A DNA stretch of 64,000 bases from NCBI GenBank assembly GCA_037721215.1, contig JBBJNV010000016.1:1-64000 (forward strand), in the 5' to 3' direction. This stretch comes from Gemmatimonadaceae bacterium. Lineage in GTDB: Bacteria; Gemmatimonadota; Gemmatimonadetes; Gemmatimonadales; Gemmatimonadaceae. Below, piece by piece: positions 1-64,000 of this stretch. Positions within the stretch are counted from its first letter, which is position 1. The number at the start of each line of letters is the position of its first letter. A program made the position numbers and the translations under genes. Below the pieces are notes generated by a model. The model was not told where the DNA came from. It did not search any database and saw only the letters and a program-made list of their open reading frames with translations.

Positions 1-2
1 AC

Positions 3-152
3 ATTGGAGTGATTAGCCGGTCGGATTCCGACTCGCTCGTCGACCAGACCGTCCGTGTTCGCAAAATGCTTCACGGCCTCGTTAACCGGATCGCCGAAGG
101 TGCGCCGGATTCACAAGTGCGGCGAAAGGATCAACCGGCGGTTGGTTCCTGA
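3..152 (+). CDS. C-terminal fragment of an unidentified protein
   Basis: An open frame enters from the left edge and runs 49 codons to TGA at 150-152. The fragment is basic and probably helical, with a segment reading RVRKMLHGLVNRI. That segment loosely resembles the last helix of small four-helix-bundle proteins of the 23S rRNA intervening-sequence family, whose C-termini end with a similar M-L-x-x-L-I-R helix. This is a resemblance only. The start and most of the protein lie outside the window, so the identity is a guess, and the frame itself is supported only by its openness and direction. Confidence 0.4.
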   Translation: MGVISRSDSDSLVDQTVRVRKMLHGLVNRIAEGAPDSQVRRKDQPAVGS

Positions 153-158
153 ATGATT

Positions 159-183
159 GAGCCGCCCGGCCGGCGGCGGGCTC
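159..183 (+). terminator. GC-rich stem-loop after the edge ORF
   Basis: GAGCC at 159-163 can pair with GGCTC at 179-183, enclosing further GCC/GGC pairing. It starts just after the TGA at 150-152 and would suit an end-of-gene hairpin, but no T-run follows, so intrinsic termination is uncertain. Confidence 0.3.
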
Positions 184-393
184 GCCGTCAGCGCACCGCG
201 GTAGTTACCTCGCCCAAGACATTTCTAATGGTGGTTGACATTCCCCCAGATGCAACTAGCCGAAGCGTTGAGCGCGGGCCAAGATCTCAATAGCCAGCTG
301 AACTTGCCAGGCGACGTCGCTTCTCCTGCGATTCATGCGCAAATGTTCAGCGGCGACTCCCGTCGCTGTCTCGCGCGCCAGTGTCGGTGTAAA

Positions 394-909
394 ATGATGT
401 TAATTCGCAACGTTGGTGTTTATTTTTTCGTTGTTGGTACCGTTGTCTTTCTTGGATGCCACGAACGCGTCATGTCGAATGAGACAGGATTATCTAGGTT
501 TAGCACCCCCGCGGACGGGGCGGCCCGGCTAGATCCGCAAGTGAGAGCTGATCTCGCGGATCGGTTTGACGTTGACGCCGTCGAGAGACTGTTGCAGCGG
601 TTGGCTTCATCGGAGCGGGGGCACTTGCTACAGACGCTCGGCGTTGCAAGCGCGTCCTCGGCCTCAGAGGAGCCGCAGGTTGGTTCCGCCACTGCAGCGG
701 CGTCGGCAGCAGGTCGTTCGGATCGACAGGACGTGCGGATCGAGATAAAATCGGAGGATCCAGCGAAGCAGGCGTTGCTGGATGAAATTTGGGCGCCCTA
801 TTGGCTCCTGCTGCCGAGCTCGGCGCTCGATGATCTGAGTTACCCGTATCCCGGGCGCGAATTGGCTCGCTCGCGTCTCAAAGCGATCGAGCAGGCGCCG
901 AAAGAATGA
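394..909 (+). CDS. Putative lipoprotein of unknown function
   Basis: This 171-residue protein has a short basic N-terminus, a hydrophobic stretch (residues about 6-20) and a lipobox-like FLGC with Cys22. It would therefore be exported and lipid-anchored. The frame is open further upstream to a TTG at 235, but only the start at 394 (ATG ATG) gives the signal peptide at the N-terminus. The mature part has an Ala/Ser-rich linker near residues 95-115. It ends in a region with a WAPYW motif that I do not recognise. It stands alone between two unrelated units, with about 240 bases lacking a gene before it. I cannot assign a function. Confidence 0.6.
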   Translation: MMLIRNVGVYFFVVGTVVFLGCHERVMSNETGLSRFSTPADGAARLDPQVRADLADRFDVDAVERLLQRLASSERGHLLQTLGVASASSASEEPQVGSATAAASAAGRSDRQDVRIEIKSEDPAKQALLDEIWAPYWLLLPSSALDDLSYPYPGRELARSRLKAIEQAPKE

Positions 910-913
910 TTGC

Positions 914-930
914 CTGTCGAAGCTCGACAG
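914..930 (+). terminator. Perfect inverted repeat after the lipoprotein gene
   Basis: CTGTCGA (914-920) and TCGACAG (924-930) form a 7-bp stem with a 3-base loop, five bases after the lipoprotein stop codon. A weak pyrimidine stretch (CTTTGCCCT) follows. It may end the lipoprotein transcript, but the missing T-run makes it weak as an intrinsic terminator. Confidence 0.35.
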
Positions 931-1164
931 CTTTGCCCTCGATCTTCGTCGCCGCAAAGTCGGAATGCTGGGTTCTATGCTTGGTATGTCGTTGGCCGTC
1001 GGGATACCCTTGTCGGTCGTAGGTCAACACCGTGGGGTACCACGCCAATGGCCGGCGCCGAGCAGGTTGGGGCCGGGAGCTTCAGGTCGTCCGCAGTCCG
1101 CCAGCGCCTCAGCCCTCAGTTCTCTTTTTCCGCCGCTGGCGTTTGACATCCCGCCTCACTCCCG
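931..1164. other. Intergenic stretch without a supported gene
   Basis: Short open frames exist here (for example from 965 to 1168) but have low-complexity, arginine/serine-rich translations, no ribosome binding site and no recognisable domain. A TTGACA at 1143-1148 lies upstream of the better-placed rplM promoter but has no good -10 partner. I see nothing else in it. Confidence 0.5.
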
Positions 1165-1193
1165 TTGACTTAACATTCGGCCATTCGTAGGTT
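1165..1193 (+). promoter_or_regulatory. Sigma-70-type promoter of the rplM operon
   Basis: TTGACT (1165-1170) is followed after exactly 17 bases by TAGGTT (1188-1193), which keeps the key T, A and final T of the -10 box. Transcription would start near 1200, giving an 88-base leader before rplM. Confidence 0.55.
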
Positions 1194-1287
1194 TAGAGGC
1201 TGTGCAAAAATCGACTTCACCAGTATTTCCAGCATTCTCCATCATGTCGAGGAGGCTGCAGGCTCTACGCACGATCAGACCCGTAAT

Positions 1288-1740
1288 ATGAAGACTTACT
1301 CCGCCACCCCGCGGGATATCAAGCATGAGTGGCACGTCATCGATGCGAGTGGCATGGTGCTCGGTCGCCTTGCGACTGAGGTCGCCAGGATAATCCGGGG
1401 CAAGCATAAGCCGATGTACACTCCCCACATGGATACCGGCGATAACGTCATCGTCATCAACGCCTCGAAGGTCAAGGTCACCGGCCGGAAGGCGGAACAG
1501 AAAATGTATTTTCATCACACCGGGTACATGGGGCATGAACGATTCACACCCTTTGCTTCGGTCCTCGAAAAACATCCGGAACGGATAATCGAGAAAGCGG
1601 TTTATGGCATGCTGCCGAAGACGGCTCTCGGCCGACAGACCCTTCGCAGAAAGCTCCGGGTATTTGCAAACGACCGGCACACGCATTCCGCCCAGCAACC
1701 CAAAGTTCTCGAATTCAACAAGACGAGTGAGACGAAGTAA
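1288..1740 (+). CDS. rplM: 50S ribosomal protein L13
   Basis: This 150-residue protein aligns end to end with L13 of the large ribosomal subunit. It opens with the usual MKTYSA and carries the family stretch WHVIDASGMVLGRLATEVA (residues about 15-33), then GDNVIVINASKV and a YGMLPK segment. L13 binds 23S rRNA early in 50S assembly. It is the first gene of the operon, directly ahead of rpsI as in most bacteria, and shares one base with it (TAATG at 1738-1742). No Shine-Dalgarno sequence sits at normal distance. The nearest purine-rich GGAGG (1250-1255) is more than 30 bases upstream, so the leader may fold to bring it close. Confidence 0.98.
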   Translation: MKTYSATPRDIKHEWHVIDASGMVLGRLATEVARIIRGKHKPMYTPHMDTGDNVIVINASKVKVTGRKAEQKMYFHHTGYMGHERFTPFASVLEKHPERIIEKAVYGMLPKTALGRQTLRRKLRVFANDRHTHSAQQPKVLEFNKTSETK

Positions 1741-2135
1741 TGGCTGAAAGCAGCACCACGCATACGATCGGCCGCCGGAAGGAAGCGGTTTGCCGGCTTT
1801 ACCTCACGGCCGGCTCCGGAAAATGGCAGGTGAACGGACGGACTCTCGGTGACTATTTCCCGCGGGGCGCACATGTGTCCGCGATTCAGCAACCGTTCAC
1901 TGCTACCGATACGCTTGGCCGCTTCGACATAAAAGCGCGCGTTCAGGGCGGCGGGCTCACTGGTCAGGCCGGAGCACTGCGGCTTGCAGTTGCCCGCGCG
2001 CTGGTGAAAATCGACGAGACGCACCGGCGCAAGCTGCGCGATCTTGGCCTGTTGACTCGTGACGCACGGGCAGTCGAGCGAAAGAAGCCAGGCCGCCCCA
2101 AGGCGCGCAAGAAATTCCAGTTCTCCAAGCGTTAA
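1740..2135 (+). CDS. rpsI: 30S ribosomal protein S9
   Basis: This 131-residue protein is S9 of the small ribosomal subunit. It shows the IGRRKEAVCRLYL opening (residues about 10-22), the conserved GQAGALRLAVARAL segment and the basic C-terminus ending KKFQFSKR. In this family that tail reaches the P-site tRNA. The ATG overlaps the rplM stop by one base, so translation is likely coupled to L13, as expected for two proteins made in equal amounts. The length matches bacterial S9. The next gene, rpsB, starts 15 bases downstream. There is no sign of anything unusual. Confidence 0.98.
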   Translation: MAESSTTHTIGRRKEAVCRLYLTAGSGKWQVNGRTLGDYFPRGAHVSAIQQPFTATDTLGRFDIKARVQGGGLTGQAGALRLAVARALVKIDETHRRKLRDLGLLTRDARAVERKKPGRPKARKKFQFSKR

Positions 2136-2150
2136 CCGACAATTCACTGA

Positions 2151-3125
2151 ATGACTGAGCCCAATCTCGATCAACTGCTAGCTGCCGGAGTTCACTTCGG
2201 CCATCAGACCCGTCGCTGGAACCCGAAGATGCGCCGTTTCATCTTCGCCGAGCGGAATGGAATTCACATCATCGACCTCCAGAAGACATTGCGTCAGCTG
2301 GAGGTTGCCAAGACCCTGGCACGTCAGGTAGTCCTGCGCGGCGAGAGCGTGCTGTTCGTCTGCACGAAGCGGCAACTGGTGAATATCGTTCGCGAAGAAG
2401 CCGAGCGATGTGGCGCGATGCACATCACCGAGCGGTGGCTGGGCGGCCTGCTGACCAACTTTCAGACAGTCAAGAAGCAGGTCCGCAAGCTGAAGGATCT
2501 GGAGGCGGGCAGCGAGGCTGGAGGAGACTTCGAGAACTACACCAAGAAAGAGCAGCTCATGATGAGCCGCCAGCGCGACAAGCTTTCCAAGAATCTTTCC
2601 GGCATCAAGAACCTGAGCCGGCTGCCTGGCCTGATGTTCGTGATTGATTCCAAGAAGGAGCGGATTGCAGTTGCGGAGGCGAACAAGCTCCAGATTCCGC
2701 TTATCGCACTCGTCGATACGAATGCAGATCCCGACCTGATCACCGTTCCGATTGCGGGCAACGATGACGCGATCAAGTCGGTCGAGCTGGTGACGCACGC
2801 CATTGCTGACGCAATCATCGAGGCGCGGCGCGAGGCGCCGATACGTGATGAATCGGAAGAGTCGGAGTCGTACACGTACAGCTCGGATCGTGGCGCCGAA
2901 CCCGAGGGTGAGGGCGACAAGAAGCGCAAGCGGCGTCCGCGTCGTCGGCGTGCGAAGCCTGAGGCGATCGCCGCAAGGCTCAAGTCGGGCAGTGAAGGCG
3001 AGGGTGGCGGTGAAGGAGAGGGAAGTGAATCGGCTGAAGCTGCCGGCGATGGCGGGGCGATCGATAGCGGCGAATCAACCGCTTCCGGAGATTTTACAAC
3101 TGACGCTGAGCGTCCTGACGTTTGA
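2151..3125 (+). CDS. rpsB: 30S ribosomal protein S2 with long charged tail
   Basis: Residues 1 to about 230 are a complete S2, with [19 protein letters not shown] near the start, the [13 protein letters not shown] segment and the [12 protein letters not shown] segment. S2 binds the 30S head-body junction late in assembly and is needed for S1 attachment. The remaining 90 or so residues are an extension absent from most S2 proteins. It runs as an acidic, Ser/Glu-rich part, then a strongly basic stretch ([13 protein letters not shown], near residue 262), then a Gly/Glu/Ser-rich acidic end. This tail looks disordered. The gene follows rpsI and is followed by a strong hairpin that separates it from tsf. 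Confidence 0.97.
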
Positions 3126-3149
3126 AGCCATGCTCATCGCGGGCAGAAC

Positions 3150-3182
3150 CGCCGCCGGCCGAACAGCCGGCGGCGTTCTTTT
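3150..3182 (+). terminator. Intrinsic terminator between rpsB and tsf
   Basis: GCCGCCGGC (3151-3159) pairs perfectly with GCCGGCGGC (3166-3174) around a six-base loop. One more C-G pair extends the base of the stem, and GTTCTTTTAG follows. This is a good rho-independent terminator 25 bases after the rpsB stop, so tsf is either attenuated or has its own promoter. Confidence 0.8.
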
Positions 3183-3236
3183 AGTCATCTACCACACACG
3201 CGCCTCGCGCGAATCTGATCGAGAAAGGAAATAGAG

Positions 3237-3830
3237 ATGTTTACAGCGAAGGATGTTCAGACACTGCGCCAGCGCACCGGCGCCGGCATGATGGAGTGCA
3301 AAAAAGCGCTGACCGAGACCAACGGCGAAATGGGGAAGGCGGAAGAACTGCTGCGCGTCAAAGGCATCGCGAAAGCGGAGACGCGCTCAGGCAAGCAGAC
3401 GAGTGAAGGCGCCATCACCAGCTACATCCATCCGCCTGGCAAGATCGGCGTAATGGTGGAGATTGCCTGCGAAACGGACTTCGTTGCGCGAACAGACGAT
3501 TTCAAGTCGCTCGGCCGCGAGATAGCGCTGCATATAGCGAGCGCGGCACCGGTGGCAGTGGACAAGGACGGAGTGCCGGCTGATCGAATCGACAGCGAAC
3601 GGCGCATTGCCGAGGAGCAGGCCAAGGCGAGCGGCAAGCCCGACAACATCGTCCAACGCATGGTTGAGGGAAAAGTCGAAGCGTATCTGAAAGACGTGTC
3701 CCTCATGAATCAGCCGTGGATTCGCGAGCCCAAGAAGACGATCAGCGACCTGGTGAAGGAAGCGTCGGCGAAGATGGGCGAGAACATTCAGATCCGCCGC
3801 TTCGTCCGCTACCAGATGGGCGAGGAGTAA
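3237..3830 (+). CDS. tsf: Elongation factor Ts
   Basis: This 197-residue EF-Ts recycles EF-Tu by releasing GDP. It has the N-terminal UBA-like part with RTGAGMMECKKALTE (residues about 12-26) and the core stretch CETDFVARTDDF (near 79-90) that contacts EF-Tu. At about 197 residues it is the short type, lacking the second core repeat of the 283-residue Escherichia coli protein. A clear AAAGGA (3224-3229) precedes the ATG. It follows rpsB, its usual partner, but across a terminator. PyrH starts seven bases after its stop. Confidence 0.97.
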   Translation: MFTAKDVQTLRQRTGAGMMECKKALTETNGEMGKAEELLRVKGIAKAETRSGKQTSEGAITSYIHPPGKIGVMVEIACETDFVARTDDFKSLGREIALHIASAAPVAVDKDGVPADRIDSERRIAEEQAKASGKPDNIVQRMVEGKVEAYLKDVSLMNQPWIREPKKTISDLVKEASAKMGENIQIRRFVRYQMGEE

Positions 3831-3837
3831 CGGCGGG

Positions 3838-4551
3838 TTGGCTCCGATCGCGTATTCCAGGGTTCTTGTCAAGATTTCCGGCGAGGCACTCGCCGGCGGG
3901 AAAGGCACGGGCTTCGATTTCGACACTCTGTTTCGCATCGCTGGCGAGGTGAAGCAAGCGGTAGATACCGGCGCGGCCGTGGGACTGGTCATCGGCGGCG
4001 GAAACATCGTCCGGGGCGCCCAGTTCTCCAAGCTGGGAATGGATCGGGTTGGAAGCGACTACATGGGCATGCTTGGCACGGTCATCAACGCGCTCGCGCT
4101 TCAGGATGTTCTGGAGCGGGCCGGCGTCAAGACTCGAGTCATGACGTCGATCAACATGGAACAGATCGCCGAGCCGTTCATTCGCCGCCGTGCATTGCGA
4201 CATTTTGAAAAGGGGCTCGTTGTAATTTTTGCCGGTGGCACGGGCAATCCCTATTTCTCTACCGATACTGCCGCCGCGTTGCGCGCTATCCAGACGAAGT
4301 CTCAGGTAATCATCAAGGCAACGAGCGTCGACGGGGTATACTCCGCCGATCCGAAAATAGACACGACGGCGACCCTATTCGACGAGATCAGCTATCGTGA
4401 CGTCATGGTAAAGGAACTGGGCGTCATGGATCAGACCGCGATTGCTCTTTGCCGCGAGAACAAGCTTCCGATCATCGTCCTCAACATCAACACTCCTGGA
4501 GCCATTGCGCGCGCCGTAAGCGGTGAGCGCATCGGGACAATCGTTCAATGA
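3838..4551 (+). CDS. pyrH: Uridylate kinase (UMP kinase)
   Basis: PyrH phosphorylates UMP to UDP in pyrimidine nucleotide synthesis. It belongs to the amino-acid-kinase fold rather than the P-loop NMP kinases. The 237-residue protein shows KISGEAL (residues 12-18), GGGNIVRG (near 51-58) and GTGNPYFSTDTAAA (near 134-147), all family hallmarks. The start is TTG at 3838, the only candidate that gives the full N-terminus before the first strand. The gene lies in the classical rpsB-tsf-pyrH-frr order and overlaps frr by four bases (ATGA), which suggests coupled translation. Confidence 0.97.
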   Translation: MAPIAYSRVLVKISGEALAGGKGTGFDFDTLFRIAGEVKQAVDTGAAVGLVIGGGNIVRGAQFSKLGMDRVGSDYMGMLGTVINALALQDVLERAGVKTRVMTSINMEQIAEPFIRRRALRHFEKGLVVIFAGGTGNPYFSTDTAAALRAIQTKSQVIIKATSVDGVYSADPKIDTTATLFDEISYRDVMVKELGVMDQTAIALCRENKLPIIVLNINTPGAIARAVSGERIGTIVQ

Positions 4552-5102
4552 TCACTATTCCGCAGATCATCAAGGATTCGCGCACCGCGATGGACAAGTC
4601 GCTGGAAAGTTCGAGGCGCGAGCTTGGATCGATCCGGACGGGCAAGGCCAGCGTGAACCTGCTCGATACGGTACGCGTCCCTGTTTACGGGCAAAGCATG
4701 CCGCTCAATCAAGTGGCGAGCGTTTCGGCGCCAGAGCCGCGGCTTCTCACGGTGACTCCGTGGGATAAGAGCCAGTTGCAGGTCATCGAACGCGCCCTGC
4801 GCGATTGCGATCTCGGCCTCAACCCGATGAGTCAGGGCGGTACCATTCGAGTACCGCTGCCGGCACTGAATGAAGAACGCCGCCGCGATCTCGTGAAGGT
4901 CGTCCACAAGCTGGCTGAGGAAGCGCGCATCGGCATCCGGCACGCCCGGACGGAAGGGCGCGACAAGCTGAAAAAAATGGAGAAGGTGTCAGAAGACGAC
5001 ATCAAGCACGGCGAGAAGGATCTGCAGAAACTGCACGATGACTTCATCGGCCGCATCGACGAACTGCTGAAGGGGAAAGAAGCAGAAATCATGGAAGTCT
5101 GA
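4548..5102 (+). CDS. frr: Ribosome recycling factor
   Basis: RRF works with EF-G to split post-termination ribosomes. The 184-residue length is exactly that of the family. The sequence has the expected opening helix, the SIRTGKASVNLLD segment (domain I/II border), the PWDKSQLQVIERAL stretch and the long basic C-terminal helices (RRDLVKVVHKLAEEARIGIRHAR). Its ATG lies inside the last codons of pyrH (ATGA overlap), so it is probably made by re-initiating ribosomes. cdsA starts four bases after its stop. Confidence 0.98.
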   Translation: MITIPQIIKDSRTAMDKSLESSRRELGSIRTGKASVNLLDTVRVPVYGQSMPLNQVASVSAPEPRLLTVTPWDKSQLQVIERALRDCDLGLNPMSQGGTIRVPLPALNEERRRDLVKVVHKLAEEARIGIRHARTEGRDKLKKMEKVSEDDIKHGEKDLQKLHDDFIGRIDELLKGKEAEIMEV

Positions 5103-5106
5103 CAAC

Positions 5107-5961
5107 GTGTCCGAGCTCACTCGGCGCGTTCTTTTCTCGCTTGCGGGAGCTCCGCTGACAGTGGCCATCATTTACGCTGGCGGAGCTGTGCTGGCCGGGG
5201 CTCTGGCCATCCTCGCGGCATTAGGGGCCTGGGAATTCTTCCGGATGGCGCGCGAGGGCGGGTCAAATCCTCTCGAGATTGCCGGTATTGCGCTGGCTGC
5301 GTCGATTCCGCTTCTCGTGCATGCGAATTATCTGGGCGTGTATCGAGTGTCGGTCACATCCGGGGTGTTCGCGTTTCTCATCCTGCTTGCAGCGGTCATC
5401 TGGGCTCGCGGTGTCGGCGGCCGGCCACTCGTTGCGGTGTCCGTCACCGTGGCGGGTATCGTCTATCCCGCATTGCTGACATACATGTATCCGTTGCGCT
5501 ATCACGACTACGCCGTCGGAGCGGTCGCGGGCACGGTGCTGGTGATGTTCCCGATCATGGTCACGTGGGGCACTGACACGGGCGCGTACGTTTTTGGCCG
5601 GCTGTTCGGGAAGCGGAAGCTGATTCCCGCGGTGAGCCCCGGGAAAACAGTGGCAGGCGCCGTTGGAGGGCTCTTCGTGGCCATCGCTATGTGCTTCCTC
5701 TATGCCCGGTTCATGCTCGAACCTTTTGCGCAGCTCACACTGGCGCCGCTCGGTATACTGGTATTTGCAGTCGCCATCAGTGTTGCCGATCAGATCGGCG
5801 ATCTCTTTGAATCGCTGATCAAGCGCGATTCGGGGGTGAAGGACTCTTCAAGCATTTTTCCGGGGCACGGCGGCGTTCTGGATCGTTTTGACAGCCTGTT
5901 GTTTGCGCTGCCAGTTGCGCACATGCTGCTAAGCCGTCTGCTGGTACCGTCACCCGGATGA
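5107..5961 (+). CDS. cdsA: Phosphatidate cytidylyltransferase
   Basis: CdsA makes CDP-diacylglycerol from phosphatidate and CTP in the inner membrane, the branch point of phospholipid synthesis. The 284-residue protein is almost wholly membrane-spanning, with about seven or eight hydrophobic segments. The C-terminal third carries the family signature: SVADQIGDLFESLIKRDSGVKD (from about residue 225), then FPGHGGVLDRFDSL with its metal-binding aspartates. VSPGKTVAGAVGG precedes it. A GTG start at 5107 is used. It sits between frr and dxr, a common bacterial order, and overlaps dxr by four bases. Confidence 0.95.
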   Translation: MSELTRRVLFSLAGAPLTVAIIYAGGAVLAGALAILAALGAWEFFRMAREGGSNPLEIAGIALAASIPLLVHANYLGVYRVSVTSGVFAFLILLAAVIWARGVGGRPLVAVSVTVAGIVYPALLTYMYPLRYHDYAVGAVAGTVLVMFPIMVTWGTDTGAYVFGRLFGKRKLIPAVSPGKTVAGAVGGLFVAIAMCFLYARFMLEPFAQLTLAPLGILVFAVAISVADQIGDLFESLIKRDSGVKDSSSIFPGHGGVLDRFDSLLFALPVAHMLLSRLLVPSPG

Positions 5962-7085
5962 CGCCGCGCGGAGTTGCGGTACTGGGGTCGACTGGCTCGA
6001 TTGGCACAACTGCCCTGCGGGTTCTGAATCGGCACCGCGAAGCGTTTCAAGTGGTGGGATTGACGGCCCATAGCAACGCAAACCTGCTTGCGGAGCAGCA
6101 GCGCCATTTCGAACCTGCGTTTGTTGGTCTGGTGAACGACAGCGGGTCGCGGGGCGAGGGGTGGGCAGGAGGAGTTGAATGTCTTGTCGAGGCCGCAACC
6201 CGGGACGATGTTGCGATAGTCATCAACGCGATCGTGGGAACCGCTGGCCTCGACGCGACGCTGGCCGCATTGCGGGCCGGGAAGCGAGTCGCGCTGGCCA
6301 ACAAGGAAACGCTCGTCATGGCGGGCGCGCTCGCGGCCGAAGCGTGCGCCGAAGGCGGTGGCGAGATCGTGCCGGTGGACAGTGAGCACAGTGCGATTTT
6401 GCAATGCATCGGCAGCCGCCCGCGCTCAGACGTAAGGCGGGTAATACTGACTGCCTCGGGCGGACCTTTCCGCGGGTGGGACGAAGCTCAAATCCTCAAT
6501 GCACGTCTCGAGGATGCGTTGAAGCATCCCACGTGGGAAATGGGCCGCAAAATAACCATCGACAGCGCCACTCTGGCAAACAAGGCGCTCGAGGTCATCG
6601 AGGCCCACTTTCTGTTCGGACTCCCGTATGATTGCATTGACGTGGTGGTGCACCCGCAGAGCATTGTGCATTCATTTGTCGAATTCGTCGACGGCAGCGT
6701 ATTCGCGCAGATGAGCCAGCCCACCATGGAGCTACCGGTGCTTTATGCGCTCACACATCCGGAACGAGTCGCAGACGACAGTGCAATGCCGTTCGATCCT
6801 GTATCAGCGTCTCCCATCACCTTCGAGGCGGTGGCGCACGAGCGCTTTCCGGCACTCCGAATGGGGATCGATGCCGGGAAGCGTGGCGGATCGGCACCGG
6901 CGGTGTACAATGCAGCCAACGAACAAGCTGTGGCTTTTTTCCTCGAGGGCAGGATCTCGTTTGCGGATATTCCGCGTGGTATCGGGTCGGCGCTCGACAG
7001 GCTGGGACAACTTGCTGGGTCTACACGTGAGGATCTTCTCGCGGCCGACGCGGCAGCTCGAAAGCACATAATGGAGCTTTTCTGA
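5958..7085 (+). CDS. dxr: 1-deoxy-D-xylulose 5-phosphate reductoisomerase
   Basis: DXR turns 1-deoxy-D-xylulose 5-phosphate into 2-C-methyl-D-erythritol 4-phosphate with NADPH, the committed step of the MEP isoprenoid pathway. The 375-residue protein has the NADPH-binding LGSTGSIG (residues 9-16), NKETLV, the metal and substrate segment VDSEHSAI and the catalytic-loop region NKALEVIEAHFLFG, then HPQSIVHSFVEF. The ATG overlaps the cdsA stop (ATGA) and the stop overlaps the rseP ATG (TGATG). The organism therefore makes isoprenoids by the non-mevalonate route, which also supplies the undecaprenyl carrier used by MraY in this window. Confidence 0.97.
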   Translation: MTPRGVAVLGSTGSIGTTALRVLNRHREAFQVVGLTAHSNANLLAEQQRHFEPAFVGLVNDSGSRGEGWAGGVECLVEAATRDDVAIVINAIVGTAGLDATLAALRAGKRVALANKETLVMAGALAAEACAEGGGEIVPVDSEHSAILQCIGSRPRSDVRRVILTASGGPFRGWDEAQILNARLEDALKHPTWEMGRKITIDSATLANKALEVIEAHFLFGLPYDCIDVVVHPQSIVHSFVEFVDGSVFAQMSQPTMELPVLYALTHPERVADDSAMPFDPVSASPITFEAVAHERFPALRMGIDAGKRGGSAPAVYNAANEQAVAFFLEGRISFADIPRGIGSALDRLGQLAGSTREDLLAADAAARKHIMELF

Positions 7086-8254
7086 TGCTCGCTTACATTG
7101 CCCCGGTATTCGTCTTCGGGCTTGTTGTTTTCGTACACGAGCTTGGCCACTTCCTGGCGGCGAAGGCCGTCGGCGTGTACACCCCCCGATTTTCCATTGG
7201 TTTTGGGAAGACGCTGTTCAAGAAGCGGTGGGGAGAAACAGAGTACGTCATCGCGATGCTTCCGGTCGGCGGGTACGTACGAATGGCATCGAAAGAAGAT
7301 GAAGCCACCGCGTTCATCGAGGGTGGAAGCGAGAACTCGGCGACCCATGTTGCTACCCATGGCCAGCCGCTGGATCCCGAGGCCATGATTCCGTTTGGCC
7401 CCAAGCCGATCCCGGCGCACCGGTGGTTCGAGTCGAAGCCCCTCTGGGCGAGAATGGTGATCCTGCTCGCCGGTGTAACGATGAATATTCTTCTCGCCTT
7501 CGTCGTGACGACCGGAATGTTCATGCACTATGGCACCCCCTATTTGTCGACAACGGCCGATTCGGTACTTGCGGGCCGTCCTGGGGAGCGAGCAGGGCTC
7601 GTGCGTGGGGACAGCATCGTGGCCATTCAGGGCGTACCACTGAGAAAGTGGGACAAGCTCGTGGAGCGGGTTGGCGCGTCCGAAAATGTGCCACTTACGT
7701 TCGATATCATCCGGGCGGGGCAGGCTCGCAAGCTGGTCATCACGCCTGTCAGGGACACGACCCGCGATCCGGACACCGGCGCATCAGGGCGCGCAGTGCG
7801 CATCGGTATCATGCCAAGTCAGGGGTCGAAGGATCTGGGGTTTGTTCCTGCCATCGGCGCGGGATGGAATGCCACCTGGGCAATGGCGGGATCGGTCCTG
7901 GACGCATTGAAGGGATTGGCGACGCGGGAAGTTTCGGCGAGCCAGCTTGGCGGTCCGATCATGATCGCCCAGGCGTCCGTGCAGGCCGCGCAGGGAGGCG
8001 CCGAGCGGCTGCTGTTTCTCATTGCGCTGATCAGCGCGAATCTGGCTGTTTTCAATCTTCTTCCGATTCCCATTCTCGATGGCGGTCAGATCGTACTGAA
8101 CCTGCTCGAGAGCGCCAAGGGAAGCGCCTTCAGCACGCGCACGCGGGATTACATCCTGCGTGCCGGAATTGCCACCGTGCTGCTGCTTTTCGTCCTGGTG
8201 ACATACAACGACCTCAGACGGCTGGTCACGAGTGCGATGGAGCGGTTCGGCTAG
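7085..8254 (+). CDS. rseP: RIP metalloprotease RseP (site-2 protease)
   Basis: This 389-residue intramembrane zinc protease cuts transmembrane anti-sigma factors after a first periplasmic cut, releasing envelope-stress sigma factors. The active-site HELGH is at residues 18-22 in the first membrane segment. The third zinc ligand region NLLPIPILDGG is near residues 322-332. Between them lies a PDZ domain (about 155-230, with the substrate-binding RAGLVRGDSIVAIQG stretch). There is only one clear PDZ, whereas E. coli RseP has two. It follows dxr directly, the usual genomic place for this gene in many phyla. Confidence 0.95.
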   Translation: MLAYIAPVFVFGLVVFVHELGHFLAAKAVGVYTPRFSIGFGKTLFKKRWGETEYVIAMLPVGGYVRMASKEDEATAFIEGGSENSATHVATHGQPLDPEAMIPFGPKPIPAHRWFESKPLWARMVILLAGVTMNILLAFVVTTGMFMHYGTPYLSTTADSVLAGRPGERAGLVRGDSIVAIQGVPLRKWDKLVERVGASENVPLTFDIIRAGQARKLVITPVRDTTRDPDTGASGRAVRIGIMPSQGSKDLGFVPAIGAGWNATWAMAGSVLDALKGLATREVSASQLGGPIMIAQASVQAAQGGAERLLFLIALISANLAVFNLLPIPILDGGQIVLNLLESAKGSAFSTRTRDYILRAGIATVLLLFVLVTYNDLRRLVTSAMERFG

Positions 8255-8286
8255 ACGTGCCAGTCAACAAGGAATCCGCCAAAGTC

Positions 8287-8970
8287 ATGGCGTTCCCCGG
8301 ACTCGGCGAACGTGCCGCCGAAGCGAAATCCCGCATTGCGGCGGCGGTAGCGCGGGGTGGACATGGCCAGCGAGTGACGATCGTCGCGGTCACCAAGACT
8401 CACAGTGCCGAAGCAGTTACCGGAGCATGGTCGGCGGGAGTTGCGGATGTAGGCGAAAACAAGGTTCAGGAAGCGCTGGGAAAAATGCCCGAGGTTGCGG
8501 CCCCCGTACGCTGGCATCTTATTGGGCACCTGCAGCGCAACAAGGTGAAGGCGCTCGACAGCTTTTCGCTGTTTCACGCCCTCGACAGCGCGCGTCTGGC
8601 CGATTCGGTGGACGCTTTTGGCAGAACACGCGGCAGGCCGGTGGAAGTGCTCCTCCAGGTCAATGTGGGACGCGAGGAGTCGAAAGGCGGCTACGACATG
8701 GCCGAACTCGATGCGGAAGCGACGCGACTGGCATCGATGACTGGAGTGCATGTCACTGGCGTTATGATCCTGGCGCGACTGGGTGCGGGCGAACGAGAGC
8801 TCCGCGAGGTATTTGGCGCTGCCCGCGCGGCGCGCGAAGTTCTATTGGAAGCTGGCCATCCCGCCACACAATTGTCGATGGGAATGTCGAGCGACTTCGA
8901 GATTGCTGTTGAGGAAGGGGCAACGCTGGTCCGCCTTGGAACAATTCTGTTTGGAGTACGCGAGCAATGA
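8287..8970 (+). CDS. yggS: PLP-binding homeostasis protein (YggS family)
   Basis: This protein belongs to the YggS/PROSC family of fold-type III PLP carriers, which buffer pyridoxal phosphate and affect amino-acid pools. It has the PLP-lysine segment IVAVTKTH, then GENKVQEALGK, the WHLIGHLQRNK stretch and the phosphate-binding end SMGMSSDFEIAVEEG. I place the start at ATG 8287 (227 residues), which leaves a short lead-in before the first helix. GTG 8257, three bases after the rseP stop, is an in-frame alternative adding ten residues. It ends overlapping divIVA by four bases, an order (YggS then DivIVA) also found in Firmicutes and Actinobacteria. Confidence 0.93.
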   Translation: MAFPGLGERAAEAKSRIAAAVARGGHGQRVTIVAVTKTHSAEAVTGAWSAGVADVGENKVQEALGKMPEVAAPVRWHLIGHLQRNKVKALDSFSLFHALDSARLADSVDAFGRTRGRPVEVLLQVNVGREESKGGYDMAELDAEATRLASMTGVHVTGVMILARLGAGERELREVFGAARAAREVLLEAGHPATQLSMGMSSDFEIAVEEGATLVRLGTILFGVREQ

Positions 8971-9500
8971 TGGACGAGAGTTTTCACCTGACATCTCTGG
9001 ACGTGCGGCGGTTCGACTTCGGTCGCTCCCTGCGCGGGTACGATCCGGCGAAGGTCGAGCAGTTCAGAGATCAGATCGTGGACGAGATGGAGCGTCTCGC
9101 ACGCGTCAATCAGGACCTGGACGGCAAGGCGCGAAGTTTTTACGAGCAGTTGCGTTCGTTCAGGGAAAGGGACAAAGCGCTCAACGACGCACTCGTATCG
9201 GCCCAGCAGCTCAGGGGTGAACTGCGCCAGCAGGCGGAACGGGAGGCCGAGCTGGTGATTCGGGAAGCGCGTGCCGAGGGCGAACGCCTGCTCGAGGGCG
9301 CGCGCGCCGAGGTCCGAAGAATGGAAGCGGAGCTGGATGCGCTCGACCGGTCGCGGCGCACCTATCTGGCTCAGATGCGTACGCTACTCGCCAGGCAGCT
9401 CTCCGAGGTGGAGGCCTCCGAGGGCGGAGCCGCCGCGGCCAGAAAAAACGACGATAGTGCCAGGGCCGTATCGCCTGACAACGTTGCGCAATCGGGATGA
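8967..9500 (+). CDS. divIVA: DivIVA-domain protein
   Basis: The first 45 or so residues match the DivIVA membrane-binding domain, with LTSLDVRRFDFGRSLRGYDPAKVEQF showing the conserved pattern L-T-x-L-D and R-G-Y-D-x-x-x-V. The rest of the 177 residues is a long coiled coil rich in Arg, Glu and Ala, ending in a low-complexity tail. Family members collect at curved membrane at poles and septa and recruit division or wall-growth proteins. The gene lies between the YggS homologue and ileS with ATGA overlaps on both sides. This resembles the ylm-divIVA-ileS end of Gram-positive division clusters, although the dcw genes here lie 8 kb away. Confidence 0.88.
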   Translation: MMDESFHLTSLDVRRFDFGRSLRGYDPAKVEQFRDQIVDEMERLARVNQDLDGKARSFYEQLRSFRERDKALNDALVSAQQLRGELRQQAEREAELVIREARAEGERLLEGARAEVRRMEAELDALDRSRRTYLAQMRTLLARQLSEVEASEGGAAAARKNDDSARAVSPDNVAQSG

Positions 9501-12500
9501 CAGGAGCGACTACGCGGCCCCGTTACACACCGCTTCCTCCCGACCGGCCTGTTGACGAACTGGAACAGGAGATGCTGGCGCGATGGAAACGCGATGACCT
9601 TTTTGGGCAGACGCTCGAGGCGACGAGAGACGCGCCCGAATTCGTGTTTTTCGAAGGTCCTCCGACGGCCAATGGTCGGCCTGGCATCCACCACGTTTTT
9701 TCGCGAACTATCAAGGATCTGTTCTGCCGGCATCGCGCGATGCGCGGGTTCCATGTTACACGGAAAGCCGGGTGGGATACCCATGGCCTGCCTGTGGAAA
9801 TCGAGGTCGAGAAGCAGCTCGGCATCAGCGGCAAGCAGCAGATCGACGAGATCGGAGTTGAAAAATTCAATCAGCTTTGCCGGGAAAGCGTGTGGAAGTA
9901 CCGCGCCGACTGGGAGAAGCTGAGCGAACGGATCGCGTTCTGGCTCGACTACAGTGATCCCTACGTCACGTACAGCAACAATTACATCGAGAGCGTCTGG
10001 TGGGCGCTCAAGACGCTCTACGATCGCAACAGGCTTTATCGAGGGCACAAGATCCTTCCATATTGTTCGAGATGCGGAACCGCCCTGGCGAATCACGAGG
10101 TGGCGCAGGGGTACAAGACGGTAAACGATCCGAGCGTCTATATCGCGCTCGATCTAGAGGGAGCAGTGGCCGACGCCGGAAAGCGGCGCCGCATTCTGGT
10201 ATGGACGACGACGCCGTGGACGCTGGTGTCGAACGTTGCGCTCGCGGTAAACCCGGGAATCGAGTACGTCGAGCTGACGAAGCGCGACGGCGATCGGTCA
10301 GAATCCGTCATCCTCGCCGCATCGCGGGCAGCCGCGTTGCTCGGCGACGATTATCAGAATAGATGGGAGCCCATACAATCGTTGATGGGGTCCGAGCTGA
10401 CGGGCCTGACCTATCGCCGGCCGCTTGACTGGGCGGAGTTCACCGACGGGACGCATGAGGTCATCGTCGGCGAAGACTTCGTTTCGGCCGAGGATGGCAC
10501 CGGGGTAGTGCACATGTCACCCGCGTTTGGCGCCGATGACTATGCAGCGGGCAAGCGGCATAAGCTCGCTTTTCTTCAGCCGGTGGATCAGAAAGGTGAG
10601 TTTCCGTCAGGTATGCCGGTGGTGGGCGGAATGTTCGTGAAGCGCGCGGACGAGCTCATCATTGCGGAGCTCAGGAGGCGCGGGGTCCTCTGGAAGGCCG
10701 TTCTCGTGGAGCATCCGTATCCGCACTGCTGGCGTTGCGAAACGCCGCTCATCTACTATGCGCGGACATCGTGGTTTGTGAAGACAACAGCCTTCAAGGA
10801 CGCGATGCTGGCACGCAACGCCCGGGTGGAGTGGCAACCGCGGGAAATCGGAGAAGGCCGATTTGGCGGATGGCTTACCGACAACATAGACTGGGCGATC
10901 TCCCGCGACCGCTACTGGGGAACGCCGCTGCCTCTCTGGGTTTGCGAACTGGACGGTTCGCACGTCGATGCCATTGGCAGCTTCGCCGAGCTTGCGAAGA
11001 AGACAGGACATGCGATTGGCGACGGATTCGATCCCCACAATCCGTACATCGACGCGCAAGAATGGGCCTGCAGTTCCTGTGATGGCACGATGCGCCGCGT
11101 CCCGGAAGTCATTGACACGTGGTTTGATTCGGGATCGATGCCGTTTGCGCAATGGCATTTTCCATTCGAGAACGCGGACAAGCTGGCGCGCCATTATCCC
11201 GCGGATTTCATCGCCGAGGGTGTCGACCAGACTCGTGGATGGTTCTACTCGATGCTGGCGATTGCGACCGGGCTGGACGATTCGCTGCCGAACAACACCC
11301 TGGCGCACCGGGCCCCGGCCGGCGAGTCGGTTGACACGGCCCCGTACCGGGCGGTCGTCGTTAACGATATGATTCTCGCTGCCGATGGCAGCAAGATGTC
11401 GAAGAGCCGCGGCAACGTTGTCGATCCGTGGGTCGTGCTGCCGAAGCACGGTGCAGATGCAGTACGCCTGTTTCTCGTTGCCGCCAGCCAGGTATGGACC
11501 CCCCGCAAGTTCGACGAGAACGCGATGCGGGAGACGGTTGGCCGCTTTCTACTCACATTGAAGAACGTATACACCGGAATTTTCGCGCGTTACGCGAATT
11601 TCGGGTGGGAACCATCGGATCGTGATCCGCCGGTGAGCGCTCGTCCACCAATTGACCGCTGGATACTCTCACGACTGGCGACGCTCGAGCGTGAGAGCGA
11701 CGGCATGCTCGAACGTTATGACGCAACCATGGCGGCACGTGCAATCATGACGTTCTTCGTGGACGACGTGTCGAACTGGTATGTTCGTCTCAATCGCGGA
11801 CGGTTCTACGATGTCGAAAGCGACGACAACCGTGCCGCCTTCGCCACGCTGAGAGAAGTTCTCGTGGTAACTTGCCGGCTGCTTGCGCCATTCGCGCCTT
11901 TCATGAGCGACTGGATGCACACTGAGCTTACCGGTAAGTCGGTGCACTTGGCCCGTTATGTCAGAGCGGGCGCAAGCGATCGTGACGCATCGCTCGAGGC
12001 GGCCATGGAACATATCCGGGCGTTGTCGACGCTCGGCCGCGCGGCGCGTGAGGAAGCAGGTGTGAAGGTGCGGCAGCCGCTCACCCGCATGATCTGCGTC
12101 GTGCCGGGGGCGATGTCAGGGCCGGGCAGTTCTGCGGCAACTGAACTCGGCTCGCTGATTCCACTCCTCGCCGGGGAGCTGAATGTCAGGGATGTTAGTT
12201 TTCTTTCTTCGGCCGATGCGCTCGTTTTGCTTGAAGCCAAGGCTAATTTCAGGACGCTTGGAGCGAAGTTCGGAAAGGACACACCGCTTGCTGCCAAGGC
12301 GGTATCGGCGCTGACCAGCGCTGAGTTGGTGGCATTCGAGAGGGGCGAACCCCTCACGATTAGCGTGGCTGGGCGCTCCTGCGCTCTGGAGACAGCAGAC
12401 CTGGTGATTCTGCGTCGGGCGTCGGGTGAGCTGATCGTTAAGGAGGGTTCGGGGTATTTTGCGGCGATAGATCCGGAAGTTACTCCTGAGCTTAGAATTG

Positions 12501-12760
12501 AAGGTCTCGCGCGCGAGGTGGTGAGCCGGGTTCAGAGAATGCGGAAGGATGCGGGGCTGGCGGTGAGTGACCGGATACTGCTTGCCGTTTCCGGCACCGC
12601 CGAGCTGGAAAACGCGGTGAGTGTCCATCGGACGCGGATCGCTGAAGAAGTGCTTGCACGCGAAATCACTATTGGTGATGACGCACCTACAACCAACGCG
12701 GCGCATACGTTTGACATTGCTGGTCATCCGGTTCGCTTCGCAATCGAGAGGGTGGACTAG
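9497..12760 (+). CDS. ileS: Isoleucyl-tRNA synthetase, eukaryote-like type
   Basis: IleRS charges tRNA-Ile and edits misactivated valine. The 1087-residue protein has the class I signature as GPPTANGRPGIHH (near residue 52) and KMSKS (near residue 633). The editing domain includes TTPWTLVSNVALAV. Several features place it in the type found in eukaryotes and some bacteria (IleRS2). These are the GIHHVF version of HIGH, the segment AGWDTHGLPVEIEVEKQLG, and a long C-terminal domain without a terminal Cys4 zinc finger. Known IleRS2 enzymes tolerate mupirocin, so natural resistance is a reasonable prediction. It overlaps divIVA by four bases and abuts the next gene. Confidence 0.95.
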   Translation: MTGATTRPRYTPLPPDRPVDELEQEMLARWKRDDLFGQTLEATRDAPEFVFFEGPPTANGRPGIHHVFSRTIKDLFCRHRAMRGFHVTRKAGWDTHGLPVEIEVEKQLGISGKQQIDEIGVEKFNQLCRESVWKYRADWEKLSERIAFWLDYSDPYVTYSNNYIESVWWALKTLYDRNRLYRGHKILPYCSRCGTALANHEVAQGYKTVNDPSVYIALDLEGAVADAGKRRRILVWTTTPWTLVSNVALAVNPGIEYVELTKRDGDRSESVILAASRAAALLGDDYQNRWEPIQSLMGSELTGLTYRRPLDWAEFTDGTHEVIVGEDFVSAEDGTGVVHMSPAFGADDYAAGKRHKLAFLQPVDQKGEFPSGMPVVGGMFVKRADELIIAELRRRGVLWKAVLVEHPYPHCWRCETPLIYYARTSWFVKTTAFKDAMLARNARVEWQPREIGEGRFGGWLTDNIDWAISRDRYWGTPLPLWVCELDGSHVDAIGSFAELAKKTGHAIGDGFDPHNPYIDAQEWACSSCDGTMRRVPEVIDTWFDSGSMPFAQWHFPFENADKLARHYPADFIAEGVDQTRGWFYSMLAIATGLDDSLPNNTLAHRAPAGESVDTAPYRAVVVNDMILAADGSKMSKSRGNVVDPWVVLPKHGADAVRLFLVAASQVWTPRKFDENAMRETVGRFLLTLKNVYTGIFARYANFGWEPSDRDPPVSARPPIDRWILSRLATLERESDGMLERYDATMAARAIMTFFVDDVSNWYVRLNRGRFYDVESDDNRAAFATLREVLVVTCRLLAPFAPFMSDWMHTELTGKSVHLARYVRAGASDRDASLEAAMEHIRALSTLGRAAREEAGVKVRQPLTRMICVVPGAMSGPGSSAATELGSLIPLLAGELNVRDVSFLSSADALVLLEAKANFRTLGAKFGKDTPLAAKAVSALTSAELVAFERGEPLTISVAGRSCALETADLVILRRASGELIVKEGSGYFAAIDPEVTPELRIEGLAREVVSRVQRMRKDAGLAVSDRILLAVSGTAELENAVSVHRTRIAEEVLAREITIGDDAPTTNAAHTFDIAGHPVRFAIERVD

Positions 12761-13183
12761 ATGGCTCCAACGACGTCCGGCGGGAAGCAGAAAGCTCTGA
12801 GCAAGAAACAGCTCGATCATTTTGAAAAGAGGCTTCTCGAGGAGCGCCGCCGCGTTCAGAAAGAGCTTGGGCTTCATGACGAAACTTTTGGCTCGACCCC
12901 ACAGGGAGCTGACGGCGACCTCAGTGCTTACTCATTCCACATGGCCGATCAGGGTACGGACGCTATGGAAAGGGAAAAGGCATTCCTTTTCGCGAGTCAG
13001 GAAGGCCGCTTTCTCTGGCACCTGGACGAAGCGCTGCGCCGCCTCTACCGCTCGCCGGAAACGTTCGGCAAATGCCACAACTGCACCAAGGACATTGCGT
13101 ACGACCGACTCGACGCGCTCCCGCACGCGCGTTACTGCATAGACTGCAAACAGCGTGAGGAAGATGCAAAGAGGCAGAGCTAA
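12761..13183 (+). CDS. DksA/TraR-type zinc-finger protein
   Basis: This 140-residue protein is a member of the DksA/TraR family, which bind the RNA polymerase secondary channel and modulate initiation, often with ppGpp. The N-terminal half is a charged helical hairpin (KKQLDHFEKRLLEERRRV). The C-terminus carries a C4 finger with CHNC (near residue 105) and CIDC (near residue 127). The ATG follows the ileS stop immediately and the end overlaps lspA by about 20 bases. The hairpin tip lacks an obvious DksA-like acidic pair, so whether it acts on polymerase as DksA does is open. Confidence 0.85.
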   Translation: MAPTTSGGKQKALSKKQLDHFEKRLLEERRRVQKELGLHDETFGSTPQGADGDLSAYSFHMADQGTDAMEREKAFLFASQEGRFLWHLDEALRRLYRSPETFGKCHNCTKDIAYDRLDALPHARYCIDCKQREEDAKRQS

Positions 13184-13712
13184 CACGCCGCTCTTCTGGA
13201 GCATACTGGTGGTGATCGTCATCGCTGACGTCGTCACCAAGGCCATCGCTGTCTACTCCCTTTCTCCTCAGCGCGTTCCGCACGAAGTCATCGGCGAGGC
13301 GGTTCGTTTTACCCTCGTGTACAACCCGGGAGCTGCATTTGGATTGCATCTCGGCGACTTTTCGCGCTGGATATTCATGGTGCTCACGATCGGGGCGCTT
13401 GTCATCCTCGGACGGCTGTATCGGGCAACGCGTGACGGAGATCTGACTCGTACGATGGCAATCGCGCTGGTATGCGCCGGCGCTGTCGGCAATCTCATCG
13501 ACCGTATCAAGTCGCCGCTGGGCGTGGTTGATTTTATCGATGTGGGCTTTGGCGATACCAGATGGCCAACGTTCAATGTTGCCGACATGGCGGTGAGTAT
13601 CGGTGCGTTTCTGCTCGCCTGGGTGCTCTGGGGTGAAGAGAATGCTGAAGCGGCCAAGGGTACACCAGCTATGGCTGCGCCATCCGTGCCTCCAACGGGC
13701 CGAGACATCTGA
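13164..13712 (+). CDS. lspA: Lipoprotein signal peptidase
   Basis: LspA is the inner-membrane aspartyl protease that removes signal peptides from prolipoproteins after lipidation. This 182-residue protein has four hydrophobic segments. The two catalytic aspartates lie in GNLIDRI (near residue 112) and FNVADMAVSIG (near residue 140). VYNPGAAFG is the conserved asparagine-containing loop. I chose ATG 13164, preceded by GTGAGGA. A GTG at 13155 would add three residues. The gene overlaps the DksA-like gene. Several proteins in this window carry lipoboxes and would be its substrates. Confidence 0.95.
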   Translation: MQRGRANTPLFWSILVVIVIADVVTKAIAVYSLSPQRVPHEVIGEAVRFTLVYNPGAAFGLHLGDFSRWIFMVLTIGALVILGRLYRATRDGDLTRTMAIALVCAGAVGNLIDRIKSPLGVVDFIDVGFGDTRWPTFNVADMAVSIGAFLLAWVLWGEENAEAAKGTPAMAAPSVPPTGRDI

Positions 13713-14686
13713 GCTCCGCGGGCCGCAATGAATTCACGATCGAGACGGACGGCAACGTTCGTCTCGATCTGCTTGTGGCCCAGAAGGAAGACATTTCGCG
13801 AACGCAGGCCGCTACACTCATTGCGAATGGTTTTGTTACCGTCAATGGCGGTCACGAGAAGGCAAGCTACCGGCCAGTGGGTGGCGACATGGTAGTCATT
13901 GAACGCCAGGTCGCAGCCAGCCGGGAGATCATCGGCGAATCCATCCCGCTCGATATTGTCCATGAAGACGACGCGATTCTCGTCGTCAACAAACCCGCCG
14001 GGATGGTCGTTCATCCCGCGCCAGGCAACTGGACCGGTACGCTGGTCAATGCGCTGCTCGGGCGGGGCGGAGACCTTTCGCGCGAAGGGTCTGCCGACCG
14101 CGCAGGAATTGTGCACCGGCTCGACAAGGAGACGTCCGGGCTGCTGCTGGTCGCAAAAACCGATCGAGCGCACCGCATCCTCAGCTCGGCGATTGCCGCA
14201 AGGCGTGTGACGCGCCGGTATGCAGCAGTAATCTGGGGTCATCTCGATGAAGAGAGCATCACTATCGACAAACCGGTCGCGCGCGACCCGCGAGACCGCA
14301 AGCGTATGGCAATCGTCAGTACCGGCAGGCAGGCGAGGACGGATTTCATTCGTCTCGCCCGCTTTGGACCGGGAGACCTGTTGCGCGCGCATCTGCACAC
14401 CGGGCGAACTCACCAGATTCGTGTTCACCTGGCCTCGATCGGGCATCCCGTAATGGGTGACGATGTCTATGGCGGCGGGGGAGGAAGGCGAATCGCAGGG
14501 CTGGCGCCGAAGCGGCACTTTCTGCACGCGGCGTGGCTTGCGTTCCAGCATCCGATCACCGGCGTCCCAATGGATATCCGTTCGTCACTGCCCGACGATC
14601 TGAAACACTCACTCCGCGCAATCGGAGAGGGCGCAGCCGTTGCGGAGGCCGAGGATCCCCTCGCCGCGCTCGGCTTCTATGACTGA
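13709..14686 (+). CDS. RluA-family 23S rRNA pseudouridine synthase
   Basis: This enzyme isomerises uridines in RNA, most likely in 23S rRNA. An N-terminal S4 RNA-binding domain (residues about 18-75) precedes the catalytic domain with HRLDKETSGLLLV, whose Asp is near residue 138. GRTHQIRVH is near residue 232. The first standard start is GTG 13775, but that would cut into the S4 domain and remove its RLD motif. The open frame continues upstream to a CTG at 13709, overlapping the lspA stop as CTGA. That gives a full S4 domain and 325 residues. I therefore use CTG 13709. Function is sure, the exact start is not. RluD is the closest well-known relative. Confidence 0.85.
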   Translation: MSSAGRNEFTIETDGNVRLDLLVAQKEDISRTQAATLIANGFVTVNGGHEKASYRPVGGDMVVIERQVAASREIIGESIPLDIVHEDDAILVVNKPAGMVVHPAPGNWTGTLVNALLGRGGDLSREGSADRAGIVHRLDKETSGLLLVAKTDRAHRILSSAIAARRVTRRYAAVIWGHLDEESITIDKPVARDPRDRKRMAIVSTGRQARTDFIRLARFGPGDLLRAHLHTGRTHQIRVHLASIGHPVMGDDVYGGGGGRRIAGLAPKRHFLHAAWLAFQHPITGVPMDIRSSLPDDLKHSLRAIGEGAAVAEAEDPLAALGFYD

Positions 14687-15178
14687 CGCAGCACAAGCCT
14701 CGCGGCGCGTTCTCGTCTTCGCTGTCGCAGGCCGCACTCACTGCTGTGAACTGGAGCAGGTGCGCGAGATAGTTCCCATTCTTCCCACCACTCGTCTACC
14801 TGGTGCGCCGGCGTTCGTCCGCGGCCTTATAAATCTGCGCGGAAACCTGGTGACTGTACTGATGCAGCCATGTGTCTTTACAGCGTTCCCGCCGACAACA
14901 GCGCCGCCAGCGTGCTGCTCGTGGGGCGTAGCCCTGCATGGCCATACACTCCTTGCGCTTCCGCTGTCACTGGAAGGCGACTGGCCGATCTGATGCTGCG
15001 GCGGGAGCGCACACCAGGCGGAGCACTCGATGCTCTCGAAGAATCTGCCCTCACGGAAGTCGGCAACATCCTTGGCGGAGCTTACATGACCGCCCTCAGT
15101 GCCGACCGCATACTTGCACCGCGACTCGTGGCCCGCGCTATCGATGGTTTGTTCGCGCGCCGGCGCGCGGTGGCGTGA
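14679..15178 (+). pseudogene. Decayed cheW/cheC chemotaxis remnant
   Basis: From ATG 14679 the translation is clearly the first half of a CheW domain (VFAVAGRTHCCELEQVREIV, then GLINLRGNLVTVL). At about 14861 the similarity jumps back one frame (VLDAAMC), consistent with loss of one G. Fragments alternate between frames near 14930 and 14975. The last part (14980-15110) reads LADLMLRRE then EESALTEVGNILGGAYM, the second phosphatase motif of a CheC/FliY-type protein. So a CheW start is joined to a CheC middle, with both truncated and several frame changes. CheW couples receptors to CheA, and CheC dephosphorylates CheY. This copy cannot make either intact. Confidence 0.75.
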
Positions 15179-15814
15179 AAATCACGGGCTCAGCTGCGGT
15201 TCGCACGTTGCGCGAAGACCACCTGGGGGCATCGACCTTTCTGGAAAAGGGGTGGCATCTCATCGCTCAGGGCGATTTCCCTGGAGCAGAGGCGGCGCTT
15301 GGTGCAGCGATCGACCTCGCTCGAACCGATCAGCGAGCTCAGGCGCTCCTCGGCTGGGCCATCATGCGACAGCGCAGGTACGATGATGCACGGCAGATTC
15401 TCGAGCGCGTTCTTGCGTCGGACGCATCGAATGCCATGGTCCGCGCGCGCCTCGGTTGACTTGCGAAAAGAAATGATGCCGGAGGCCGCGGAGACGCTGC
15501 ATTTCGCCCTGCGACAGCGTAACGATCCCAGGGCAGTTCTCTACGGCAATTTCTACCTCGGCCTGCGTCACAGCGCCACAGGTGAGGTGGAGATAGCCCG
15601 TAAATTCTTCGAGACGAGCATCGAGTTGGGGCCAAGCCTGATCGAAGCCTACTACGAGCTTGGTCGTACGTGGTGGAAGGCCGGAGACGACGCGGAAGCC
15701 GACCGGGTTTGGATGTCGGGCAACTCCGCCAACCGGTTCAGTGTCTGGGGGCGGCGGTGTGCCGAGGCAATGCGGCTCGTCCGGGCTGGCGAGGAACCTC
15801 ACTGTTACAGCTGA
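15175..15814 (+). pseudogene. Frameshifted TPR protein gene
   Basis: A GTG at 15175 (overlapping the previous stop as GTGA) opens a frame encoding tetratricopeptide repeats, with STFLEKGWHLIAQGDF and then LGWAIMRQRRYDDARQIL. It ends at TGA 15457-15459. The adjacent +1 frame at once continues the same repeat protein (LRKEMMPEAAETL, then SLIEAYYELGRTWWKAGDD and the end at 15814). The two halves together give about 213 residues of a TPR protein of the kind found behind cheW genes. One indel, or a +1 recoding at the GGT TGA C site, would restore it. I favour decay because the gene in front is clearly broken. Confidence 0.7.
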
Positions 15815-15872
15815 ATTTGGCAAACCGAACATTAAGATACAGTGAGACGTGCGTTCCGCGGGGCTGGCACGC

Positions 15873-15901
15873 TTGACACGTTTTCGGTGCGCCTCTACAC
15901 T
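15873..15901 (+). promoter_or_regulatory. Strong sigma-70-type promoter, probably leaderless
   Basis: A consensus TTGACA (15873-15878) is followed after exactly 17 bases by TACACT (15896-15901). The expected start point, 15907-15909, falls right at the ATG at 15910, so the transcript would have almost no 5' leader. It probably also reads into the tRNA gene. Confidence 0.7.
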
Positions 15902-15909
15902 ATCGCACT

Positions 15910-16113
15910 ATGGCTGATTCCAATGTGCGAACAGAGACCGCCCGTCCGAGCCCCCGTCCGAGCCCCCGTCTGCGGTCGGCCGTGCTATGGGCCGCCGCGT
16001 TGGCCGCTATCGTGCTCGGCTTTGCCGATCTGGCACGCGGCGGTACTACGATTGCCCCATTCCTCCTTGTTCTGGGGTACTGCGTGCTGGTGCCTGTTGC
16101 AATACTGAAGTAG
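15910..16113 (+). CDS. Small two-segment membrane protein
   Basis: This 67-residue protein starts with a hydrophilic, Pro/Arg-rich N-terminus (about 21 residues including a repeated RPSP). Two hydrophobic segments follow (residues about 24-40 and 47-65), separated by a short DLARGGT turn, so it should be a hairpin in the inner membrane. I recognise no family. Support for its being real comes from the near-perfect promoter, which would start transcription at the ATG, and from the membrane topology. No ribosome binding site is present, as expected for a leaderless mRNA. It lies 22 bases ahead of a tRNA gene. Confidence 0.6.
   Translation: MADSNVRTETARPSPRPSPRLRSAVLWAAALAAIVLGFADLARGGTTIAPFLLVLGYCVLVPVAILK
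15941..15971 (+). repeat. 12-base tandem repeat inside the small membrane protein gene
   Basis: CCCGTCCGAGCC occurs at 15941-15952 and again at 15953-15964, followed by a partial third copy (CCCGTCT). Being a multiple of three, it repeats a four-residue Arg-Pro-Ser-Pro unit without breaking the frame. Confidence 0.8.
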
Positions 16114-16135
16114 AGCAGGGCTCGGTTTCTGCACC

Positions 16136-16209
16136 GGGCGAGTAGCTCAGTTGGTTAGAGCGCCTGCCTTACACGCAGGATGTCGGGGGTTCGAGTCCCT
16201 CCTCGCTCA
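16136..16209 (+). tRNA. tRNA-Val (anticodon UAC)
   Basis: The sequence folds as a standard cloverleaf. The acceptor GGGCGAG pairs with CTCGCTC (one G-U pair) and the D arm is GCTC/GAGC. The anticodon stem CCTGC/GCAGG encloses the loop CTTACAC with anticodon TAC, and the T arm has TTCGAGT in its loop. The discriminator base is A and the CCA end is not encoded. It reads GUA and probably other valine codons. It is a single tRNA gene, and a T-rich stretch (TTTGTTTTT) follows. Confidence 0.96.
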
Positions 16210-16276
16210 TTTGTTTTTCGGGACCTGTTGAAATGCGATGGTGTAAGTATGTTCTCACGCTTGGGAGGCTAGGACA

Positions 16277-17986
16277 TTGAGTGCAAGGAGTCTGACTTTG
16301 GGTCATAACCGGATTTTCGTCCCTCGCGCGATTTTCGCGTTGAGTGCCCTTTCGGCGTTGCCGTTTGCCGATGCCTCCGCGCAGCGTCGGACCGCCGACC
16401 CGCCGCCGAAAATCATGATCGGCACGTTCGCGAGCGCCGATAAGGATCTCGGACAACAGACAGCGGAAGCGCTGCGCTCGCGGATCACCAGGGACGTCGA
16501 CAACAAGAAGCTGACCGTCATTCCGAAGGCCGATATCAATACGACTCTGACTGCGTCAGGGTACTCGACAACTGAAGCGCTGTCGGCCAACGATGCGAAA
16601 GCCCTCGCCAATATTCTTCGCGCCGATGAGTATATGGAAGGCACAGTCACCCGGACACCGACTGGCGTGAAGGTCGATGCCCGCATTGTTCTCGCACGGG
16701 ATAACAGCCTGCAGCAGCCATTGCCTTCGGCCGAGGCAGGCAAGGTAGACCAGGCGGCTCAGATGGTTGCGAAGAACTACGTGCAGGCCCGCGAGCAGCT
16801 CGCCGCCGAGCGCAGCTGTTATACCCTTTTCCGCGAAGGCAAGTTTGCCGCAGCCGAAGCAGCGGCGCGGTCGGGTCTGGCGAGATATCCAACTGGCACA
16901 CTCGTCGGTGTATGCCTCGGGAACGCACTTCAGGAACAGAAGAAAACCGATTCCGTTCTTGCTGTCGCCGAGCGTATCCGGGCTGTTGACCCGCGGAATG
17001 TGTCGGCTCTGCGCTGGGCCGCGGACATTTATCAGACCCGCGGTGACAGCGAGCGCGCAACGCAGGCTCTCACCGGGCTGCTCGCTGCCGACCCCGGCAA
17101 CGACCGCCTCGTCGAGCAGGTTGTAAACAGCCTCGCTGCGAGCGGCAAGGCCGCAGTTGCTGTTCCGATCATCATGGAAGCGGTAAAGCGTAATCCGGGG
17201 GATCCCAAGACGTTGCGTACAGCGTGGCTCGTGCTGCTCGCCGCCAAGGATTACAATCTTGCACTGCAAACGGGTGCCGACCTGATCAAGGCTGACACGG
17301 CCGCTGCTGACAGCAGCTATTTCATCCGCAGTGCAGCCGCTTACACCGCTCTGAATCAGTCGAGCCAGGCCGCCCAGATTCTGGGCCGGGGGATCTCCAA
17401 GTATCCGAACAATGCAACGCTGTTGCTGGTGCAGGCCAATGCACTCAGCAAGGCCGGCCAGAACGCTCAGGCGCTCGCGGCGGCGAGACGCGCTGTCACC
17501 ATCGATCAGAAAGTCGATGGGGGATATGCGCAGATGGCGCTGATCTACGGAGCCCTCAACCAGCCGGACAGCGTCCTTGCGACACTCCGGCAGGCTTCCG
17601 GCAGCGGCGGGGACAAAAGCACGCTCGCGAAGGTTGCGTTGCAGCAGGGCAACAACGCCTATAAGTCGGGCAACGCGTCGAAGAATCGTGCCGAGCTGCA
17701 GCGCGCCATCCAGTTCCTGCGCTTGTCGGACCAGCTCGAGGCGACGGCCGATGCAAAGTTTCTGCTGGGAGTTTCGGCTTTCACCATTGGGCAGAGCGCG
17801 ATAACCGAAGCTCAGTCGTCCAAGAACTGCGCGCTGGCAAGATTATCCAAGGAGTCGTTTGCGACTGCGCAGCAGAACGTTCCTGCCGGGCTCCAGACGT
17901 ACGCCGATGCGGCCAAACAGGTGCTCACCGCAATCCCGCAGTACATTCCGGCCGCTGACGAGATGGTGAAGCGCTACTGCAAGTGA
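16277..17986 (+). CDS. Secreted TPR-repeat protein with TolB-like N-terminal domain
   Basis: This 569-residue protein has an N-terminal export signal (hydrophobic to about residue 34, with a likely cut after ADASA). An alpha/beta domain follows (about 42-150) of the kind seen in TolB-N/CsgG-like regions, reading KIMIGTFASADKDLGQQTAEAL. At least eight tetratricopeptide-like helical repeats come next. The TTG start at 16277 is fixed by GGGAGG at 16263-16268, eight bases upstream. Such proteins sit in the periplasm and form scaffolds for protein contacts. I cannot name its partner. It lies between tRNA-Val and the dcw cluster and overlaps rsmH by four bases, so it may be co-expressed with division genes. 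Confidence 0.75.
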   Translation: MSARSLTLGHNRIFVPRAIFALSALSALPFADASAQRRTADPPPKIMIGTFASADKDLGQQTAEALRSRITRDVDNKKLTVIPKADINTTLTASGYSTTEALSANDAKALANILRADEYMEGTVTRTPTGVKVDARIVLARDNSLQQPLPSAEAGKVDQAAQMVAKNYVQAREQLAAERSCYTLFREGKFAAAEAAARSGLARYPTGTLVGVCLGNALQEQKKTDSVLAVAERIRAVDPRNVSALRWAADIYQTRGDSERATQALTGLLAADPGNDRLVEQVVNSLAASGKAAVAVPIIMEAVKRNPGDPKTLRTAWLVLLAAKDYNLALQTGADLIKADTAAADSSYFIRSAAAYTALNQSSQAAQILGRGISKYPNNATLLLVQANALSKAGQNAQALAAARRAVTIDQKVDGGYAQMALIYGALNQPDSVLATLRQASGSGGDKSTLAKVALQQGNNAYKSGNASKNRAELQRAIQFLRLSDQLEATADAKFLLGVSAFTIGQSAITEAQSSKNCALARLSKESFATAQQNVPAGLQTYADAAKQVLTAIPQYIPAADEMVKRYCK

Positions 17987-18927
17987 TTTCAGAGGTGCCG
18001 GGTGCGTGGGATACCAAATTCCACGCCCCGGTGCTTGTAGGGGAAGTTCAGCAATTGTTTGGGGGCGCGGGTCAGATTCTGGATTGCACCCTCGGGGGCG
18101 GCGGACACAGCGCCGCCCTTCTTGCGATGGGGGCAACCGTAACCGCGATCGATCGCGACCGAAGTGCACTGAGAATCGCTACGAATCGGCTTGCCACCCA
18201 CGCGGCGGCGGGCCGATTTCGCGTTATATTGGGCAACTTCGCCGAGGTCGACACGTTGCTCTCAGATCCACTGCAGAAGTTTGATGGCATCGTTGCCGAT
18301 CTTGGCGTCTCGTCGCATCAGATTGATGACACCAGTCGCGGATTTTCATTTCGCGAAGGTGCTTTGCTGGATATGCGCATGGACGAAGACGCTCCGTCGA
18401 GTGCCGCAGATTATCTCAACAATGCGGCAGAAGCGGAGCTTGTCGATGTTTTCCGCGAATACGGTGATGAGCCGAAGGCACGACGACTGGCTCGCGAAAT
18501 CGTTCGGCGCAGGGCTAATCGCAGTTTTGCGACCAGCGACGATCTGGTAGGCGCAATTCGGGGCACGCTTGGCCCGCGAAGCGGTGCCGGTGAGTTTGCC
18601 CGGCTTTTTCAAGCGGTAAGAATTGCAGTCAATGCCGAGATAGAGCTTCTCGAGCAGGCCCTGCCGCGATTGCGGGACCGCTTGGCGCCAGGCGGTGTGA
18701 TCGGAGTTATTTCATATCATTCGGGTGAGGACCGCGTGGTGAAGCACTCAATGCGCGAATGGTCGCGCGTTTGCGTCTGCCCGCCGCGGTTGCTGCGGTG
18801 CGAGTGCCGTGGCAGTGCCCTGGGCCAGCTTGTCTGGCGGAAAGCCGTCGTGCCTGCCGGAGTCGAGATTCAACGAAATCCGCGCGCGCGAAGCGCACGA
18901 CTCCGCGCGTGGCGAAGCGAGGTTTAG
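17983..18927 (+). CDS. rsmH: 16S rRNA (cytosine-1402-N4)-methyltransferase
   Basis: RsmH methylates N4 of C1402 in the 30S decoding centre. The 314-residue protein has the HAPVLVGEV opening and the SAM-binding DCTLGGGGHS (near residue 34), then IVADLGVSSHQID and the catalytic-region motif GFSFREGALLDMRMD. ISYHSGEDRVVK is near the end. It is the standard first gene of dcw clusters after mraZ, and no mraZ is visible here. It starts at GTG 17983 overlapping the secreted TPR gene (GTGA) and overlaps ftsL by 19 bases. Confidence 0.97.
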   Translation: MISEVPGAWDTKFHAPVLVGEVQQLFGGAGQILDCTLGGGGHSAALLAMGATVTAIDRDRSALRIATNRLATHAAAGRFRVILGNFAEVDTLLSDPLQKFDGIVADLGVSSHQIDDTSRGFSFREGALLDMRMDEDAPSSAADYLNNAAEAELVDVFREYGDEPKARRLAREIVRRRANRSFATSDDLVGAIRGTLGPRSGAGEFARLFQAVRIAVNAEIELLEQALPRLRDRLAPGGVIGVISYHSGEDRVVKHSMREWSRVCVCPPRLLRCECRGSALGQLVWRKAVVPAGVEIQRNPRARSARLRAWRSEV

Positions 18928-19217
18928 GCGCGCGGCGCTGGATGATTGCCGGCGGGCTCATGGGTTTTGTGATTGTCTCCGCTGCAGTCATCACGCGCCG
19001 CAGCTACGGATTCTCGGAAGGCAATGCTGCAAAAGCGCTCGAGAAGCGACATTCGCTGCTGGAGAGCGAACGCGTGCGGCTGGCCGGCGCCATTCGCGAC
19101 GCCTCGTCCCGTCGAACCCTGGGCCCAATCGCAGAGCGACGGCTGGGCATGCGCATTCCATCGGATACCCAGGTGATATTTCTGCCGAGTCACGCGAGGG
19201 CCGGTGGTACGCCTTAG
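18909..19217 (+). CDS. ftsL: Cell division protein FtsL
   Basis: A 102-residue single-pass membrane protein sits exactly where ftsL belongs, between rsmH and ftsI. It has a short basic cytoplasmic N-terminus, one hydrophobic segment (about residues 13-30) and a charged helical part ending LGMRIPSDTQVIFLP. That ending is typical of FtsL, whose periplasmic coiled coil pairs with FtsB. Sequence conservation in this family is low, so position and topology carry the call. GTG 18909 is chosen because it supplies the basic N-terminus, and ATG 18942 would begin inside the membrane segment. It overlaps both neighbours. Confidence 0.85.
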   Translation: MAKRGLGARRWMIAGGLMGFVIVSAAVITRRSYGFSEGNAAKALEKRHSLLESERVRLAGAIRDASSRRTLGPIAERRLGMRIPSDTQVIFLPSHARAGGTP

Positions 19218-21174
19218 CCGCGTCAGCGTCATCCATCTCACGCTTGTATTGTTCGCCCTCGCCCTGATCGGACAAGCGGCAAGAGTTCAGCTATTTCAGG
19301 GTGATCAATGGTTGGAGCGCGCACGACAGCAGCATTTCCGGGAATCGCCGTTGACTGCGGCGCGGGGGAATATCCTCGATGCGAGCGACCGGGTGCTGGC
19401 AGAAAGTCGCGAACTCGTGCGCCTTGCCGTGGCTCCGGGCGAGGTGCGCGACAGGGCTGCACTCGCTACTGCGCTCCGGGATGCCGGTTTCTCCACGGCA
19501 TGGACGTCAGCCGCGACCGACCCGCGGCGGAAATGGGTCGAGCTGCCGGGCCTTCACGTCCCGACTGACATAGCGGGACTTACGGTGCTCCCCGGAGTCC
19601 GTGGCTTTCCGGTGATGAAGCGCGAATATGCGGCTGGAGAAAGCGTCAGCCGCATCGTGGGTGGAACCGATCAGCGGGGCCGCGGTGCCGACGGGATCGA
19701 GCTAGCGCTCGACAGCCTTTTACGCGGCGACAGTGGAAAGACGACCATCGCGCGGGACAGTCGTGGCCGAAACCTCGATACTCCAGGCGGGTGGAACGGC
19801 GCTCCGACGCGAGGCCACAACGTCACTCTTACAATCAACCGGGATCTCCAGGAAATCTGCGACCGTGCGCTGACGCGCGCGACAGACAGCCTGAATGCGA
19901 CCGGTGGTGACATTGTCGTCATGAATCCATTTACCGGGGAAGTGCTCGCGATGGCGAGCCGTCGTGCTAATCGGCGCACGCTTGCGAACACCGCGGTGAG
20001 CGAGCCATTCGAGCCGGGGTCTACCCTCAAGCCATTCATCGCTGCGGCGCTCCTGGAGCGCGGCCGTGCGCGTCCGGACGAGGTCGTCGAGACATTCGGT
20101 GGCACGATGATTCTTAATGGCCGCCGGATCGTCGATGACAGGAAGTCCGCGCAGCTTTCGCTGTCGGATGTCATCAGATATTCGAGCAACGTCGGAATTG
20201 TGCGTTTCGCGAACCGGCTTACCGCGCGCGAGAAATTTGAGACTCTGCGTGATCTGGGGCTTGGTGCACCAACTGGGGTTCCGCTTCCGGCCGAGGCCGA
20301 CGGAACTCTGCGCGATCCCTCAAGATGGAACCGGACATCAGCTGCGTCGATGGTGATGGGCTATGAAGTTGCCGTCACACCGCTGCAGCTGGTTGCCGCG
20401 TACGGCGCTATTGCCAATGGTGGTGAGCTCATGGAAACACACCTGGTGAAGGAAATACGAAATGCCGGCGGCGATCTGGTGTACCGTGCCCGGCCCCGGG
20501 TCATCAGGAGAGTGATCTCCCCAGATGTGGCTACACAAGTTCAGCACATGCTGCTGGCGGTGGTGCAAGGCGGAACGGCGGTCAAAGCCGATCTTGCGAC
20601 ATACCGCATAGGAGGAAAAAGCGGCACTGCGCGCCGAACGGTGGAGGGAAAAGGCTACGTAGAGGGAAATTACACGGCGTCGTTCGTCGGTCTTTTCCCA
20701 GTGGACAAGCCGCAATACGTCGTGCTCGTCAAGCTGGACAGTCCGCGCGGTGCTTATTACGGCGGCGAGATCGCTGCGCCGCTTACTGCGGTCATACTTC
20801 GTGCGGCGCTCGCGGCGCAGGACGCTGCACTCGACCGAAACGAACTCGCGGCCGTCGAAAGACCGGCTCCCGTCGAAAGACTTGCCCCGGTGGTTCCTAA
20901 GGGAGCAGTTGTTGCTGGTGCGCCGGCAGACGAACGCATCGTCCTTCCGCCTCGCACAATCCGGCTTCCTTTCGAGCAGAAGCGAGGCGTGCCGGACCGG
21001 TCGGCAAGGCCAGTTCCGGATGTTGTGGGATTGCCGGTACGCGACGCGGTTCGTGCTTTGCATGAGGCGGGATTCAGGGTGAGGCTGGTTTCGCGACAAG
21101 GCATGCCTACCTACCCCGCCGCTGGCTCGCTGCTTGCCGGCGGCAGCGTCGTCAAACTCAAGCATATTCCCTGA
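19204..21174 (+). CDS. ftsI: Septal transpeptidase (class B PBP) with one PASTA domain
   Basis: This peptidoglycan DD-transpeptidase of 656 residues has an N-terminal anchor (about 8-25) and a dimerisation domain. The transpeptidase motifs are GSTLKPF (active serine near residue 273), SSN (near 327) and KSGTA (near 471). After an Ala/Val/Pro-rich linker, a single PASTA domain closes the protein (VPDVVGLPVRDAVRALHEAGF, from about 601). PASTA is absent from E. coli FtsI but seen in PBP2x/SpoVD-type enzymes. Position between ftsL and murE makes it the division-specific enzyme. GTG 19204 is used, overlapping ftsL. Confidence 0.94.
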   Translation: MVRLSRVSVIHLTLVLFALALIGQAARVQLFQGDQWLERARQQHFRESPLTAARGNILDASDRVLAESRELVRLAVAPGEVRDRAALATALRDAGFSTAWTSAATDPRRKWVELPGLHVPTDIAGLTVLPGVRGFPVMKREYAAGESVSRIVGGTDQRGRGADGIELALDSLLRGDSGKTTIARDSRGRNLDTPGGWNGAPTRGHNVTLTINRDLQEICDRALTRATDSLNATGGDIVVMNPFTGEVLAMASRRANRRTLANTAVSEPFEPGSTLKPFIAAALLERGRARPDEVVETFGGTMILNGRRIVDDRKSAQLSLSDVIRYSSNVGIVRFANRLTAREKFETLRDLGLGAPTGVPLPAEADGTLRDPSRWNRTSAASMVMGYEVAVTPLQLVAAYGAIANGGELMETHLVKEIRNAGGDLVYRARPRVIRRVISPDVATQVQHMLLAVVQGGTAVKADLATYRIGGKSGTARRTVEGKGYVEGNYTASFVGLFPVDKPQYVVLVKLDSPRGAYYGGEIAAPLTAVILRAALAAQDAALDRNELAAVERPAPVERLAPVVPKGAVVAGAPADERIVLPPRTIRLPFEQKRGVPDRSARPVPDVVGLPVRDAVRALHEAGFRVRLVSRQGMPTYPAAGSLLAGGSVVKLKHIP

Positions 21175-22640
21175 TGCGTTTTTCACCTGGCAGCACCGTA
21201 ACTGCCCTTGAACGCGCCGGCCTGCTTGCCGGCGTTCGCGGCGTGCTGCCAGAGTGGGTCGAGGGGATATCGGACGACAGTCGAGAAGTGACCCCTGATT
21301 CCCTGTTCATTGCGATCCGCGGTTCTGCGCGCGATGGCCATGACTACCTGGAGCGCGCGCGCGAGCTTGGAGCGTCGGCGGTAATGGTCGAGGATCCCGA
21401 TCGCACCACGCTTCCCGCCATCGTTGTGCGGGAAGGACGGAAAGCCGCGGCGGTTGCCGCTGGCCAAGCGTACGGCAACCCGTCGCGCGAGCTGCGCATC
21501 ATCGGTGTCACGGGCACAAATGGGAAAAGCACGACCGTTGGAATCCTCAGACATCTGCTGGATCAGCCGGAATCCCGCAGCGCCTCGATCGGGACGCTCG
21601 GAGTGCTGCTCGGCACCGAAGCAGAAGTCGTTCCGGGGGGTGCTGAGCTCACCACACCCGGCCCGGTAGAGCTTCAGCGAGTTCTGCGCGACCTCGTTGA
21701 CCGGGGCGCAAAGTCAGTCGCAATGGAAGTTTCGTCACACAGTCTCGACCAGCGGCGCATCGATGGATTGAGCTTCGATGCCGCGGTGTTCACCAACTTT
21801 ACGCGCGACCACCTGGACTATCATCTCACCATGGAGGCGTATCTGCAGGCGAAGGCATCGTTGCTCGAGTACCTCAAGCCGAGTGGATCGGCAGTGATCA
21901 ATGTCGATGCCCCGGCCTGGGAAGCACTTCCCGAGAGCCGTCGGAAGATATTCTTCGGCGTTGCCGAAGCTGCTGACGTGAGGGCGACAGAAGTGGTTTG
22001 TACCGAGTCGGGAAGCCGGTGGACGCTGCGGTACGCGGGCGAAGCGCATGACGTGGACCTGCCCCTGATTGGCGATGTGAATGTACACAATGCGCTTGGG
22101 GCCCTGGCGGTCGGTATCACACTCGGAATGAATCCTGGGGAGCTTGCGGGGCGCCTGTCCGTGCTGCCACAGGTACCGGGGAGACTGGAAGTCATCTCGC
22201 AACACCCGACGGTGCTCCGGGATTACGCGCATACACCGGACGCAATGCAGCGCGTACTGGCGGCGATCCGGCCTTTTACGCCGGGAAAGCTGATCCTCGT
22301 TTTCGGCTGCGGTGGCGACCGGGATCGCGGCAAGCGCCCGGAGATGGGCAGCGCCGCTCAGGCCGGCGCGAATATTGTGATCGTCACCAGCGATAATCCT
22401 CGCACGGAAGACCCCGAGCAGATACTTGACGATATCGAAAGCGGGATGTCGTCGCCTGCGCGCCTCCGTATCGAGAACCGTCGGATGGCTATTGCACGGG
22501 CGCTCGAGACCGCCGGCCAGGGTGATGTGATTCTGCTGGCAGGCAAAGGCCATGAGACGTATCAGATCATGGGAACGGTCAAAGCGCCATTCGATGAAAA
22601 GCAGGTTGTCGGCGAGCTGCTCGCCGAGCGTGCAACTTGA
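21174..22640 (+). CDS. murE: UDP-MurNAc-tripeptide synthetase
   Basis: MurE adds the third amino acid to UDP-MurNAc-Ala-Glu. The 488-residue ligase has the ATP-binding GVTGTNGKSTT (from about residue 110), the acylated-lysine region and the C-terminal DNPRTEDPEQIL (near 407). The DNPR form of this motif is the known mark of enzymes using meso-diaminopimelate rather than lysine. The wall is therefore predicted to be of the direct-linked meso-DAP type. The ATG overlaps the ftsI stop (TGATG) and the end overlaps murF by four bases. Confidence 0.97.
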   Translation: MRFSPGSTVTALERAGLLAGVRGVLPEWVEGISDDSREVTPDSLFIAIRGSARDGHDYLERARELGASAVMVEDPDRTTLPAIVVREGRKAAAVAAGQAYGNPSRELRIIGVTGTNGKSTTVGILRHLLDQPESRSASIGTLGVLLGTEAEVVPGGAELTTPGPVELQRVLRDLVDRGAKSVAMEVSSHSLDQRRIDGLSFDAAVFTNFTRDHLDYHLTMEAYLQAKASLLEYLKPSGSAVINVDAPAWEALPESRRKIFFGVAEAADVRATEVVCTESGSRWTLRYAGEAHDVDLPLIGDVNVHNALGALAVGITLGMNPGELAGRLSVLPQVPGRLEVISQHPTVLRDYAHTPDAMQRVLAAIRPFTPGKLILVFGCGGDRDRGKRPEMGSAAQAGANIVIVTSDNPRTEDPEQILDDIESGMSSPARLRIENRRMAIARALETAGQGDVILLAGKGHETYQIMGTVKAPFDEKQVVGELLAERAT

Positions 22641-23995
22641 CGTTCTGGACTTTCGATCGGGTCGCGGACGCGATCGGCCCAGCAGCCGTAACACAATCGC
22701 CGCGCGGTGCTGGCGAAATCACCGGCATCACGACGGATTCGAGATCGACGATAGAGGGTCAGCTTTTCGTCGCGCTGATCGGCGAAAACTTCGATGGCCA
22801 TGACTATCTGGGCGCGGCGGTGGAGCAGGGCGCTGCTGCGGTGCTTGTTTCCCGCCCTGTCAGGCTCGAGCAGCTCGGTGTTCCGGTGTACGAGGTCGGT
22901 GACACGCTGATGGCGCTTGGCACCCTCGCTACATACTGGCGGAAAGCGTGGGGAAAGACCGTCATCGCGGTGGCCGGAAGCAACGGGAAAACGACGACCA
23001 AGGATTTGATTCGGGCGGCGCTGGCTGTCGAGCTCGAGGTTCACGCAACAACCGGGAACCTCAATAACCGCATCGGAGTACCGCTCACGCTGCTGGCTAT
23101 TCCTGCATCGGCAGAAATAGCCGTCATTGAGGTCGGCACCAATCTGCCCGGCGAAGTCGCAATCCTTCGCGACATCGCATTGCCGGATATTGCGGTGGTT
23201 ACGTCGATCGGGGAGGAGCATCTCGAAGGTCTTGGTGACGTGGCGGGAGTTCTCAAAGAGGAAGTGGCGGTGTTTCATGGTGTGAATGTCGGCGTGGCTC
23301 CCGCGTCGCAACCCGAGATTGCGACGGCTGCGCGCGGAATGACGACGTCATTCGTCGAAGCCGGACTGGACGCCGGCAATATCAGACCGTCCGCGTGGAA
23401 ACTCGCGGCTGATGGAAGCGGTACAATCGAGCTGGATGACGTGGTAGTCGCGCCTCCGCTCCGCGGCCTCCACAATCTTCAGAACACCATGCTTGCGATA
23501 GCCGTCGCGCGAATCTGCGGGGTCACCGATGCAGGAGCGGGTTCGGGCATTGCGTCAATGCAGGTTCCGCGCATGCGCGTTTCGTCCGAGCAACTCGGTC
23601 GTGCGACTCTGATCAACGATGCGTACAATGCCAATCCGGGGTCGACGCGAGCTGCGCTCGAGTTGCTTCGCGGCATGGGTTCAGAGCGCCAGCGGGTCGT
23701 CGTTCTGGGAACCATGCGGGAACTGGGTGCAGCTTCGGCTCGATGTCACGATGACATCAGCCGGCTCGCACTCGACGGGCCCGCCGATGTCGTTGCGGGT
23801 ATCGGAGAGTTCAGACACGCGCTCGCTCGAATCGCACCCGGCGACGTCCGTGTGGTGACGGCAGCATCGGTCGACGAGCTCTGGCCGCAGCTTGAGTCCC
23901 GTATTCAGCCGGATGCCGTTATCCTGTTGAAAGCATCGCGGGGCGTGCAACTGGAGCAACTCGTTCCGCATCTCACAACCTGGGCAATGCATTAG
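22637..23995 (+). CDS. murF: UDP-MurNAc-pentapeptide synthetase (D-Ala-D-Ala adding)
   Basis: MurF attaches D-Ala-D-Ala to the UDP-MurNAc-tripeptide. This 452-residue Mur ligase has the N-terminal uridine-binding region (ITTDSRS, LFVALIGENFDGHDYL), the P-loop GSNGKTTTKDL (near residue 114) and the ligase signature NDAYNANPGSTRAALE. The start is TTG 22637, overlapping the murE stop as TTGA. The substrate D-Ala-D-Ala needs a Ddl ligase, and no ddl gene is in this window, although alr is present 20 kb downstream. The stop overlaps the mraY GTG by one base. Confidence 0.97.
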   Translation: MTFWTFDRVADAIGPAAVTQSPRGAGEITGITTDSRSTIEGQLFVALIGENFDGHDYLGAAVEQGAAAVLVSRPVRLEQLGVPVYEVGDTLMALGTLATYWRKAWGKTVIAVAGSNGKTTTKDLIRAALAVELEVHATTGNLNNRIGVPLTLLAIPASAEIAVIEVGTNLPGEVAILRDIALPDIAVVTSIGEEHLEGLGDVAGVLKEEVAVFHGVNVGVAPASQPEIATAARGMTTSFVEAGLDAGNIRPSAWKLAADGSGTIELDDVVVAPPLRGLHNLQNTMLAIAVARICGVTDAGAGSGIASMQVPRMRVSSEQLGRATLINDAYNANPGSTRAALELLRGMGSERQRVVVLGTMRELGAASARCHDDISRLALDGPADVVAGIGEFRHALARIAPGDVRVVTAASVDELWPQLESRIQPDAVILLKASRGVQLEQLVPHLTTWAMH

Positions 23996-25137
23996 TGCTG
24001 AACTATCTCCTCGTACCTTTCTCGCGGGATCTCGGATTTCTTCGAGTGTTCAACTACATCTCGTTCCGGGCTGCGGGGGCGGCGGTAACGGCGTTGATCG
24101 TTTCATTCATTATCGGACCGATAATAATCCGCCGACTGCGCCGGATGAAACTCCACCAGGTGATTCGTGAAGGTACACCCGACAGCCACCAGGAAAAGAG
24201 AACCACGCCAACGATGGGTGGGCTCATCATCCTCGCATCGACCCTGGTGCCGACAGTCATGTGGGCGAAGCTGGACAATCAGTACGTTCTGATTGCGATG
24301 TTCGTCATGCTGTGGATGGGGTTTATCGGGTTTTTCGACGATTACCTCAAGCTGAAACAGAAGCAGGCAGGCCAGAAGAACACCGGTCTGGTTGAGGCGT
24401 ACAAGCTCATTGGTCAGGTCTCGATCGGCTTTGCACTCGGGTACTATCTATGGAAATTCCCACTGTCGACGTTGCCGGGCGCGTCGACGACGCTGCCGTT
24501 CTACAAGTACATCCTGATCGTCCCGGCCTCCGCAACGCTGGCCTGGCTTTACGTGCTGTTTGTGACATTTGTGCTGACAGGGACAAGTAATGCGGTCAAT
24601 ATCACCGACGGCCTCGATGGGCTCGCCGCTGGCCTGACGGCAATTGCGGTGCTGACTCTCGCACTGTTCGCGTACGTAATCGGCAGGATCGATGCGTCCG
24701 CCTATCTCCAGGTATTTTATCTTCGTGGGGCCGGCGAGCTGACCGTTTTCTGCGCCGCCATCATGGGTGCGTGTATCGGGTTTCTCTGGTATAACGCACA
24801 CCCGGCGCAGGTGTTCATGGGTGACACCGGATCGCTTGCGCTCGGCGGCGCGCTAGGCGCGATCGCGATACTGCTCAAATCGGAATTCGTGCTGCTGCTG
24901 GTTGGCGGCGTCTTCGTGGCGGAGATGGTCTCCGTCATCATCCAGCGCGTCGTATTCAAATTCCACAGGCGGCGCAAAGGTCTCGAGTACGCGCAGGCGC
25001 ACCGGGTTTTCCGGACGGCGCCGCTGCATCACCACTTCGAGGAAGGCGGCTGGAACGAGGCTCAAGTGGTCGTACGTTTCTGGATCCTCGGAATCTTCTG
25101 CGCATTTGTAGCGTTGAGCACTCTCAAACTGAGATGA
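23995..25137 (+). CDS. mraY: Phospho-MurNAc-pentapeptide translocase
   Basis: MraY moves phospho-MurNAc-pentapeptide onto undecaprenyl phosphate, giving lipid I in the inner membrane. The 380-residue protein has about ten membrane segments. The family catalytic motifs are GFFDDYLKLKQK (two aspartates), NAVNITDGLDGLAAG, FMGDTGSLALGG and the late HHHFE. It starts at GTG 23995 (TAGTG overlap with murF) and overlaps murD. It is the first membrane step of lipid II synthesis, and MurG, encoded 2.5 kb downstream, does the next. Confidence 0.97.
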   Translation: MLNYLLVPFSRDLGFLRVFNYISFRAAGAAVTALIVSFIIGPIIIRRLRRMKLHQVIREGTPDSHQEKRTTPTMGGLIILASTLVPTVMWAKLDNQYVLIAMFVMLWMGFIGFFDDYLKLKQKQAGQKNTGLVEAYKLIGQVSIGFALGYYLWKFPLSTLPGASTTLPFYKYILIVPASATLAWLYVLFVTFVLTGTSNAVNITDGLDGLAAGLTAIAVLTLALFAYVIGRIDASAYLQVFYLRGAGELTVFCAAIMGACIGFLWYNAHPAQVFMGDTGSLALGGALGAIAILLKSEFVLLLVGGVFVAEMVSVIIQRVVFKFHRRRKGLEYAQAHRVFRTAPLHHHFEEGGWNEAQVVVRFWILGIFCAFVALSTLKLR

Positions 25138-26501
25138 TGGCGCCAGCGCTTCCACACGGCGAAATCGCCGTGTTGGGACTTGCTCGAAGCGGGACCGCGG
25201 TTGCAAAGCTGCTGCTGAGTGGCGGACACCAGGTTTACGCTTCTGATGGTGGACGGTCGGCTGCCGTCGTCGAAAGTGCCGATTCATTGCGTGCAATGGG
25301 CGGCCACGTAGACGTTGGTGCACACAACCTCGAGCGGATTGGGCGCGCGGCGTTGGTAGTGGTGAGCCCCGGCATCGACCCAGGGGCTCCGCCCGTGGCG
25401 GCGGCGCGACAGGCAGGAGTGCCGGTGTTGAGCGAGGTCGATATTGCCCTCCGCTTCATGCCGCGTTCGCGCGTTATCGCCGTCACCGGTACCAACGGCA
25501 AGACCACCACGACCGCTTTGATCGGACATTTGCTGCGCGGCGCTGGCGCAAGCGCTGTCGATGCCGGAAATATCGGCACGCCGCTCTCCGAAATCGCGAT
25601 TCTTGCTTCGCATCCAGACTGGATCGCGCTCGAGATGTCATCGTTTCAGCTGCATGATACTCCCAGTCTGAATCCGACCGTGGGCGTGCTGACGAACCTC
25701 GCACCCGACCACCTCGATCGATATCCCACAGCGTCTGACTACTACGCAGACAAGGCGCGCCTCTTCGCCAATGCGAACTCTGCATCGCGATGGGTTGTGA
25801 ACGCCGACGATGGCCGGGTTGCTTCCATGGCCGAAGGCGTCACTGGGACGCATTATCGTTTCTCCACTGAACACCGTGGTGATGGATGGATGGACGATGA
25901 CGGCGTGCTCCAGGTGCTGGGAGAGCGGCTGGTCGCGCGCAGCGACTTCAACCTTCTGGGGACACACAACGTGGCAAATGCGCTCGCCGCGGCGCTGGCA
26001 GTGTCGGTCGCTGATGAAGCCTTTCGCGACAGCGCCGCGAGGCTGGCGATGGAAGCTTCTCTGCGCTCGTTCAATGCCCTCGCGCACCGTCTCGAGGTTG
26101 TTGGAGAGATCAACGGTGTACAGTGGATCAATGACTCCAAGGCCACCAACGTGAGCTCTACGCTGGTCGCGATCGAGGGCATGCGGCGGCCGACAATTCT
26201 TCTGCTTGGCGGCCGGCACAAGGGCGAGCCATACAGCCGCCTTGCCGCCGCCATCGGACGAAGCGTCAAGACAGTCATCGCATACGGTGAAGCTGCGGAA
26301 AAAGTCGAGGAGGATCTGAGCGCGACCGTTACCATCGAACGGATGGATGCAGACTTCGAGGCGGTTATAGAGCGCGCCCGCGCGCTTGCGCAGCCTGGCG
26401 ACGCAGTCCTGATGTCACCCGCCTGCTCGAGTTTCGACATGTTCCGGAATTACGAAGAGCGGGGAACGCGTTTCAGGCAGCTTGTTCTGGATAAAGCATG
26501 A
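25134..26501 (+). CDS. murD: UDP-MurNAc-L-Ala:D-glutamate ligase
   Basis: MurD adds D-glutamate to UDP-MurNAc-L-Ala in the cytoplasm. The 455-residue protein has an N-terminal nucleotide-binding domain (AVLGLARSGTAVAKLL), the P-loop TGTNGKTTTTALI (near residue 118), and the Mur ligase pieces EMSSFQL and WINDSKATN. The C-terminal segment LLLGGRHKGEPY completes the fold. ATGA overlaps link it to mraY in front and ftsW behind. Its place between mraY and ftsW is the common dcw order. Confidence 0.97.
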   Translation: MMAPALPHGEIAVLGLARSGTAVAKLLLSGGHQVYASDGGRSAAVVESADSLRAMGGHVDVGAHNLERIGRAALVVVSPGIDPGAPPVAAARQAGVPVLSEVDIALRFMPRSRVIAVTGTNGKTTTTALIGHLLRGAGASAVDAGNIGTPLSEIAILASHPDWIALEMSSFQLHDTPSLNPTVGVLTNLAPDHLDRYPTASDYYADKARLFANANSASRWVVNADDGRVASMAEGVTGTHYRFSTEHRGDGWMDDDGVLQVLGERLVARSDFNLLGTHNVANALAAALAVSVADEAFRDSAARLAMEASLRSFNALAHRLEVVGEINGVQWINDSKATNVSSTLVAIEGMRRPTILLLGGRHKGEPYSRLAAAIGRSVKTVIAYGEAAEKVEEDLSATVTIERMDADFEAVIERARALAQPGDAVLMSPACSSFDMFRNYEERGTRFRQLVLDKA

Positions 26502-27679
26502 CTGCCGCGATTACCTCTGACGTTCGCTATCGGTGGTACATGGGGCCTGAGGCCCGGCTCCTCATTCTCATTACCGGGTGTCTGCTGGCCTTTGGCCTTG
26601 CGGCTGTATACAGTGCAAGTGCCATCGTCGCCATCCGCGCCGGTATGAACAGCTATTCATTTTTTGTGCGCCAGATGGGCGGAGTCGCGATCGGGCTCGT
26701 GTTGCTGGCAGTATTTGCCAAGTTCGACGCGGATGTTCTGAGCAAATGGGCGTGGCCGCTCATGATCGGTTCGATCGTCCTGCTGGTGATCGTCATCCTG
26801 CCGTTCACCGAGTCAATTGCGCCCCGGCGATTCGGCTCGAGACGATTCCTCATTGGCGCTTCACTTCAACCGTCCGAGCTCGGCAAGATCGCCGTAATCA
26901 TCTGGACATCGATGCTGGTTGTGAAGAAAGGCGAGGCGCTGCGGGGACTCACCAAAGGTCTGCTTCCGTTTCTTGTCATCGTAGGATTGCTCGACGTTCT
27001 AGTGGCGCTTGAACCTGACCTTTCGATTGCAATGATGTATACGCTGATAATGGGTATCATCCTTTTCGCCGGCGGGGTTCGTGTCGGGCATTTCGTTGTG
27101 CTGGGAGTCATCGCAGTGCCCCTCCTCTGGGATCAGTTCCAGCGCCTCAACTATGCGTTGCTGAGGATGACCGCCTTCTTCGACCCGGGAGCCGCGCCGG
27201 GGCATGTCAGCTACCAGGCGAAACAGTCGCTGATCGCCGTGGGATCAGGGCAGGCGTTTGGTGTCGGATTCGGCAAAGGCCGCCAGCAGCTCGGATTCCT
27301 GCCCTTAGGCTACGATGATTTCATCGCCGGAACTATTGGCGAGGAGTGGGGGTTCGTCGGCTTGCTGGCGATCATCATCGCATTTGCCGCATTTGGCTTT
27401 GCTGGTTTTCGAATTGCAAAAAGAGCCCGCACACCGTTTCTGCAACTCACCGCCGTCGGCATAACGGCGACGATCATTCTCACCGCCTATCTTCACATTG
27501 GCGTTGCAATTGGCCTGCTCCCGACTACCGGCCTGACGCTCCCGTTCATTTCCTACGGTCGATCGAACCTCGTGCTTTCGCTGCTGATGACGGGGATTCT
27601 CGTCAACATCGGCAGCACGCGGGAGAAAGTCATTGGATCGCGCGCCACCGACCCCTCGTTTTCACCGAGCCCCGGCTGA
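26498..27679 (+). CDS. ftsW: Lipid II glycosyltransferase FtsW
   Basis: FtsW is a SEDS-family peptidoglycan polymerase that works with the septal PBP. The 393-residue protein has about ten hydrophobic segments and SEDS marks: FGSRRFLIGASLQPSELGK (periplasmic loop and the following helix), EPDLS near the middle, and GEEWGFVG. The usual PFISYGGSSL near the C-terminus reads PFISYGRSNL here, so Gly-Ser is replaced by Arg-Ser-Asn. I do not know if this affects activity. Position between murD and murG marks it as FtsW rather than RodA. It overlaps murD (ATGA) and ends one base before the murG ATG. Confidence 0.94.
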   Translation: MTAAITSDVRYRWYMGPEARLLILITGCLLAFGLAAVYSASAIVAIRAGMNSYSFFVRQMGGVAIGLVLLAVFAKFDADVLSKWAWPLMIGSIVLLVIVILPFTESIAPRRFGSRRFLIGASLQPSELGKIAVIIWTSMLVVKKGEALRGLTKGLLPFLVIVGLLDVLVALEPDLSIAMMYTLIMGIILFAGGVRVGHFVVLGVIAVPLLWDQFQRLNYALLRMTAFFDPGAAPGHVSYQAKQSLIAVGSGQAFGVGFGKGRQQLGFLPLGYDDFIAGTIGEEWGFVGLLAIIIAFAAFGFAGFRIAKRARTPFLQLTAVGITATIILTAYLHIGVAIGLLPTTGLTLPFISYGRSNLVLSLLMTGILVNIGSTREKVIGSRATDPSFSPSPG

Positions 27680-27680
27680 A

Positions 27681-28829
27681 ATGAGAGTCATGTTCGCGGG
27701 AGGAGGTACGGGCGGGCATCTATACCCGGGGCTTGCGATAGCAAAGGCAATGATAAAGCTCGATCCGGCCGTCATTCCGTTTTTTGTGGGCGCCAGGCGA
27801 GGAATCGAGCGCGACGTGCTTCCCACGACGGGATTCACGCACGAGCTGCTGGACTTGCACCCGCTCTATCGGGCACGTCCGTGGGAAAACTGGCAGACGA
27901 TGCGCGGTGGAGTGACAGCGTGGCGGAGGCTGGCGGCAATCGTTCGCGATGAGAAGCCGGCATGTGTCGTGGGTACGGGTGGATATGCATCCGGCCTCGC
28001 CCTGGCATACGCAGCGATGCATGGGATCCCATACGTTGTTCAGGAGCAGAACAGCTTTCCGGGCCTCACGACGCGGGCGTTCAGCCGGTATGCACGCCAG
28101 GTCCACAATGGATTTCCGGAAGCCGCCAACCATTTGTCGCCCGGCAGGCAGACGATAGTATACGATTCAGGAAACCCAATCGAGCCTCCGCCTGTTCCTC
28201 TGCCCGACCGCCTCGCCGCCAGAACGAAGTGGAATTTTCCGCTGAATACCGGAAGTGTAATGCTCATCTACGGGGGCAGTCAGGGCTCCCGTGCCATCAA
28301 CGACGTCGTCGCAGCCTGGCTATCCACGAGTCTGCCGCAGGGCTTGAGCGTGATCTGGGCGACCGGACAGAAAACGCACGCTGAGTACGCGGCGCTCGAG
28401 ACCGAGCGTGTGCGAATCCGCCCGTATCTGTCGCCAGTAGCTGATGCATACGCGGCCGCAGACTTCGCCTTGTCGCGTGGAGGTGCAATTGCCACTGCCG
28501 AGCTGTGTGCCTGGGGCATTCCTCCGCTGGTGGTCCCGCTGCCGACGGCTGCTGCCGACCATCAGACAGCAAACGCGCGTGCTCTCGCCGCGGCCGGCGC
28601 CGCGGAGATGATTCTTCAGAGCGACCTCACTCCCGATCGGCTCAATGCTGCGGTGACGGCGCTCATCTCCAACCCGGAACTGATGCGACAGCGGTCTGAG
28701 GCGGCCAGATCACGGGCGCGTCCCAACGCGGCGGCTGAGATTGCCCGTCACGTACTCGATCTGGCAACCGCGAGTGCGCGGGCGTGCCCCGAGCGCGTGG
28801 CCATAACTCCCCAATTCCCGCAACCCTGA
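27681..28829 (+). CDS. murG: UDP-GlcNAc:lipid I N-acetylglucosaminyltransferase
   Basis: MurG adds GlcNAc to lipid I to make lipid II on the inner face of the membrane. The 382-residue GT28 enzyme begins MRVMFAGGGTGGHLYPG, the donor-domain glycine loop, followed by VVQEQNSFPGLTTR and the second-domain GGSQGSRAIND. The late segment LPTAAADHQTANAR is the UDP-GlcNAc binding region. The frame is open 48 bases further upstream, but only ATG 27681 gives the family N-terminus. The stop overlaps the murC ATG (TGATG). Confidence 0.97.
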   Translation: MRVMFAGGGTGGHLYPGLAIAKAMIKLDPAVIPFFVGARRGIERDVLPTTGFTHELLDLHPLYRARPWENWQTMRGGVTAWRRLAAIVRDEKPACVVGTGGYASGLALAYAAMHGIPYVVQEQNSFPGLTTRAFSRYARQVHNGFPEAANHLSPGRQTIVYDSGNPIEPPPVPLPDRLAARTKWNFPLNTGSVMLIYGGSQGSRAINDVVAAWLSTSLPQGLSVIWATGQKTHAEYAALETERVRIRPYLSPVADAYAAADFALSRGGAIATAELCAWGIPPLVVPLPTAAADHQTANARALAAAGAAEMILQSDLTPDRLNAAVTALISNPELMRQRSEAARSRARPNAAAEIARHVLDLATASARACPERVAITPQFPQP

Positions 28830-30211
28830 TGGTTCCTTTACCTGCAGACAATCGCCCCGTTCATTTCGTCGGCATCGCCGGCGCTGGAATGAGCGCACTG
28901 GCCGAGTTGTTCATTCGTCGCGGCTACACCGTGACCGGTTGCGATACGAGTGTTGCCGGCGCCGCCGATCTTGCAAGACTGGGAGTGCAGATAATCGAGG
29001 GTCACGACCCGTCGCACGTCGAGGGAGCGAGCGAAGTGGTTGTCACATCTGCTGTAAACCGGGATCATCCCGAGCTGATGCGCGCTATCGCTCTTGGTAT
29101 TCCGGTTACGCGGCGGGCGGAGGCGCTGGGACGGGCGGTTGCAGGTGGGGAACTGGTTGGTGTGGCGGGTACGCATGGCAAGACAACCACTACGGTGATG
29201 ACCACCGAAGCACTCAAGTCTGCCGGACTCGAGCCAACCGGCGTCGCCGGCGGCAGAGTTGGTGCGTGGAACGGGAATCTGAGCGAGGGATCCGACCGGT
29301 TATTCGTTGTCGAAGCCGACGAGTACGACAGGTCATTCCTTGCGCTCGCCCCGACGGTCGCGGTTGTGACCAACATGGAAGCCGATCATCTGGACATCTA
29401 CCCGGGCGGCATCAGCGAGATAAGGGAAGCGTTTGCGCAATTCGTTGCTGGAGGAAGGACAGTCGTGTTGTGTGCGGACGATCCTGGCGCGCGGACTCTT
29501 CCGGTGCCGAACAGCGCTGAAATCATCAGATACGGGACGCAGTCGCCCGAGTCGCGCCTGCTGGCCGGCGATATTGTCAGCGTCGACGGCGGTACACGAT
29601 TTGGATTGACTTATGACGGGAAGTCAATCGGGCAGTTGCAGCTCGCTGTTCCCGGCCAGCACAACGTGCGCAACGCACTTGCTGCTGTTGCGAGTGGCAT
29701 CGCGCTGGGGGTTACTCTGGAGGCGATGAGCGCGGGGCTGGGGGCGTTTGCCGGCGTCGAGCGCAGGTTTCAGCGCCTTGGCGAGGTTGCCGGCGTGACC
29801 ATCATTGACGACTACGCGCACCACCCCACCGAAATAGTGGCAACTATCGAAGCGGCCCGGTCGGCGTTCCCCGATCGACGTCTGGTGGCTGCCTTCCAGC
29901 CCCACCTGTACAGCCGCACCCGCGACTTCCATGTCGAGTTCGGAAATGCGCTTGCGCTCGCCGATGCCGTGTATCTTTGCGACCTCTATCCGGCACGTGA
30001 AAAACCTGTTGCGGGTGTATCGTCGGGCTTGATTGCGGACGTAATGGCCGGTCTCGGGAAGGCGCCGGCGTGGCGGGGACCCCGCGCCGAATCGGCGGCT
30101 GCTCTGCATGCATCTGTGATTGACGGAGACGTGGTGATTACGATTGGTGCCGGGGACATCACGCGCACAGGACCAGAGCTCCGCTCGCTTCTCGAGCTTT
30201 CGCAGGGATGA
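28829..30211 (+). CDS. murC: UDP-MurNAc:L-alanine ligase
   Basis: MurC starts the stem peptide by adding L-alanine to UDP-MurNAc. The 460-residue protein has the N-terminal HFVGIAGAGMSALAEL, the P-loop GTHGKTTTTVMT (near residue 113), EADEYDRSFL, and DDYAHHPTEI near the domain 2/3 border. ATG 28829 is right because it begins just before the nucleotide-binding domain. An upstream in-frame GTG at 28784 would add residues read through the end of murG. In many genomes murB follows murC, but here the next gene is ftsQ. Confidence 0.97.
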   Translation: MVPLPADNRPVHFVGIAGAGMSALAELFIRRGYTVTGCDTSVAGAADLARLGVQIIEGHDPSHVEGASEVVVTSAVNRDHPELMRAIALGIPVTRRAEALGRAVAGGELVGVAGTHGKTTTTVMTTEALKSAGLEPTGVAGGRVGAWNGNLSEGSDRLFVVEADEYDRSFLALAPTVAVVTNMEADHLDIYPGGISEIREAFAQFVAGGRTVVLCADDPGARTLPVPNSAEIIRYGTQSPESRLLAGDIVSVDGGTRFGLTYDGKSIGQLQLAVPGQHNVRNALAAVASGIALGVTLEAMSAGLGAFAGVERRFQRLGEVAGVTIIDDYAHHPTEIVATIEAARSAFPDRRLVAAFQPHLYSRTRDFHVEFGNALALADAVYLCDLYPAREKPVAGVSSGLIADVMAGLGKAPAWRGPRAESAAALHASVIDGDVVITIGAGDITRTGPELRSLLELSQG

Positions 30212-31017
30212 CGACTCCGCAGGTATCGGCGACAACGCCTCCACGGATGAAATCGAAAATGCGGCTGATGGTTATTGGACTGCTGCTCGCTGTTCTGGCC
30301 CCGGTTCCGTGGTTTGCCCGCCGTGCGGCGGCTCGTCTCGACTTCTTTCATGTGCGCGCGGTGGAAGTCCGGGGGTTGCGCTATCTGAAGCCGGAAACGG
30401 TTCTGGCCAGGCTTGCCCTCGACACGACTCGCTCGGTGTGGGATGACACGGCTCCGCTGACTGCGCTGCTGATGACGCTTCCTCAGGTCGGAACAGCGCG
30501 AATCAGCAGGAGGCTCCCCGGAACTCTGCTGGTCGAAGTGAACGAGAATCTTCCGATTGCGTTCGCGCCTGGTTTGAACGGACTCGAGCCGGTCGACAGC
30601 TCCGGACTTGTCCTGCCAATCGATCCAGCCAGTGAGGGATTGGATCTTCCGGTAGCGAATCAGCGCGACGTGCCGCTGCTGACGCTGCTGGGGGCGGTGA
30701 AGGCAGGCCAGCCAGGCCTGTACCGACGGATCAGCGAAATCTCGCGGGACGGGAGAGAAGATATAATTCTCAAGCTCGCATTGCCTGATGGAATTCCCGT
30801 CGCCCCTCCGGATATTGCAGGTGCCGCGAATTCAGCGTCGGGGATGTCGACGATGGCCGCAGCGCCCGCGGTGTTGCGGGTGCGTGCGCAAGTGGGGGTG
30901 TCCGTGCCGCGGCTGGCCGATATCTTTCCCGTTGAAACCGACCTCCGGCGACGCAAGGCACAAATTGCCGAGCTCGATCTACGCTATCGCGACCAAGTCA
31001 TCGCAAGGCTTCAATGA
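30208..31017 (+). CDS. ftsQ: Cell division protein FtsQ
   Basis: This 269-residue bitopic protein has a short cytoplasmic N-terminus and one membrane segment (about residues 19-34). A POTRA domain follows, beginning FFHVRAVEVRGLRYLKPETV (from about 46), with the ISRRLPGTLLVEVNE strand pair typical of FtsQ/DivIB. FtsQ bridges FtsL/FtsB and early division proteins. The C-terminus (from about 195) is Ala/Pro-rich and then charged. It lies between murC and ftsA as expected, with ATGA overlaps on both sides. No ddl lies in between, unlike the enterobacterial order. Confidence 0.9.
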   Translation: MTTPQVSATTPPRMKSKMRLMVIGLLLAVLAPVPWFARRAAARLDFFHVRAVEVRGLRYLKPETVLARLALDTTRSVWDDTAPLTALLMTLPQVGTARISRRLPGTLLVEVNENLPIAFAPGLNGLEPVDSSGLVLPIDPASEGLDLPVANQRDVPLLTLLGAVKAGQPGLYRRISEISRDGREDIILKLALPDGIPVAPPDIAGAANSASGMSTMAAAPAVLRVRAQVGVSVPRLADIFPVETDLRRRKAQIAELDLRYRDQVIARLQ

Positions 31018-32273
31018 ATCAGGAACGCGTCATCGCCGGGCTCGATATTGGAACGGCAACAACCACTGTCGTTATCGCTGAGGCCATGGGCGATGCGCAC
31101 CGGCAGACCGGAATCAAGATTCTTGGCGTAGGTCAGGCGCGTACAACCGGGCTTCGGCGTGGCGTCGTGTCCGACATCGAGGAAACCACCCGGTCGATCA
31201 AAAAGGCCGTCGACGATGCGCAGCGCATGGCGGGGACCAAAATAGAATCCATCTACGCCGGCATTGCCGGTGAGCACGTGCGCGCGATGACGAGCACGGG
31301 CATCGTTGCGGTGAACGGCGAAGAGATCTCCAAGTCTGACGTCGACCGTGCAAATGAGGTTGCCCGCGCGCAGCCTGTTCCGCAGGACCGAGAGCTGCTG
31401 CACGCGATTCCGCAGGAATACACCGTCGACAAGAATCAGGGAATACGTGATCCGATCGGCATGATCGGAACCAGGCTCGAGACCGAGATGTATCTCGTAA
31501 CCATCGGAAGCTCGCCCGCAACGAACCTTCGAAAGTCCGTCGAGCGGGCGGGCTATCAGGTGAGAGAACTCGTCCTGGAGCCGCTGGCCAGTGCGCTGGC
31601 AGTTCTGACGGAGGATGAAAAGGAGCTTGGCGTCGCGCTGGTCGAAATGGGGGCGGGGACAACCGACGTTGCGATATTTCACGAAGGAAAAATCCGTCAC
31701 CTCGCGACTATCAATTTCGGCGGCAGCAATGTCACCAACGATATCGTTCATGGAATTGGTGTGACTCAGGCCGACGCCGAACGATTGAAAGAGAAGTTTG
31801 GCTGCGCTTACGAGCCGCTGGTGAATCCTGACGACATCATTCAGCTGCCGAGCACGGTTGCGCAGGGAGAGCGGCAAGTCCCCCGCGAAGTGCTTGCCCA
31901 CATCATTCACCAGCGGATCGACGAGATCTTCGACCTGGTCCATACCGAAATTCAGCAGGCGGGATACGCCGGAAGACTGAGCGGCGGAATCGTCGTCACG
32001 GGTGGAGCGGCAGCAATGGAGGGAGTCACCGCTCTCGCGACCGATGTATTCGGGACGGGTGTGCGGCTCGGGATGCCTGCCGAGAACATCAGCGGCCTGA
32101 GTGACTCCGTTGAGGCTACCCGATATTCCACCGTCGTGGGGCTTGCGCTCTACGGCGCCAACAGGGTCGCACTCAGCGGGGCGTCAGCAAGCGGCAGACG
32201 GCGGGCAATCTCGTCGCCAAACGTCGACCGGTTCGCCCAGCGTGTGAAGCTCTGGCTGCAGGATTTTTTCTAG
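31014..32273 (+). CDS. ftsA: Cell division protein FtsA
   Basis: FtsA is an actin-like ATPase that tethers FtsZ to the membrane and recruits later division proteins. The 419-residue protein has the phosphate-1 loop VIAGLDIGTATTTVVIAE (from about residue 5). The 1C domain is near 85-165 (GIVAVNGEEISKSDVDRA), the second phosphate motif reads VEMGAGTTDVAIFHEG, and an adenosine motif reads GGIVVTGGAAAMEG. A C-terminal basic amphipathic stretch ending VKLWLQDFF would be the membrane-targeting helix. It overlaps ftsQ by four bases. A 289-base gap with a promoter and hairpins separates it from ftsZ. Confidence 0.96.
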   Translation: MNQERVIAGLDIGTATTTVVIAEAMGDAHRQTGIKILGVGQARTTGLRRGVVSDIEETTRSIKKAVDDAQRMAGTKIESIYAGIAGEHVRAMTSTGIVAVNGEEISKSDVDRANEVARAQPVPQDRELLHAIPQEYTVDKNQGIRDPIGMIGTRLETEMYLVTIGSSPATNLRKSVERAGYQVRELVLEPLASALAVLTEDEKELGVALVEMGAGTTDVAIFHEGKIRHLATINFGGSNVTNDIVHGIGVTQADAERLKEKFGCAYEPLVNPDDIIQLPSTVAQGERQVPREVLAHIIHQRIDEIFDLVHTEIQQAGYAGRLSGGIVVTGGAAAMEGVTALATDVFGTGVRLGMPAENISGLSDSVEATRYSTVVGLALYGANRVALSGASASGRRRAISSPNVDRFAQRVKLWLQDFF

Positions 32274-32281
32274 GCGCCTAG
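32270..32281. repeat. Perfect palindrome over the ftsA stop codon
   Basis: CTAGGCGCCTAG reads the same on both strands and contains the ftsA TAG stop. It directly follows six T residues. It could be a protein site, but as a 12-base palindrome it may also be chance. Confidence 0.4.
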
Positions 32282-32312
32282 CGACGGCGAACCTTTGGTA
32301 GGCATGTGTTTA

Positions 32313-32350
32313 CCGCTGTCGAGCCTGATAGCGGGAGTCAGGTTCCCGCT
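32313..32350 (+). promoter_or_regulatory. Two mutually exclusive hairpins in the ftsA-ftsZ gap
   Basis: CCGCT (32313-32317) can pair with AGCGG (32330-32334). The same AGCGGGA (32330-32336) pairs better with TCCCGCT (32344-32350). The two stems share bases, so only one can form at a time, as in attenuators. No T-run follows the second stem, so its role in stopping transcription from ftsA is uncertain. Confidence 0.4.
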
Positions 32351-32485
32351 CGCCACGCTGCAACTTGATGCGCTGTCATCGCTTGACATTCTCCACATCA
32401 TAAAGCTGCGCGGCCTCTGACGCGGCGTGGAAATTTATCCTTCCGCAATTGAACGAAGTTTTCTTTAGCACCCCGTGATTCGCTA

Positions 32486-32515
32486 TTGGATGCGGTGAGC
32501 AGTCGCATATATATT
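32486..32515 (+). promoter_or_regulatory. Probable ftsZ promoter
   Basis: TTGGAT (32486-32491) is followed after 18 bases by TATATT (32510-32515), inside an AT-rich ATATATATT run unusual for this G+C-rich window. Transcription would start near 32522, about 40 bases before the ftsZ ATG. This allows ftsZ expression separate from the long dcw operon. Confidence 0.6.
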
Positions 32516-32562
32516 GGCCGGTCATCATTCCCACCCCTGGAAGCACTGGAGTGCAACACCCG

Positions 32563-33780
32563 ATGAATTTCGAGTTCGAGGAAAGCGCGTCGCAGAACGC
32601 CCGGATGAAAGTGGTTGGCGTCGGCGGCGGGGGCGGCAATGCCGTCAATCGGATGATCGAAGAAAGGTTGTCGGGCGTCGAGTTCATCTCGATCAATACA
32701 GATGCCCAGGCGCTGCTCAATTCCAAATCGGACGTCAAGATTCAGATCGGGAAGAAATTGACGCGCGGGCTGGGTGCAGGCGCCCGGCCGGAAGTTGGAA
32801 AGCAGGCGATAGAGGAGAACAGGGAAGAAGTGTCCCTCGTTCTTACAAACGCTGACCTGGTTTTTGTAACCTGTGGCATGGGTGGCGGTACGGGCACAGG
32901 TGCGGCTCCAACCGTATGCGAGCTTGCCCGCGAGGCTGGCGCGCTCACCGTCGGAATCGTCACCCGTCCGTTTCTTTTTGAGGGACGCAGAAGGCTTCGT
33001 CAGGCCGAGCTCGGCATTGCCGAGATGAGAAAGCATGTGGACACGATGATCGTCGTGCCGAACGAGCGGCTCCTTGCTGTTGTTGGCAAAGGGATTCCGT
33101 TTCACGACGCTTTGAAGAAAGCCGATGAGGTTCTGCTCCATGCGACACAGGGCATCTCTACGCTCATAACAGTCACTGGTCTGGTGAACGTGGATTTCGC
33201 GGATGTACGAACCGTAATGCAGGAAGGCGGTTCGGCGTTGATGGGAACGGGCATCGGGCGAGGCGAGAATCGCGCGACCGATGCGGCCCAGCAAGCCATC
33301 GCCAGTCCACTGCTCGACAATGTCTCGGTCTCGGGCGCCACCGGAGTGCTGGTAAACATCACTGGTGGTGACGATCTCACACTCGGCGATGTTCATCAGA
33401 TTGTTGAGATCGTGAAGGATGCGGTGGGCGACGATGCAGAGATCATTTTCGGAACGGTGAACGAGAAGGCGATGCAGGGCGAGTGTCGCGTGACCGTGAT
33501 TGCGACCGGCTTCGACAAGGGCCCTGTTGCGGGAGTGTCACCGGTTGTGCCCGCCTCGACACCCGCGACGAGTCCGATGCGGATCGGTACGCCGGTGATT
33601 CAGCTTCCCGTTCGCGGAAGGCCCACTCCAACCCAGGCTCGCAGCGCCATCCCTCCGGACATCTCGCGACGCGTTACGCCACTCGCCCCTCCGGCGTCAT
33701 CCCCAGAGAAGCGGGATGGCAACGGTCAGGATTTCAGCGACATGGAGATCCCGACCTTCATTCGGAGACAGATGGATTGA
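32563..33780 (+). CDS. ftsZ: Cell division protein FtsZ
   Basis: FtsZ is the tubulin-like GTPase that builds the division ring. The 405-residue protein has [16 protein letters not shown] near the start, the GTP signature [10 protein letters not shown] (near residue 107), [12 protein letters not shown] and the catalytic T7 loop [12 protein letters not shown] Pro/Thr-rich linker follows (about 335-390). The terminal peptide [12 protein letters not shown] resembles the conserved FtsZ tail that binds FtsA. ATG 32563 has GGAG about 12 bases upstream, and an in-frame GTG at 32551 would add four residues. It ends overlapping the M23 peptidase gene (TTGA). Confidence 0.97.
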
Positions 33781-34913
33781 CCGTCCGCATCGCGCGGGTC
33801 ATCACATACACATTCGTCGGGTTGTTCACGCTGGTCGCGCTGCGCCTTACGCCGCCCATCGCGAGCGTCCCGGACGCGGATCTGCTTGGCGGATTCGCCG
33901 ATGCGTCCGCCGGTTCCGGCGCCGGGCGTACGAGCGCGATCGTACCGGCGTCGGGTCTCCCGCTCGCACGAGCGGCGCCTCGATCTCTGGAAATTGCCAT
34001 GAATCCGGTCGTGGTCGAGCCCAGCGAGGTACTTGTCGCTCCGGTGTTCGTGCTGGCGTCGTCCGCCGACAAAGTCGACACCCTTGCGGTGGGGGGAGTA
34101 ATTCAATCGAGCCTGGTAAACGCTCTCGACGCCGCAGGCGGGGCTGCCCTGCCCCGATCGGCACGGGCGAACCTTGCATTCTCGCTCGCCGACATTTTCG
34201 AGTACCGCGTCGACATGAGCCGTGATCTCCACGAAGGCGACAAGGTTCATGTGCTCGTTGAGCGGTTGCAAAAACCGAACGGTGCGATCATCGTCAACAA
34301 AATTCTCGGCGCGCGGCTGGCACTTTCAGGCAATGAGATCGAAGCGATTCGTTTTTCGAGTCGGAATGCGAGCGGGGAGTATTTCGACGGATCGGGAAAG
34401 TCCTTGCGGGCCTCGTTCCTCCGCGCTCCCGTGACTTTCCGACGCATCTCGAGCATGTTCGGCGGGCGCAGGCACCCGGTACTCGGCGTCTGGCGGCGGC
34501 ATAAGGGAACCGACTATGCCGCGGCGATGGGAACACCGGTTCGCAGTATTGGAGACGGAGTAATCGTCTTCGCCGGGCGAAAGGGCGGATACGGCAACGT
34601 TGTCGACATCAGGCATCGAAACGGCTTCGTCAGTCGTTACGGTCACTTGAGAGGCTTTTCAAAAAGCACGCGTCGAGGGGCGCGGGTTTTAATCGGCACA
34701 ACGATCGGTTCTGTTGGCATGAGCGGTCTTGCAACTGGTCCCCATCTGCACTTCGAGGTGCTCGTGAACGGCGTTCAGCGCGATCCGCGTATTGCGCTCC
34801 GAATGAAGGGTGGGGAACCGATCCCATCCCGCGAGCGCGCCACCTTCGAACGACTGCGCTCACAGACGCTTGCGTCCTTCGGGGCTGCCGCACCAGTGAG
34901 CAAGAGAAACTAG
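33777..34913 (+). CDS. M23 family murein endopeptidase
   Basis: This 378-residue exported protein has an N-terminal membrane anchor or signal (about residues 5-23). A long variable region precedes a LysM-like or spacer part (about 130-215). The C-terminal peptidase_M23 (LytM) domain has HKGTDYA (zinc ligands His and Asp near 242-246), RYGHL and HLHFE (near 322-326), so all zinc ligands are present and it is probably active on peptidoglycan cross-links. The start is TTG 33777, overlapping the ftsZ stop. Coupling a wall hydrolase to ftsZ suggests a role in daughter-cell separation, but this is inference from position. Confidence 0.85.
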
Positions 34914-34946
34914 TCGCAAGGCCATCCGCGATCGCAGTAGCCATGA

Positions 34947-35912
34947 TCAGGTAGTTTGTGGGGCGGCCGCCGGATCGGGGTCGGGAAAGAAGGCGCGCCG
35001 GAAGCGGTCAACGAAATCGGCTGGCATGTTTCCAATCCAGATCCGGTCGATCTTTCCGGACTTTACAAGCACCGCTGTCGGCACCGCTTGTGCGAGACGC
35101 CCCATCAGAGAGGGCGATATCGTTGCCATCGGAAATCTGATCCCCTTGTCGGCAATGAACGAGTTGAGCCGTTCCCTCGACGATCCGACCACTCCAACTA
35201 CGCGCGGCAGCCGCGGCGACTGAATCATCGCGTTAGCGAGGGTCACGAATTTGGTGCAGTACGGGCAATCGGGACCGAGGTAGGCGACGAGCATCTCGTC
35301 GCTGATGTTTCCGGATGTCGCCCCCCCCGACCAGGAGTGCCGCCATTTGCGCCCGACCTTGAGCGGATTGAGATCGAACAGCGCGTGACCGTGCTTATCG
35401 GGGTAACGGCGCGCGAACTCGGCGAGACCGCCAGTGACGAGTGTTGCGGCAATGGCGACGAACACCATCCAGAGAGACATCGGTGTCGCCGGCATTGGGG
35501 CGAACCAAGCGGCGAGCACGAGCGCGGCAAACGCGGAGTTGAGACCGATGCTCTGCGCAATCGAGGGATGAATGAATCCGCCGTAGCAACCACAGTCGGC
35601 CGCCTTGCCGCTGCGCACTCCCCACCAGCTGATCGCCGAAAACACCACCAGAAGAACGAGCGTTGCGGGCAGGACGATGGCAGGGGCAATTCCGAGAATC
35701 AATGCAACGCCCCAGCCCGCCTCGAACGCTGCGGCGCCGACAACGGCGGGCCAGAGGAGACGGTCGGGTATCCAGCCAAGCGAGGACAGATGCTGGCGAA
35801 AAGTCTGCGGAGCGATCGCCTTGATGACGGCCGTCCACACGAATGTGGCGCCGACGATGCGAGGCCCCAGCGAGATCCACTGGGCGGCGGTGATTTCAGA
35901 AAGCAGGTTCAT
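34947..35912 (-). CDS. MauE/DoxX-like membrane protein fused to a thioredoxin-like domain
   Basis: The 321-residue protein has four or five membrane segments in the first 165 residues, with a CGC pair (Cys107, Cys109) in a DCGCYGG turn, as in MauE/DoxX-type proteins. A C-terminal region (about 200-310) contains CPYC (Cys216, Cys219) and VPTAVLV, matching a thioredoxin fold. Such fusions move reducing power across the membrane to form or reduce disulfides. It lies alone on the minus strand between the M23 gene and ftsY. The substrate is unknown. Confidence 0.75.
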   Translation of the reverse strand: MNLLSEITAAQWISLGPRIVGATFVWTAVIKAIAPQTFRQHLSSLGWIPDRLLWPAVVGAAAFEAGWGVALILGIAPAIVLPATLVLLVVFSAISWWGVRSGKAADCGCYGGFIHPSIAQSIGLNSAFAALVLAAWFAPMPATPMSLWMVFVAIAATLVTGGLAEFARRYPDKHGHALFDLNPLKVGRKWRHSWSGGATSGNISDEMLVAYLGPDCPYCTKFVTLANAMIQSPRLPRVVGVVGSSRERLNSFIADKGIRFPMATISPSLMGRLAQAVPTAVLVKSGKIDRIWIGNMPADFVDRFRRAFFPDPDPAAAPQTT

Positions 35913-35971
35913 TCAGTTGCGGGTTCGGGAACATCCGGAGACGGGATCCATGCTATCATCACTTCAGTTGC

Positions 35972-35990
35972 AATCCCCAGTCGGGGGATT
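35972..35990. repeat. Inverted repeat in the ftsY/MauE divergent region
   Basis: AATCCCC (35972-35978) and GGGGATT (35984-35990) form a perfect 7-bp stem with a 5-base loop, about midway in the 192 bases between the two divergent genes. It may be an operator or an RNA hairpin in either leader. The surrounding 192 bases have no convincing promoter on either strand. Confidence 0.5.
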
Positions 35991-36104
35991 TCTGTGGGGA
36001 GCCGATATCCCGCTCGCGTTAAGTTTCCAAAGCCGGAACGACCTGAATGCCGGCGACAAGTGCGCCCATCGCTTCCCGCGAAATCACTCGACTTTCACAA
36101 TCTG

Positions 36105-37037
36105 ATGCCTCGAATCCTCCGCCGCGATGGTGATCTACCCGTACGGTCGCTCTGGCAGCGCGTAAAAGATATCGCGCTCACCGATGTGAGCGTGCTCGCC
36201 CGCGGAGGAGTCAGCGAAGGGTCGCTCGAGAAGCTGGAAGAAGTTCTGATCGAGGCAGATTTCGGTGTTGCCACGAGTATGCGCCTGGTTGAAGATGTGC
36301 GACTTCAGGCACTGCGTGGAACGATAAGAACGCAGAGCGATTTCCTCGCCACGCTCGAGGAAGGTGTCGCGACGGCCCTCGGAGCTGACACCGATGACGC
36401 CGCAGTGGTTTTTGCCGCCAAGCCGCCAACGGTGATACTGGTCATTGGAGTGAACGGCGCTGGGAAGACGACCTTCATTGGCAAGCTTGCTGCTCTCATG
36501 CAGGTCCGCGGAAAACGCACGCTTGTCGGTGCGGCGGACACATTTCGTGCTGGCGCAGTTGACCAGCTGCGCATGTGGGCCGAACGAAGCGGCGCCGATT
36601 TTCTTGGCGCAGTGCAGGGAACCGATCCGGCTTCCGTGGCATTCAGCGCGATCGACGCCGCCATTACGCGTGGAATGGACGTGGTCATCATCGACACTGC
36701 CGGCCGATTGCATACGAGCGCCGGTCTGATGGAGGAGCTCAGAAAAATCCATCGCGTTATCGGCAAACGCATCCCCGGCGCGCCACACGAAACCTTGCTC
36801 GTACTCGATGCAACGATTGGGCAGAATGCTCTCGCGCAGGCCCGCACGTTTGCCGCATCGGTACCGATTACTGGAATCGTGATGACCAAGCTGGATGGCA
36901 CCGCCCGCGGAGGAATCGTTCTCGCGGTGCGCGAAGCGCTGAACGTCCCCGTCAAGTTCATCGGTACGGGCGAAACAATGGCGGACATCGAGCCATTCAA
37001 TCCGGTCGCGTTCGCCAACGAGCTGGTCGAGGGGTAA
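36105..37037 (+). CDS. ftsY: Signal recognition particle receptor FtsY
   Basis: FtsY is the GTPase receptor for SRP-ribosome complexes at the membrane. The 310-residue protein has the N domain (about 1-95) and the G domain: P-loop GVNGAGKTTFIGKLA (near residue 115), DTFRAGAVDQLRMWAERS, the DTAGRLHT motif and TKLDGTARGG. It ends GTGETMADIEPFNPVAFANEL, as in the family. It is the short form without an acidic A domain. ATG 36105 begins just before the N domain. The open frame upstream is only a shadow of the opposite-strand MauE-like gene. Confidence 0.96.
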   Translation: MPRILRRDGDLPVRSLWQRVKDIALTDVSVLARGGVSEGSLEKLEEVLIEADFGVATSMRLVEDVRLQALRGTIRTQSDFLATLEEGVATALGADTDDAAVVFAAKPPTVILVIGVNGAGKTTFIGKLAALMQVRGKRTLVGAADTFRAGAVDQLRMWAERSGADFLGAVQGTDPASVAFSAIDAAITRGMDVVIIDTAGRLHTSAGLMEELRKIHRVIGKRIPGAPHETLLVLDATIGQNALAQARTFAASVPITGIVMTKLDGTARGGIVLAVREALNVPVKFIGTGETMADIEPFNPVAFANELVEG

Positions 37038-37043
37038 GGCCGA

Positions 37044-39149
37044 ATGGGCGATGACGAGCGGCGGAGGTCGTCGTCCGGCGCCGGGAAAATATATCTCGAC
37101 ATGCCAGTCACATACCTCAAGGGTGTCGGGCCAGGTCGCGCCGAGGCCCTTCGCCGTCTTGGTATCGTGACGGCTCGCGATCTCCTGCTCCACATACCGC
37201 AGCGCTACGAAGACGCAACCACTGTCAGTCCCATCTCATCGCTCGAACCCGGGATGGACGCCACTGTCGTTGGCAGGGTCATATCGAAGGGAATTATGCC
37301 TACGCGAAAAGGTCTTCGGATTTTTCAGGCCGTCGTCAAGGATGACTCCGGGATGATCGAAGCGTCGTGGCCGGGTCAGCCTTTTCTGGACCGTGCCATA
37401 TCTAAAGACGATACTCTGCTGCTTACAGGGCCGGTTCGCTTCTACCATGGCCGGCAACTCCAGCCCCGTGAATACGTCAACCTCGGTGCCGACTCGGCAC
37501 ACTTTGCGGGGGGGCGGGTGCTGTCAGTTTATCCTGCCACTGAAGGCCTTTCCTTCAAGATTATCAGGGGAATCATCGAGAGCCATATCGATGCCCTGCT
37601 GCCATTAGTCCGGGAGTATCTGCCAGCGAAGCTGCTGGCAAGGTCTTCACTCCCCAGTCTACCTGATGCATTGAGAACGTTACACCAGCCGAGTTCCATT
37701 CCCGAAGCTGAGCGCGCGCGCGGGCGACTTGCATTCGAGGAGCTTTTGTTCGTTCACCTCCTGCACCGCCGCGCCAATCGCATCGCCCGTCAGCGGCGAA
37801 CAGGAATCACCTTCGAAAATCGACGCGAGCTGACCTCCGCTTTGAAGGAAGCACTGCCTTTCGTGCTCACAGGCGCACAGACTACCGCCCTCCGCGAAAT
37901 TGTCGGGGACATGTGCAGCGAGCGCAGAATGCACCGACTTCTTCAAGGGGATGTTGGCAGCGGGAAAACAATCATCTCCCTGTTCGCGTCGCTGCTGGCG
38001 ATGGAGAATGGATACCAGGCAGCACTCATGGCTCCTACCGAACTCCTCGCCGAGCAGCATTTTCGAACGGTCTCAGGCCTGCTGGAGCCACTGGGCATCC
38101 GCCCGCTACTTGTGACGGGAAGCCTCAGCGGTCAAGCGCGCGCTGACGCCGCAAAAAGAATGGGCGAGGCCGCACCGCTGTTTGTGATCGGCACCCATGC
38201 GCTGGTTCAGGCAGCGACATCATTTGCCAATCTCGGTTTTGCAACCGTCGACGAGCAGCACCGTTTTGGCGTTGAGCAGCGCGCCGCTCTTTCCACAAAG
38301 GGCGCTACGCCGGACATTCTTCTGATGAGTGCAACACCTATCCCGCGTTCACTCGCTCTGACGATGTACGGCGATCTCGATGTCAGCACCTTGGACGAAA
38401 GGCCGGCTGGCCGCCAGCCAGTGACAACTGTCATCCGGCCGGGTAAAGCGCGTGAAAAGGTTCTGAACTTTGTGCTGCGTGAAACGGATAAGGGTCGCCA
38501 GGCTTACATCGTTTATCCGGTCATTGAAGAATCTGAAAAAACCGACCTGAAAGCGGCAACGACGATGTTTCAGGAACTCTCTGCCGGCCCGTTCGACCGG
38601 AAGCGCGTTGCGTTGCTCCATGGCCGCATTCCTTCGGCCGAGCGCAACGCAACGATGCGCGCTTTTCGCGACGGCGCAATCGACATTCTCGTTGCGACAA
38701 CGGTCATAGAAGTCGGTATCGACGTTGCAAACGCAACGGTGATGCTGATCGAGCATCCGGAGCGATTCGGACTGTCGCAACTGCATCAGTTGCGCGGACG
38801 TGTGGGCCGCGGAGCCGAGGCCTCGTACTGCATCCTGCTTGGTGATTTCGGGCCGGACGCGGCAGCCCGGTTGAACATCTTCGCGGGAACGGAGGATGGA
38901 TTCGCGATTGCGCGCGCTGACCTTGGCATTCGCGGCATGGGAAATCTTTTTGGCGAAGAACAGAGTGGCGACGCGACTTTTCGCGTTGCTGACCCGATCC
39001 GCGACGAGCAGCTCAATATCGAAGCCCGGGTTGCCGCCGAAGAGATACTGTCACTGGATCCCGACTTGGAAATGAAAGAGCACGCCGGAATTCGCGGTGT
39101 GCTCTCAGATCGCTACGCCCGTGCCCTTCAGCTCTTCAGGGTTGGATGA
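37044..39149 (+). CDS. recG: ATP-dependent DNA helicase RecG
   Basis: RecG reverses stalled replication forks and branch-migrates Holliday junctions. The 701-residue protein starts with the wedge/OB region (PVTYLKGVGPGRAEALRRLGI, then LLLHIPQRYED). Helicase motif I is GDVGSGKT (near residue 303) and motif II is DEQH (near 403, the RecG version of DEAD). SATPIPRSLALT is motif III, and the C-terminal lobe has QLHQLRGRVGRG. All parts are present and the length is normal. It begins six bases after ftsY and ends convergent with the minus-strand lipoprotein gene. Confidence 0.97.
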   Translation: MGDDERRRSSSGAGKIYLDMPVTYLKGVGPGRAEALRRLGIVTARDLLLHIPQRYEDATTVSPISSLEPGMDATVVGRVISKGIMPTRKGLRIFQAVVKDDSGMIEASWPGQPFLDRAISKDDTLLLTGPVRFYHGRQLQPREYVNLGADSAHFAGGRVLSVYPATEGLSFKIIRGIIESHIDALLPLVREYLPAKLLARSSLPSLPDALRTLHQPSSIPEAERARGRLAFEELLFVHLLHRRANRIARQRRTGITFENRRELTSALKEALPFVLTGAQTTALREIVGDMCSERRMHRLLQGDVGSGKTIISLFASLLAMENGYQAALMAPTELLAEQHFRTVSGLLEPLGIRPLLVTGSLSGQARADAAKRMGEAAPLFVIGTHALVQAATSFANLGFATVDEQHRFGVEQRAALSTKGATPDILLMSATPIPRSLALTMYGDLDVSTLDERPAGRQPVTTVIRPGKAREKVLNFVLRETDKGRQAYIVYPVIEESEKTDLKAATTMFQELSAGPFDRKRVALLHGRIPSAERNATMRAFRDGAIDILVATTVIEVGIDVANATVMLIEHPERFGLSQLHQLRGRVGRGAEASYCILLGDFGPDAAARLNIFAGTEDGFAIARADLGIRGMGNLFGEEQSGDATFRVADPIRDEQLNIEARVAAEEILSLDPDLEMKEHAGIRGVLSDRYARALQLFRVG

Positions 39150-39166
39150 TGACGAGACATTGAAAC

Positions 39167-39712
39167 TCAGCGGCTTGGGTTTGCCAGCCGCTTCTTGATT
39201 CGCTCGAGCTCGGCATTTGCCTTGGCGAGCTGGTCGCGGAGCGCTGCTGTGTCTTCGTCGCGTGTGACGAAGACAGTGTCGCGACCGTTGTTCACTACCC
39301 TGGGCGTCGCCAGCACCGCCTGCCGCATCGCCTGCACGGTCATGGCGCTTCGTTTCAGCACCAGCGCCTGCGGCCGGTATGCCACCGCCCCAGGGGTGCT
39401 CAGATAAATGTCGAGCGCCCGAATTCCCTCGGTCATCGATGCCGTCTTGTTGGCCGGGTCTACCATATGAAGTGCACGCCAGAAACTGATCTCATGCGCG
39501 TCGGCTTTGTTTTTTGCCTTGAGTGCATAATCAGCCAGAATCCTGTCGGCACCAGCGTAATCGCCAGAGTCGGCGCGTCGCTGAGCCGAAGCGAGAGTTG
39601 TGGCATAGGATGACGCAGGAGACGGAGCCTGCGAACCCCGGGCCGGAGAGCAAGCGCCGGCGGTGATGACCGACACGAGACAGAAAAGCGCCAGTCCGGC
39701 GGATCTGATCAA
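39167..39712 (-). CDS. Putative lipoprotein coupled to a sensor kinase
   Basis: This 181-residue protein has an N-terminal signal (RSAGLALFCLVSVITAGAC) ending in a lipobox-like AGAC, Cys21, so it is probably a lipoprotein. The mature part is helical with Ala-rich stretches of TPR-like character (about 40-100). A C-terminal coiled coil follows (AALRDQLAKANAELERIKKRL). The start is TTG on the minus strand at 39712-39710, overlapping the kinase stop as TTGA. It is thus probably translated only after the kinase and may act with it outside the membrane. I do not recognise a family. Confidence 0.65.
   Translation of the reverse strand: MIRSAGLALFCLVSVITAGACSPARGSQAPSPASSYATTLASAQRRADSGDYAGADRILADYALKAKNKADAHEISFWRALHMVDPANKTASMTEGIRALDIYLSTPGAVAYRPQALVLKRSAMTVQAMRQAVLATPRVVNNGRDTVFVTRDEDTAALRDQLAKANAELERIKKRLANPSR
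39169..39192. terminator. Candidate bidirectional hairpin between convergent genes
   Basis: AGCGGCT (39169-39175) pairs with AGCCGCT (39186-39192) around a ten-base loop, and on the + strand TTCTTGATT follows. It lies 19 bases past the recG stop and over the last codons of the minus-strand lipoprotein gene. It could terminate recG transcription. The T-run is weak. Confidence 0.35.
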
Positions 39713-41208
39713 ACGACTTCCTCCACCGCAGGCATGCGCCGGAATGGAGTGCGGCGGGTGATCACTGCTCTGATAGGCAGAATGATCGTAAATGTTGTCC
39801 CGATTCCCAATGTGCTCTCCACTGAAACGGATCCGCCGTGTGCTTCGACGATCTCCCGGGCGATCGCCAAGCCAAGACCCGTTCCCTTGACCGCCGCGTA
39901 TGCCTGATTGTTCGCCTGAAAAAATTTCTCGAAGATATGGGGCAACTGTTCCGATGCAATCCCGGCGCCAGTGTCGTGCACCGTGATACACACTTCATGC
40001 TCTGCACCTTCCACAAGCAGCTCGACTGTGCCGCCGCGGTCAGTGAATTTGAAGGCGTTTGAAAGTAGATTGCCGAGCACTTCGTTGATCCTGTCCTCGT
40101 CCCATAACACCTGCGAGGGAAGATTGTTTCCTCTTACCACCCGGAACAATATCTCGCGCTGCAGTGCGAGTACCTGGAATGACGTCTCGAACGAATGTAG
40201 AAAGCGGTCGAGGTCAACCTGTCGTCGCTCGAGTTTTCCTCCACCCGCCTCAAACCGGCTGATGTCCAGCAAGCGCTTCACGAGCCGAGTGAGTGTCTGT
40301 GCCTGCTTGCCGAGCGTCGCGCAGATTTCACGTTGCTTGGGATTGAGCTCGCCATAGATGTTCTCCTGCAGCAGCTCCAGATATCCGACGATCACGTTGA
40401 TTGGCGTCTTTAATTCATGGGACGCGACCGATACAAATTCGGCTTTCAGCTTGTCCAGTTCGGATAATTGCGCCGTCATCGCCTGGTAGCTTGTCGCGAG
40501 GCGCCCAAACTCGTCGTTGCGCCGCTCGACCATCGGCAGCCGCTGCGTAAAGTCGCCGTCAGCGACCGCTTTCATGCCACGCTCCAGATCCTGCACGGGA
40601 CGGCTGATTGAGCGGGTGAGCCAGATTGCGATCAGAGTGGCAAGGAGGAGGGCGATGGCCAGTGCACCGGCAGCGGTCCGCCTTGCCTCGATAGTGGTCG
40701 ACGCGGCGTCAGCCACCCGATCACGGGTTTCGTCCCGCAGCCTGGCTTCGGTGCGCGCCAGCGCCCTCTCGATCGTGCCAAGCGCCGGCCGGGTGCGCTG
40801 AACCGAAATCTCCTCGGCGGTGTTGTTTGCCCCCGCGACGGCCGCGGCATACTCAGCCTGGGTCGAGGCACGGAGCGCAAGAATCGCGTTGGAGATGTCC
40901 GTCGCCGCGGCTCGTGTCGTGTAAGCCGCCAGAGAGTCTGCCACCAGGCTCAACCGGTCCAGCTGCGCGCGCATACGGAGCTCGCTGGCGCTGTCTGCGA
41001 GCAGCACCAAAGCATCTTCGGACCGCTTGACATCGTCGGTTGTCTCGCGGAAGCTCCCGAGGACCAGCGAAGCGGCAAACTCCCGGTCTCGCAGGCTGCG
41101 GGTGGTCTGATGCACCCGCTCTAGAGCCTGAAGCGCGAGCACCAGCGGAATGAGCAGGATGATCGTGATGGAAACGATCCCCAGACCCAGTCGCGTACGC
41201 AGCTTCAT
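39709..41208 (-). CDS. Membrane sensor histidine kinase (HAMP-HisKA-HATPase)
   Basis: This 499-residue inner-membrane kinase has membrane segments at about 8-28 and 179-197 that flank a helical periplasmic sensor region of about 150 residues. A HAMP linker (SRPVQDLERGMKAVADGDF) precedes the HisKA domain with the phosphorylated histidine in SHELKTP (His264). The HATPase has LGNLLSNAFKF, DTGAGI and GTGLGLAIAREIVEAHGG. All catalytic motifs are intact. No response regulator is next to it, so its target is unknown. The downstream lipoprotein is translationally coupled and may be an accessory sensor part. It is divergent from asnS. Confidence 0.92.
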   Translation of the reverse strand: MKLRTRLGLGIVSITIILLIPLVLALQALERVHQTTRSLRDREFAASLVLGSFRETTDDVKRSEDALVLLADSASELRMRAQLDRLSLVADSLAAYTTRAAATDISNAILALRASTQAEYAAAVAGANNTAEEISVQRTRPALGTIERALARTEARLRDETRDRVADAASTTIEARRTAAGALAIALLLATLIAIWLTRSISRPVQDLERGMKAVADGDFTQRLPMVERRNDEFGRLATSYQAMTAQLSELDKLKAEFVSVASHELKTPINVIVGYLELLQENIYGELNPKQREICATLGKQAQTLTRLVKRLLDISRFEAGGGKLERRQVDLDRFLHSFETSFQVLALQREILFRVVRGNNLPSQVLWDEDRINEVLGNLLSNAFKFTDRGGTVELLVEGAEHEVCITVHDTGAGIASEQLPHIFEKFFQANNQAYAAVKGTGLGLAIAREIVEAHGGSVSVESTLGIGTTFTIILPIRAVITRRTPFRRMPAVEEVV

Positions 41209-41214
41209 GCGCGG

Positions 41215-41243
41215 TTGACACCCCTGTAAGGGGCACCTAGCTT
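41215..41243 (+). promoter_or_regulatory. asnS promoter with palindromic spacer
   Basis: TTGACA (41215-41220) and TAGCTT (41238-41243) are 17 bases apart. The spacer begins with CCCCT-GTA-AGGGG (41221-41233), a perfect inverted repeat between the two boxes. Transcription would start near 41250, 26 bases before asnS. A repressor bound there would block polymerase. Confidence 0.6.
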
Positions 41244-41275
41244 GCCGCGCACTTCCCGCCCGAACCTATTCCCCA

Positions 41276-42577
41276 ATGACTCCCCCATACGCGCGCATAT
41301 CCGAACTCGGCCCTCACGCCGGACAAGTTGTCCACGTTCGGGGCTGGGTCACCCATCTCCGCTCTTCCGGCAAGATTGCATTTGTGGTCATGCGCGACGG
41401 GAGCGGAATGTTGCAGTGTGTGCTCGTGAAAAATAGTCTTGCAGCCGAGACGTGGGAACGGTTCGCGACCCTATCTCAGGAAACGACGATCGAAGTTACC
41501 GGCGAGGTACGCCAGGATGCGCGTTCCGCGGGCGGTTTCGAGCTTGGTGTAAGTGGTCTGGAGGTGCTCGGCGCCAGCCCCGTGGATTACCCGATTCAGC
41601 CAAAGGAGCACGGGATCGATTTTCTTCTCGACAACCGGCATTTCTGGCTCCGGTCGGGGCGCCAGCGCGCGATCGCGAAAATACGTCACGAAGTGGAACA
41701 GGCCGTTCGCGACTTTTTCTATGAGCGTGACTTCACTCTTGTCGATACGCCGGTCCTGACAGCGGCGATCGGTGAGCGCAGCGGACTCTTCTCCACCGAG
41801 TATTTCGACGAGGGAACCGCGTATTTGGCCCAGACCGGACAGCTTTACGGAGAAGCCGCCGCGGCGGCGTTCGGTAAGATTTACTGCTTCGGACCGACGT
41901 TTCGCGCGGAGAAATCCAAAACCCGCCGCCATCTTACCGAGTTCTGGATGGTGGAGCCCGAGGTGGCGTTCAACGACTCGGATGACAACATGCGGTTGCA
42001 GCAGGAGTTCGTTTCATATCTTGTAACGCGGTGCCTCGAACGACGAAGACCGGAGTTAATCGAACTCGAGCGCGATTTATCGAAGCTCGAATCCGTGGCT
42101 CCGCCATTCCCGAGGATCGATTATTCCGAGGCCGTGCGTATTCTCAAATCGAAAGGCAGTTCCGTGGAATGGGGCGACGATCTTGGTGCCGAAGACGAAT
42201 CTTTGCTCGTCGAAGGTCACGATCGCCCTATCTTCATTTATAACTATCCGAAAGAGGCCAAGGCATTCTACATGAAAGAGAACCCGCAGGACCCGCGGAC
42301 GGTTCTCTGCAACGACTGTCTTGCGCCGGAAGGGTACGGCGAAATTATTGGCGGCTCACAGCGCGAAGACGACTACGACCGGTTGCTTCATCGAATCCAG
42401 GAAGAAAAACTGCCGGTCGTGGCATACGGCTGGTACCTGGATCTCCGGAAATACGGGACGTTCGTTCATTCGGGGTTCGGTCTTGGGCTCGAGCGCACTG
42501 TCTCGTGGATCTGCGGGCTTCCACACCTCCGCGAATCAATTGCCTTCCCCCGGATGATGCACCGATTACGGCCGTAG
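41276..42577 (+). CDS. asnS: Asparaginyl-tRNA synthetase
   Basis: AsnRS, a class IIb synthetase, charges tRNA-Asn directly. The 433-residue protein has an N-terminal OB fold that binds the anticodon (VHVRGWVTHLRSSGKIAFVV). The catalytic domain has TEYFDEGTAYLAQTGQLYGE, motif 2 as FRAEKSKTRRHLTEFWMVEPE and motif 3 as GFGLGLERTVSWICGL. The RRHLTEFWMVEPE form separates AsnRS from AspRS. Its presence means asparagine need not be made on the tRNA by GatCAB. It has its own promoter and is transcribed away from the sensor kinase. Confidence 0.95.
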   Translation: MTPPYARISELGPHAGQVVHVRGWVTHLRSSGKIAFVVMRDGSGMLQCVLVKNSLAAETWERFATLSQETTIEVTGEVRQDARSAGGFELGVSGLEVLGASPVDYPIQPKEHGIDFLLDNRHFWLRSGRQRAIAKIRHEVEQAVRDFFYERDFTLVDTPVLTAAIGERSGLFSTEYFDEGTAYLAQTGQLYGEAAAAAFGKIYCFGPTFRAEKSKTRRHLTEFWMVEPEVAFNDSDDNMRLQQEFVSYLVTRCLERRRPELIELERDLSKLESVAPPFPRIDYSEAVRILKSKGSSVEWGDDLGAEDESLLVEGHDRPIFIYNYPKEAKAFYMKENPQDPRTVLCNDCLAPEGYGEIIGGSQREDDYDRLLHRIQEEKLPVVAYGWYLDLRKYGTFVHSGFGLGLERTVSWICGLPHLRESIAFPRMMHRLRP

Positions 42578-42599
42578 CGCCGGGGCGCGCATTAGCCGC

Positions 42600-43379
42600 T
42601 TACCCGTCCAGCTTCACCTCGTCCCACAGAGAATCGAGGTCTTCGAGGCTTGCGTCCCCGAGCGCGATCCCGCGTTTCGTGGCGAGCGTCTCGACCTTTC
42701 TGAAGCGCGCCTCGAACTTTGAATTTGCCAGATCCAGCGCAAGCGAGGCATGCACGTTTGCCTTTCGGCACAGATTAACACAGGCAAACAGAAGGTCACC
42801 CAGTTCCAGTTCGAGCGCCGCGTGCGCCGCGTCGAAGACGGGAGGCGCGCCGTGTGGCCGAAGCGCGGCGTCCTGCAGGTGAGCCCGTACTTCCGCCAGC
42901 TCTTCCTCGACCTTCGCGGCGGGGCCGCTCGTATCCGGCCAGTCAAATCCGACTCCCGCCGCGCGGTCCTGAAGCCTGTGCGCGCGGTGTAACGGCGGAA
43001 GAGCCACCGGCAGCCCGTCGGCAATCGACGCGCGCTTCTTCGACTTCATTTTCTCCCATGGCTCCCTGACGCCGTTACCGTACAGATGCGGATGCCGGGC
43101 GTGCATCTTTGCGATCAGCGCTTCGGCGACATCTGAAATGCTGAATTCACCCCGTTCTTCTGCGATCACGGCATGAAAAAGAACCTGAAGCAAAACGTCG
43201 CCGAGTTCCTCCTTCATCAACATCGGGTCGCCATCGCGCAGGGCATCGTCGAGCTCCTGCGATTCCTCGATGAGGTAGGGTCTGAGCGATGCATGGGTCT
43301 GCGCGGCATCCCAGTCGCAACGCAGGCGAAGGTCTCGCATCAGCGAGACAGTGTCATTTAACGTGGCAGGTTCAGTCAT
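42600..43379 (-). CDS. mazG: Nucleoside triphosphate pyrophosphohydrolase MazG
   Basis: MazG hydrolyses NTPs to NMPs and pyrophosphate, cleaning damaged nucleotides and affecting ppGpp levels in E. coli. The 259-residue protein holds two MazG units. The first has LRLRCDWDAAQTHASLRPYLIEESQEL and an EELGDVLLQVLFHA helix with the metal-binding acidic residues (about 20-75). The second has a similar ELELGDLLFACVNL stretch (near 190-205). In the first unit the usual CPWD reads CDWD. It lies on the minus strand, convergent with asnS and divergent from alr. Confidence 0.92.
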   Translation of the reverse strand: MTEPATLNDTVSLMRDLRLRCDWDAAQTHASLRPYLIEESQELDDALRDGDPMLMKEELGDVLLQVLFHAVIAEERGEFSISDVAEALIAKMHARHPHLYGNGVREPWEKMKSKKRASIADGLPVALPPLHRAHRLQDRAAGVGFDWPDTSGPAAKVEEELAEVRAHLQDAALRPHGAPPVFDAAHAALELELGDLLFACVNLCRKANVHASLALDLANSKFEARFRKVETLATKRGIALGDASLEDLDSLWDEVKLDG

Positions 43380-43418
43380 GCGACTTCCGGGTTCGCTAGA
43401 TTGGGCAATGTGACTGGA

Positions 43419-43448
43419 ATTTTACCGGTGTCGGTCGTCAGCCGCCAA
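43419..43448 (-). promoter_or_regulatory. Promoter of mazG
   Basis: Read on the minus strand, TTGGCG (43448-43443) is followed after 18 bases by TAAAAT (43424-43419), a good -10 match. Transcription would start about 33 bases before the mazG ATG. Confidence 0.55.
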
Positions 43449-43465
43449 CGTGCGATTATCGCCCA

Positions 43466-44542
43466 ATGCCGGCCCTGAGCCGCGCGTGGGTCGAAGTCGA
43501 TCTCGCCGCACTTTGCAGAAACGCCGCCGCTGCTGCTTCAAGTGCCGGAGCACCTCTTCTGCCGATGGTGAAGGCCGACGCCTATGGGCTTGGTGCGGTT
43601 CCCGTCGCCCGTGCACTCGAATCAATCGAGCCATGGGGATTTGGCGTAGCGACGATCGATGAAGGTGTGGAGCTTCGGGAAGGAGGCATTTCACGTCCGG
43701 TCGTCGTTTTTACTCCATTGCTGGTTCATGAGCTCGAAGCCGCCGCAGCCGCGTCTCTGACTCCTGCTCTCGGGTCATCGGAAAGCATCCTGCAGTGGAG
43801 AATGTATGGGCTCCCATATCATTTGTCGGTCGATACCGGGATGAGTCGCGCGGGTGTGCCCTGGCGTGAGGTAGCGCAATTGAAAGACGCGCTGGAAGCC
43901 AATCCCCCATCTGGGGCGTTCACGCACTTCCATTCCGCGCAGCTCGACGATTCTTCCATGGCGGCTCAGATATCGCGATTCAACGAGGCCCTGACATCGT
44001 TGTCCAGCCGTCCCCTACTGGTGCATGCTGAAGGCAGCGCCGCGATCGTTCGCCACAGGGGCGTTTCGTGGGATCTGGCACGGCCGGGGATCTTTCTTTA
44101 CGGCGTGGCGACGGTTTCCGGCGCATCGGTCGAACCTGAACCTGTCGTTCACCTGCGGGGGATGGTAGTTGATATTCGGACGATCGAGCCCGGAGACACC
44201 GTGAGCTACGATGCCACGTTCACCGCCACTTCCCGCACCCGGATCGCGACGGTGGGGATCGGTTACGCGGATGGTTATCCGCGCTCCCTCAGCAATACCG
44301 GCGAAGCCCTCGTTGGTGGCGGGCGTGTCAGCATCGCCGGGCGCGTAACGATGGACATGGTCATGCTCGATGTAACCGGCGTCGATTGCGACCTTGGGGA
44401 TGTTGTAACGCTGATTGGCCGCTCGCCTGATGGAGGCGGGATTCTCACAGTCGCCGCCGTCGCCGAGAAGGCCTCGATGTCCCCATATGAGTTGCTGACG
44501 GGGTTGAAAAGCAGAACTGGAAGAACCTACCTCGATGCCTGA
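43466..44542 (+). CDS. alr: Alanine racemase
   Basis: Alr interconverts L- and D-alanine with pyridoxal phosphate and supplies D-Ala for the wall precursors made by the mur genes upstream. The 358-residue protein begins SRAWVEVDLAAL. It has the PLP lysine in MVKADAYGLG (Lys36), the conserved SVDTGMSRAG and the catalytic GYADGYPR tyrosine region. The C-terminal domain includes GRVTMDMVMLDVT. The length is normal. It overlaps deoB by eight bases. It is the only gene for the D-Ala branch in this window. Confidence 0.95.
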   Translation: MPALSRAWVEVDLAALCRNAAAAASSAGAPLLPMVKADAYGLGAVPVARALESIEPWGFGVATIDEGVELREGGISRPVVVFTPLLVHELEAAAAASLTPALGSSESILQWRMYGLPYHLSVDTGMSRAGVPWREVAQLKDALEANPPSGAFTHFHSAQLDDSSMAAQISRFNEALTSLSSRPLLVHAEGSAAIVRHRGVSWDLARPGIFLYGVATVSGASVEPEPVVHLRGMVVDIRTIEPGDTVSYDATFTATSRTRIATVGIGYADGYPRSLSNTGEALVGGGRVSIAGRVTMDMVMLDVTGVDCDLGDVVTLIGRSPDGGGILTVAAVAEKASMSPYELLTGLKSRTGRTYLDA

Positions 44543-45710
44543 TTGCCGGCGCGCGATCATCATTGTGCTCGACGGCGTGGGCATCGGCGAAGCCCCCGAT
44601 GCTGCCGCCTACGGCGACGCGGGCAGTAACACGCTCGGTAACATTGCAAGGGCGGTCGGCGGATTGAACCTGCCGACACTCGCATCATACGGGCTCGGCA
44701 ATATCACCGAGCTTGCGGGCATGGCTCCGGTAGCGAACTCACTGGGTGCATGGGGCAGGATGAACCCCGCATCGGCGGGCAAGGACAGCATCGCCGGCCA
44801 CTGGGAGATTGCGGGAGTCCAGCTCGCCCGGCCGTTCCCCACTTATCCAGCCGGCTTTCCCGATGACTTGCTGCGCGAGCTCAGCCGGCTGACAGGCCGT
44901 GGCGTGATCGCAAACACCATCGGCAGCGGGACGGCGATACTCGAAAAGTTCGGCGACCGGCATGTGTCGACCGGGGAGTGGGTTGTCTACACATCTGCCG
45001 ATTCCGTCTGTCAGGTTGCCGCGCACGAGGGAGTGGTGCCTCTCGAAGAGCTCTACGCCGCATGTGCTCTCGCGCGCGGACTGCTTGTCGAACCCCACGA
45101 TGTCTCTCGTGTCATCGCTCGGCCATTCGCGGGAAAATCGGGCTCGTACTCGCGTACTCCCAACCGCCGCGATTACGCGCTGGCGCCACCCACGGAGACG
45201 CTGCTGGATGCGCTTGCTGCTGCGGGGATCGCTCGTGACGGTATCGGGAAGGTGGACGATCTTTTCGCCGGCCGCTCGCTCGTCGCCCGGCATACCGCGT
45301 CAAACGCAGAAGGCATTGAGAATCTCCGGGCGTGGCTCGAGAGTGATCGATGTGGGCTCCTTTTCGTCAACCTAGTAGATTTCGACCAGCTATACGGGCA
45401 CCGCAACGACGTCGCGGGGTTTTACAACTCGCTGCGAGAGTTCGACTTCGCACTTCCTTCGCTTGTTTCCGCACTCCACGAGGACGACCTGCTTTTTATA
45501 ACCGCCGACCACGGTAATGACCCAACCACGGCCTCTACCGATCATTCCCGTGAGGCGGTGCCGATGCTGGCCATCGGACACTCCGTCGTTCCTGCCGACC
45601 TCGGCACGCGCGCGACTTTTTCCGATCTCGGCGCAACCACTGGTGAGTGGTTCGGTGTCTCATTTTCCGGTGCAGGTACCTCATTTCTTTCGCGTTTGAC
45701 GGCGAGGTGA
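44535..45710 (+). CDS. deoB: Phosphopentomutase
   Basis: DeoB interconverts ribose 1-phosphate and ribose 5-phosphate, and the deoxy forms, in nucleoside salvage. The 391-residue alkaline-phosphatase-fold enzyme has IIVLDGVGIGEAPDA (metal aspartate near residue 13), GSNTLGNIA, the AGKDSIAGHWEI phosphothreonine/serine-region segment, and the C-terminal metal site TADHGNDPTTASTDHSREAVP. It overlaps alr by eight bases and cdd by four bases (GTGA). With cdd it forms a small nucleoside-use unit. Confidence 0.96.
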   Translation: MPDCRRAIIIVLDGVGIGEAPDAAAYGDAGSNTLGNIARAVGGLNLPTLASYGLGNITELAGMAPVANSLGAWGRMNPASAGKDSIAGHWEIAGVQLARPFPTYPAGFPDDLLRELSRLTGRGVIANTIGSGTAILEKFGDRHVSTGEWVVYTSADSVCQVAAHEGVVPLEELYAACALARGLLVEPHDVSRVIARPFAGKSGSYSRTPNRRDYALAPPTETLLDALAAAGIARDGIGKVDDLFAGRSLVARHTASNAEGIENLRAWLESDRCGLLFVNLVDFDQLYGHRNDVAGFYNSLREFDFALPSLVSALHEDDLLFITADHGNDPTTASTDHSREAVPMLAIGHSVVPADLGTRATFSDLGATTGEWFGVSFSGAGTSFLSRLTAR

Positions 45711-46132
45711 ACGCCGGCGACACGGCGGCTGACGTCAGGGAGGCTTTACGGGACGCCGCATTCGCTGCGTTGGAAAACGCCTATGCTCCGTATTCGCGCT
45801 TTCGTGTTGGAGCGGCGCTGCTTACGACAACCGGCGAGATCGTCGCTGGCTGCAATGTAGAAAACTCGGCGTATGGAGAGACGATCTGCGCTGAGCGCGT
45901 CGCGGTTGCAGGGGCGGTTGCACGGGGCATGACGTCGTTTGTAAACATCGCGATCGCAAGCGAGTCGGAGGAGCCAGCGCCACCGTGCGGGTCATGCCGC
46001 CAGACGATGAGCGAATTCGCTCCTGATCTTCACATTACTAGCTATGCAAGAAACGGGAAGCAGATCACATGGCATCTCGCCGAGCTGCTGCCACAGGCGT
46101 TCGCGCCCGACCATTTAAGTGGAAGGATGTAA
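45707..46132 (+). CDS. cdd: Cytidine deaminase
   Basis: Cdd deaminates cytidine and deoxycytidine to the uridines. The 141-residue homotetramer-type enzyme has AYAPYSRFRVGAALLT, the substrate and zinc site NVENSAYGETICAERVA (Cys61, Glu63) and the second zinc pair PPCGSC (Cys94, Cys97). The start at GTG 45707 overlaps the deoB stop as GTGA and gives the family length. A longer frame exists upstream but would read through deoB. Products feed nucleoside phosphorolysis together with DeoB. Confidence 0.95.
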   Translation: MNAGDTAADVREALRDAAFAALENAYAPYSRFRVGAALLTTTGEIVAGCNVENSAYGETICAERVAVAGAVARGMTSFVNIAIASESEEPAPPCGSCRQTMSEFAPDLHITSYARNGKQITWHLAELLPQAFAPDHLSGRM

Positions 46133-47395
46133 GTGCGACTGGATACTGCATTGACGAAAATTGCCGGACTGATCGCTGTGGCCGTAGTGGTTGCCGCGTG
46201 TACCGAAAATCTGGATAACAGTGCCGGATGCCCGCTGCTCTGCTCCGACCAGGGAGGCCAGATCGAGACCGTTACACTCGATCCCGTCGTACTGGATACT
46301 ACGGTATCTGCACTGACAGGACTGGGTACCGAGGCATCGCTTTTCCTGGCCACACGCGGTGACACCATCGATTCGCGCGGGGTGATACGGTTCGATTCGA
46401 TCCCGGCGCGATTTCAGCGATCGCTGACCGACACAACCTCAACGGCGATCACGACTGTCGATAGCGCGTTCATTCGCATGAGAGTCGATACTGTGGGCGG
46501 AAAGATTCCCGGACCGGTGACGATCGACGCGTTCGACGTTGACACACCCGCGAACGACAGTCTGATCGCTCCGGTCGCCGAGCTGTTTCGCACGGATCGC
46601 CTGATTGCCTCGCGCACTTATGCCCCGACTGAGCTCAAGGACACGCTGATTTTTCCTGTTCCGCCTGCAGCTATTCTTGCACGGCGCGGTGGTCGTCTGC
46701 GCGTCGGCCTTCGACTTCGCGCGGCCGGGCCTGTACAACTGCGAATTCTTTCGATGGAAGGCGCTTCTTCGCCGACCGTGCTTTCGTTCCGCGTGTCGTC
46801 CGACACCGCCGTCAGGCCGATTGTTCTCCTTCCGTTTTCGCGGACTCCGGCTGATCAACCGGCGGTTGCCGCGAGCCTTGCCGATTACACCTTGCTGGTA
46901 AAGGGCACTCCGCCGGGGCCGGCTGGCGCACTCAACATCGGCGGACTACCGGCGAGCCGTGTGTATCTGCGGTTCGAGATTCCTGCTTTCATTGTCGACT
47001 CTGCCGACATCATTCGGGCCTCACTTCTTTTGACTCAGCGACCTAACCGGGGTGTCAGTGATTCGGACACGATATTCATCGTTCCTCACGTTTCACTTGC
47101 GGCTAACGCCGTCACCGATATCGCGAGAGCGGCACAGATTACTGCAATCGCCGCCAGAGACACGCTCAGGCTCGTCCCGCGGGACAGCGGTTTGAAGGTG
47201 ATCGAGGTCGGCACGGTGGTCGCGCTGTGGCGTTCGCAGGATGTGAAACGGACACCCCGCGCGCTTGTGCTCATCAGCACGAGAGAAGGACAAACGCCTG
47301 TCGAAGCGAGGTTCTTCTCGACGGAAGCGGCGCCCGCGCTTCGGCCGCGATTGAGGATCAGCTTTTCCAAGCGGCAGTCTGGCGGGCTCCCATGA
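46133..47395 (+). CDS. Lipoprotein with repeated beta-type domain
   Basis: The 420-residue protein has a signal peptide with lipobox VAAC (Cys23), so it should be lipid-anchored. The mature part is beta-rich and shows two similar stretches where polar strands alternate with ALRVGL- and ASLLL-like segments. This recalls carbohydrate-binding DNRLRE-type modules that show YLRFEIP (here near residue 280). GTG 46133 is supported by GGAAGGA a few bases upstream. It overlaps the next gene, an outer-membrane protein (ATGA). The two are probably made and used together, but the role is unknown. Confidence 0.65.
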   Translation: MRLDTALTKIAGLIAVAVVVAACTENLDNSAGCPLLCSDQGGQIETVTLDPVVLDTTVSALTGLGTEASLFLATRGDTIDSRGVIRFDSIPARFQRSLTDTTSTAITTVDSAFIRMRVDTVGGKIPGPVTIDAFDVDTPANDSLIAPVAELFRTDRLIASRTYAPTELKDTLIFPVPPAAILARRGGRLRVGLRLRAAGPVQLRILSMEGASSPTVLSFRVSSDTAVRPIVLLPFSRTPADQPAVAASLADYTLLVKGTPPGPAGALNIGGLPASRVYLRFEIPAFIVDSADIIRASLLLTQRPNRGVSDSDTIFIVPHVSLAANAVTDIARAAQITAIAARDTLRLVPRDSGLKVIEVGTVVALWRSQDVKRTPRALVLISTREGQTPVEARFFSTEAAPALRPRLRISFSKRQSGGLP

Positions 47396-48561
47396 TACCG
47401 TGCAACCGATGGGCAGTTCGATGGGCAGTTGCGATAGCCGCCGCCGTTGTTCTGACTGGCAGAGTAGCCGCCGGTCAGGGAAGCCTGAGTACGCAGGGGT
47501 TCGGATATCCGCCTGGCCAGTTCAGCACGCGTGCACTTGCAACGGGTGGCGGGCTCGCACAATTCGATGCCGACTCGCCCCTCAATCCGGCGGCAATTGC
47601 ACTGTCGGCCGATCCGCGGGTTTTCTTCCAGTACGAGCCGGAATTCCGGCGATTCTCGGCTGATACTGCGTCGGCCAGCACGCTGACTGCGCGATTTCCT
47701 CTCACAGCGGCGTCAGTTCCCTTCAGGCGCAAGGGCAGCATCGGCCTCTCGGTTTCGACGTTTCTCGATCGGTCGTTCGCCACCACGACCACAAGAGAAG
47801 TGGCGGTGGCTGATCAGATCACGACCGTGACGGAGGCAGTGCGGGTGATCGGCGCGATCAACGATGTCAGGCTTGCGGCAGGATATGCTCCATCGGCGAA
47901 GGTGCAGGTGGGGATCGGCGGACATGTTCTGACGGGGCAAAGTCGCGTCTTTTTCGATCAGAGCTTTCCCGATTCTCTGAATTTCAGCACCGTTACGCAG
48001 TCGACGAACGTTTCATTCACCGGTTTCGCTGTATCGGCAGGTGCAATCCTTCGCCCTGCGCGGTCAATCGCTTTCGCAATTTCCGGCCGGAAAGGTGGAG
48101 ATATCAGCGCTCGCTCCCGGGACACCACTGTGTCCACGGCAGGAGTACCGGATCGGCTGGCTGCGGCGCTGTCCTATGAAGGAATTTCGGGCGCAAGCGT
48201 CTCGGCTCAGGTAGCCCGTGAATCCTGGTCGTCGCTGAATGGGCTGGGTTCCGCTGTGGTAAACGCTGTAGACGCGTGGGAGGGTGGAGTAGGACTCGAG
48301 GCTGCCGGCCCGCGCATCGCGGAGCGTCTGCTCGTGTTCCGTGCCGGCGCGCGCTACCGCACGCTGCCGTTCCAGGCGGCGGGAAGTGACGTCACAGAAC
48401 TTTCATTTGCGGGAGGAGTCGGTGCGCAGTTCTTTCGTAACCGCGCCGCGCTTGATTTGACCGTTCAACATTCGTCCCGCTCTGCCGGTGAGCCGGCCGT
48501 TACCGGCGACCCGCGCGAGCGCGCATTCACGCTGAGCTTCGGGCTGCGCGTCCGCCCGTAA
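47392..48561 (+). CDS. Predicted outer-membrane beta-barrel protein
   Basis: The 389-residue protein has a signal peptide (residues 1 to about 28, ending RVAAGQG). It continues as alternating hydrophobic/polar strands with Gly and aromatic residues, ending in SLFGLRVRP-like terminal strands (ERAFTLSFGLRVRP). An early segment, TRALATGGGLAQFDADSPLNPAAIA, resembles the start of PorV/FadL-type barrels. ATG 47392 overlaps the stop of the lipoprotein gene (ATGA). It probably forms a barrel that works with that lipoprotein at the outer membrane. Substrate is unknown. Confidence 0.65.
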   Translation: MIPCNRWAVRWAVAIAAAVVLTGRVAAGQGSLSTQGFGYPPGQFSTRALATGGGLAQFDADSPLNPAAIALSADPRVFFQYEPEFRRFSADTASASTLTARFPLTAASVPFRRKGSIGLSVSTFLDRSFATTTTREVAVADQITTVTEAVRVIGAINDVRLAAGYAPSAKVQVGIGGHVLTGQSRVFFDQSFPDSLNFSTVTQSTNVSFTGFAVSAGAILRPARSIAFAISGRKGGDISARSRDTTVSTAGVPDRLAAALSYEGISGASVSAQVARESWSSLNGLGSAVVNAVDAWEGGVGLEAAGPRIAERLLVFRAGARYRTLPFQAAGSDVTELSFAGGVGAQFFRNRAALDLTVQHSSRSAGEPAVTGDPRERAFTLSFGLRVRP

Positions 48562-48566
48562 CCGCA

Positions 48567-49751
48567 ATGGCAGAGTTGCCGCATAACCCGGGGCAGCTCA
48601 TCCTGGTCGCCGACGATGTGCCGGCGAACATCGAGTTGCTATTCGACCAGCTTCACTCGTTCGGCTACCGAACGGTTTCAGCGTCCGATGGCCCGTCGGC
48701 GGTGGCTGCGTGCTTCGAGCATAAGCCCGATCTGTGCATCCTGGACGTCGGGATGCCACCCGGTGAACTGGGCGTCGACAGCCGCTCAACCGGTTTCGAG
48801 GTATGCCGGCGAATAAAGCGTGACCCGCGGACGGCAAGAATCCCGGTGATCTTCGTCACGGCGCTCAACGACACAGGTGACAGGGTAAGGGGGATCGAGG
48901 CTGGGGGCGATGATTTTCTCACCAAGCCGCACAACCGCATGGTGCTCGGTGCGCGCGTGCGCAGTCTGCTCAAGCTGAAGTCGGCAACGGACGCCCTGGA
49001 GAACAGCTACCGGCAGCTCCGCGAGCTTGAAAAAGTGCGCGACGATCTTATGAAGATGATTGTCCACGACCTGAAAAGTCCTCTCACTTCGGTTCTTGCA
49101 ACGCTCGAAATGCTCACTGACGGCGACTTTGGCGCGCTGTCGGCGAATCAGAAAGGCGCGGTCAGTGACGCTGAGTCCAAGGCGGAAGATCTGCTGGCGC
49201 TGATCGAAGACATCCTCGAAGTTGCCCGCATCGAAGAGTCGGCAGTCACACTGTCAGTTGAACCGATCGCGCCCGGTGCGCTGCTCGCGGAGTTGCGTTT
49301 TGAATGGGATCATCGGTTTCACCAGGAACGTACGAACGCCACCGTGCAGGTCGACGACGATACGCCGGTGTTTCACGCCGACAAACCATTGCTTAAACGG
49401 GTTTTCTCAAATCTCATCCAGAATGCAATCACCCATTCGTCGAGTCCGATCGACCTTGTCATGAGTGCGCGGCGAGCTGGAGAGAACGTACTGTTCACTG
49501 TTGCTGACAGCGGTCCCGGTATACCGCGAGAGTATCACGAGGTGATCTTCCGAAAATTCGGCCAGGTTGCCGGTGGTGCGACGCCCCGCGTCCGCAGTTC
49601 GGGCCTTGGTTTGACGTTCTGCAAACTTGTGGTCGACCTGCACGGCGGAATGATCTGGGTCAACAGTCACGAAGGCAAAGGCAGTACGTTTTACTTTCAG
49701 ATTCCGGTAGAGGCGGCACTGCAGGAAGTCTCTCCGCCTACGGCGAAGTGA
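48567..49751 (+). CDS. Soluble receiver-histidine kinase
   Basis: The 394-residue protein has no membrane segment. A CheY-like receiver (residues 10-135) has VADD, the phospho-acceptor LCILDVGMP (Asp60) and TKP (Lys120). It is followed by a coiled coil, a HisKA helix with IVHDLKSPLTSV (His167) and a HATPase with NLIQNAITH, DSGPGIP and SSGLGLTFCKLVVDLHGG. It could take phosphate from another kinase on its receiver and so control its own kinase activity. It lies between the barrel gene and mtaB and overlaps mtaB by four bases, which is an unusual pairing. Confidence 0.9.
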   Translation: MAELPHNPGQLILVADDVPANIELLFDQLHSFGYRTVSASDGPSAVAACFEHKPDLCILDVGMPPGELGVDSRSTGFEVCRRIKRDPRTARIPVIFVTALNDTGDRVRGIEAGGDDFLTKPHNRMVLGARVRSLLKLKSATDALENSYRQLRELEKVRDDLMKMIVHDLKSPLTSVLATLEMLTDGDFGALSANQKGAVSDAESKAEDLLALIEDILEVARIEESAVTLSVEPIAPGALLAELRFEWDHRFHQERTNATVQVDDDTPVFHADKPLLKRVFSNLIQNAITHSSSPIDLVMSARRAGENVLFTVADSGPGIPREYHEVIFRKFGQVAGGATPRVRSSGLGLTFCKLVVDLHGGMIWVNSHEGKGSTFYFQIPVEAALQEVSPPTAK

Positions 49752-50998
49752 AGGTTTTTCTCAAGACGTTCGGCTGTCGCGCCAATCAGTACGACACCGA
49801 GACTGTCAGGGCCATGCTCGCAGCAGGCGAAATCGAGGAGACGGTTTGCGTGGAAGACGCGGATGTGGCGGTGTTCAACAGCTGCTCGGTGACCTCCGCT
49901 GCGGAAGCCGATTTGCGGGCCAGTGTTCGCCAGGCAGTGAGGCGCAATCCACGAATTCGCTCAATCGTGATGGGTTGCGCGCCGGGCTCACCAGTACGGG
50001 ACGAGAGCAAGGCTCAGCTGCGCAGTCTGCCGTCGGTGAGTCATCTGGTCGAGGGCGCCGACATCCTCTCGGTGGCGGTGGCGCTTGGACTGGAACGCGT
50101 GTCAGTTCAGCCGGCGGCGGTGCAGACAGGATCGAGAGCATTGATCAGGATTCAGGAGGGCTGCAGTCAACACTGTACGTTCTGCGCCACCACCCTTGCA
50201 CGAGGTACAAGCCGGTCTCGGCCCGCAGCTGAAATTGTGCGCGAGGCAGCAATGCTTGCGCTCACTCATCCCGAGATCGTCGTAACCGGCATTCACATCG
50301 GCAGCTATGGCGACGATTGTGACAGCTCGCTCGGGCAGCTGATGCTCGAGCTCATTCAGAAAGTACCAGAGGTACGGTTTCGTCTGACTTCGGTCGAGGC
50401 GACCGAAGTGGACGATACGCTTCGTCAGCTTCTCACTCTCAACCCGAGACGGCTCGCGCCCTGTCTGCACGCGCCGCTTCAGTCGGGGTCTGATTCCGTG
50501 CTGAGACGTATGGGCCGCCACTGGTATACCGCGCAAAGTTATGCAGACGCCATCGAGGAAATCGTGGGTAACAGCGAGGTATTCGGCCTGTCAGCCGATG
50601 TCATCGCAGGATTTCCGGGAGAGACCGATGATGATCATGCAGCGACACTTGCGCTGGTTGAACGGCTCCCGTTCACATCATTGCATGTGTTTCCTTACTC
50701 CCCCCGGCCCGGAACCGCGGCGCTCAGGCTCGGTAATCAGGTAAGCTCGCCGATCGTGGCTGCGAGGGCGGGCGAGTTGCGCTCCGCGGGGGCCGCCAGA
50801 TCGCGTGGACATGCCACGCGGCGGGATGGCGGACGTGCGGATGTCGTCGTGACCGGGCGCGGCAGGGGACTTACCGAGGACTATCTTTCGGTCATGGTCG
50901 CCGATCCTGCCCTTCCGCGACGCACGCGCTTTCAGGCAACTCTGGAATGCATCGATGGGCAGCTTATCGCCAATCCAGTCCCCGCGAACCACTCATGA
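49748..50998 (+). CDS. mtaB: tRNA t6A37 methylthiotransferase MtaB
   Basis: MtaB is a radical-SAM enzyme converting t6A37 to ms2t6A37 in tRNAs that read ANN codons. The 416-residue protein has the N-terminal cluster cysteines in KTFGCRANQ (Cys10), FNSCSV (Cys46) and MGCA (Cys77), then the radical-SAM motif GCSQHCTFCATT (Cys139, Cys143, Cys146). A short C-terminal TRAM-like region begins near residue 360. The KTFGCRANQ form separates it from MiaB. It starts at GTG 49748 overlapping the kinase gene, and is followed by miaB with an ATGA overlap. Confidence 0.9.
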   Translation: MKVFLKTFGCRANQYDTETVRAMLAAGEIEETVCVEDADVAVFNSCSVTSAAEADLRASVRQAVRRNPRIRSIVMGCAPGSPVRDESKAQLRSLPSVSHLVEGADILSVAVALGLERVSVQPAAVQTGSRALIRIQEGCSQHCTFCATTLARGTSRSRPAAEIVREAAMLALTHPEIVVTGIHIGSYGDDCDSSLGQLMLELIQKVPEVRFRLTSVEATEVDDTLRQLLTLNPRRLAPCLHAPLQSGSDSVLRRMGRHWYTAQSYADAIEEIVGNSEVFGLSADVIAGFPGETDDDHAATLALVERLPFTSLHVFPYSPRPGTAALRLGNQVSSPIVAARAGELRSAGAARSRGHATRRDGGRADVVVTGRGRGLTEDYLSVMVADPALPRRTRFQATLECIDGQLIANPVPANHS

Positions 50999-52335
50999 CA
51001 TCCCTGCTTCGTTCGACGGTTTACATCGAAACTTACGGATGCCAGATGAATGTAAGTGACTCCGAGCTCATGCTCGGCAAGCTTGCTGCGTCCGGATACG
51101 ATTCGGTGGATGCGCCCGAGGCAGCCGACGTGATTCTCGTCAATACCTGCGCGATCCGGGAACACGCCGAACAACGGGTGATGGGCCGGCTCGGCGAAAT
51201 GAAGAGCAGGATGAAGCCCGACGCGATTCTCGGTGTAACCGGGTGCATGGCCCAGAGACTTGGACCAGAGCTGTTGAAAAAGGCAAAACACGTCAGCCTC
51301 GTTATCGGGCCTGACGGTTACCGATCGCTTCCGCTGATGATCGAACGCGCGCGGCAAGGTGGAAGGGCCAGTGCCACCGATTTCGATCTCGAGGAGCATT
51401 ACGAGGATTTTGCGCCGCGACGGTTTGACGGAGTCAAGGCGTGGATCCCCGTGCAGCGCGGCTGTGATTATCGATGTACCTATTGCATCGTTCCGACTAC
51501 CCGCGGCCCGGAGCGTAGTCGGAACCTCGAGCAGGTGGTTCGGGAGACTGCCGAGGTGGTCGCTCAGGGAATGTCGGAAGTCGTGCTGCTTGGGCAGACG
51601 GTGAATTCATACACTGACGGCCGCCACGACTTCGCCGATCTGCTGCGCGCTGTTGGTTCCGTATCGGGGATTCGCCGGCTGAGATTCACCAGCCCGCATC
51701 CGAACGATTTCAGCGATCGAGTCATTGATGCCATGGCTGAAACCACGGCGGTGTGCGAGCATGTTCATCTCCCGATGCAATCGGGCTCGAGCCGCACCCT
51801 CAAGCGAATGCTGAGGCGTTACACAAGGGACGGCTATCTCGAATGTGTGCGCCGCCTGCGCGATGCCATACCCGGCTTGTCCGTGACAACCGACGTCATC
51901 GTCGGTTTCCCAGGTGAAAGTGAAATGGATTTTCAGGAAACCCTGAGCGCCGTCGACGAAATCGGGTTCGACGATGCATTCACCTTCAAGTTTTCCCCTC
52001 GCGAGGGAACTCCCGCAACGAAAATGTCCGCAAGCGACACTGTCCCGGACAACGTTGCCAGCGAGCGGCTTGCCCGCCTGATCAAGGCCGTCCGGGACGG
52101 AATGCGGGAGCGAAACATTCTTCTGCTTGGCCAGCGCCGGGAAGTGCTCATCGAAAAGGAAGCGAGACGAGGCGGCCTCCTCCAGGCTCGTACAAGAGAC
52201 TTCAAGACAGTCATCATTCCCGGCGAACCGGCGATGATCGGTCAATACGTAACCGCTGAGCTTACCGGGACCACCGGCTCGACGTTTACAGGGTCTGTCG
52301 TTCGCCAGCGTGCAGGCCTTCCGATGGCGCATTAA
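50995..52335 (+). CDS. miaB: tRNA i6A37 methylthiotransferase MiaB
   Basis: MiaB makes ms2i6A37 in tRNAs that read UNN codons. The 446-residue protein has the family N-terminus ETYGCQMNVSDSEL (Cys16), NTCAIREHAEQ, GCMAQR, and the radical-SAM motif GCDYRCTYCIVP (near residue 155). LGQTVNSY and HLPMQSGSSRTLKRM follow, and a C-terminal TRAM domain begins near residue 375. ATG 50995 overlaps the mtaB stop. Tandem mtaB-miaB puts both A37 methylthiolations in one unit, so the two classes of tRNA are modified in step. Confidence 0.97.
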   Translation: MTSLLRSTVYIETYGCQMNVSDSELMLGKLAASGYDSVDAPEAADVILVNTCAIREHAEQRVMGRLGEMKSRMKPDAILGVTGCMAQRLGPELLKKAKHVSLVIGPDGYRSLPLMIERARQGGRASATDFDLEEHYEDFAPRRFDGVKAWIPVQRGCDYRCTYCIVPTTRGPERSRNLEQVVRETAEVVAQGMSEVVLLGQTVNSYTDGRHDFADLLRAVGSVSGIRRLRFTSPHPNDFSDRVIDAMAETTAVCEHVHLPMQSGSSRTLKRMLRRYTRDGYLECVRRLRDAIPGLSVTTDVIVGFPGESEMDFQETLSAVDEIGFDDAFTFKFSPREGTPATKMSASDTVPDNVASERLARLIKAVRDGMRERNILLLGQRREVLIEKEARRGGLLQARTRDFKTVIIPGEPAMIGQYVTAELTGTTGSTFTGSVVRQRAGLPMAH

Positions 52336-52398
52336 CGATTCTCTGCGAACCCGGACGATTCCCGGGATCATGACATCCTGAGTTAGCGTAGCGCAAAC

Positions 52399-54426
52399 CT
52401 GAAATGGGGAGCGCCTCTGCCGCTGATCGCCATCGCCTACGGCTGTTTCGCCACCGGGCTGCTGCTCGGCTTCGCAGACCTGGCGTGGTTCGCGGTTACA
52501 GCTGCCGCAATCGGTGTCTGCGCGGCGTGGCTCCGCCAAAGCATCGTGTTGGCGGCATTGTGCCTGGTGATGGCTGGAGGGGCGGTGATTGCTGCTATCT
52601 CGGAAAAGCCCTTACGGCCCGTTGGCAGGGTTCGAACGATCGCCGGGTCAGAACTGACAGCGCTGGAGCGGGCCAGACGGCGCGCGACCGCCTCGATCGA
52701 CCATGTTTTTGGGCCCGACGCCCCGATGGCGCGTGCCCTCCTGATCGCGGATCAGCACGACATTCCGCCCGAGATACGGGACCGCTATGCTACTGCCGGA
52801 ATCATACATATGCTTTCGATCTCTGGCCTGCACGTAGCAATTATCGCAAGCGCCGTCACAGTTGTGCTGCAGGTCGCCCGGCTTCCTCACGCTGTGGCGT
52901 CAATCTCATCACTCGCCATCATCGCGCTCTATGTAGCACTTATCGGCGCGCCTGCACCGGCCCTCAGATCGGGTGTGATGCTGGCCGCCGTCACCGCGTC
53001 GCGTATTAGTCAGCGACCGGTTTCCCCGTGGGCAGCCCTCGCGCTCGGGGCGTTCGTGCCGCTTTTCTCGCCGCGGGTCGTAACCGATCTCGGCTACCAG
53101 CTCAGCGTTGTGGGAATTGCGGGTCTGATCGCAAGTGGCGCCTTGTCGCGCCGGGTTCTGGCGAGCCGGGTGGAAGGCGTAAGGCTGACTATCGCACGCG
53201 ATGTGCTGACATCGGCGATAGCAACGGTGGTGACGGCCCCTCTCATCGCCTGGTATTTCGGCAGGATCAGTCTGGTTGCCCCCTTTTCGAATCTCGCTGC
53301 AGGGCCGGTCATCGCGATCCTTCAACCCACGCTTTTTCTCGCTCTCCTGCTGGCGCCCGTCCCATCCATCGGTGCGTTCGTCGCCGACGCCGCGCACCCG
53401 CTGCTCCGCGTTTTCGACGGGATTGCCGCGATCGCGGCAGGGCTCCCCTACGCTTCGGTAAGCGTTATTCCGTCACTGGTATCGGTGGTAGCGGCCGCTG
53501 TCGCGGTCGCGGCACTGATCTGGGGTTGTGTTTCGCGCTATCCCCTCCGGCCCATCGTTGTAGCCGGTGGAGCATTTGCACTGATCGTGTGGAGTCCTGT
53601 GGTTGGGTTACCATACGGGGGCGGCATGGAAATGCACGTCCTCGATGTGGGGCAGGGGGATGCCGTCCTCATCCGGACTGATCGTGGCCGCTGGATACTC
53701 TTCGATGCCGGACGGGTATGGGAGAGCGGGGACGCCGGGCGCTCGGTGATCATTCCGTACGTGATGCGGCGAGGTGGAGAGGTCAATGCGTTTGTGTTGT
53801 CGCATGCGCACGCCGATCATGTTGGCGGGGCTTCCACCGTCATGCGTGCTTTCCGTCCTCAATGGTTCTGGGATGCTGCCTTCGTCCAGGGAAGTGCTGT
53901 CTACGATATGTCGCTTCGCACGGCTCGAGAGTCAGGCGTCGTCTGGAGACGGGTCCACGCGGGAGACCGCATGCAGGTCGACGGCGTGAGCGTGCATTTT
54001 CTCGCTCCCGACTCAGCCTGGACAGCATCTCTCTCCGATCCCAACGACGCAAGCACGGTTGCTCTTGTACAGTTCGGATCATCCCGTTTCCTTCTTGTAG
54101 GGGATGCGGAATATGAAGAGGAGCGGTGGCTGCTCCGGAATGCCGCGGCCGACCTGCGCGCCGATGTCCTGAAGGTAGGCCACCACGGCAGCTCGACCAG
54201 CAGCAGCGACGCATTTCTATCGGCCGTAGGTCCGTCGCTTGCCCTCATCTCGGTGGGTGCCGGCAACGTCTATGGTCACCCCAGTCGCGATGTGCTCGCG
54301 GCACTCGCCCGTGCCGGTGCAGAAGTAGCCAGAACGGACCTGGACGGCACTATAGTCGTGCGAACGAATGGCCGCCGGATCACTTTCGAGACACGTGGAG
54401 ACCGATGGGATATTTCTCCCGAATAG
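52399..54426 (+). CDS. comEC: ComEC/Rec2-type competence protein, compact form
   Basis: ComEC forms the channel that takes single-stranded DNA across the inner membrane. The 675-residue frame has an N-terminal hydrophobic part and the competence domain (IHMLSISGLHVAII, near residue 138, then GAPAPALRSGVMLA). The C-terminal metallo-beta-lactamase domain has LSHAHADHVGG and KVGHHGSSTS. The OB-fold region (DUF4131) that usually precedes the competence domain is largely missing. The first standard start, GTG 52546, removes the N-terminal membrane segments. The frame opens as CTG at 52399 with a ComEC-like WGAPLPLIAIAYG, so I extend to there. Alternatively an extra G in GGGG at 52406-52409 hides an ATG at 52404. 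Confidence 0.85.
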   Translation: MKWGAPLPLIAIAYGCFATGLLLGFADLAWFAVTAAAIGVCAAWLRQSIVLAALCLVMAGGAVIAAISEKPLRPVGRVRTIAGSELTALERARRRATASIDHVFGPDAPMARALLIADQHDIPPEIRDRYATAGIIHMLSISGLHVAIIASAVTVVLQVARLPHAVASISSLAIIALYVALIGAPAPALRSGVMLAAVTASRISQRPVSPWAALALGAFVPLFSPRVVTDLGYQLSVVGIAGLIASGALSRRVLASRVEGVRLTIARDVLTSAIATVVTAPLIAWYFGRISLVAPFSNLAAGPVIAILQPTLFLALLLAPVPSIGAFVADAAHPLLRVFDGIAAIAAGLPYASVSVIPSLVSVVAAAVAVAALIWGCVSRYPLRPIVVAGGAFALIVWSPVVGLPYGGGMEMHVLDVGQGDAVLIRTDRGRWILFDAGRVWESGDAGRSVIIPYVMRRGGEVNAFVLSHAHADHVGGASTVMRAFRPQWFWDAAFVQGSAVYDMSLRTARESGVVWRRVHAGDRMQVDGVSVHFLAPDSAWTASLSDPNDASTVALVQFGSSRFLLVGDAEYEEERWLLRNAAADLRADVLKVGHHGSSTSSSDAFLSAVGPSLALISVGAGNVYGHPSRDVLAALARAGAEVARTDLDGTIVVRTNGRRITFETRGDRWDISPE

Positions 54427-54806
54427 CGCAGGGACTCGTGGGAAAGCCGGAAAGACTTCCGGACTCACTGGCGCGCGAGTTTCCGGAGTTGCAAGGGCTC
54501 CGATACAGGCGGGGCGGCCTTCCATTGCGAGTGGGAGGGTGGGCACTCGGCCAGCGTACAGTTGCGGCAATCACACTCGGAAGAACGATTTTTTTTGCCG
54601 AGCTCACGAAGCTCGAGGCTGAGCTGCTGTTGCATGAATTCCGGCATGTTGAACAGTTTGCGGAGCGCAGGACGTTTCCGCTTCGTTACATTTGGGAAAG
54701 CCTGAGGCGCGGATATAGCGCCAACCGCTACGAGGAAGAGGCGCGCAGCTATGCGGCGCACCGAGTTGCGCGCACTCATGAGTCAGATCTTTCACAGGAT
54801 GAATAA
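54405..54806 (+). CDS. Small putative HExxH zinc peptidase
   Basis: The 133-residue protein has HEFRHVEQF (His77, Glu78, His81), a gluzincin-type zinc and catalytic motif, and further on NRYEEEA (Glu110-112), which would supply the third zinc ligand. No signal peptide is visible. One hydrophobic stretch of modest length (RTVAAITLGRTIFF) is probably part of the fold. The pattern resembles DUF4157-like metallopeptidase domains. ATG 54405 overlaps comEC by 22 bases, and the end touches fbp. I cannot name a substrate, and it may have lost activity. Confidence 0.6.
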   Translation: MGYFSRIAQGLVGKPERLPDSLAREFPELQGLRYRRGGLPLRVGGWALGQRTVAAITLGRTIFFAELTKLEAELLLHEFRHVEQFAERRTFPLRYIWESLRRGYSANRYEEEARSYAAHRVARTHESDLSQDE

Positions 54807-54807
54807 C

Positions 54808-55845
54808 GTGAAGCACACGGCCACATCCGTCGTCACGATCGAACGCTACATCATCGAGCAGGAGAAGCTTCATCCAGAGGCGACGGGCGAACTGTCCGGA
54901 GTTTTGTACGATCTGGCGCTCGCCGCGAAGATGATCGCTAACAAGGTTCGCAGCGCCGGCCTGGCTGACATCCTGGGTTCCACGAGCGATACGAACGTGC
55001 AGGGCGAAGTCCAGCAGAAGCTGGATGTGCTTGCCAACGAGATCATCGTCAAGGCGGTCGATCATGGGGGCCGCCTTTGCGCAATGGCTTCGGAAGAAGA
55101 GCCGGGGATTATTCACATCCCGGACAATTTCCGCTGCGGAAAGTATTGCCTTCTGTTCGATCCGCTCGATGGCTCGTCGAACATCGATGTCAACGTGCCG
55201 GTAGGGACGATTTTTTCCGTCGTGAAGAAGATTACGACCGGTTCGCGCGGCGATATGGAGGACATGCTTCAGCCGGGTCGCCGGCAGGTTGCCGCCGGTT
55301 ACGTGATTTACGGCTCGAGTACGATGATGGTGTACACCACTGGCCAGGGCGTCCACGGATTTACTCTCGATCCCTCGATCGGTGAGTTCCTGCTGTCGCA
55401 TCCTGATATTCGTACCCCGCCGTCTGGGCGATATCTCTCTGTCAATGACTCATATGAACGGCTCTGGAGTGACGATGTCCGGAATCTGATGAGGCGATAT
55501 CGCGGCTTCGACGGAGAGCGTGCGGCAATGAATGTCAGGTACGTTGGCTCGCTCGTCGCTGACTTTCACCGAAACCTCCTCGGAGGCGGCTTATTTGCCT
55601 ACCCTTCGAATCAGAAGAACCCCAAGGGAAAGCTGAGACTGCTTTATGAGGCCAATCCGCTTGCGTTTATCGTCGAGCAGGCTGGCGGTGCCGCCACTAA
55701 CGGCCATGGCCGGATTCTCGATATAGAGCCGACCGAATTGCACCAGCGAACCCCGCTTTACATCGGGAGCAAATTGGACGTGGACATCGCATCGTCGATG
55801 TTGTCGGGCCTAGTGCCCGAAGAGCGGCCGCTAGCCGCCCGATGA
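54808..55845 (+). CDS. fbp: Fructose-1,6-bisphosphatase, class I
   Basis: FBPase removes the 1-phosphate of fructose 1,6-bisphosphate in gluconeogenesis. The 345-residue protein has the catalytic metal motif [21 protein letters not shown] (near residue 116) and [10 protein letters not shown], plus the NGHGRILD end. Several starts are possible. GTG 54808 has AGGA (54796-54799) eight bases before it and follows the previous stop directly, giving the family N-terminus. ATG 54799, 54778 and 54751 are in frame upstream. It overlaps the next gene by four bases (ATGA). Confidence 0.95.
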
Positions 55846-57455
55846 AGCCACTCGGCGGCACTGCCGCCGCGGTGACGACACCATCCGGCATACCGGTCGA
55901 ATCTGTTTACGGGCCTTCCGTCCCGAACACTGCGTACTTTGCGGCGCTCAGCGACCCAGGCGAGTGGCCTTACACGCGCGGCATTCAGAAAACAATGTAC
56001 CGGGGCCGACTGTGGACGATGCGGCAGTACGCCGGATTTGGGACTGCCCGTCAGACGAACGAGCGGTTCAGGCATCTGCTCAACGCGGGACAGACGGGCC
56101 TTTCGGTCGCATTTGATCTTCCAACTCAAATGGGGCTCGACTCGGATTCACCGCGCGCGCTTGGTGAGGTCGGAAGGGCAGGGGTGGCGATCGATACCGT
56201 GGAAGACATGCACGAGCTGCTCGACGGTCTGCCGCTGGAGACTGTATCGACGTCAATGACGATCAATGCCACAGCCGCTACGCTGCTGGCGATGTACATC
56301 GTGGTCGCCGAGGAACGGGGAATCGATCGCGCCTCCCTCAGCGGTACGGTTCAGAACGATATCCTCAAGGAGTATATCGCGCGCGGCACGTATATATACC
56401 CGCCCGAGCCGAGCTTGCGGCTGATATCGGAGATGTTTGGCTTCTGCGCCTCGGAGGTGCCGAACTGGAATCCAGTTTCAATTTCCGGGTATCATATCCG
56501 TGAAGCGGGTGCGACCGCGGTGCAGGAACTTGCGTTTACGCTCGCCAACACCATCGAGTATGTGAACCGGGCCATTGCCGCGGGGCTGCCTGTCGATTCA
56601 TTCGCGCCGCGGCTGTCTTTCTTTTTCGCGGCACACAACGACCTCTTCGAGGAAGTGGCAAAGTTTCGTGCCGCGCGGCGGATGTACGCGCGGATCATGA
56701 GGGAGCGATTTTGCGCCGCCGATGCGAGTTGCCGCATGCGGTTTCACACTCAGACCGGCGGTGTCACGCTCACTGCGCAGCAGCCCCTGAACAACGTCGT
56801 CCGAGTGACGATTCAGGCGCTCGCCGCTACACTTGGGGGCACTCAGTCACTGCATACCAATGGATACGACGAAGCTCTTACCCTGCCGACTTCTGATGCT
56901 GCGACCCTGGCACTCAGAACTCAGCAGGTGGTTGCGCATGAATCTGGCATTGCGGCTACGGGTGATCCCCTTGGCGGCAGCTATTACGTGGAGTATCTCA
57001 CCGATGAACTCGAGCGGCGGGCGATGGAGTTGATCGCACGCTCCGACGAACTTGGAGGATCCGAAGCTGCAATTGCCGCCGGATTTTTTCAGGATGAGAT
57101 TGCCCGAAGCGCGTACGAGCATCAGCTCCGGGTGGAGACCGAAGCGCTGGTTGTGGTTGGCGTGAACAAGTTCACCGACAACGAACCCCAACTGGTGATG
57201 TCCGCACCGGACTTCTCGCGCCTGGAGAATGAGCAGATTGCATCGCTCGAGTCGCTTCGCGCGGCCCGCGATGCTGATGCCGTCAGCCACTGCCTCAAGT
57301 CGGTCGCAACTTCGGCTGCTGCGTTGATGCGCGCTGACAGCGGAAATTCCCGGATCATGCCGTCGATTGTGGACGCTGTACGCGCCCGTGCAAGCGTCGG
57401 GGAAATATCTGCCGTGCTCTCAGGCCAGTGGGGAAGCCACACCCCCGGTGTCTGA
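55842..57455 (+). CDS. Methylmalonyl-CoA mutase large subunit
   Basis: The 537-residue protein is the catalytic TIM-barrel part of an adenosylcobalamin-dependent acyl-CoA mutase. It has [20 protein letters not shown] (near residue 62) and [15 protein letters not shown]. The [20 protein letters not shown] stretch and [14 protein letters not shown] follow. It lacks the cobalamin-binding domain (no DXHXXG), so a separate small subunit must exist elsewhere. Methylmalonyl-CoA is the likeliest substrate, but isobutyryl-CoA mutases look alike and I cannot rule them out. Its link to fbp (ATGA) is unusual. No MeaB chaperone or epimerase is nearby. Confidence 0.85.
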
Positions 57456-58317
57456 CGATCTTGGAATGGTCCCCGCGTCCCGGGCAACGATGATGCCGGC
57501 CACTGATACTGGTATACCGTTGAGTCATCCGGCAGCTCGCACACGGGAGTGGGACGAATACGCGGAAGATTGGGTGTCCGCCTGTCCCCAACCTTTCTGG
57601 CGGGCTCATAGCGATGCGGTCAACTCGGACCTTGTTTCGAGATGGTTGCCACCGGGCAAAGTCAATCGAATCCTCAAGACCGATCTGTTTGACGAGGCCG
57701 TAGCGGCAGGCTTGTATCGGGCTATAGCGGACAGATGCGTTACGGTTCACGGAATAGACGTTTCGCGTCGCATCGTTGGAGCGGCAGGTGATAGATATCC
57801 TCTGCTCCAGTCCGCTGAGGCGGACGTAAGGCATCTGCCATTCGACGATTCCACTATCGACGCCGTGGTTTCCATCTCGACGCTCGACCACTTCGCGACT
57901 TCTGCGGAAATTGGTTCGGCGCTGGCGGAAATCCGCCGGGTCCTGAAGCCCGGCGGAACCCTGGTGCTGACGCTCGACAACCTTGTCAATCCCGTGGTTG
58001 CATTGCGTAACGCCCTTCCGTACTCGCTGATACATGCGGCGGGCCTCGTACCTTATCCGGTCGGAAAAACCCATGGCCCCCGTGGAGCGCGGCGACTTGT
58101 AGAAGCGTCGGGGCTGAAAGTGGTTGAATGCGCGGCCATCATGCACTCGCCCCGTGTCCTTGCCGTTCCGTTCGCCCGGTTCATCGAGAAGCGGGGGTCC
58201 GACCGTCTCCACGCTGCAGTCTCGAAAGCATTTCTCGCGTTCGAGCGCCTTCGTCCGCTGCCCACCGCATATCTGACCGGTCATTTTGTGGCCATACGCG
58301 CTATTCGAGCGGCCTGA
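57448..58317 (+). CDS. Putative SAM-dependent methyltransferase
   Basis: The 289-residue protein looks like a class I methyltransferase in its second half, with [14 protein letters not shown], then [24 protein letters not shown] (motif II/III area) and [20 protein letters not shown], the usual motif after which the fold closes. The SAM-binding motif I, normally DLGCGTG, is here [11 protein letters not shown], so binding of SAM is not certain. The start is GTG 57448 (8-base overlap with the mutase), and ATG 57466 is an alternative. Two further genes of an apparent trio follow. The substrate is unknown. Confidence 0.65.
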
Positions 58318-58325
58318 TTCGTACC

Positions 58326-59042
58326 GTGATCGAACCCATTGACGATTCCGCTTTGCGACCAACGGGGCGGCTTCGGTTTTCAGGACGGCCGCGCAAGCGA
58401 TCGCGTGCCCGTACCGTTGGCGCACGTCTGCTGACGACTGTTTACCGTCGCATGCTGTTCCTAACGTATCCGCTGGACAAGCAGGAAATTCCGGTATACA
58501 CGGCCCGGATCGACGCAACTTATCGCATACTCGGCCTCAGCGACCTTGCCGATTATCAGCTATTTCGGCCGGATGCCGACCCGCATGACTTCGAGGCAAG
58601 AATCATGGGCGGTCATCGATGCTTCGCCAGCATTGCCGACGGGCGTGTGGTCGATGCCTGCTGGATGGCCACCGGGTTTGCGTATGTACCATACATGAAA
58701 CGCTATCTGCCGCTGGCGCAGCACGACATTTACAGCTACGACTCGTTCACCATGCCCGAATTCCGGGCACACGGTATTTACATGGCGCGAAATTCTTTCA
58801 CAGCGAAGCTCAACCGTCAGGAAGGTTTCTCGAGGAGTGTATCACTGGTTGCGTTCGAGAACTACGGGACATGGCTGATACTTACCCGGTCGGGGCTCGA
58901 GACGCGCGGGATGTACACGTACGTCAGGCTTCCGGGAAGCGGCATTTACCGGGAAACGGGGATTGGCGGCGAGCAACTGCGCCCACTTGTCGCTCGGCCA
59001 CCGCGCGCCGCCGCTGTGGCCGAGCGCGGGGCGGCAGGATGA
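58326..59042 (+). CDS. GNAT-like acyltransferase family protein
   Basis: The 238-residue protein has a basic N-terminal region and then a fold that recalls GNAT acyltransferases. It reads HRCFASIADGRVVDACWM, then a YDSFTMPEFRAHGIYMARNSF segment in which RAHGIY stands where GNATs have their R-x-x-G-x-A/G pyrophosphate loop. Conservation is weak. GTG 58326 is the chosen start, eight bases after the methyltransferase stop. It overlaps the P450 gene (ATGA). It may acylate a product of the trio, but that is inference from position only. Confidence 0.55.
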   Translation: MIEPIDDSALRPTGRLRFSGRPRKRSRARTVGARLLTTVYRRMLFLTYPLDKQEIPVYTARIDATYRILGLSDLADYQLFRPDADPHDFEARIMGGHRCFASIADGRVVDACWMATGFAYVPYMKRYLPLAQHDIYSYDSFTMPEFRAHGIYMARNSFTAKLNRQEGFSRSVSLVAFENYGTWLILTRSGLETRGMYTYVRLPGSGIYRETGIGGEQLRPLVARPPRAAAVAERGAAG

Positions 59043-60373
59043 CAGCCGCGGTGGCCGGCGCGCAGTCGAGACGCCGGGGGCTGACCGGAGATTTGCCTGC
59101 ATTTTCCCGCGATCCGCTCCAGTTCCTCACCGATACCGCGCGCACTCGCGGTCCGGTTGCTCGCCTCCGGTTCGGCCGGTCAACGGCGTATCTCGTCAGC
59201 GATCCGGCGCTCATCGACGAGGTGCTCGTAGCGCGTCGCAACAGTTACGTAAAAGCTCGCCCACTGTTGGCGCAGTCAAAACTTTTCGGCAACGGGCTGC
59301 TTACAAATGAAGGTGACTCGTGGCTTGCCCAGCGGCGGCTGGCGCAGCCTGCCTTTCATCGGGGAAATATTGCGTCGTACGCTCGAACGATGGTCGACTC
59401 GACGGCGGTTATGCTCGACGCGCTTCCCGGATCGGGTGTTGTCGAGATTCACCAGGAGCTGAAAAGGCTTACGATGGGCATTGTCGCGAACGCGTTGTTC
59501 GGATCGGACGTCAGCGCGCGCACCGACGAATTGAGCGTCGCACTTGAAGCTTCCATGGATCGCTACGCCAGTCGGCGAGGTGTTGCGCGTCTCATTCCAG
59601 AATGGGTTCCCCTTCCCGTTAACCGTCGTTATCACGCGGGCATCGACCGCATCGATGCGATCGTTGCCGAGATGATTCGCAATCGCCGCGCCTCGTCTGA
59701 GCATCATACCGACCTTCTCTCGATGTTGCTTCACGCACGGGACGAGGATGGAGCCCAGATGAACGACCAGCAGCTGCGCGATGAGGCGATAACACTCTTC
59801 GTCGGCGGCTTCGATACGCCTGCGCTCGCGCTCTCGTGGGCCTGGTTTCTTCTGGCGGGGCATCCCGGCGTTGCGACCCGGCTCGCCGACGAGGTCGACG
59901 AGATACTCGGCACTCGCATGGCCACGATGGATGATCTGCCCCGTTTGAAGTACGCCGACGCAATCGTCAAGGAAGTTTTGCGACTCTACCCGCCTGCGTG
60001 GATCATCAGCCGCGATGCAATAGAGGACACAACAGTTGGCGACCATGCGATCAGTTCGGGATCGAGCGTGCTGATTTCTCAGTGGGTCATGCACAGAGAC
60101 CCGCGCTACTTCAAAGCTCCTGAGACTTTTTCGCCGGAACGCTGGCTCGACCCGGATTCACCTCCCCCTCACCGCAGCACTTACTTTCCGTTTGGAGTTG
60201 GTCCGAGGGTTTGCATCGGTGCGTCATTCGCCACGATGGAGATGATACTCGCGCTGGTCACGATCTGTCAGCGAATGCGGTTCAGGCTCGCGCCATCGGC
60301 CGTCATCGAGCCATGGGCGACGATGACGCTGAGGCCCCGCCATGGAGTTCACATCCAGCTTGAAAGCCGTTAG
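59039..60373 (+). CDS. Cytochrome P450
   Basis: The 444-residue soluble P450 has the heme-binding FPFGVGPRVCIGASFA (Cys392 as the iron ligand) and the K-helix ExxR motif KEVLRLYPP. In the I-helix segment FVGGFDTPALALSW the conserved threonine is present but the usual AGxET reads GGFDT. The N-terminus has no membrane anchor. Such enzymes oxidise lipids or small metabolites with electrons from a ferredoxin, and none is encoded nearby. It ends the methyltransferase-GNAT-P450 group and overlaps the GNAT gene by four bases. Confidence 0.93.
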   Translation: MTAAVAGAQSRRRGLTGDLPAFSRDPLQFLTDTARTRGPVARLRFGRSTAYLVSDPALIDEVLVARRNSYVKARPLLAQSKLFGNGLLTNEGDSWLAQRRLAQPAFHRGNIASYARTMVDSTAVMLDALPGSGVVEIHQELKRLTMGIVANALFGSDVSARTDELSVALEASMDRYASRRGVARLIPEWVPLPVNRRYHAGIDRIDAIVAEMIRNRRASSEHHTDLLSMLLHARDEDGAQMNDQQLRDEAITLFVGGFDTPALALSWAWFLLAGHPGVATRLADEVDEILGTRMATMDDLPRLKYADAIVKEVLRLYPPAWIISRDAIEDTTVGDHAISSGSSVLISQWVMHRDPRYFKAPETFSPERWLDPDSPPPHRSTYFPFGVGPRVCIGASFATMEMILALVTICQRMRFRLAPSAVIEPWATMTLRPRHGVHIQLESR

Positions 60374-60466
60374 CACCCAGGGTGTGATGGCGGCAGAACG
60401 GAACATCGCGAGGACCAATTCGCCTCGCGCTGCCGCGGTAAACAGGGTTTTTCGGCTGGGCGGTTC

Positions 60467-60495
60467 TTGAGGCATACCTGTCAGCTCGATAACTT
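60467..60495 (+). promoter_or_regulatory. Candidate promoter for the FmdB-argS unit
   Basis: TTGAGG (60467-60472) and TAACTT (60490-60495) are 17 bases apart in the 163 bases after the P450 gene. Transcription would start about 35 bases before the ATG at 60537. Both boxes are moderate matches. Confidence 0.4.
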
Positions 60496-60536
60496 TGGTG
60501 GTTCACTCTTGGAATTCTCTCCGCCCGCCCAGCCGA

Positions 60537-60992
60537 ATGCCGTTGTACGAGTTTCGCTGCCCATGTGGCCACGACTTTGAAAAATTCTACCGTTCAATAG
60601 GCAGCGCTTCCCCTGAGGAACCGTGTCCACAATGTGGAGTTGTCGCAGTGCGCCTGATGTCCACTGCCGGACTGGTATTCAAAGGATCGGGATTCTACAT
60701 CACCGACTACGGTAAGGACGGCAAGAAAGACGAACGTGACGCGGCGGCGACTGCCAAGACCGCGCAAGAGACGAAAGCCAAGGCTGCAGAGGACAAAAAA
60801 ACAGCTTCAACCGCTGGCGATTCGTCTGCTGGAGACGGCAAAGCCGCTTCCTCCTCGAAGCCAACCGAAACTGCAGCACCCGCATCCGCGGGAGCTACGG
60901 CGTCAAAGCCAGCGGAAACGGCAGCCAAGGTAGCGCCCGCGTCTGTCCCTTCTCCCGCGCCAAGCACTACTCCGGCCAAGAAAGGAGGATGA
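60537..60992 (+). CDS. FmdB-type zinc-ribbon protein with low-complexity tail
   Basis: The first 50 or so residues are a zinc ribbon: MPLYEFRCPCGHDFEKF with the pair Cys8/Cys10, then CPQC (Cys30, Cys33), and VRLMSTAGLVFKGSGFY, which closes the domain as in the FmdB family of putative regulators. The last 85 residues are a tail rich in Ala, Lys, Thr, Ser and Pro, clearly unstructured. ATG 60537 is the start that begins the domain. It overlaps argS by four bases. The function of this family is not well known. Confidence 0.85.
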   Translation: MPLYEFRCPCGHDFEKFYRSIGSASPEEPCPQCGVVAVRLMSTAGLVFKGSGFYITDYGKDGKKDERDAAATAKTAQETKAKAAEDKKTASTAGDSSAGDGKAASSSKPTETAAPASAGATASKPAETAAKVAPASVPSPAPSTTPAKKGG

Positions 60993-62662
60993 GTTTCGCG
61001 GACCGCATCCGCGATGAGCTGATTGTCGCGGCACGCGAACTCGGCGTCCCCGACCCCATCGAGCCTGTGGTTGAGAGACCGAAAGAGCCGGCTCTTGGTG
61101 ACTGGACGACGAATCTCGCCATGACGCTGGCGCGGAAGCTGCGCAAGCGGCCGGCAGAAGTTGCGGCACTCCTCAAGGGGCGTATTCGGGTCGATCACGC
61201 TTGCGTCGAGCGGATCGATATTGCCGGGCCTGGATTCATGAACTTTTTTCTGGATCCTGCACAAATCGCCGAAGGCGTGCGTGATATTGTCGAACGAAAT
61301 GAGCAATTCGGTCGCAACGCCGCCGGAAAGGGTCAACGCGTCAACGTGGAATTCGTTTCCGCAAACCCCACTGGGCCCCTCCACGTAGGACACGGCCGGC
61401 AGGCCGCACTCGGCGATGCTATTTCGACACTTCTCGAATGGACCGGGTGGGACGTCTCACGGGAATTTTATTACAACGATGCGGGCGTACAGATCGACAA
61501 TCTTGAAGCCAGTGTGCAGGCCTGGGTGCAGGCATTGGGCACAGGCGGCGAGGCTGTCATTCCGGACGGCGGTTATCATGGCGAATACATCAGCGAAATC
61601 GCCTCCCGGTTTACTCAACTGCAAGATTCCGCGAATCCGGCGGACGGCCGGGCTCCCGGTGACAATGAGCTGTCCGTGAGGGAGTTCGCCATTGCAGAGC
61701 TGCGCAGCGAGCAGGATCTTGATCTCCAGGCATTTGGTGTAAGGTTCGACACCTACTTTCTCGAGTCATCGCTGTATTCCGAAGGCAGGGTGGCTGAAAC
61801 AGTCAACGCACTCGTGGCTGCCGGGAAGACGTTCGAGGATGATGGGGCGCTGTTCCTTCGCACGACGGAGTATGGTGACGACAAGGACCGCGTCATGCGC
61901 AAGAGTGCCCGGAAGGGTGGTGATTACACGTACTTCGTGCCCGACGTTGCGTATCACGTGACAAAATGGCAGCGCGGGTTCAGGCGGGCCATCGATGTTC
62001 AGGGCGCCGATCATCACAGCACGGTCACCCGCGTCCGTGCGGGCCTTCAGGCGCTTGGAATCAATATCGCGGCGGGCTATCCCGAATACGTCCTGCACCA
62101 GATGGTGACGGTGATGAAATCCGGTGAAGAAGTGAAAATTTCTAAGCGGGCGGGAAGTTACGTCACCGTGCGCGACCTCATCAACGAAGTGGGCGGGGAC
62201 GCAGTCAGATTTTTCTTTCTCATGCGAAAAAGTGACTCCCAGCTCGTCTTCGACGTCGACGTCGCGCGCAAACAATCCGAAGAGAATCCCGTTTATTACA
62301 TCCAGATGGCGCACGCCCGAATGTGCGGCATTTTCCGCGTCGGTGAGATCGATCGCGAATCGTTCGATGCGACAAAGGCAATGCTTGGGGTGCTGAGCGA
62401 GCCCGAGGAGCAGGAGCTGATCAAGGCCCTCGTGGACTTTCCACGGGTTGTCGCCGGAGCGGCGGAAGCACTCGAGCCGCACCGGATAGCCACGTATCTA
62501 TCAGAGACTGCGCGGCTTTGTCATTCATGGTATCACAAGCATCACGTTCTCGGCGAGCCCGATGATATTCTGCACGCCCGCCTCGCCCTTGCCCGGGCAT
62601 CCCAGATCGTGATTCGGAACGGATTGCAGATGCTGGGGATCGGCGCTCCCAACCGGATGTAG
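60989..62662 (+). CDS. argS: Arginyl-tRNA synthetase
   Basis: ArgRS charges tRNA-Arg and needs the tRNA to form arginyl-adenylate. The 557-residue class I enzyme has the N-terminal Add-1 domain, and the HIGH motif in ANPTGPLHVGHGRQAALGD (near residue 132). The catalytic domain follows (FYYNDAGVQIDNL) and the C-terminal anticodon-binding helices include CHSWYHKHHVL. The KMSKS loop reads VKISKRAG. Length is normal. The ATG overlaps the FmdB-type gene (ATGA), and the next gene begins 30 bases after its stop. Confidence 0.96.
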   Translation: MSFADRIRDELIVAARELGVPDPIEPVVERPKEPALGDWTTNLAMTLARKLRKRPAEVAALLKGRIRVDHACVERIDIAGPGFMNFFLDPAQIAEGVRDIVERNEQFGRNAAGKGQRVNVEFVSANPTGPLHVGHGRQAALGDAISTLLEWTGWDVSREFYYNDAGVQIDNLEASVQAWVQALGTGGEAVIPDGGYHGEYISEIASRFTQLQDSANPADGRAPGDNELSVREFAIAELRSEQDLDLQAFGVRFDTYFLESSLYSEGRVAETVNALVAAGKTFEDDGALFLRTTEYGDDKDRVMRKSARKGGDYTYFVPDVAYHVTKWQRGFRRAIDVQGADHHSTVTRVRAGLQALGINIAAGYPEYVLHQMVTVMKSGEEVKISKRAGSYVTVRDLINEVGGDAVRFFFLMRKSDSQLVFDVDVARKQSEENPVYYIQMAHARMCGIFRVGEIDRESFDATKAMLGVLSEPEEQELIKALVDFPRVVAGAAEALEPHRIATYLSETARLCHSWYHKHHVLGEPDDILHARLALARASQIVIRNGLQMLGIGAPNRM

Positions 62663-62691
62663 CGAGATTCTTTAACCCTGAAACAATTTCG

Positions 62692-63609
62692 ATGACCGTA
62701 CTAGTTGTTGGATCCGTCGCCCTGGACTCGGTCGAGACGCCGTTCGGAAAGGCCGACGATGTACTCGGAGGGTCCGCCACCTTCTTCTCGGCGGCGGCCA
62801 GCCTGCTGACGCCTGTGCAGCTGGTTGGAGTAGTCGGCACGGACTATCCGGTTGAGAAGCTGCAGCCGTTGGTAGAACGAGGCGTCGATCTCGCGGGGCT
62901 CGAGCACGCTGACGGTCCTTCGTTCCGCTGGCGTGGCCGCTATCGGCACGATCTCAGCTCCGCGGAAACCCTTGAGACTCATCTGGGTGTTTTCTCCAGG
63001 TTCAGCCCGAAGATTCCGGCGCAGTTCCGCAACGCGCCCTTTGTATTTCTCGGCAACATCGATCCCCGGCTGCAGCTCGACGTGCTCAATCAGGTGGAAC
63101 GCCCGAGACTGGTCGCGTGCGACACCATGAACTTCTGGATCCAGAGTCGTCGACCTGATCTTCTCGAGCTGCTCAAGCATGTCGACATGGTCACCCTCAA
63201 TGACGGCGAAGCGAGGCAGCTTACCGAAGAAGTCAACCTTACTCAGGCCGCGAAGTGGATAATGCGGTGTGGTCCAAAACACGTCATCATCAAGAAAGGC
63301 GAGCATGGCGCTCTCATGTTCAACTCCACGAGCGTCTTCTTCGCTCCCGCCTTCCCGCTTGAAAGTGTGTTCGATCCGACAGGTGCCGGAGACTCGTTTG
63401 CGGGGGGGTTTATCGGTTATCTCGCGCGGACAGGTGACCTGAGCGATGCGAACATGCGACGCGCCATGATCTATGGTTCGGCGCTGGGATCGTTTGCGGT
63501 CGAAAAGTTTTCCATTGACCGGATCGCCACTCTCACGCGGACCGAGGTGGATGCCAGAGTCGGCGAACTGAGGCGGCTCGTAGCGTTCGAGGAGGAGCTG
63601 AACGCTTGA
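62692..63609 (+). CDS. PfkB-family sugar or nucleoside kinase
   Basis: The 305-residue protein belongs to the ribokinase/PfkB family. The opening VLVVGSVALDSVETPFG and LGGSATFFSAAASLL form the substrate lid region. The C-terminal signature DPTGAGDSFAGGFIGYLA holds the anion hole and catalytic aspartate (GAGDS near residue 232). The substrate is not readable from sequence: ribose, adenosine, fructose and others are all in this family. It lies between argS and purM, and the purM TTG overlaps its stop (TTGA). A link with purine synthesis is therefore possible. Confidence 0.9.
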   Translation: MTVLVVGSVALDSVETPFGKADDVLGGSATFFSAAASLLTPVQLVGVVGTDYPVEKLQPLVERGVDLAGLEHADGPSFRWRGRYRHDLSSAETLETHLGVFSRFSPKIPAQFRNAPFVFLGNIDPRLQLDVLNQVERPRLVACDTMNFWIQSRRPDLLELLKHVDMVTLNDGEARQLTEEVNLTQAAKWIMRCGPKHVIIKKGEHGALMFNSTSVFFAPAFPLESVFDPTGAGDSFAGGFIGYLARTGDLSDANMRRAMIYGSALGSFAVEKFSIDRIATLTRTEVDARVGELRRLVAFEEELNA

Positions 63610-64000
63610 GCAGCGGCGCGCTCCACTACAGGAGTGCAGGGGTCGACCTCGGTGCGTCCGACGACGCCACGGCGCGCATTGGGAACCTTGTCAAAACGAC
63701 GACAACGAGCGGGGCGCTTGGCGCCTTTGGTGGCTTTGGCGGGATGTTTCGAGTGCCACCGTCACTGCGGTCACCCGTACTGGTGTCGAGTGCCGATGGC
63801 GTCGGCACGAAAATCAAAGTCGCTATCGAAAGCGGTCGCAACAGGACGATCGGCCACGACCTCGTCAATCACTGCACCAACGATATCCTGACGCAGGGAG
63901 CCTCGCCTCTTTTCTTTCTCGACTACATTGCGTTCGGCAAGCTCGATCCGCAGGTGGCTGAAGCGATCGTTACTGGTGTCGCCGCTGGTTGCATCGAGAA
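63606..64000 (+). CDS. purM: Phosphoribosylformylglycinamidine cyclo-ligase, 5' part
   Basis: PurM closes the imidazole ring to give aminoimidazole ribotide in purine synthesis. The 131 codons in the window match the N-terminal half of the family: YRSAGVDLGASDDA, then GGFGGMFRVP, VSSADGVGTKIKVAIE (ATP/metal site) and HDLVNHCTNDILTQGA. The gene runs past the right edge. It starts at TTG 63606, overlapping the PfkB kinase stop (TTGA). There is no sign of a frameshift in the part seen. Confidence 0.94.
   Translation, partial: MSSGALHYRSAGVDLGASDDATARIGNLVKTTTTSGALGAFGGFGGMFRVPPSLRSPVLVSSADGVGTKIKVAIESGRNRTIGHDLVNHCTNDILTQGASPLFFLDYIAFGKLDPQVAEAIVTGVAAGCIE

Follow-up and report, generated by a model that had tools for sequence, protein, structure and literature searches.

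The window analysed here, a stretch of 64,000 nucleotides from a Gemmatimonadaceae genome (contig JBBJNV010000016.1 of assembly GCA_037721215.1), carries on its forward strand a promoter-like sequence, a short open reading frame (ORF) and a tRNA-Val(UAC) gene in close succession, with the following features.

15873..15878, + strand: -35 element TTGACA, of which TTGAC is invariant in aligned orthologous loci, the spacer behind it being variable
15896..15901, + strand: -10 element TACACT (TAnnnT), behind a 17-nt spacer (15879-15895)
15910..15910, + strand: predicted transcription start, placed at the A of the start codon or as much as 2-3 nt ahead of it, judged from the -10-to-start distance and from pyrimidines at -1 and -2 followed by A
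15910..16113, + strand: microprotein ORF of 67 amino acids with two transmembrane (TM) segments, supported by phylum-wide homologues and by dN/dS
15943..15966, + strand: RPSPRPSP, a 12-nt local tandem duplication in the N-terminal tail, not conserved
15976..16026, + strand: TM segment 1, residues 23-39, from hydropathy
16057..16107, + strand: TM segment 2, residues 50-66, from hydropathy, lying within a conserved A-P-x-L-L-V-x-G-Y-C-x-x-x-P motif
16114..16135, + strand: gap of 22 nt separating the stop codon from the tRNA, in which no separate promoter would fit, with the expected RNase P site at 16135/16136
16136..16209, + strand: tRNA-Val(UAC), to which other matches in the source genome are at most 84% identical
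16210..16219, + strand: T-rich stretch TTTGTTTTTC directly after the tRNA, a possible end of the transcription unit

The ORF is a real gene under purifying selection, as judged from its distribution and substitution pattern. Homologues were recovered by protein search in 59 of 61 relatives and in all 45 good-quality genomes, and by profile search in 288 of the 298 genomes that represented the phylum, usually as a single copy; they extend to deep families of the class and to a second class. Pairwise dN/dS among close relatives is about 0.02-0.28 and nucleotide substitutions fall mainly at third codon positions. A chance ORF is ruled out by this phylum-wide conservation together with dN/dS, and a little-studied phylum gains a membrane protein that is almost universal there yet has no name.

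The two membrane segments described in an earlier reading of the sequence alone (hereafter the sequence-only reading) are borne out by hydropathy, with Kyte-Doolittle means of 2.2 for residues 23-39 and 2.5 for residues 50-66. Invariant or near-invariant positions (window numbering) are G37, L41, G44, A49, L52, L53, G56, Y57, C58 and P62, and the N-terminal tail is variable in length and usually basic in the homologues. The basic tail and the short loop suggest a hairpin with both termini inside (N-in/C-in). The repeated RPSP noted at the N-terminus is present (ARPSPRPSPRL) but results from the 12-nt duplication and is absent from the aligned relatives; it occurs only in the source genome among those aligned, which rules it out as a functional motif. 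At locus L063 we observed a second standalone hairpin-like frame (around 2400-2615, + strand) near an ECF sigma-like factor gene.

The promoter sequence TTGACA-N17-TACACT lies ahead of the ATG at 15873-15901, exactly as had been claimed, and 8 nt (ATCGCACT) separate the -10 element from the start codon at 15910. The promoter is the top-scoring site (10/12) in a promoter scan of 16 kb, but the scan returned three promoter-like sites against 3.9 ± 2.1 in shuffled sequence, and the single-locus match alone is within chance expectation. What lifts the promoter far above chance is the conservation of its geometry: TTGACN-N16..18-TAnnnT-N5..11-start is found in 55 of 59 order-level loci, for which shuffling predicts 0.0004 per locus. 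When these loci are aligned on the start codon, TTGAC and TAnnnT are fixed and the spacer drifts. In many of them the TGA within TTGACN shuts the upstream frame. The same geometry recurs in most of the deeper families within the class Gemmatimonadetes, including loci without a tRNA in the 1.5 kb fetched, of which L111, L113, L119 and L128 have TTGAC and L117 and L121 have TTGATC. The promoter is thus retained where ORF and tRNA are unlinked, and it therefore serves the ORF.

Leaderless translation of the ORF at 15910-16113 is well supported because the promoter ends 5-11 nt before the start codon and Shine-Dalgarno (SD) motifs are rare. An SD-like motif was seen in only 3 of the 59 order-level loci, with 8% expected by shuffling, and in the window an SD sequence is absent and the -10 TANNNT lies 8 nt from the start codon, inside the limit of about 12 nt that characterizes leaderless genes. 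Where 8 or 9 nt separate the -10 element from the ATG, the order-level loci mostly have pyrimidines at -1 and -2, which would fit transcription starting on the A of the AUG. The core of the sequence-only reading, a translated, leaderless microprotein immediately before tRNA-Val, is accordingly supported from four sides: phylum-wide conservation, purifying selection, a promoter retained in loci without the tRNA, and the scarcity of SD motifs.

The position of the ORF upstream of tRNA-Val is likewise confirmed, the tRNA-Val(TAC) gene starting 22 nt past the stop codon, and the same small ORF, sought in related genomes, precedes tRNA-Val(TAC) by 3-187 nt in 56 of the 59 order-level loci. The three exceptions are L017, which meets a contig end, L032 (G023), where the promoter is lost and the tRNA lies 1.3 kb away, and L028, in which the ORF reads on. 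In L028 the frame continues into tRNA-Val-like sequence (C-terminus ERLPYTQDVGGSSPSSPT), probably through an assembly deletion that fused ORF and tRNA. The sequence-only reading had named a tRNA-Val locus with a broken frame as the observation that would speak against it. Among the ORF-lacking genomes examined, no tRNA-Val(TAC) was preceded by a disrupted frame; the tRNA was missing from the assembly or was located 17 nt short of a contig end, or the genome belonged to an unlinked family.

Mixed mRNA-tRNA operons are known from Escherichia coli, as in tufB and secG-leuU. The window shows the arrangement expected of such an operon, with both genes on the same strand, a gap of 22 nt and no intervening promoter or terminator, and the ORF mRNA and tRNA-Val are probably transcribed together and then separated by RNase P. 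The promoter scan of the window found no further promoter-like site from the ORF start to the tRNA; a promoter within the ORF might conceivably serve the tRNA alone. Like the E. coli examples, the predicted transcript would join protein-coding and tRNA sequences that are separated by processing. It differs from them in that the microprotein ORF makes up the entire 5' leader, in that the linkage persists across phyla, and in that the ORF stop codon lies inside the tRNA in some lineages.

We favour the interpretation, with a probability of about 0.82, that the locus is a dicistronic unit in which a leaderless mRNA for a two-TM microprotein and tRNA-Val(UAC) are carried on one RNA. Transcription of this RNA from a sigma-70-type promoter would begin at the first base of the ATG or no more than about 3 nt away, and the leaderless message would yield the 67-residue N-in/C-in membrane hairpin. 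The same RNA would run on into tRNA-Val(UAC), so that the tRNA precursor would have the mini-mRNA as its 5' leader. Cleavage by RNase P at 16135/16136 would then free the tRNA, and the ORF, already complete ahead of the cut, would keep a tail of 22 nt. The microprotein itself would be an ancient housekeeping membrane protein of the FCB superphylum, divergent from but related to the DUF3098 hairpins. A lone promoter observation has in this way grown into a conserved, testable system.

The pairing of a protein-coding mini-mRNA with a tRNA precursor has persisted in several phyla. A scan of a genome collection found homologues in Zixibacteria, Calditrichota, KSB1, Eisenbacteria, Krumholzibacteria, Fermentibacteria, WOR-3, TA06 and Glassbacteria; tRNA-Val is the next gene in 28 of the 55 loci inspected in these other phyla, frequently with tRNA-Asp behind it, even though the genes upstream are not the same. 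The loci there are mostly leadered. In nine loci from several phyla (L173, L196, L205, L211, L214, L218, L227, L130 and L136) the ORF and tRNA-Val share 10 nt, with the codons for the last residues of the protein in tRNA nucleotides 1-7 and the UAG stop codon formed by U8-A9-G10. Full translation and RNase P cleavage are thus mutually exclusive on one molecule, and a cut by RNase P at these loci would leave a stop-less mRNA. Because the stop codon coincides with tRNA nucleotides 8-10, such loci lend themselves to a direct test of whether RNase P and the ribosome compete.

These overlaps invite the view that the ORF is mainly a translated cis-acting leader that tunes the output of tRNA-Val, with ribosomes and RNase P contending for the same RNA and the contest being sharpest where the stop codon sits within the tRNA. 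Both the U8-A9-G10 stop in the nine loci and the retention of the linkage across phyla despite changing upstream genes are in its favour. We nevertheless consider it unlikely, given that both helices are conserved in amino acid sequence, which a leader would not need, that ORF and tRNA are unlinked in several families, and that the ORF of the window stops 22 nt short of the tRNA. A broader version of the dicistronic unit is more speculative than the unit itself and, in our view, doubtful: the tRNA-Val precursor and the microprotein may form a superphylum-wide pair on one RNA whose outputs are coupled by the alternative of RNase P cleavage or complete translation (the U8-A9-G10 stop of several phyla), with a mini-mRNA that turned leaderless in the class Gemmatimonadetes.

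The ORF might also be translated from a leadered message, arising from an upstream start or from read-through of the TPR gene, in which case the match to a promoter would be secondary. SD-like motifs are present in 26 of 42 outgroup loci, homologue loci in the outgroup phyla are mostly leadered, and the ORF appears to have a leader in the second class sampled (f11). Within the order, by contrast, the -35 and -10 positions are invariant relative to the start codon, SD motifs are nearly absent and the TGA inside the -35 box often closes the upstream frame, and for the window gene we regard a leader as improbable. Since the f11 class and the outgroups are mostly leadered, the leaderless state of the microprotein gene seems to be characteristic of the class Gemmatimonadetes, and it offers a natural example of a single gene for which leaderless initiation has become fixed class-wide.

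Leaderless genes as such are, from the promoter patterns in their sequences, a general trait of the Gemmatimonadota genomes examined. A strict leaderless pattern has 15 matches in the source genome and none in the reversed control, and 335 matches over 25 genomes compared with 38 in the reversed control; when the promoter-to-ATG distance is set to 11-35 nt, the count in the source genome drops to the control level. The source-genome genes with the pattern include dnaA, MarR- and ArsR-like regulators and antitoxin-like genes (named by eye). About ten other genes of this genome (L094-L108), dnaA among them, have the arrangement TTGAC-N17/18-TAnnnT-N5-10-ATG. Leaderless genes with a -10 TANNNT adjacent to the ORF have been described in Deinococcus-Thermus and Actinobacteria (PMC3160421, PMC12340547), and the window gene resembles them in having this element no farther than about 12 nt from the start codon and no SD sequence. 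It differs in its full, invariant TTGAC -35 box and in keeping the arrangement for one orthologous gene throughout a class. A word search of the main texts of these two papers found neither Gemmatimonadota nor Gemmatimonadetes, and our literature search on leaderless genes in Gemmatimonadota returned nothing direct.

The claim that the protein belongs to no known family holds for the window protein itself, which passes no Pfam or NCBIfam cut-off, but not for all of its relatives. The window protein scores 9.1 bits (E 1.2) against DUF3098 (PF11297), for which the gathering score is 25 bits, and three bridging homologues exceed that cut-off (26.1, 25.7 and 25.2 bits). Weak DUF3098 matches were obtained for 15 of 18 homologues in one set and, at E<=0.1, for 19 of 21 in another. 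DUF3098 comprises small two-TM proteins of unknown function that resemble the homologues in length, hairpin, an F-G-x-x-N-Y motif at the start of helix 1, and S/T-x-A-P and G-Y/F motifs in helix 2; the window protein shares the two-TM hairpin of about 60-90 amino acids and the A-P and G-Y/F of helix 2. As the homologues converge on DUF3098, we place the window protein on a divergent branch within a DUF3098-like superfamily and do not count it as a curated member. In Bacteroidota, DUF3098 genes usually stand between ftsX and uppP (ftsX - DUF3098 - uppP). The tRNA-Val association and the leaderless promoter do not form part of the DUF3098 description, and a literature search on DUF3098 found a single incidental mention. 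A sequence search of solved structures gave an unrelated best match (E 0.089).

Some genomes of the window's family carry a second copy of the hairpin as the N-terminus of TMEM260-like (PF11028) proteins, in four loci.

L060, 1066-3522, - strand: hairpin-TMEM260-like fusion
L061, 785-3025, - strand: hairpin-TMEM260-like fusion
L062, about 4700-7141, + strand: hairpin-TMEM260-like fusion
L064, 2305-4812, + strand: hairpin-TMEM260-like fusion

In these proteins the PF11028 domain begins at residues 92-131 and only the N-terminal hairpin is shared with the microprotein, which lacks the GT-C core domain and does not belong to the TMEM260-like family. The fused copies, along with the near universality of TMEM260-like proteins in the order, could mean that polyprenyl-linked glycosyltransferases use the hairpin as an accessory module. 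We think this quite unlikely and reject it as the main reading: the fusion was seen only in some members of one family, the TMEM260-like proteins of the source genome have no hairpin, and the standalone gene is not adjacent to TMEM260-like genes.

That the promoter belongs to tRNA-Val and the ORF is an incidental transcribed spacer can be dismissed as hardly credible, for although a housekeeping tRNA lies about 230 nt downstream of the promoter and is kept directly downstream in most loci, the protein is under purifying selection, the ORF is present in nearly every good genome, no broken-frame locus was found, and families with ORF and tRNA unlinked keep the promoter at an equal distance from the ATG.

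For the microprotein of the preferred dicistronic unit we offer only a tentative guess at function, namely a small, constitutively made accessory of the envelope-synthesis or division machinery. The guess draws on analogy with other two-TM division and morphology proteins, on sub-threshold profile matches and on gene position, the microprotein gene lying 1.9 kb upstream of the dcw cluster. SCO2097/DUF3040 and CrgA are small membrane proteins of the actinobacterial envelope and division machinery (PMC4255298, PMC4416010). The window protein reaches 16.5 bits against DUF3040 (curated score 24.7 bits); the SCO2097 family is matched by 12 of 21 homologues (best 2.4e-4) and CrgA, at E of about 0.04-0.1 and below its curated score, by 2 of 21, the window protein not among them. 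The likeness lies in small size, membrane location and weak profile similarity, but the window protein stays below the curated cut-offs and both phylum and gene context differ, making this an analogy only. Proximity to dcw genes was seen in the window only, the upstream genes being different in other phyla.

The dcw cluster itself spans 17983-33780 (rsmH, ftsI, murE, murF, mraY, murD, ftsW, murG, murC, ftsQ, ftsA and ftsZ, named by eye) and follows the tRNA and a TPR-rich protein. Upstream of the promoter, at 14640-15814, CheW-like, CheC-like and TPR-like genes are split over different frames, a picture that frameshifting, gene decay or sequencing errors would give.
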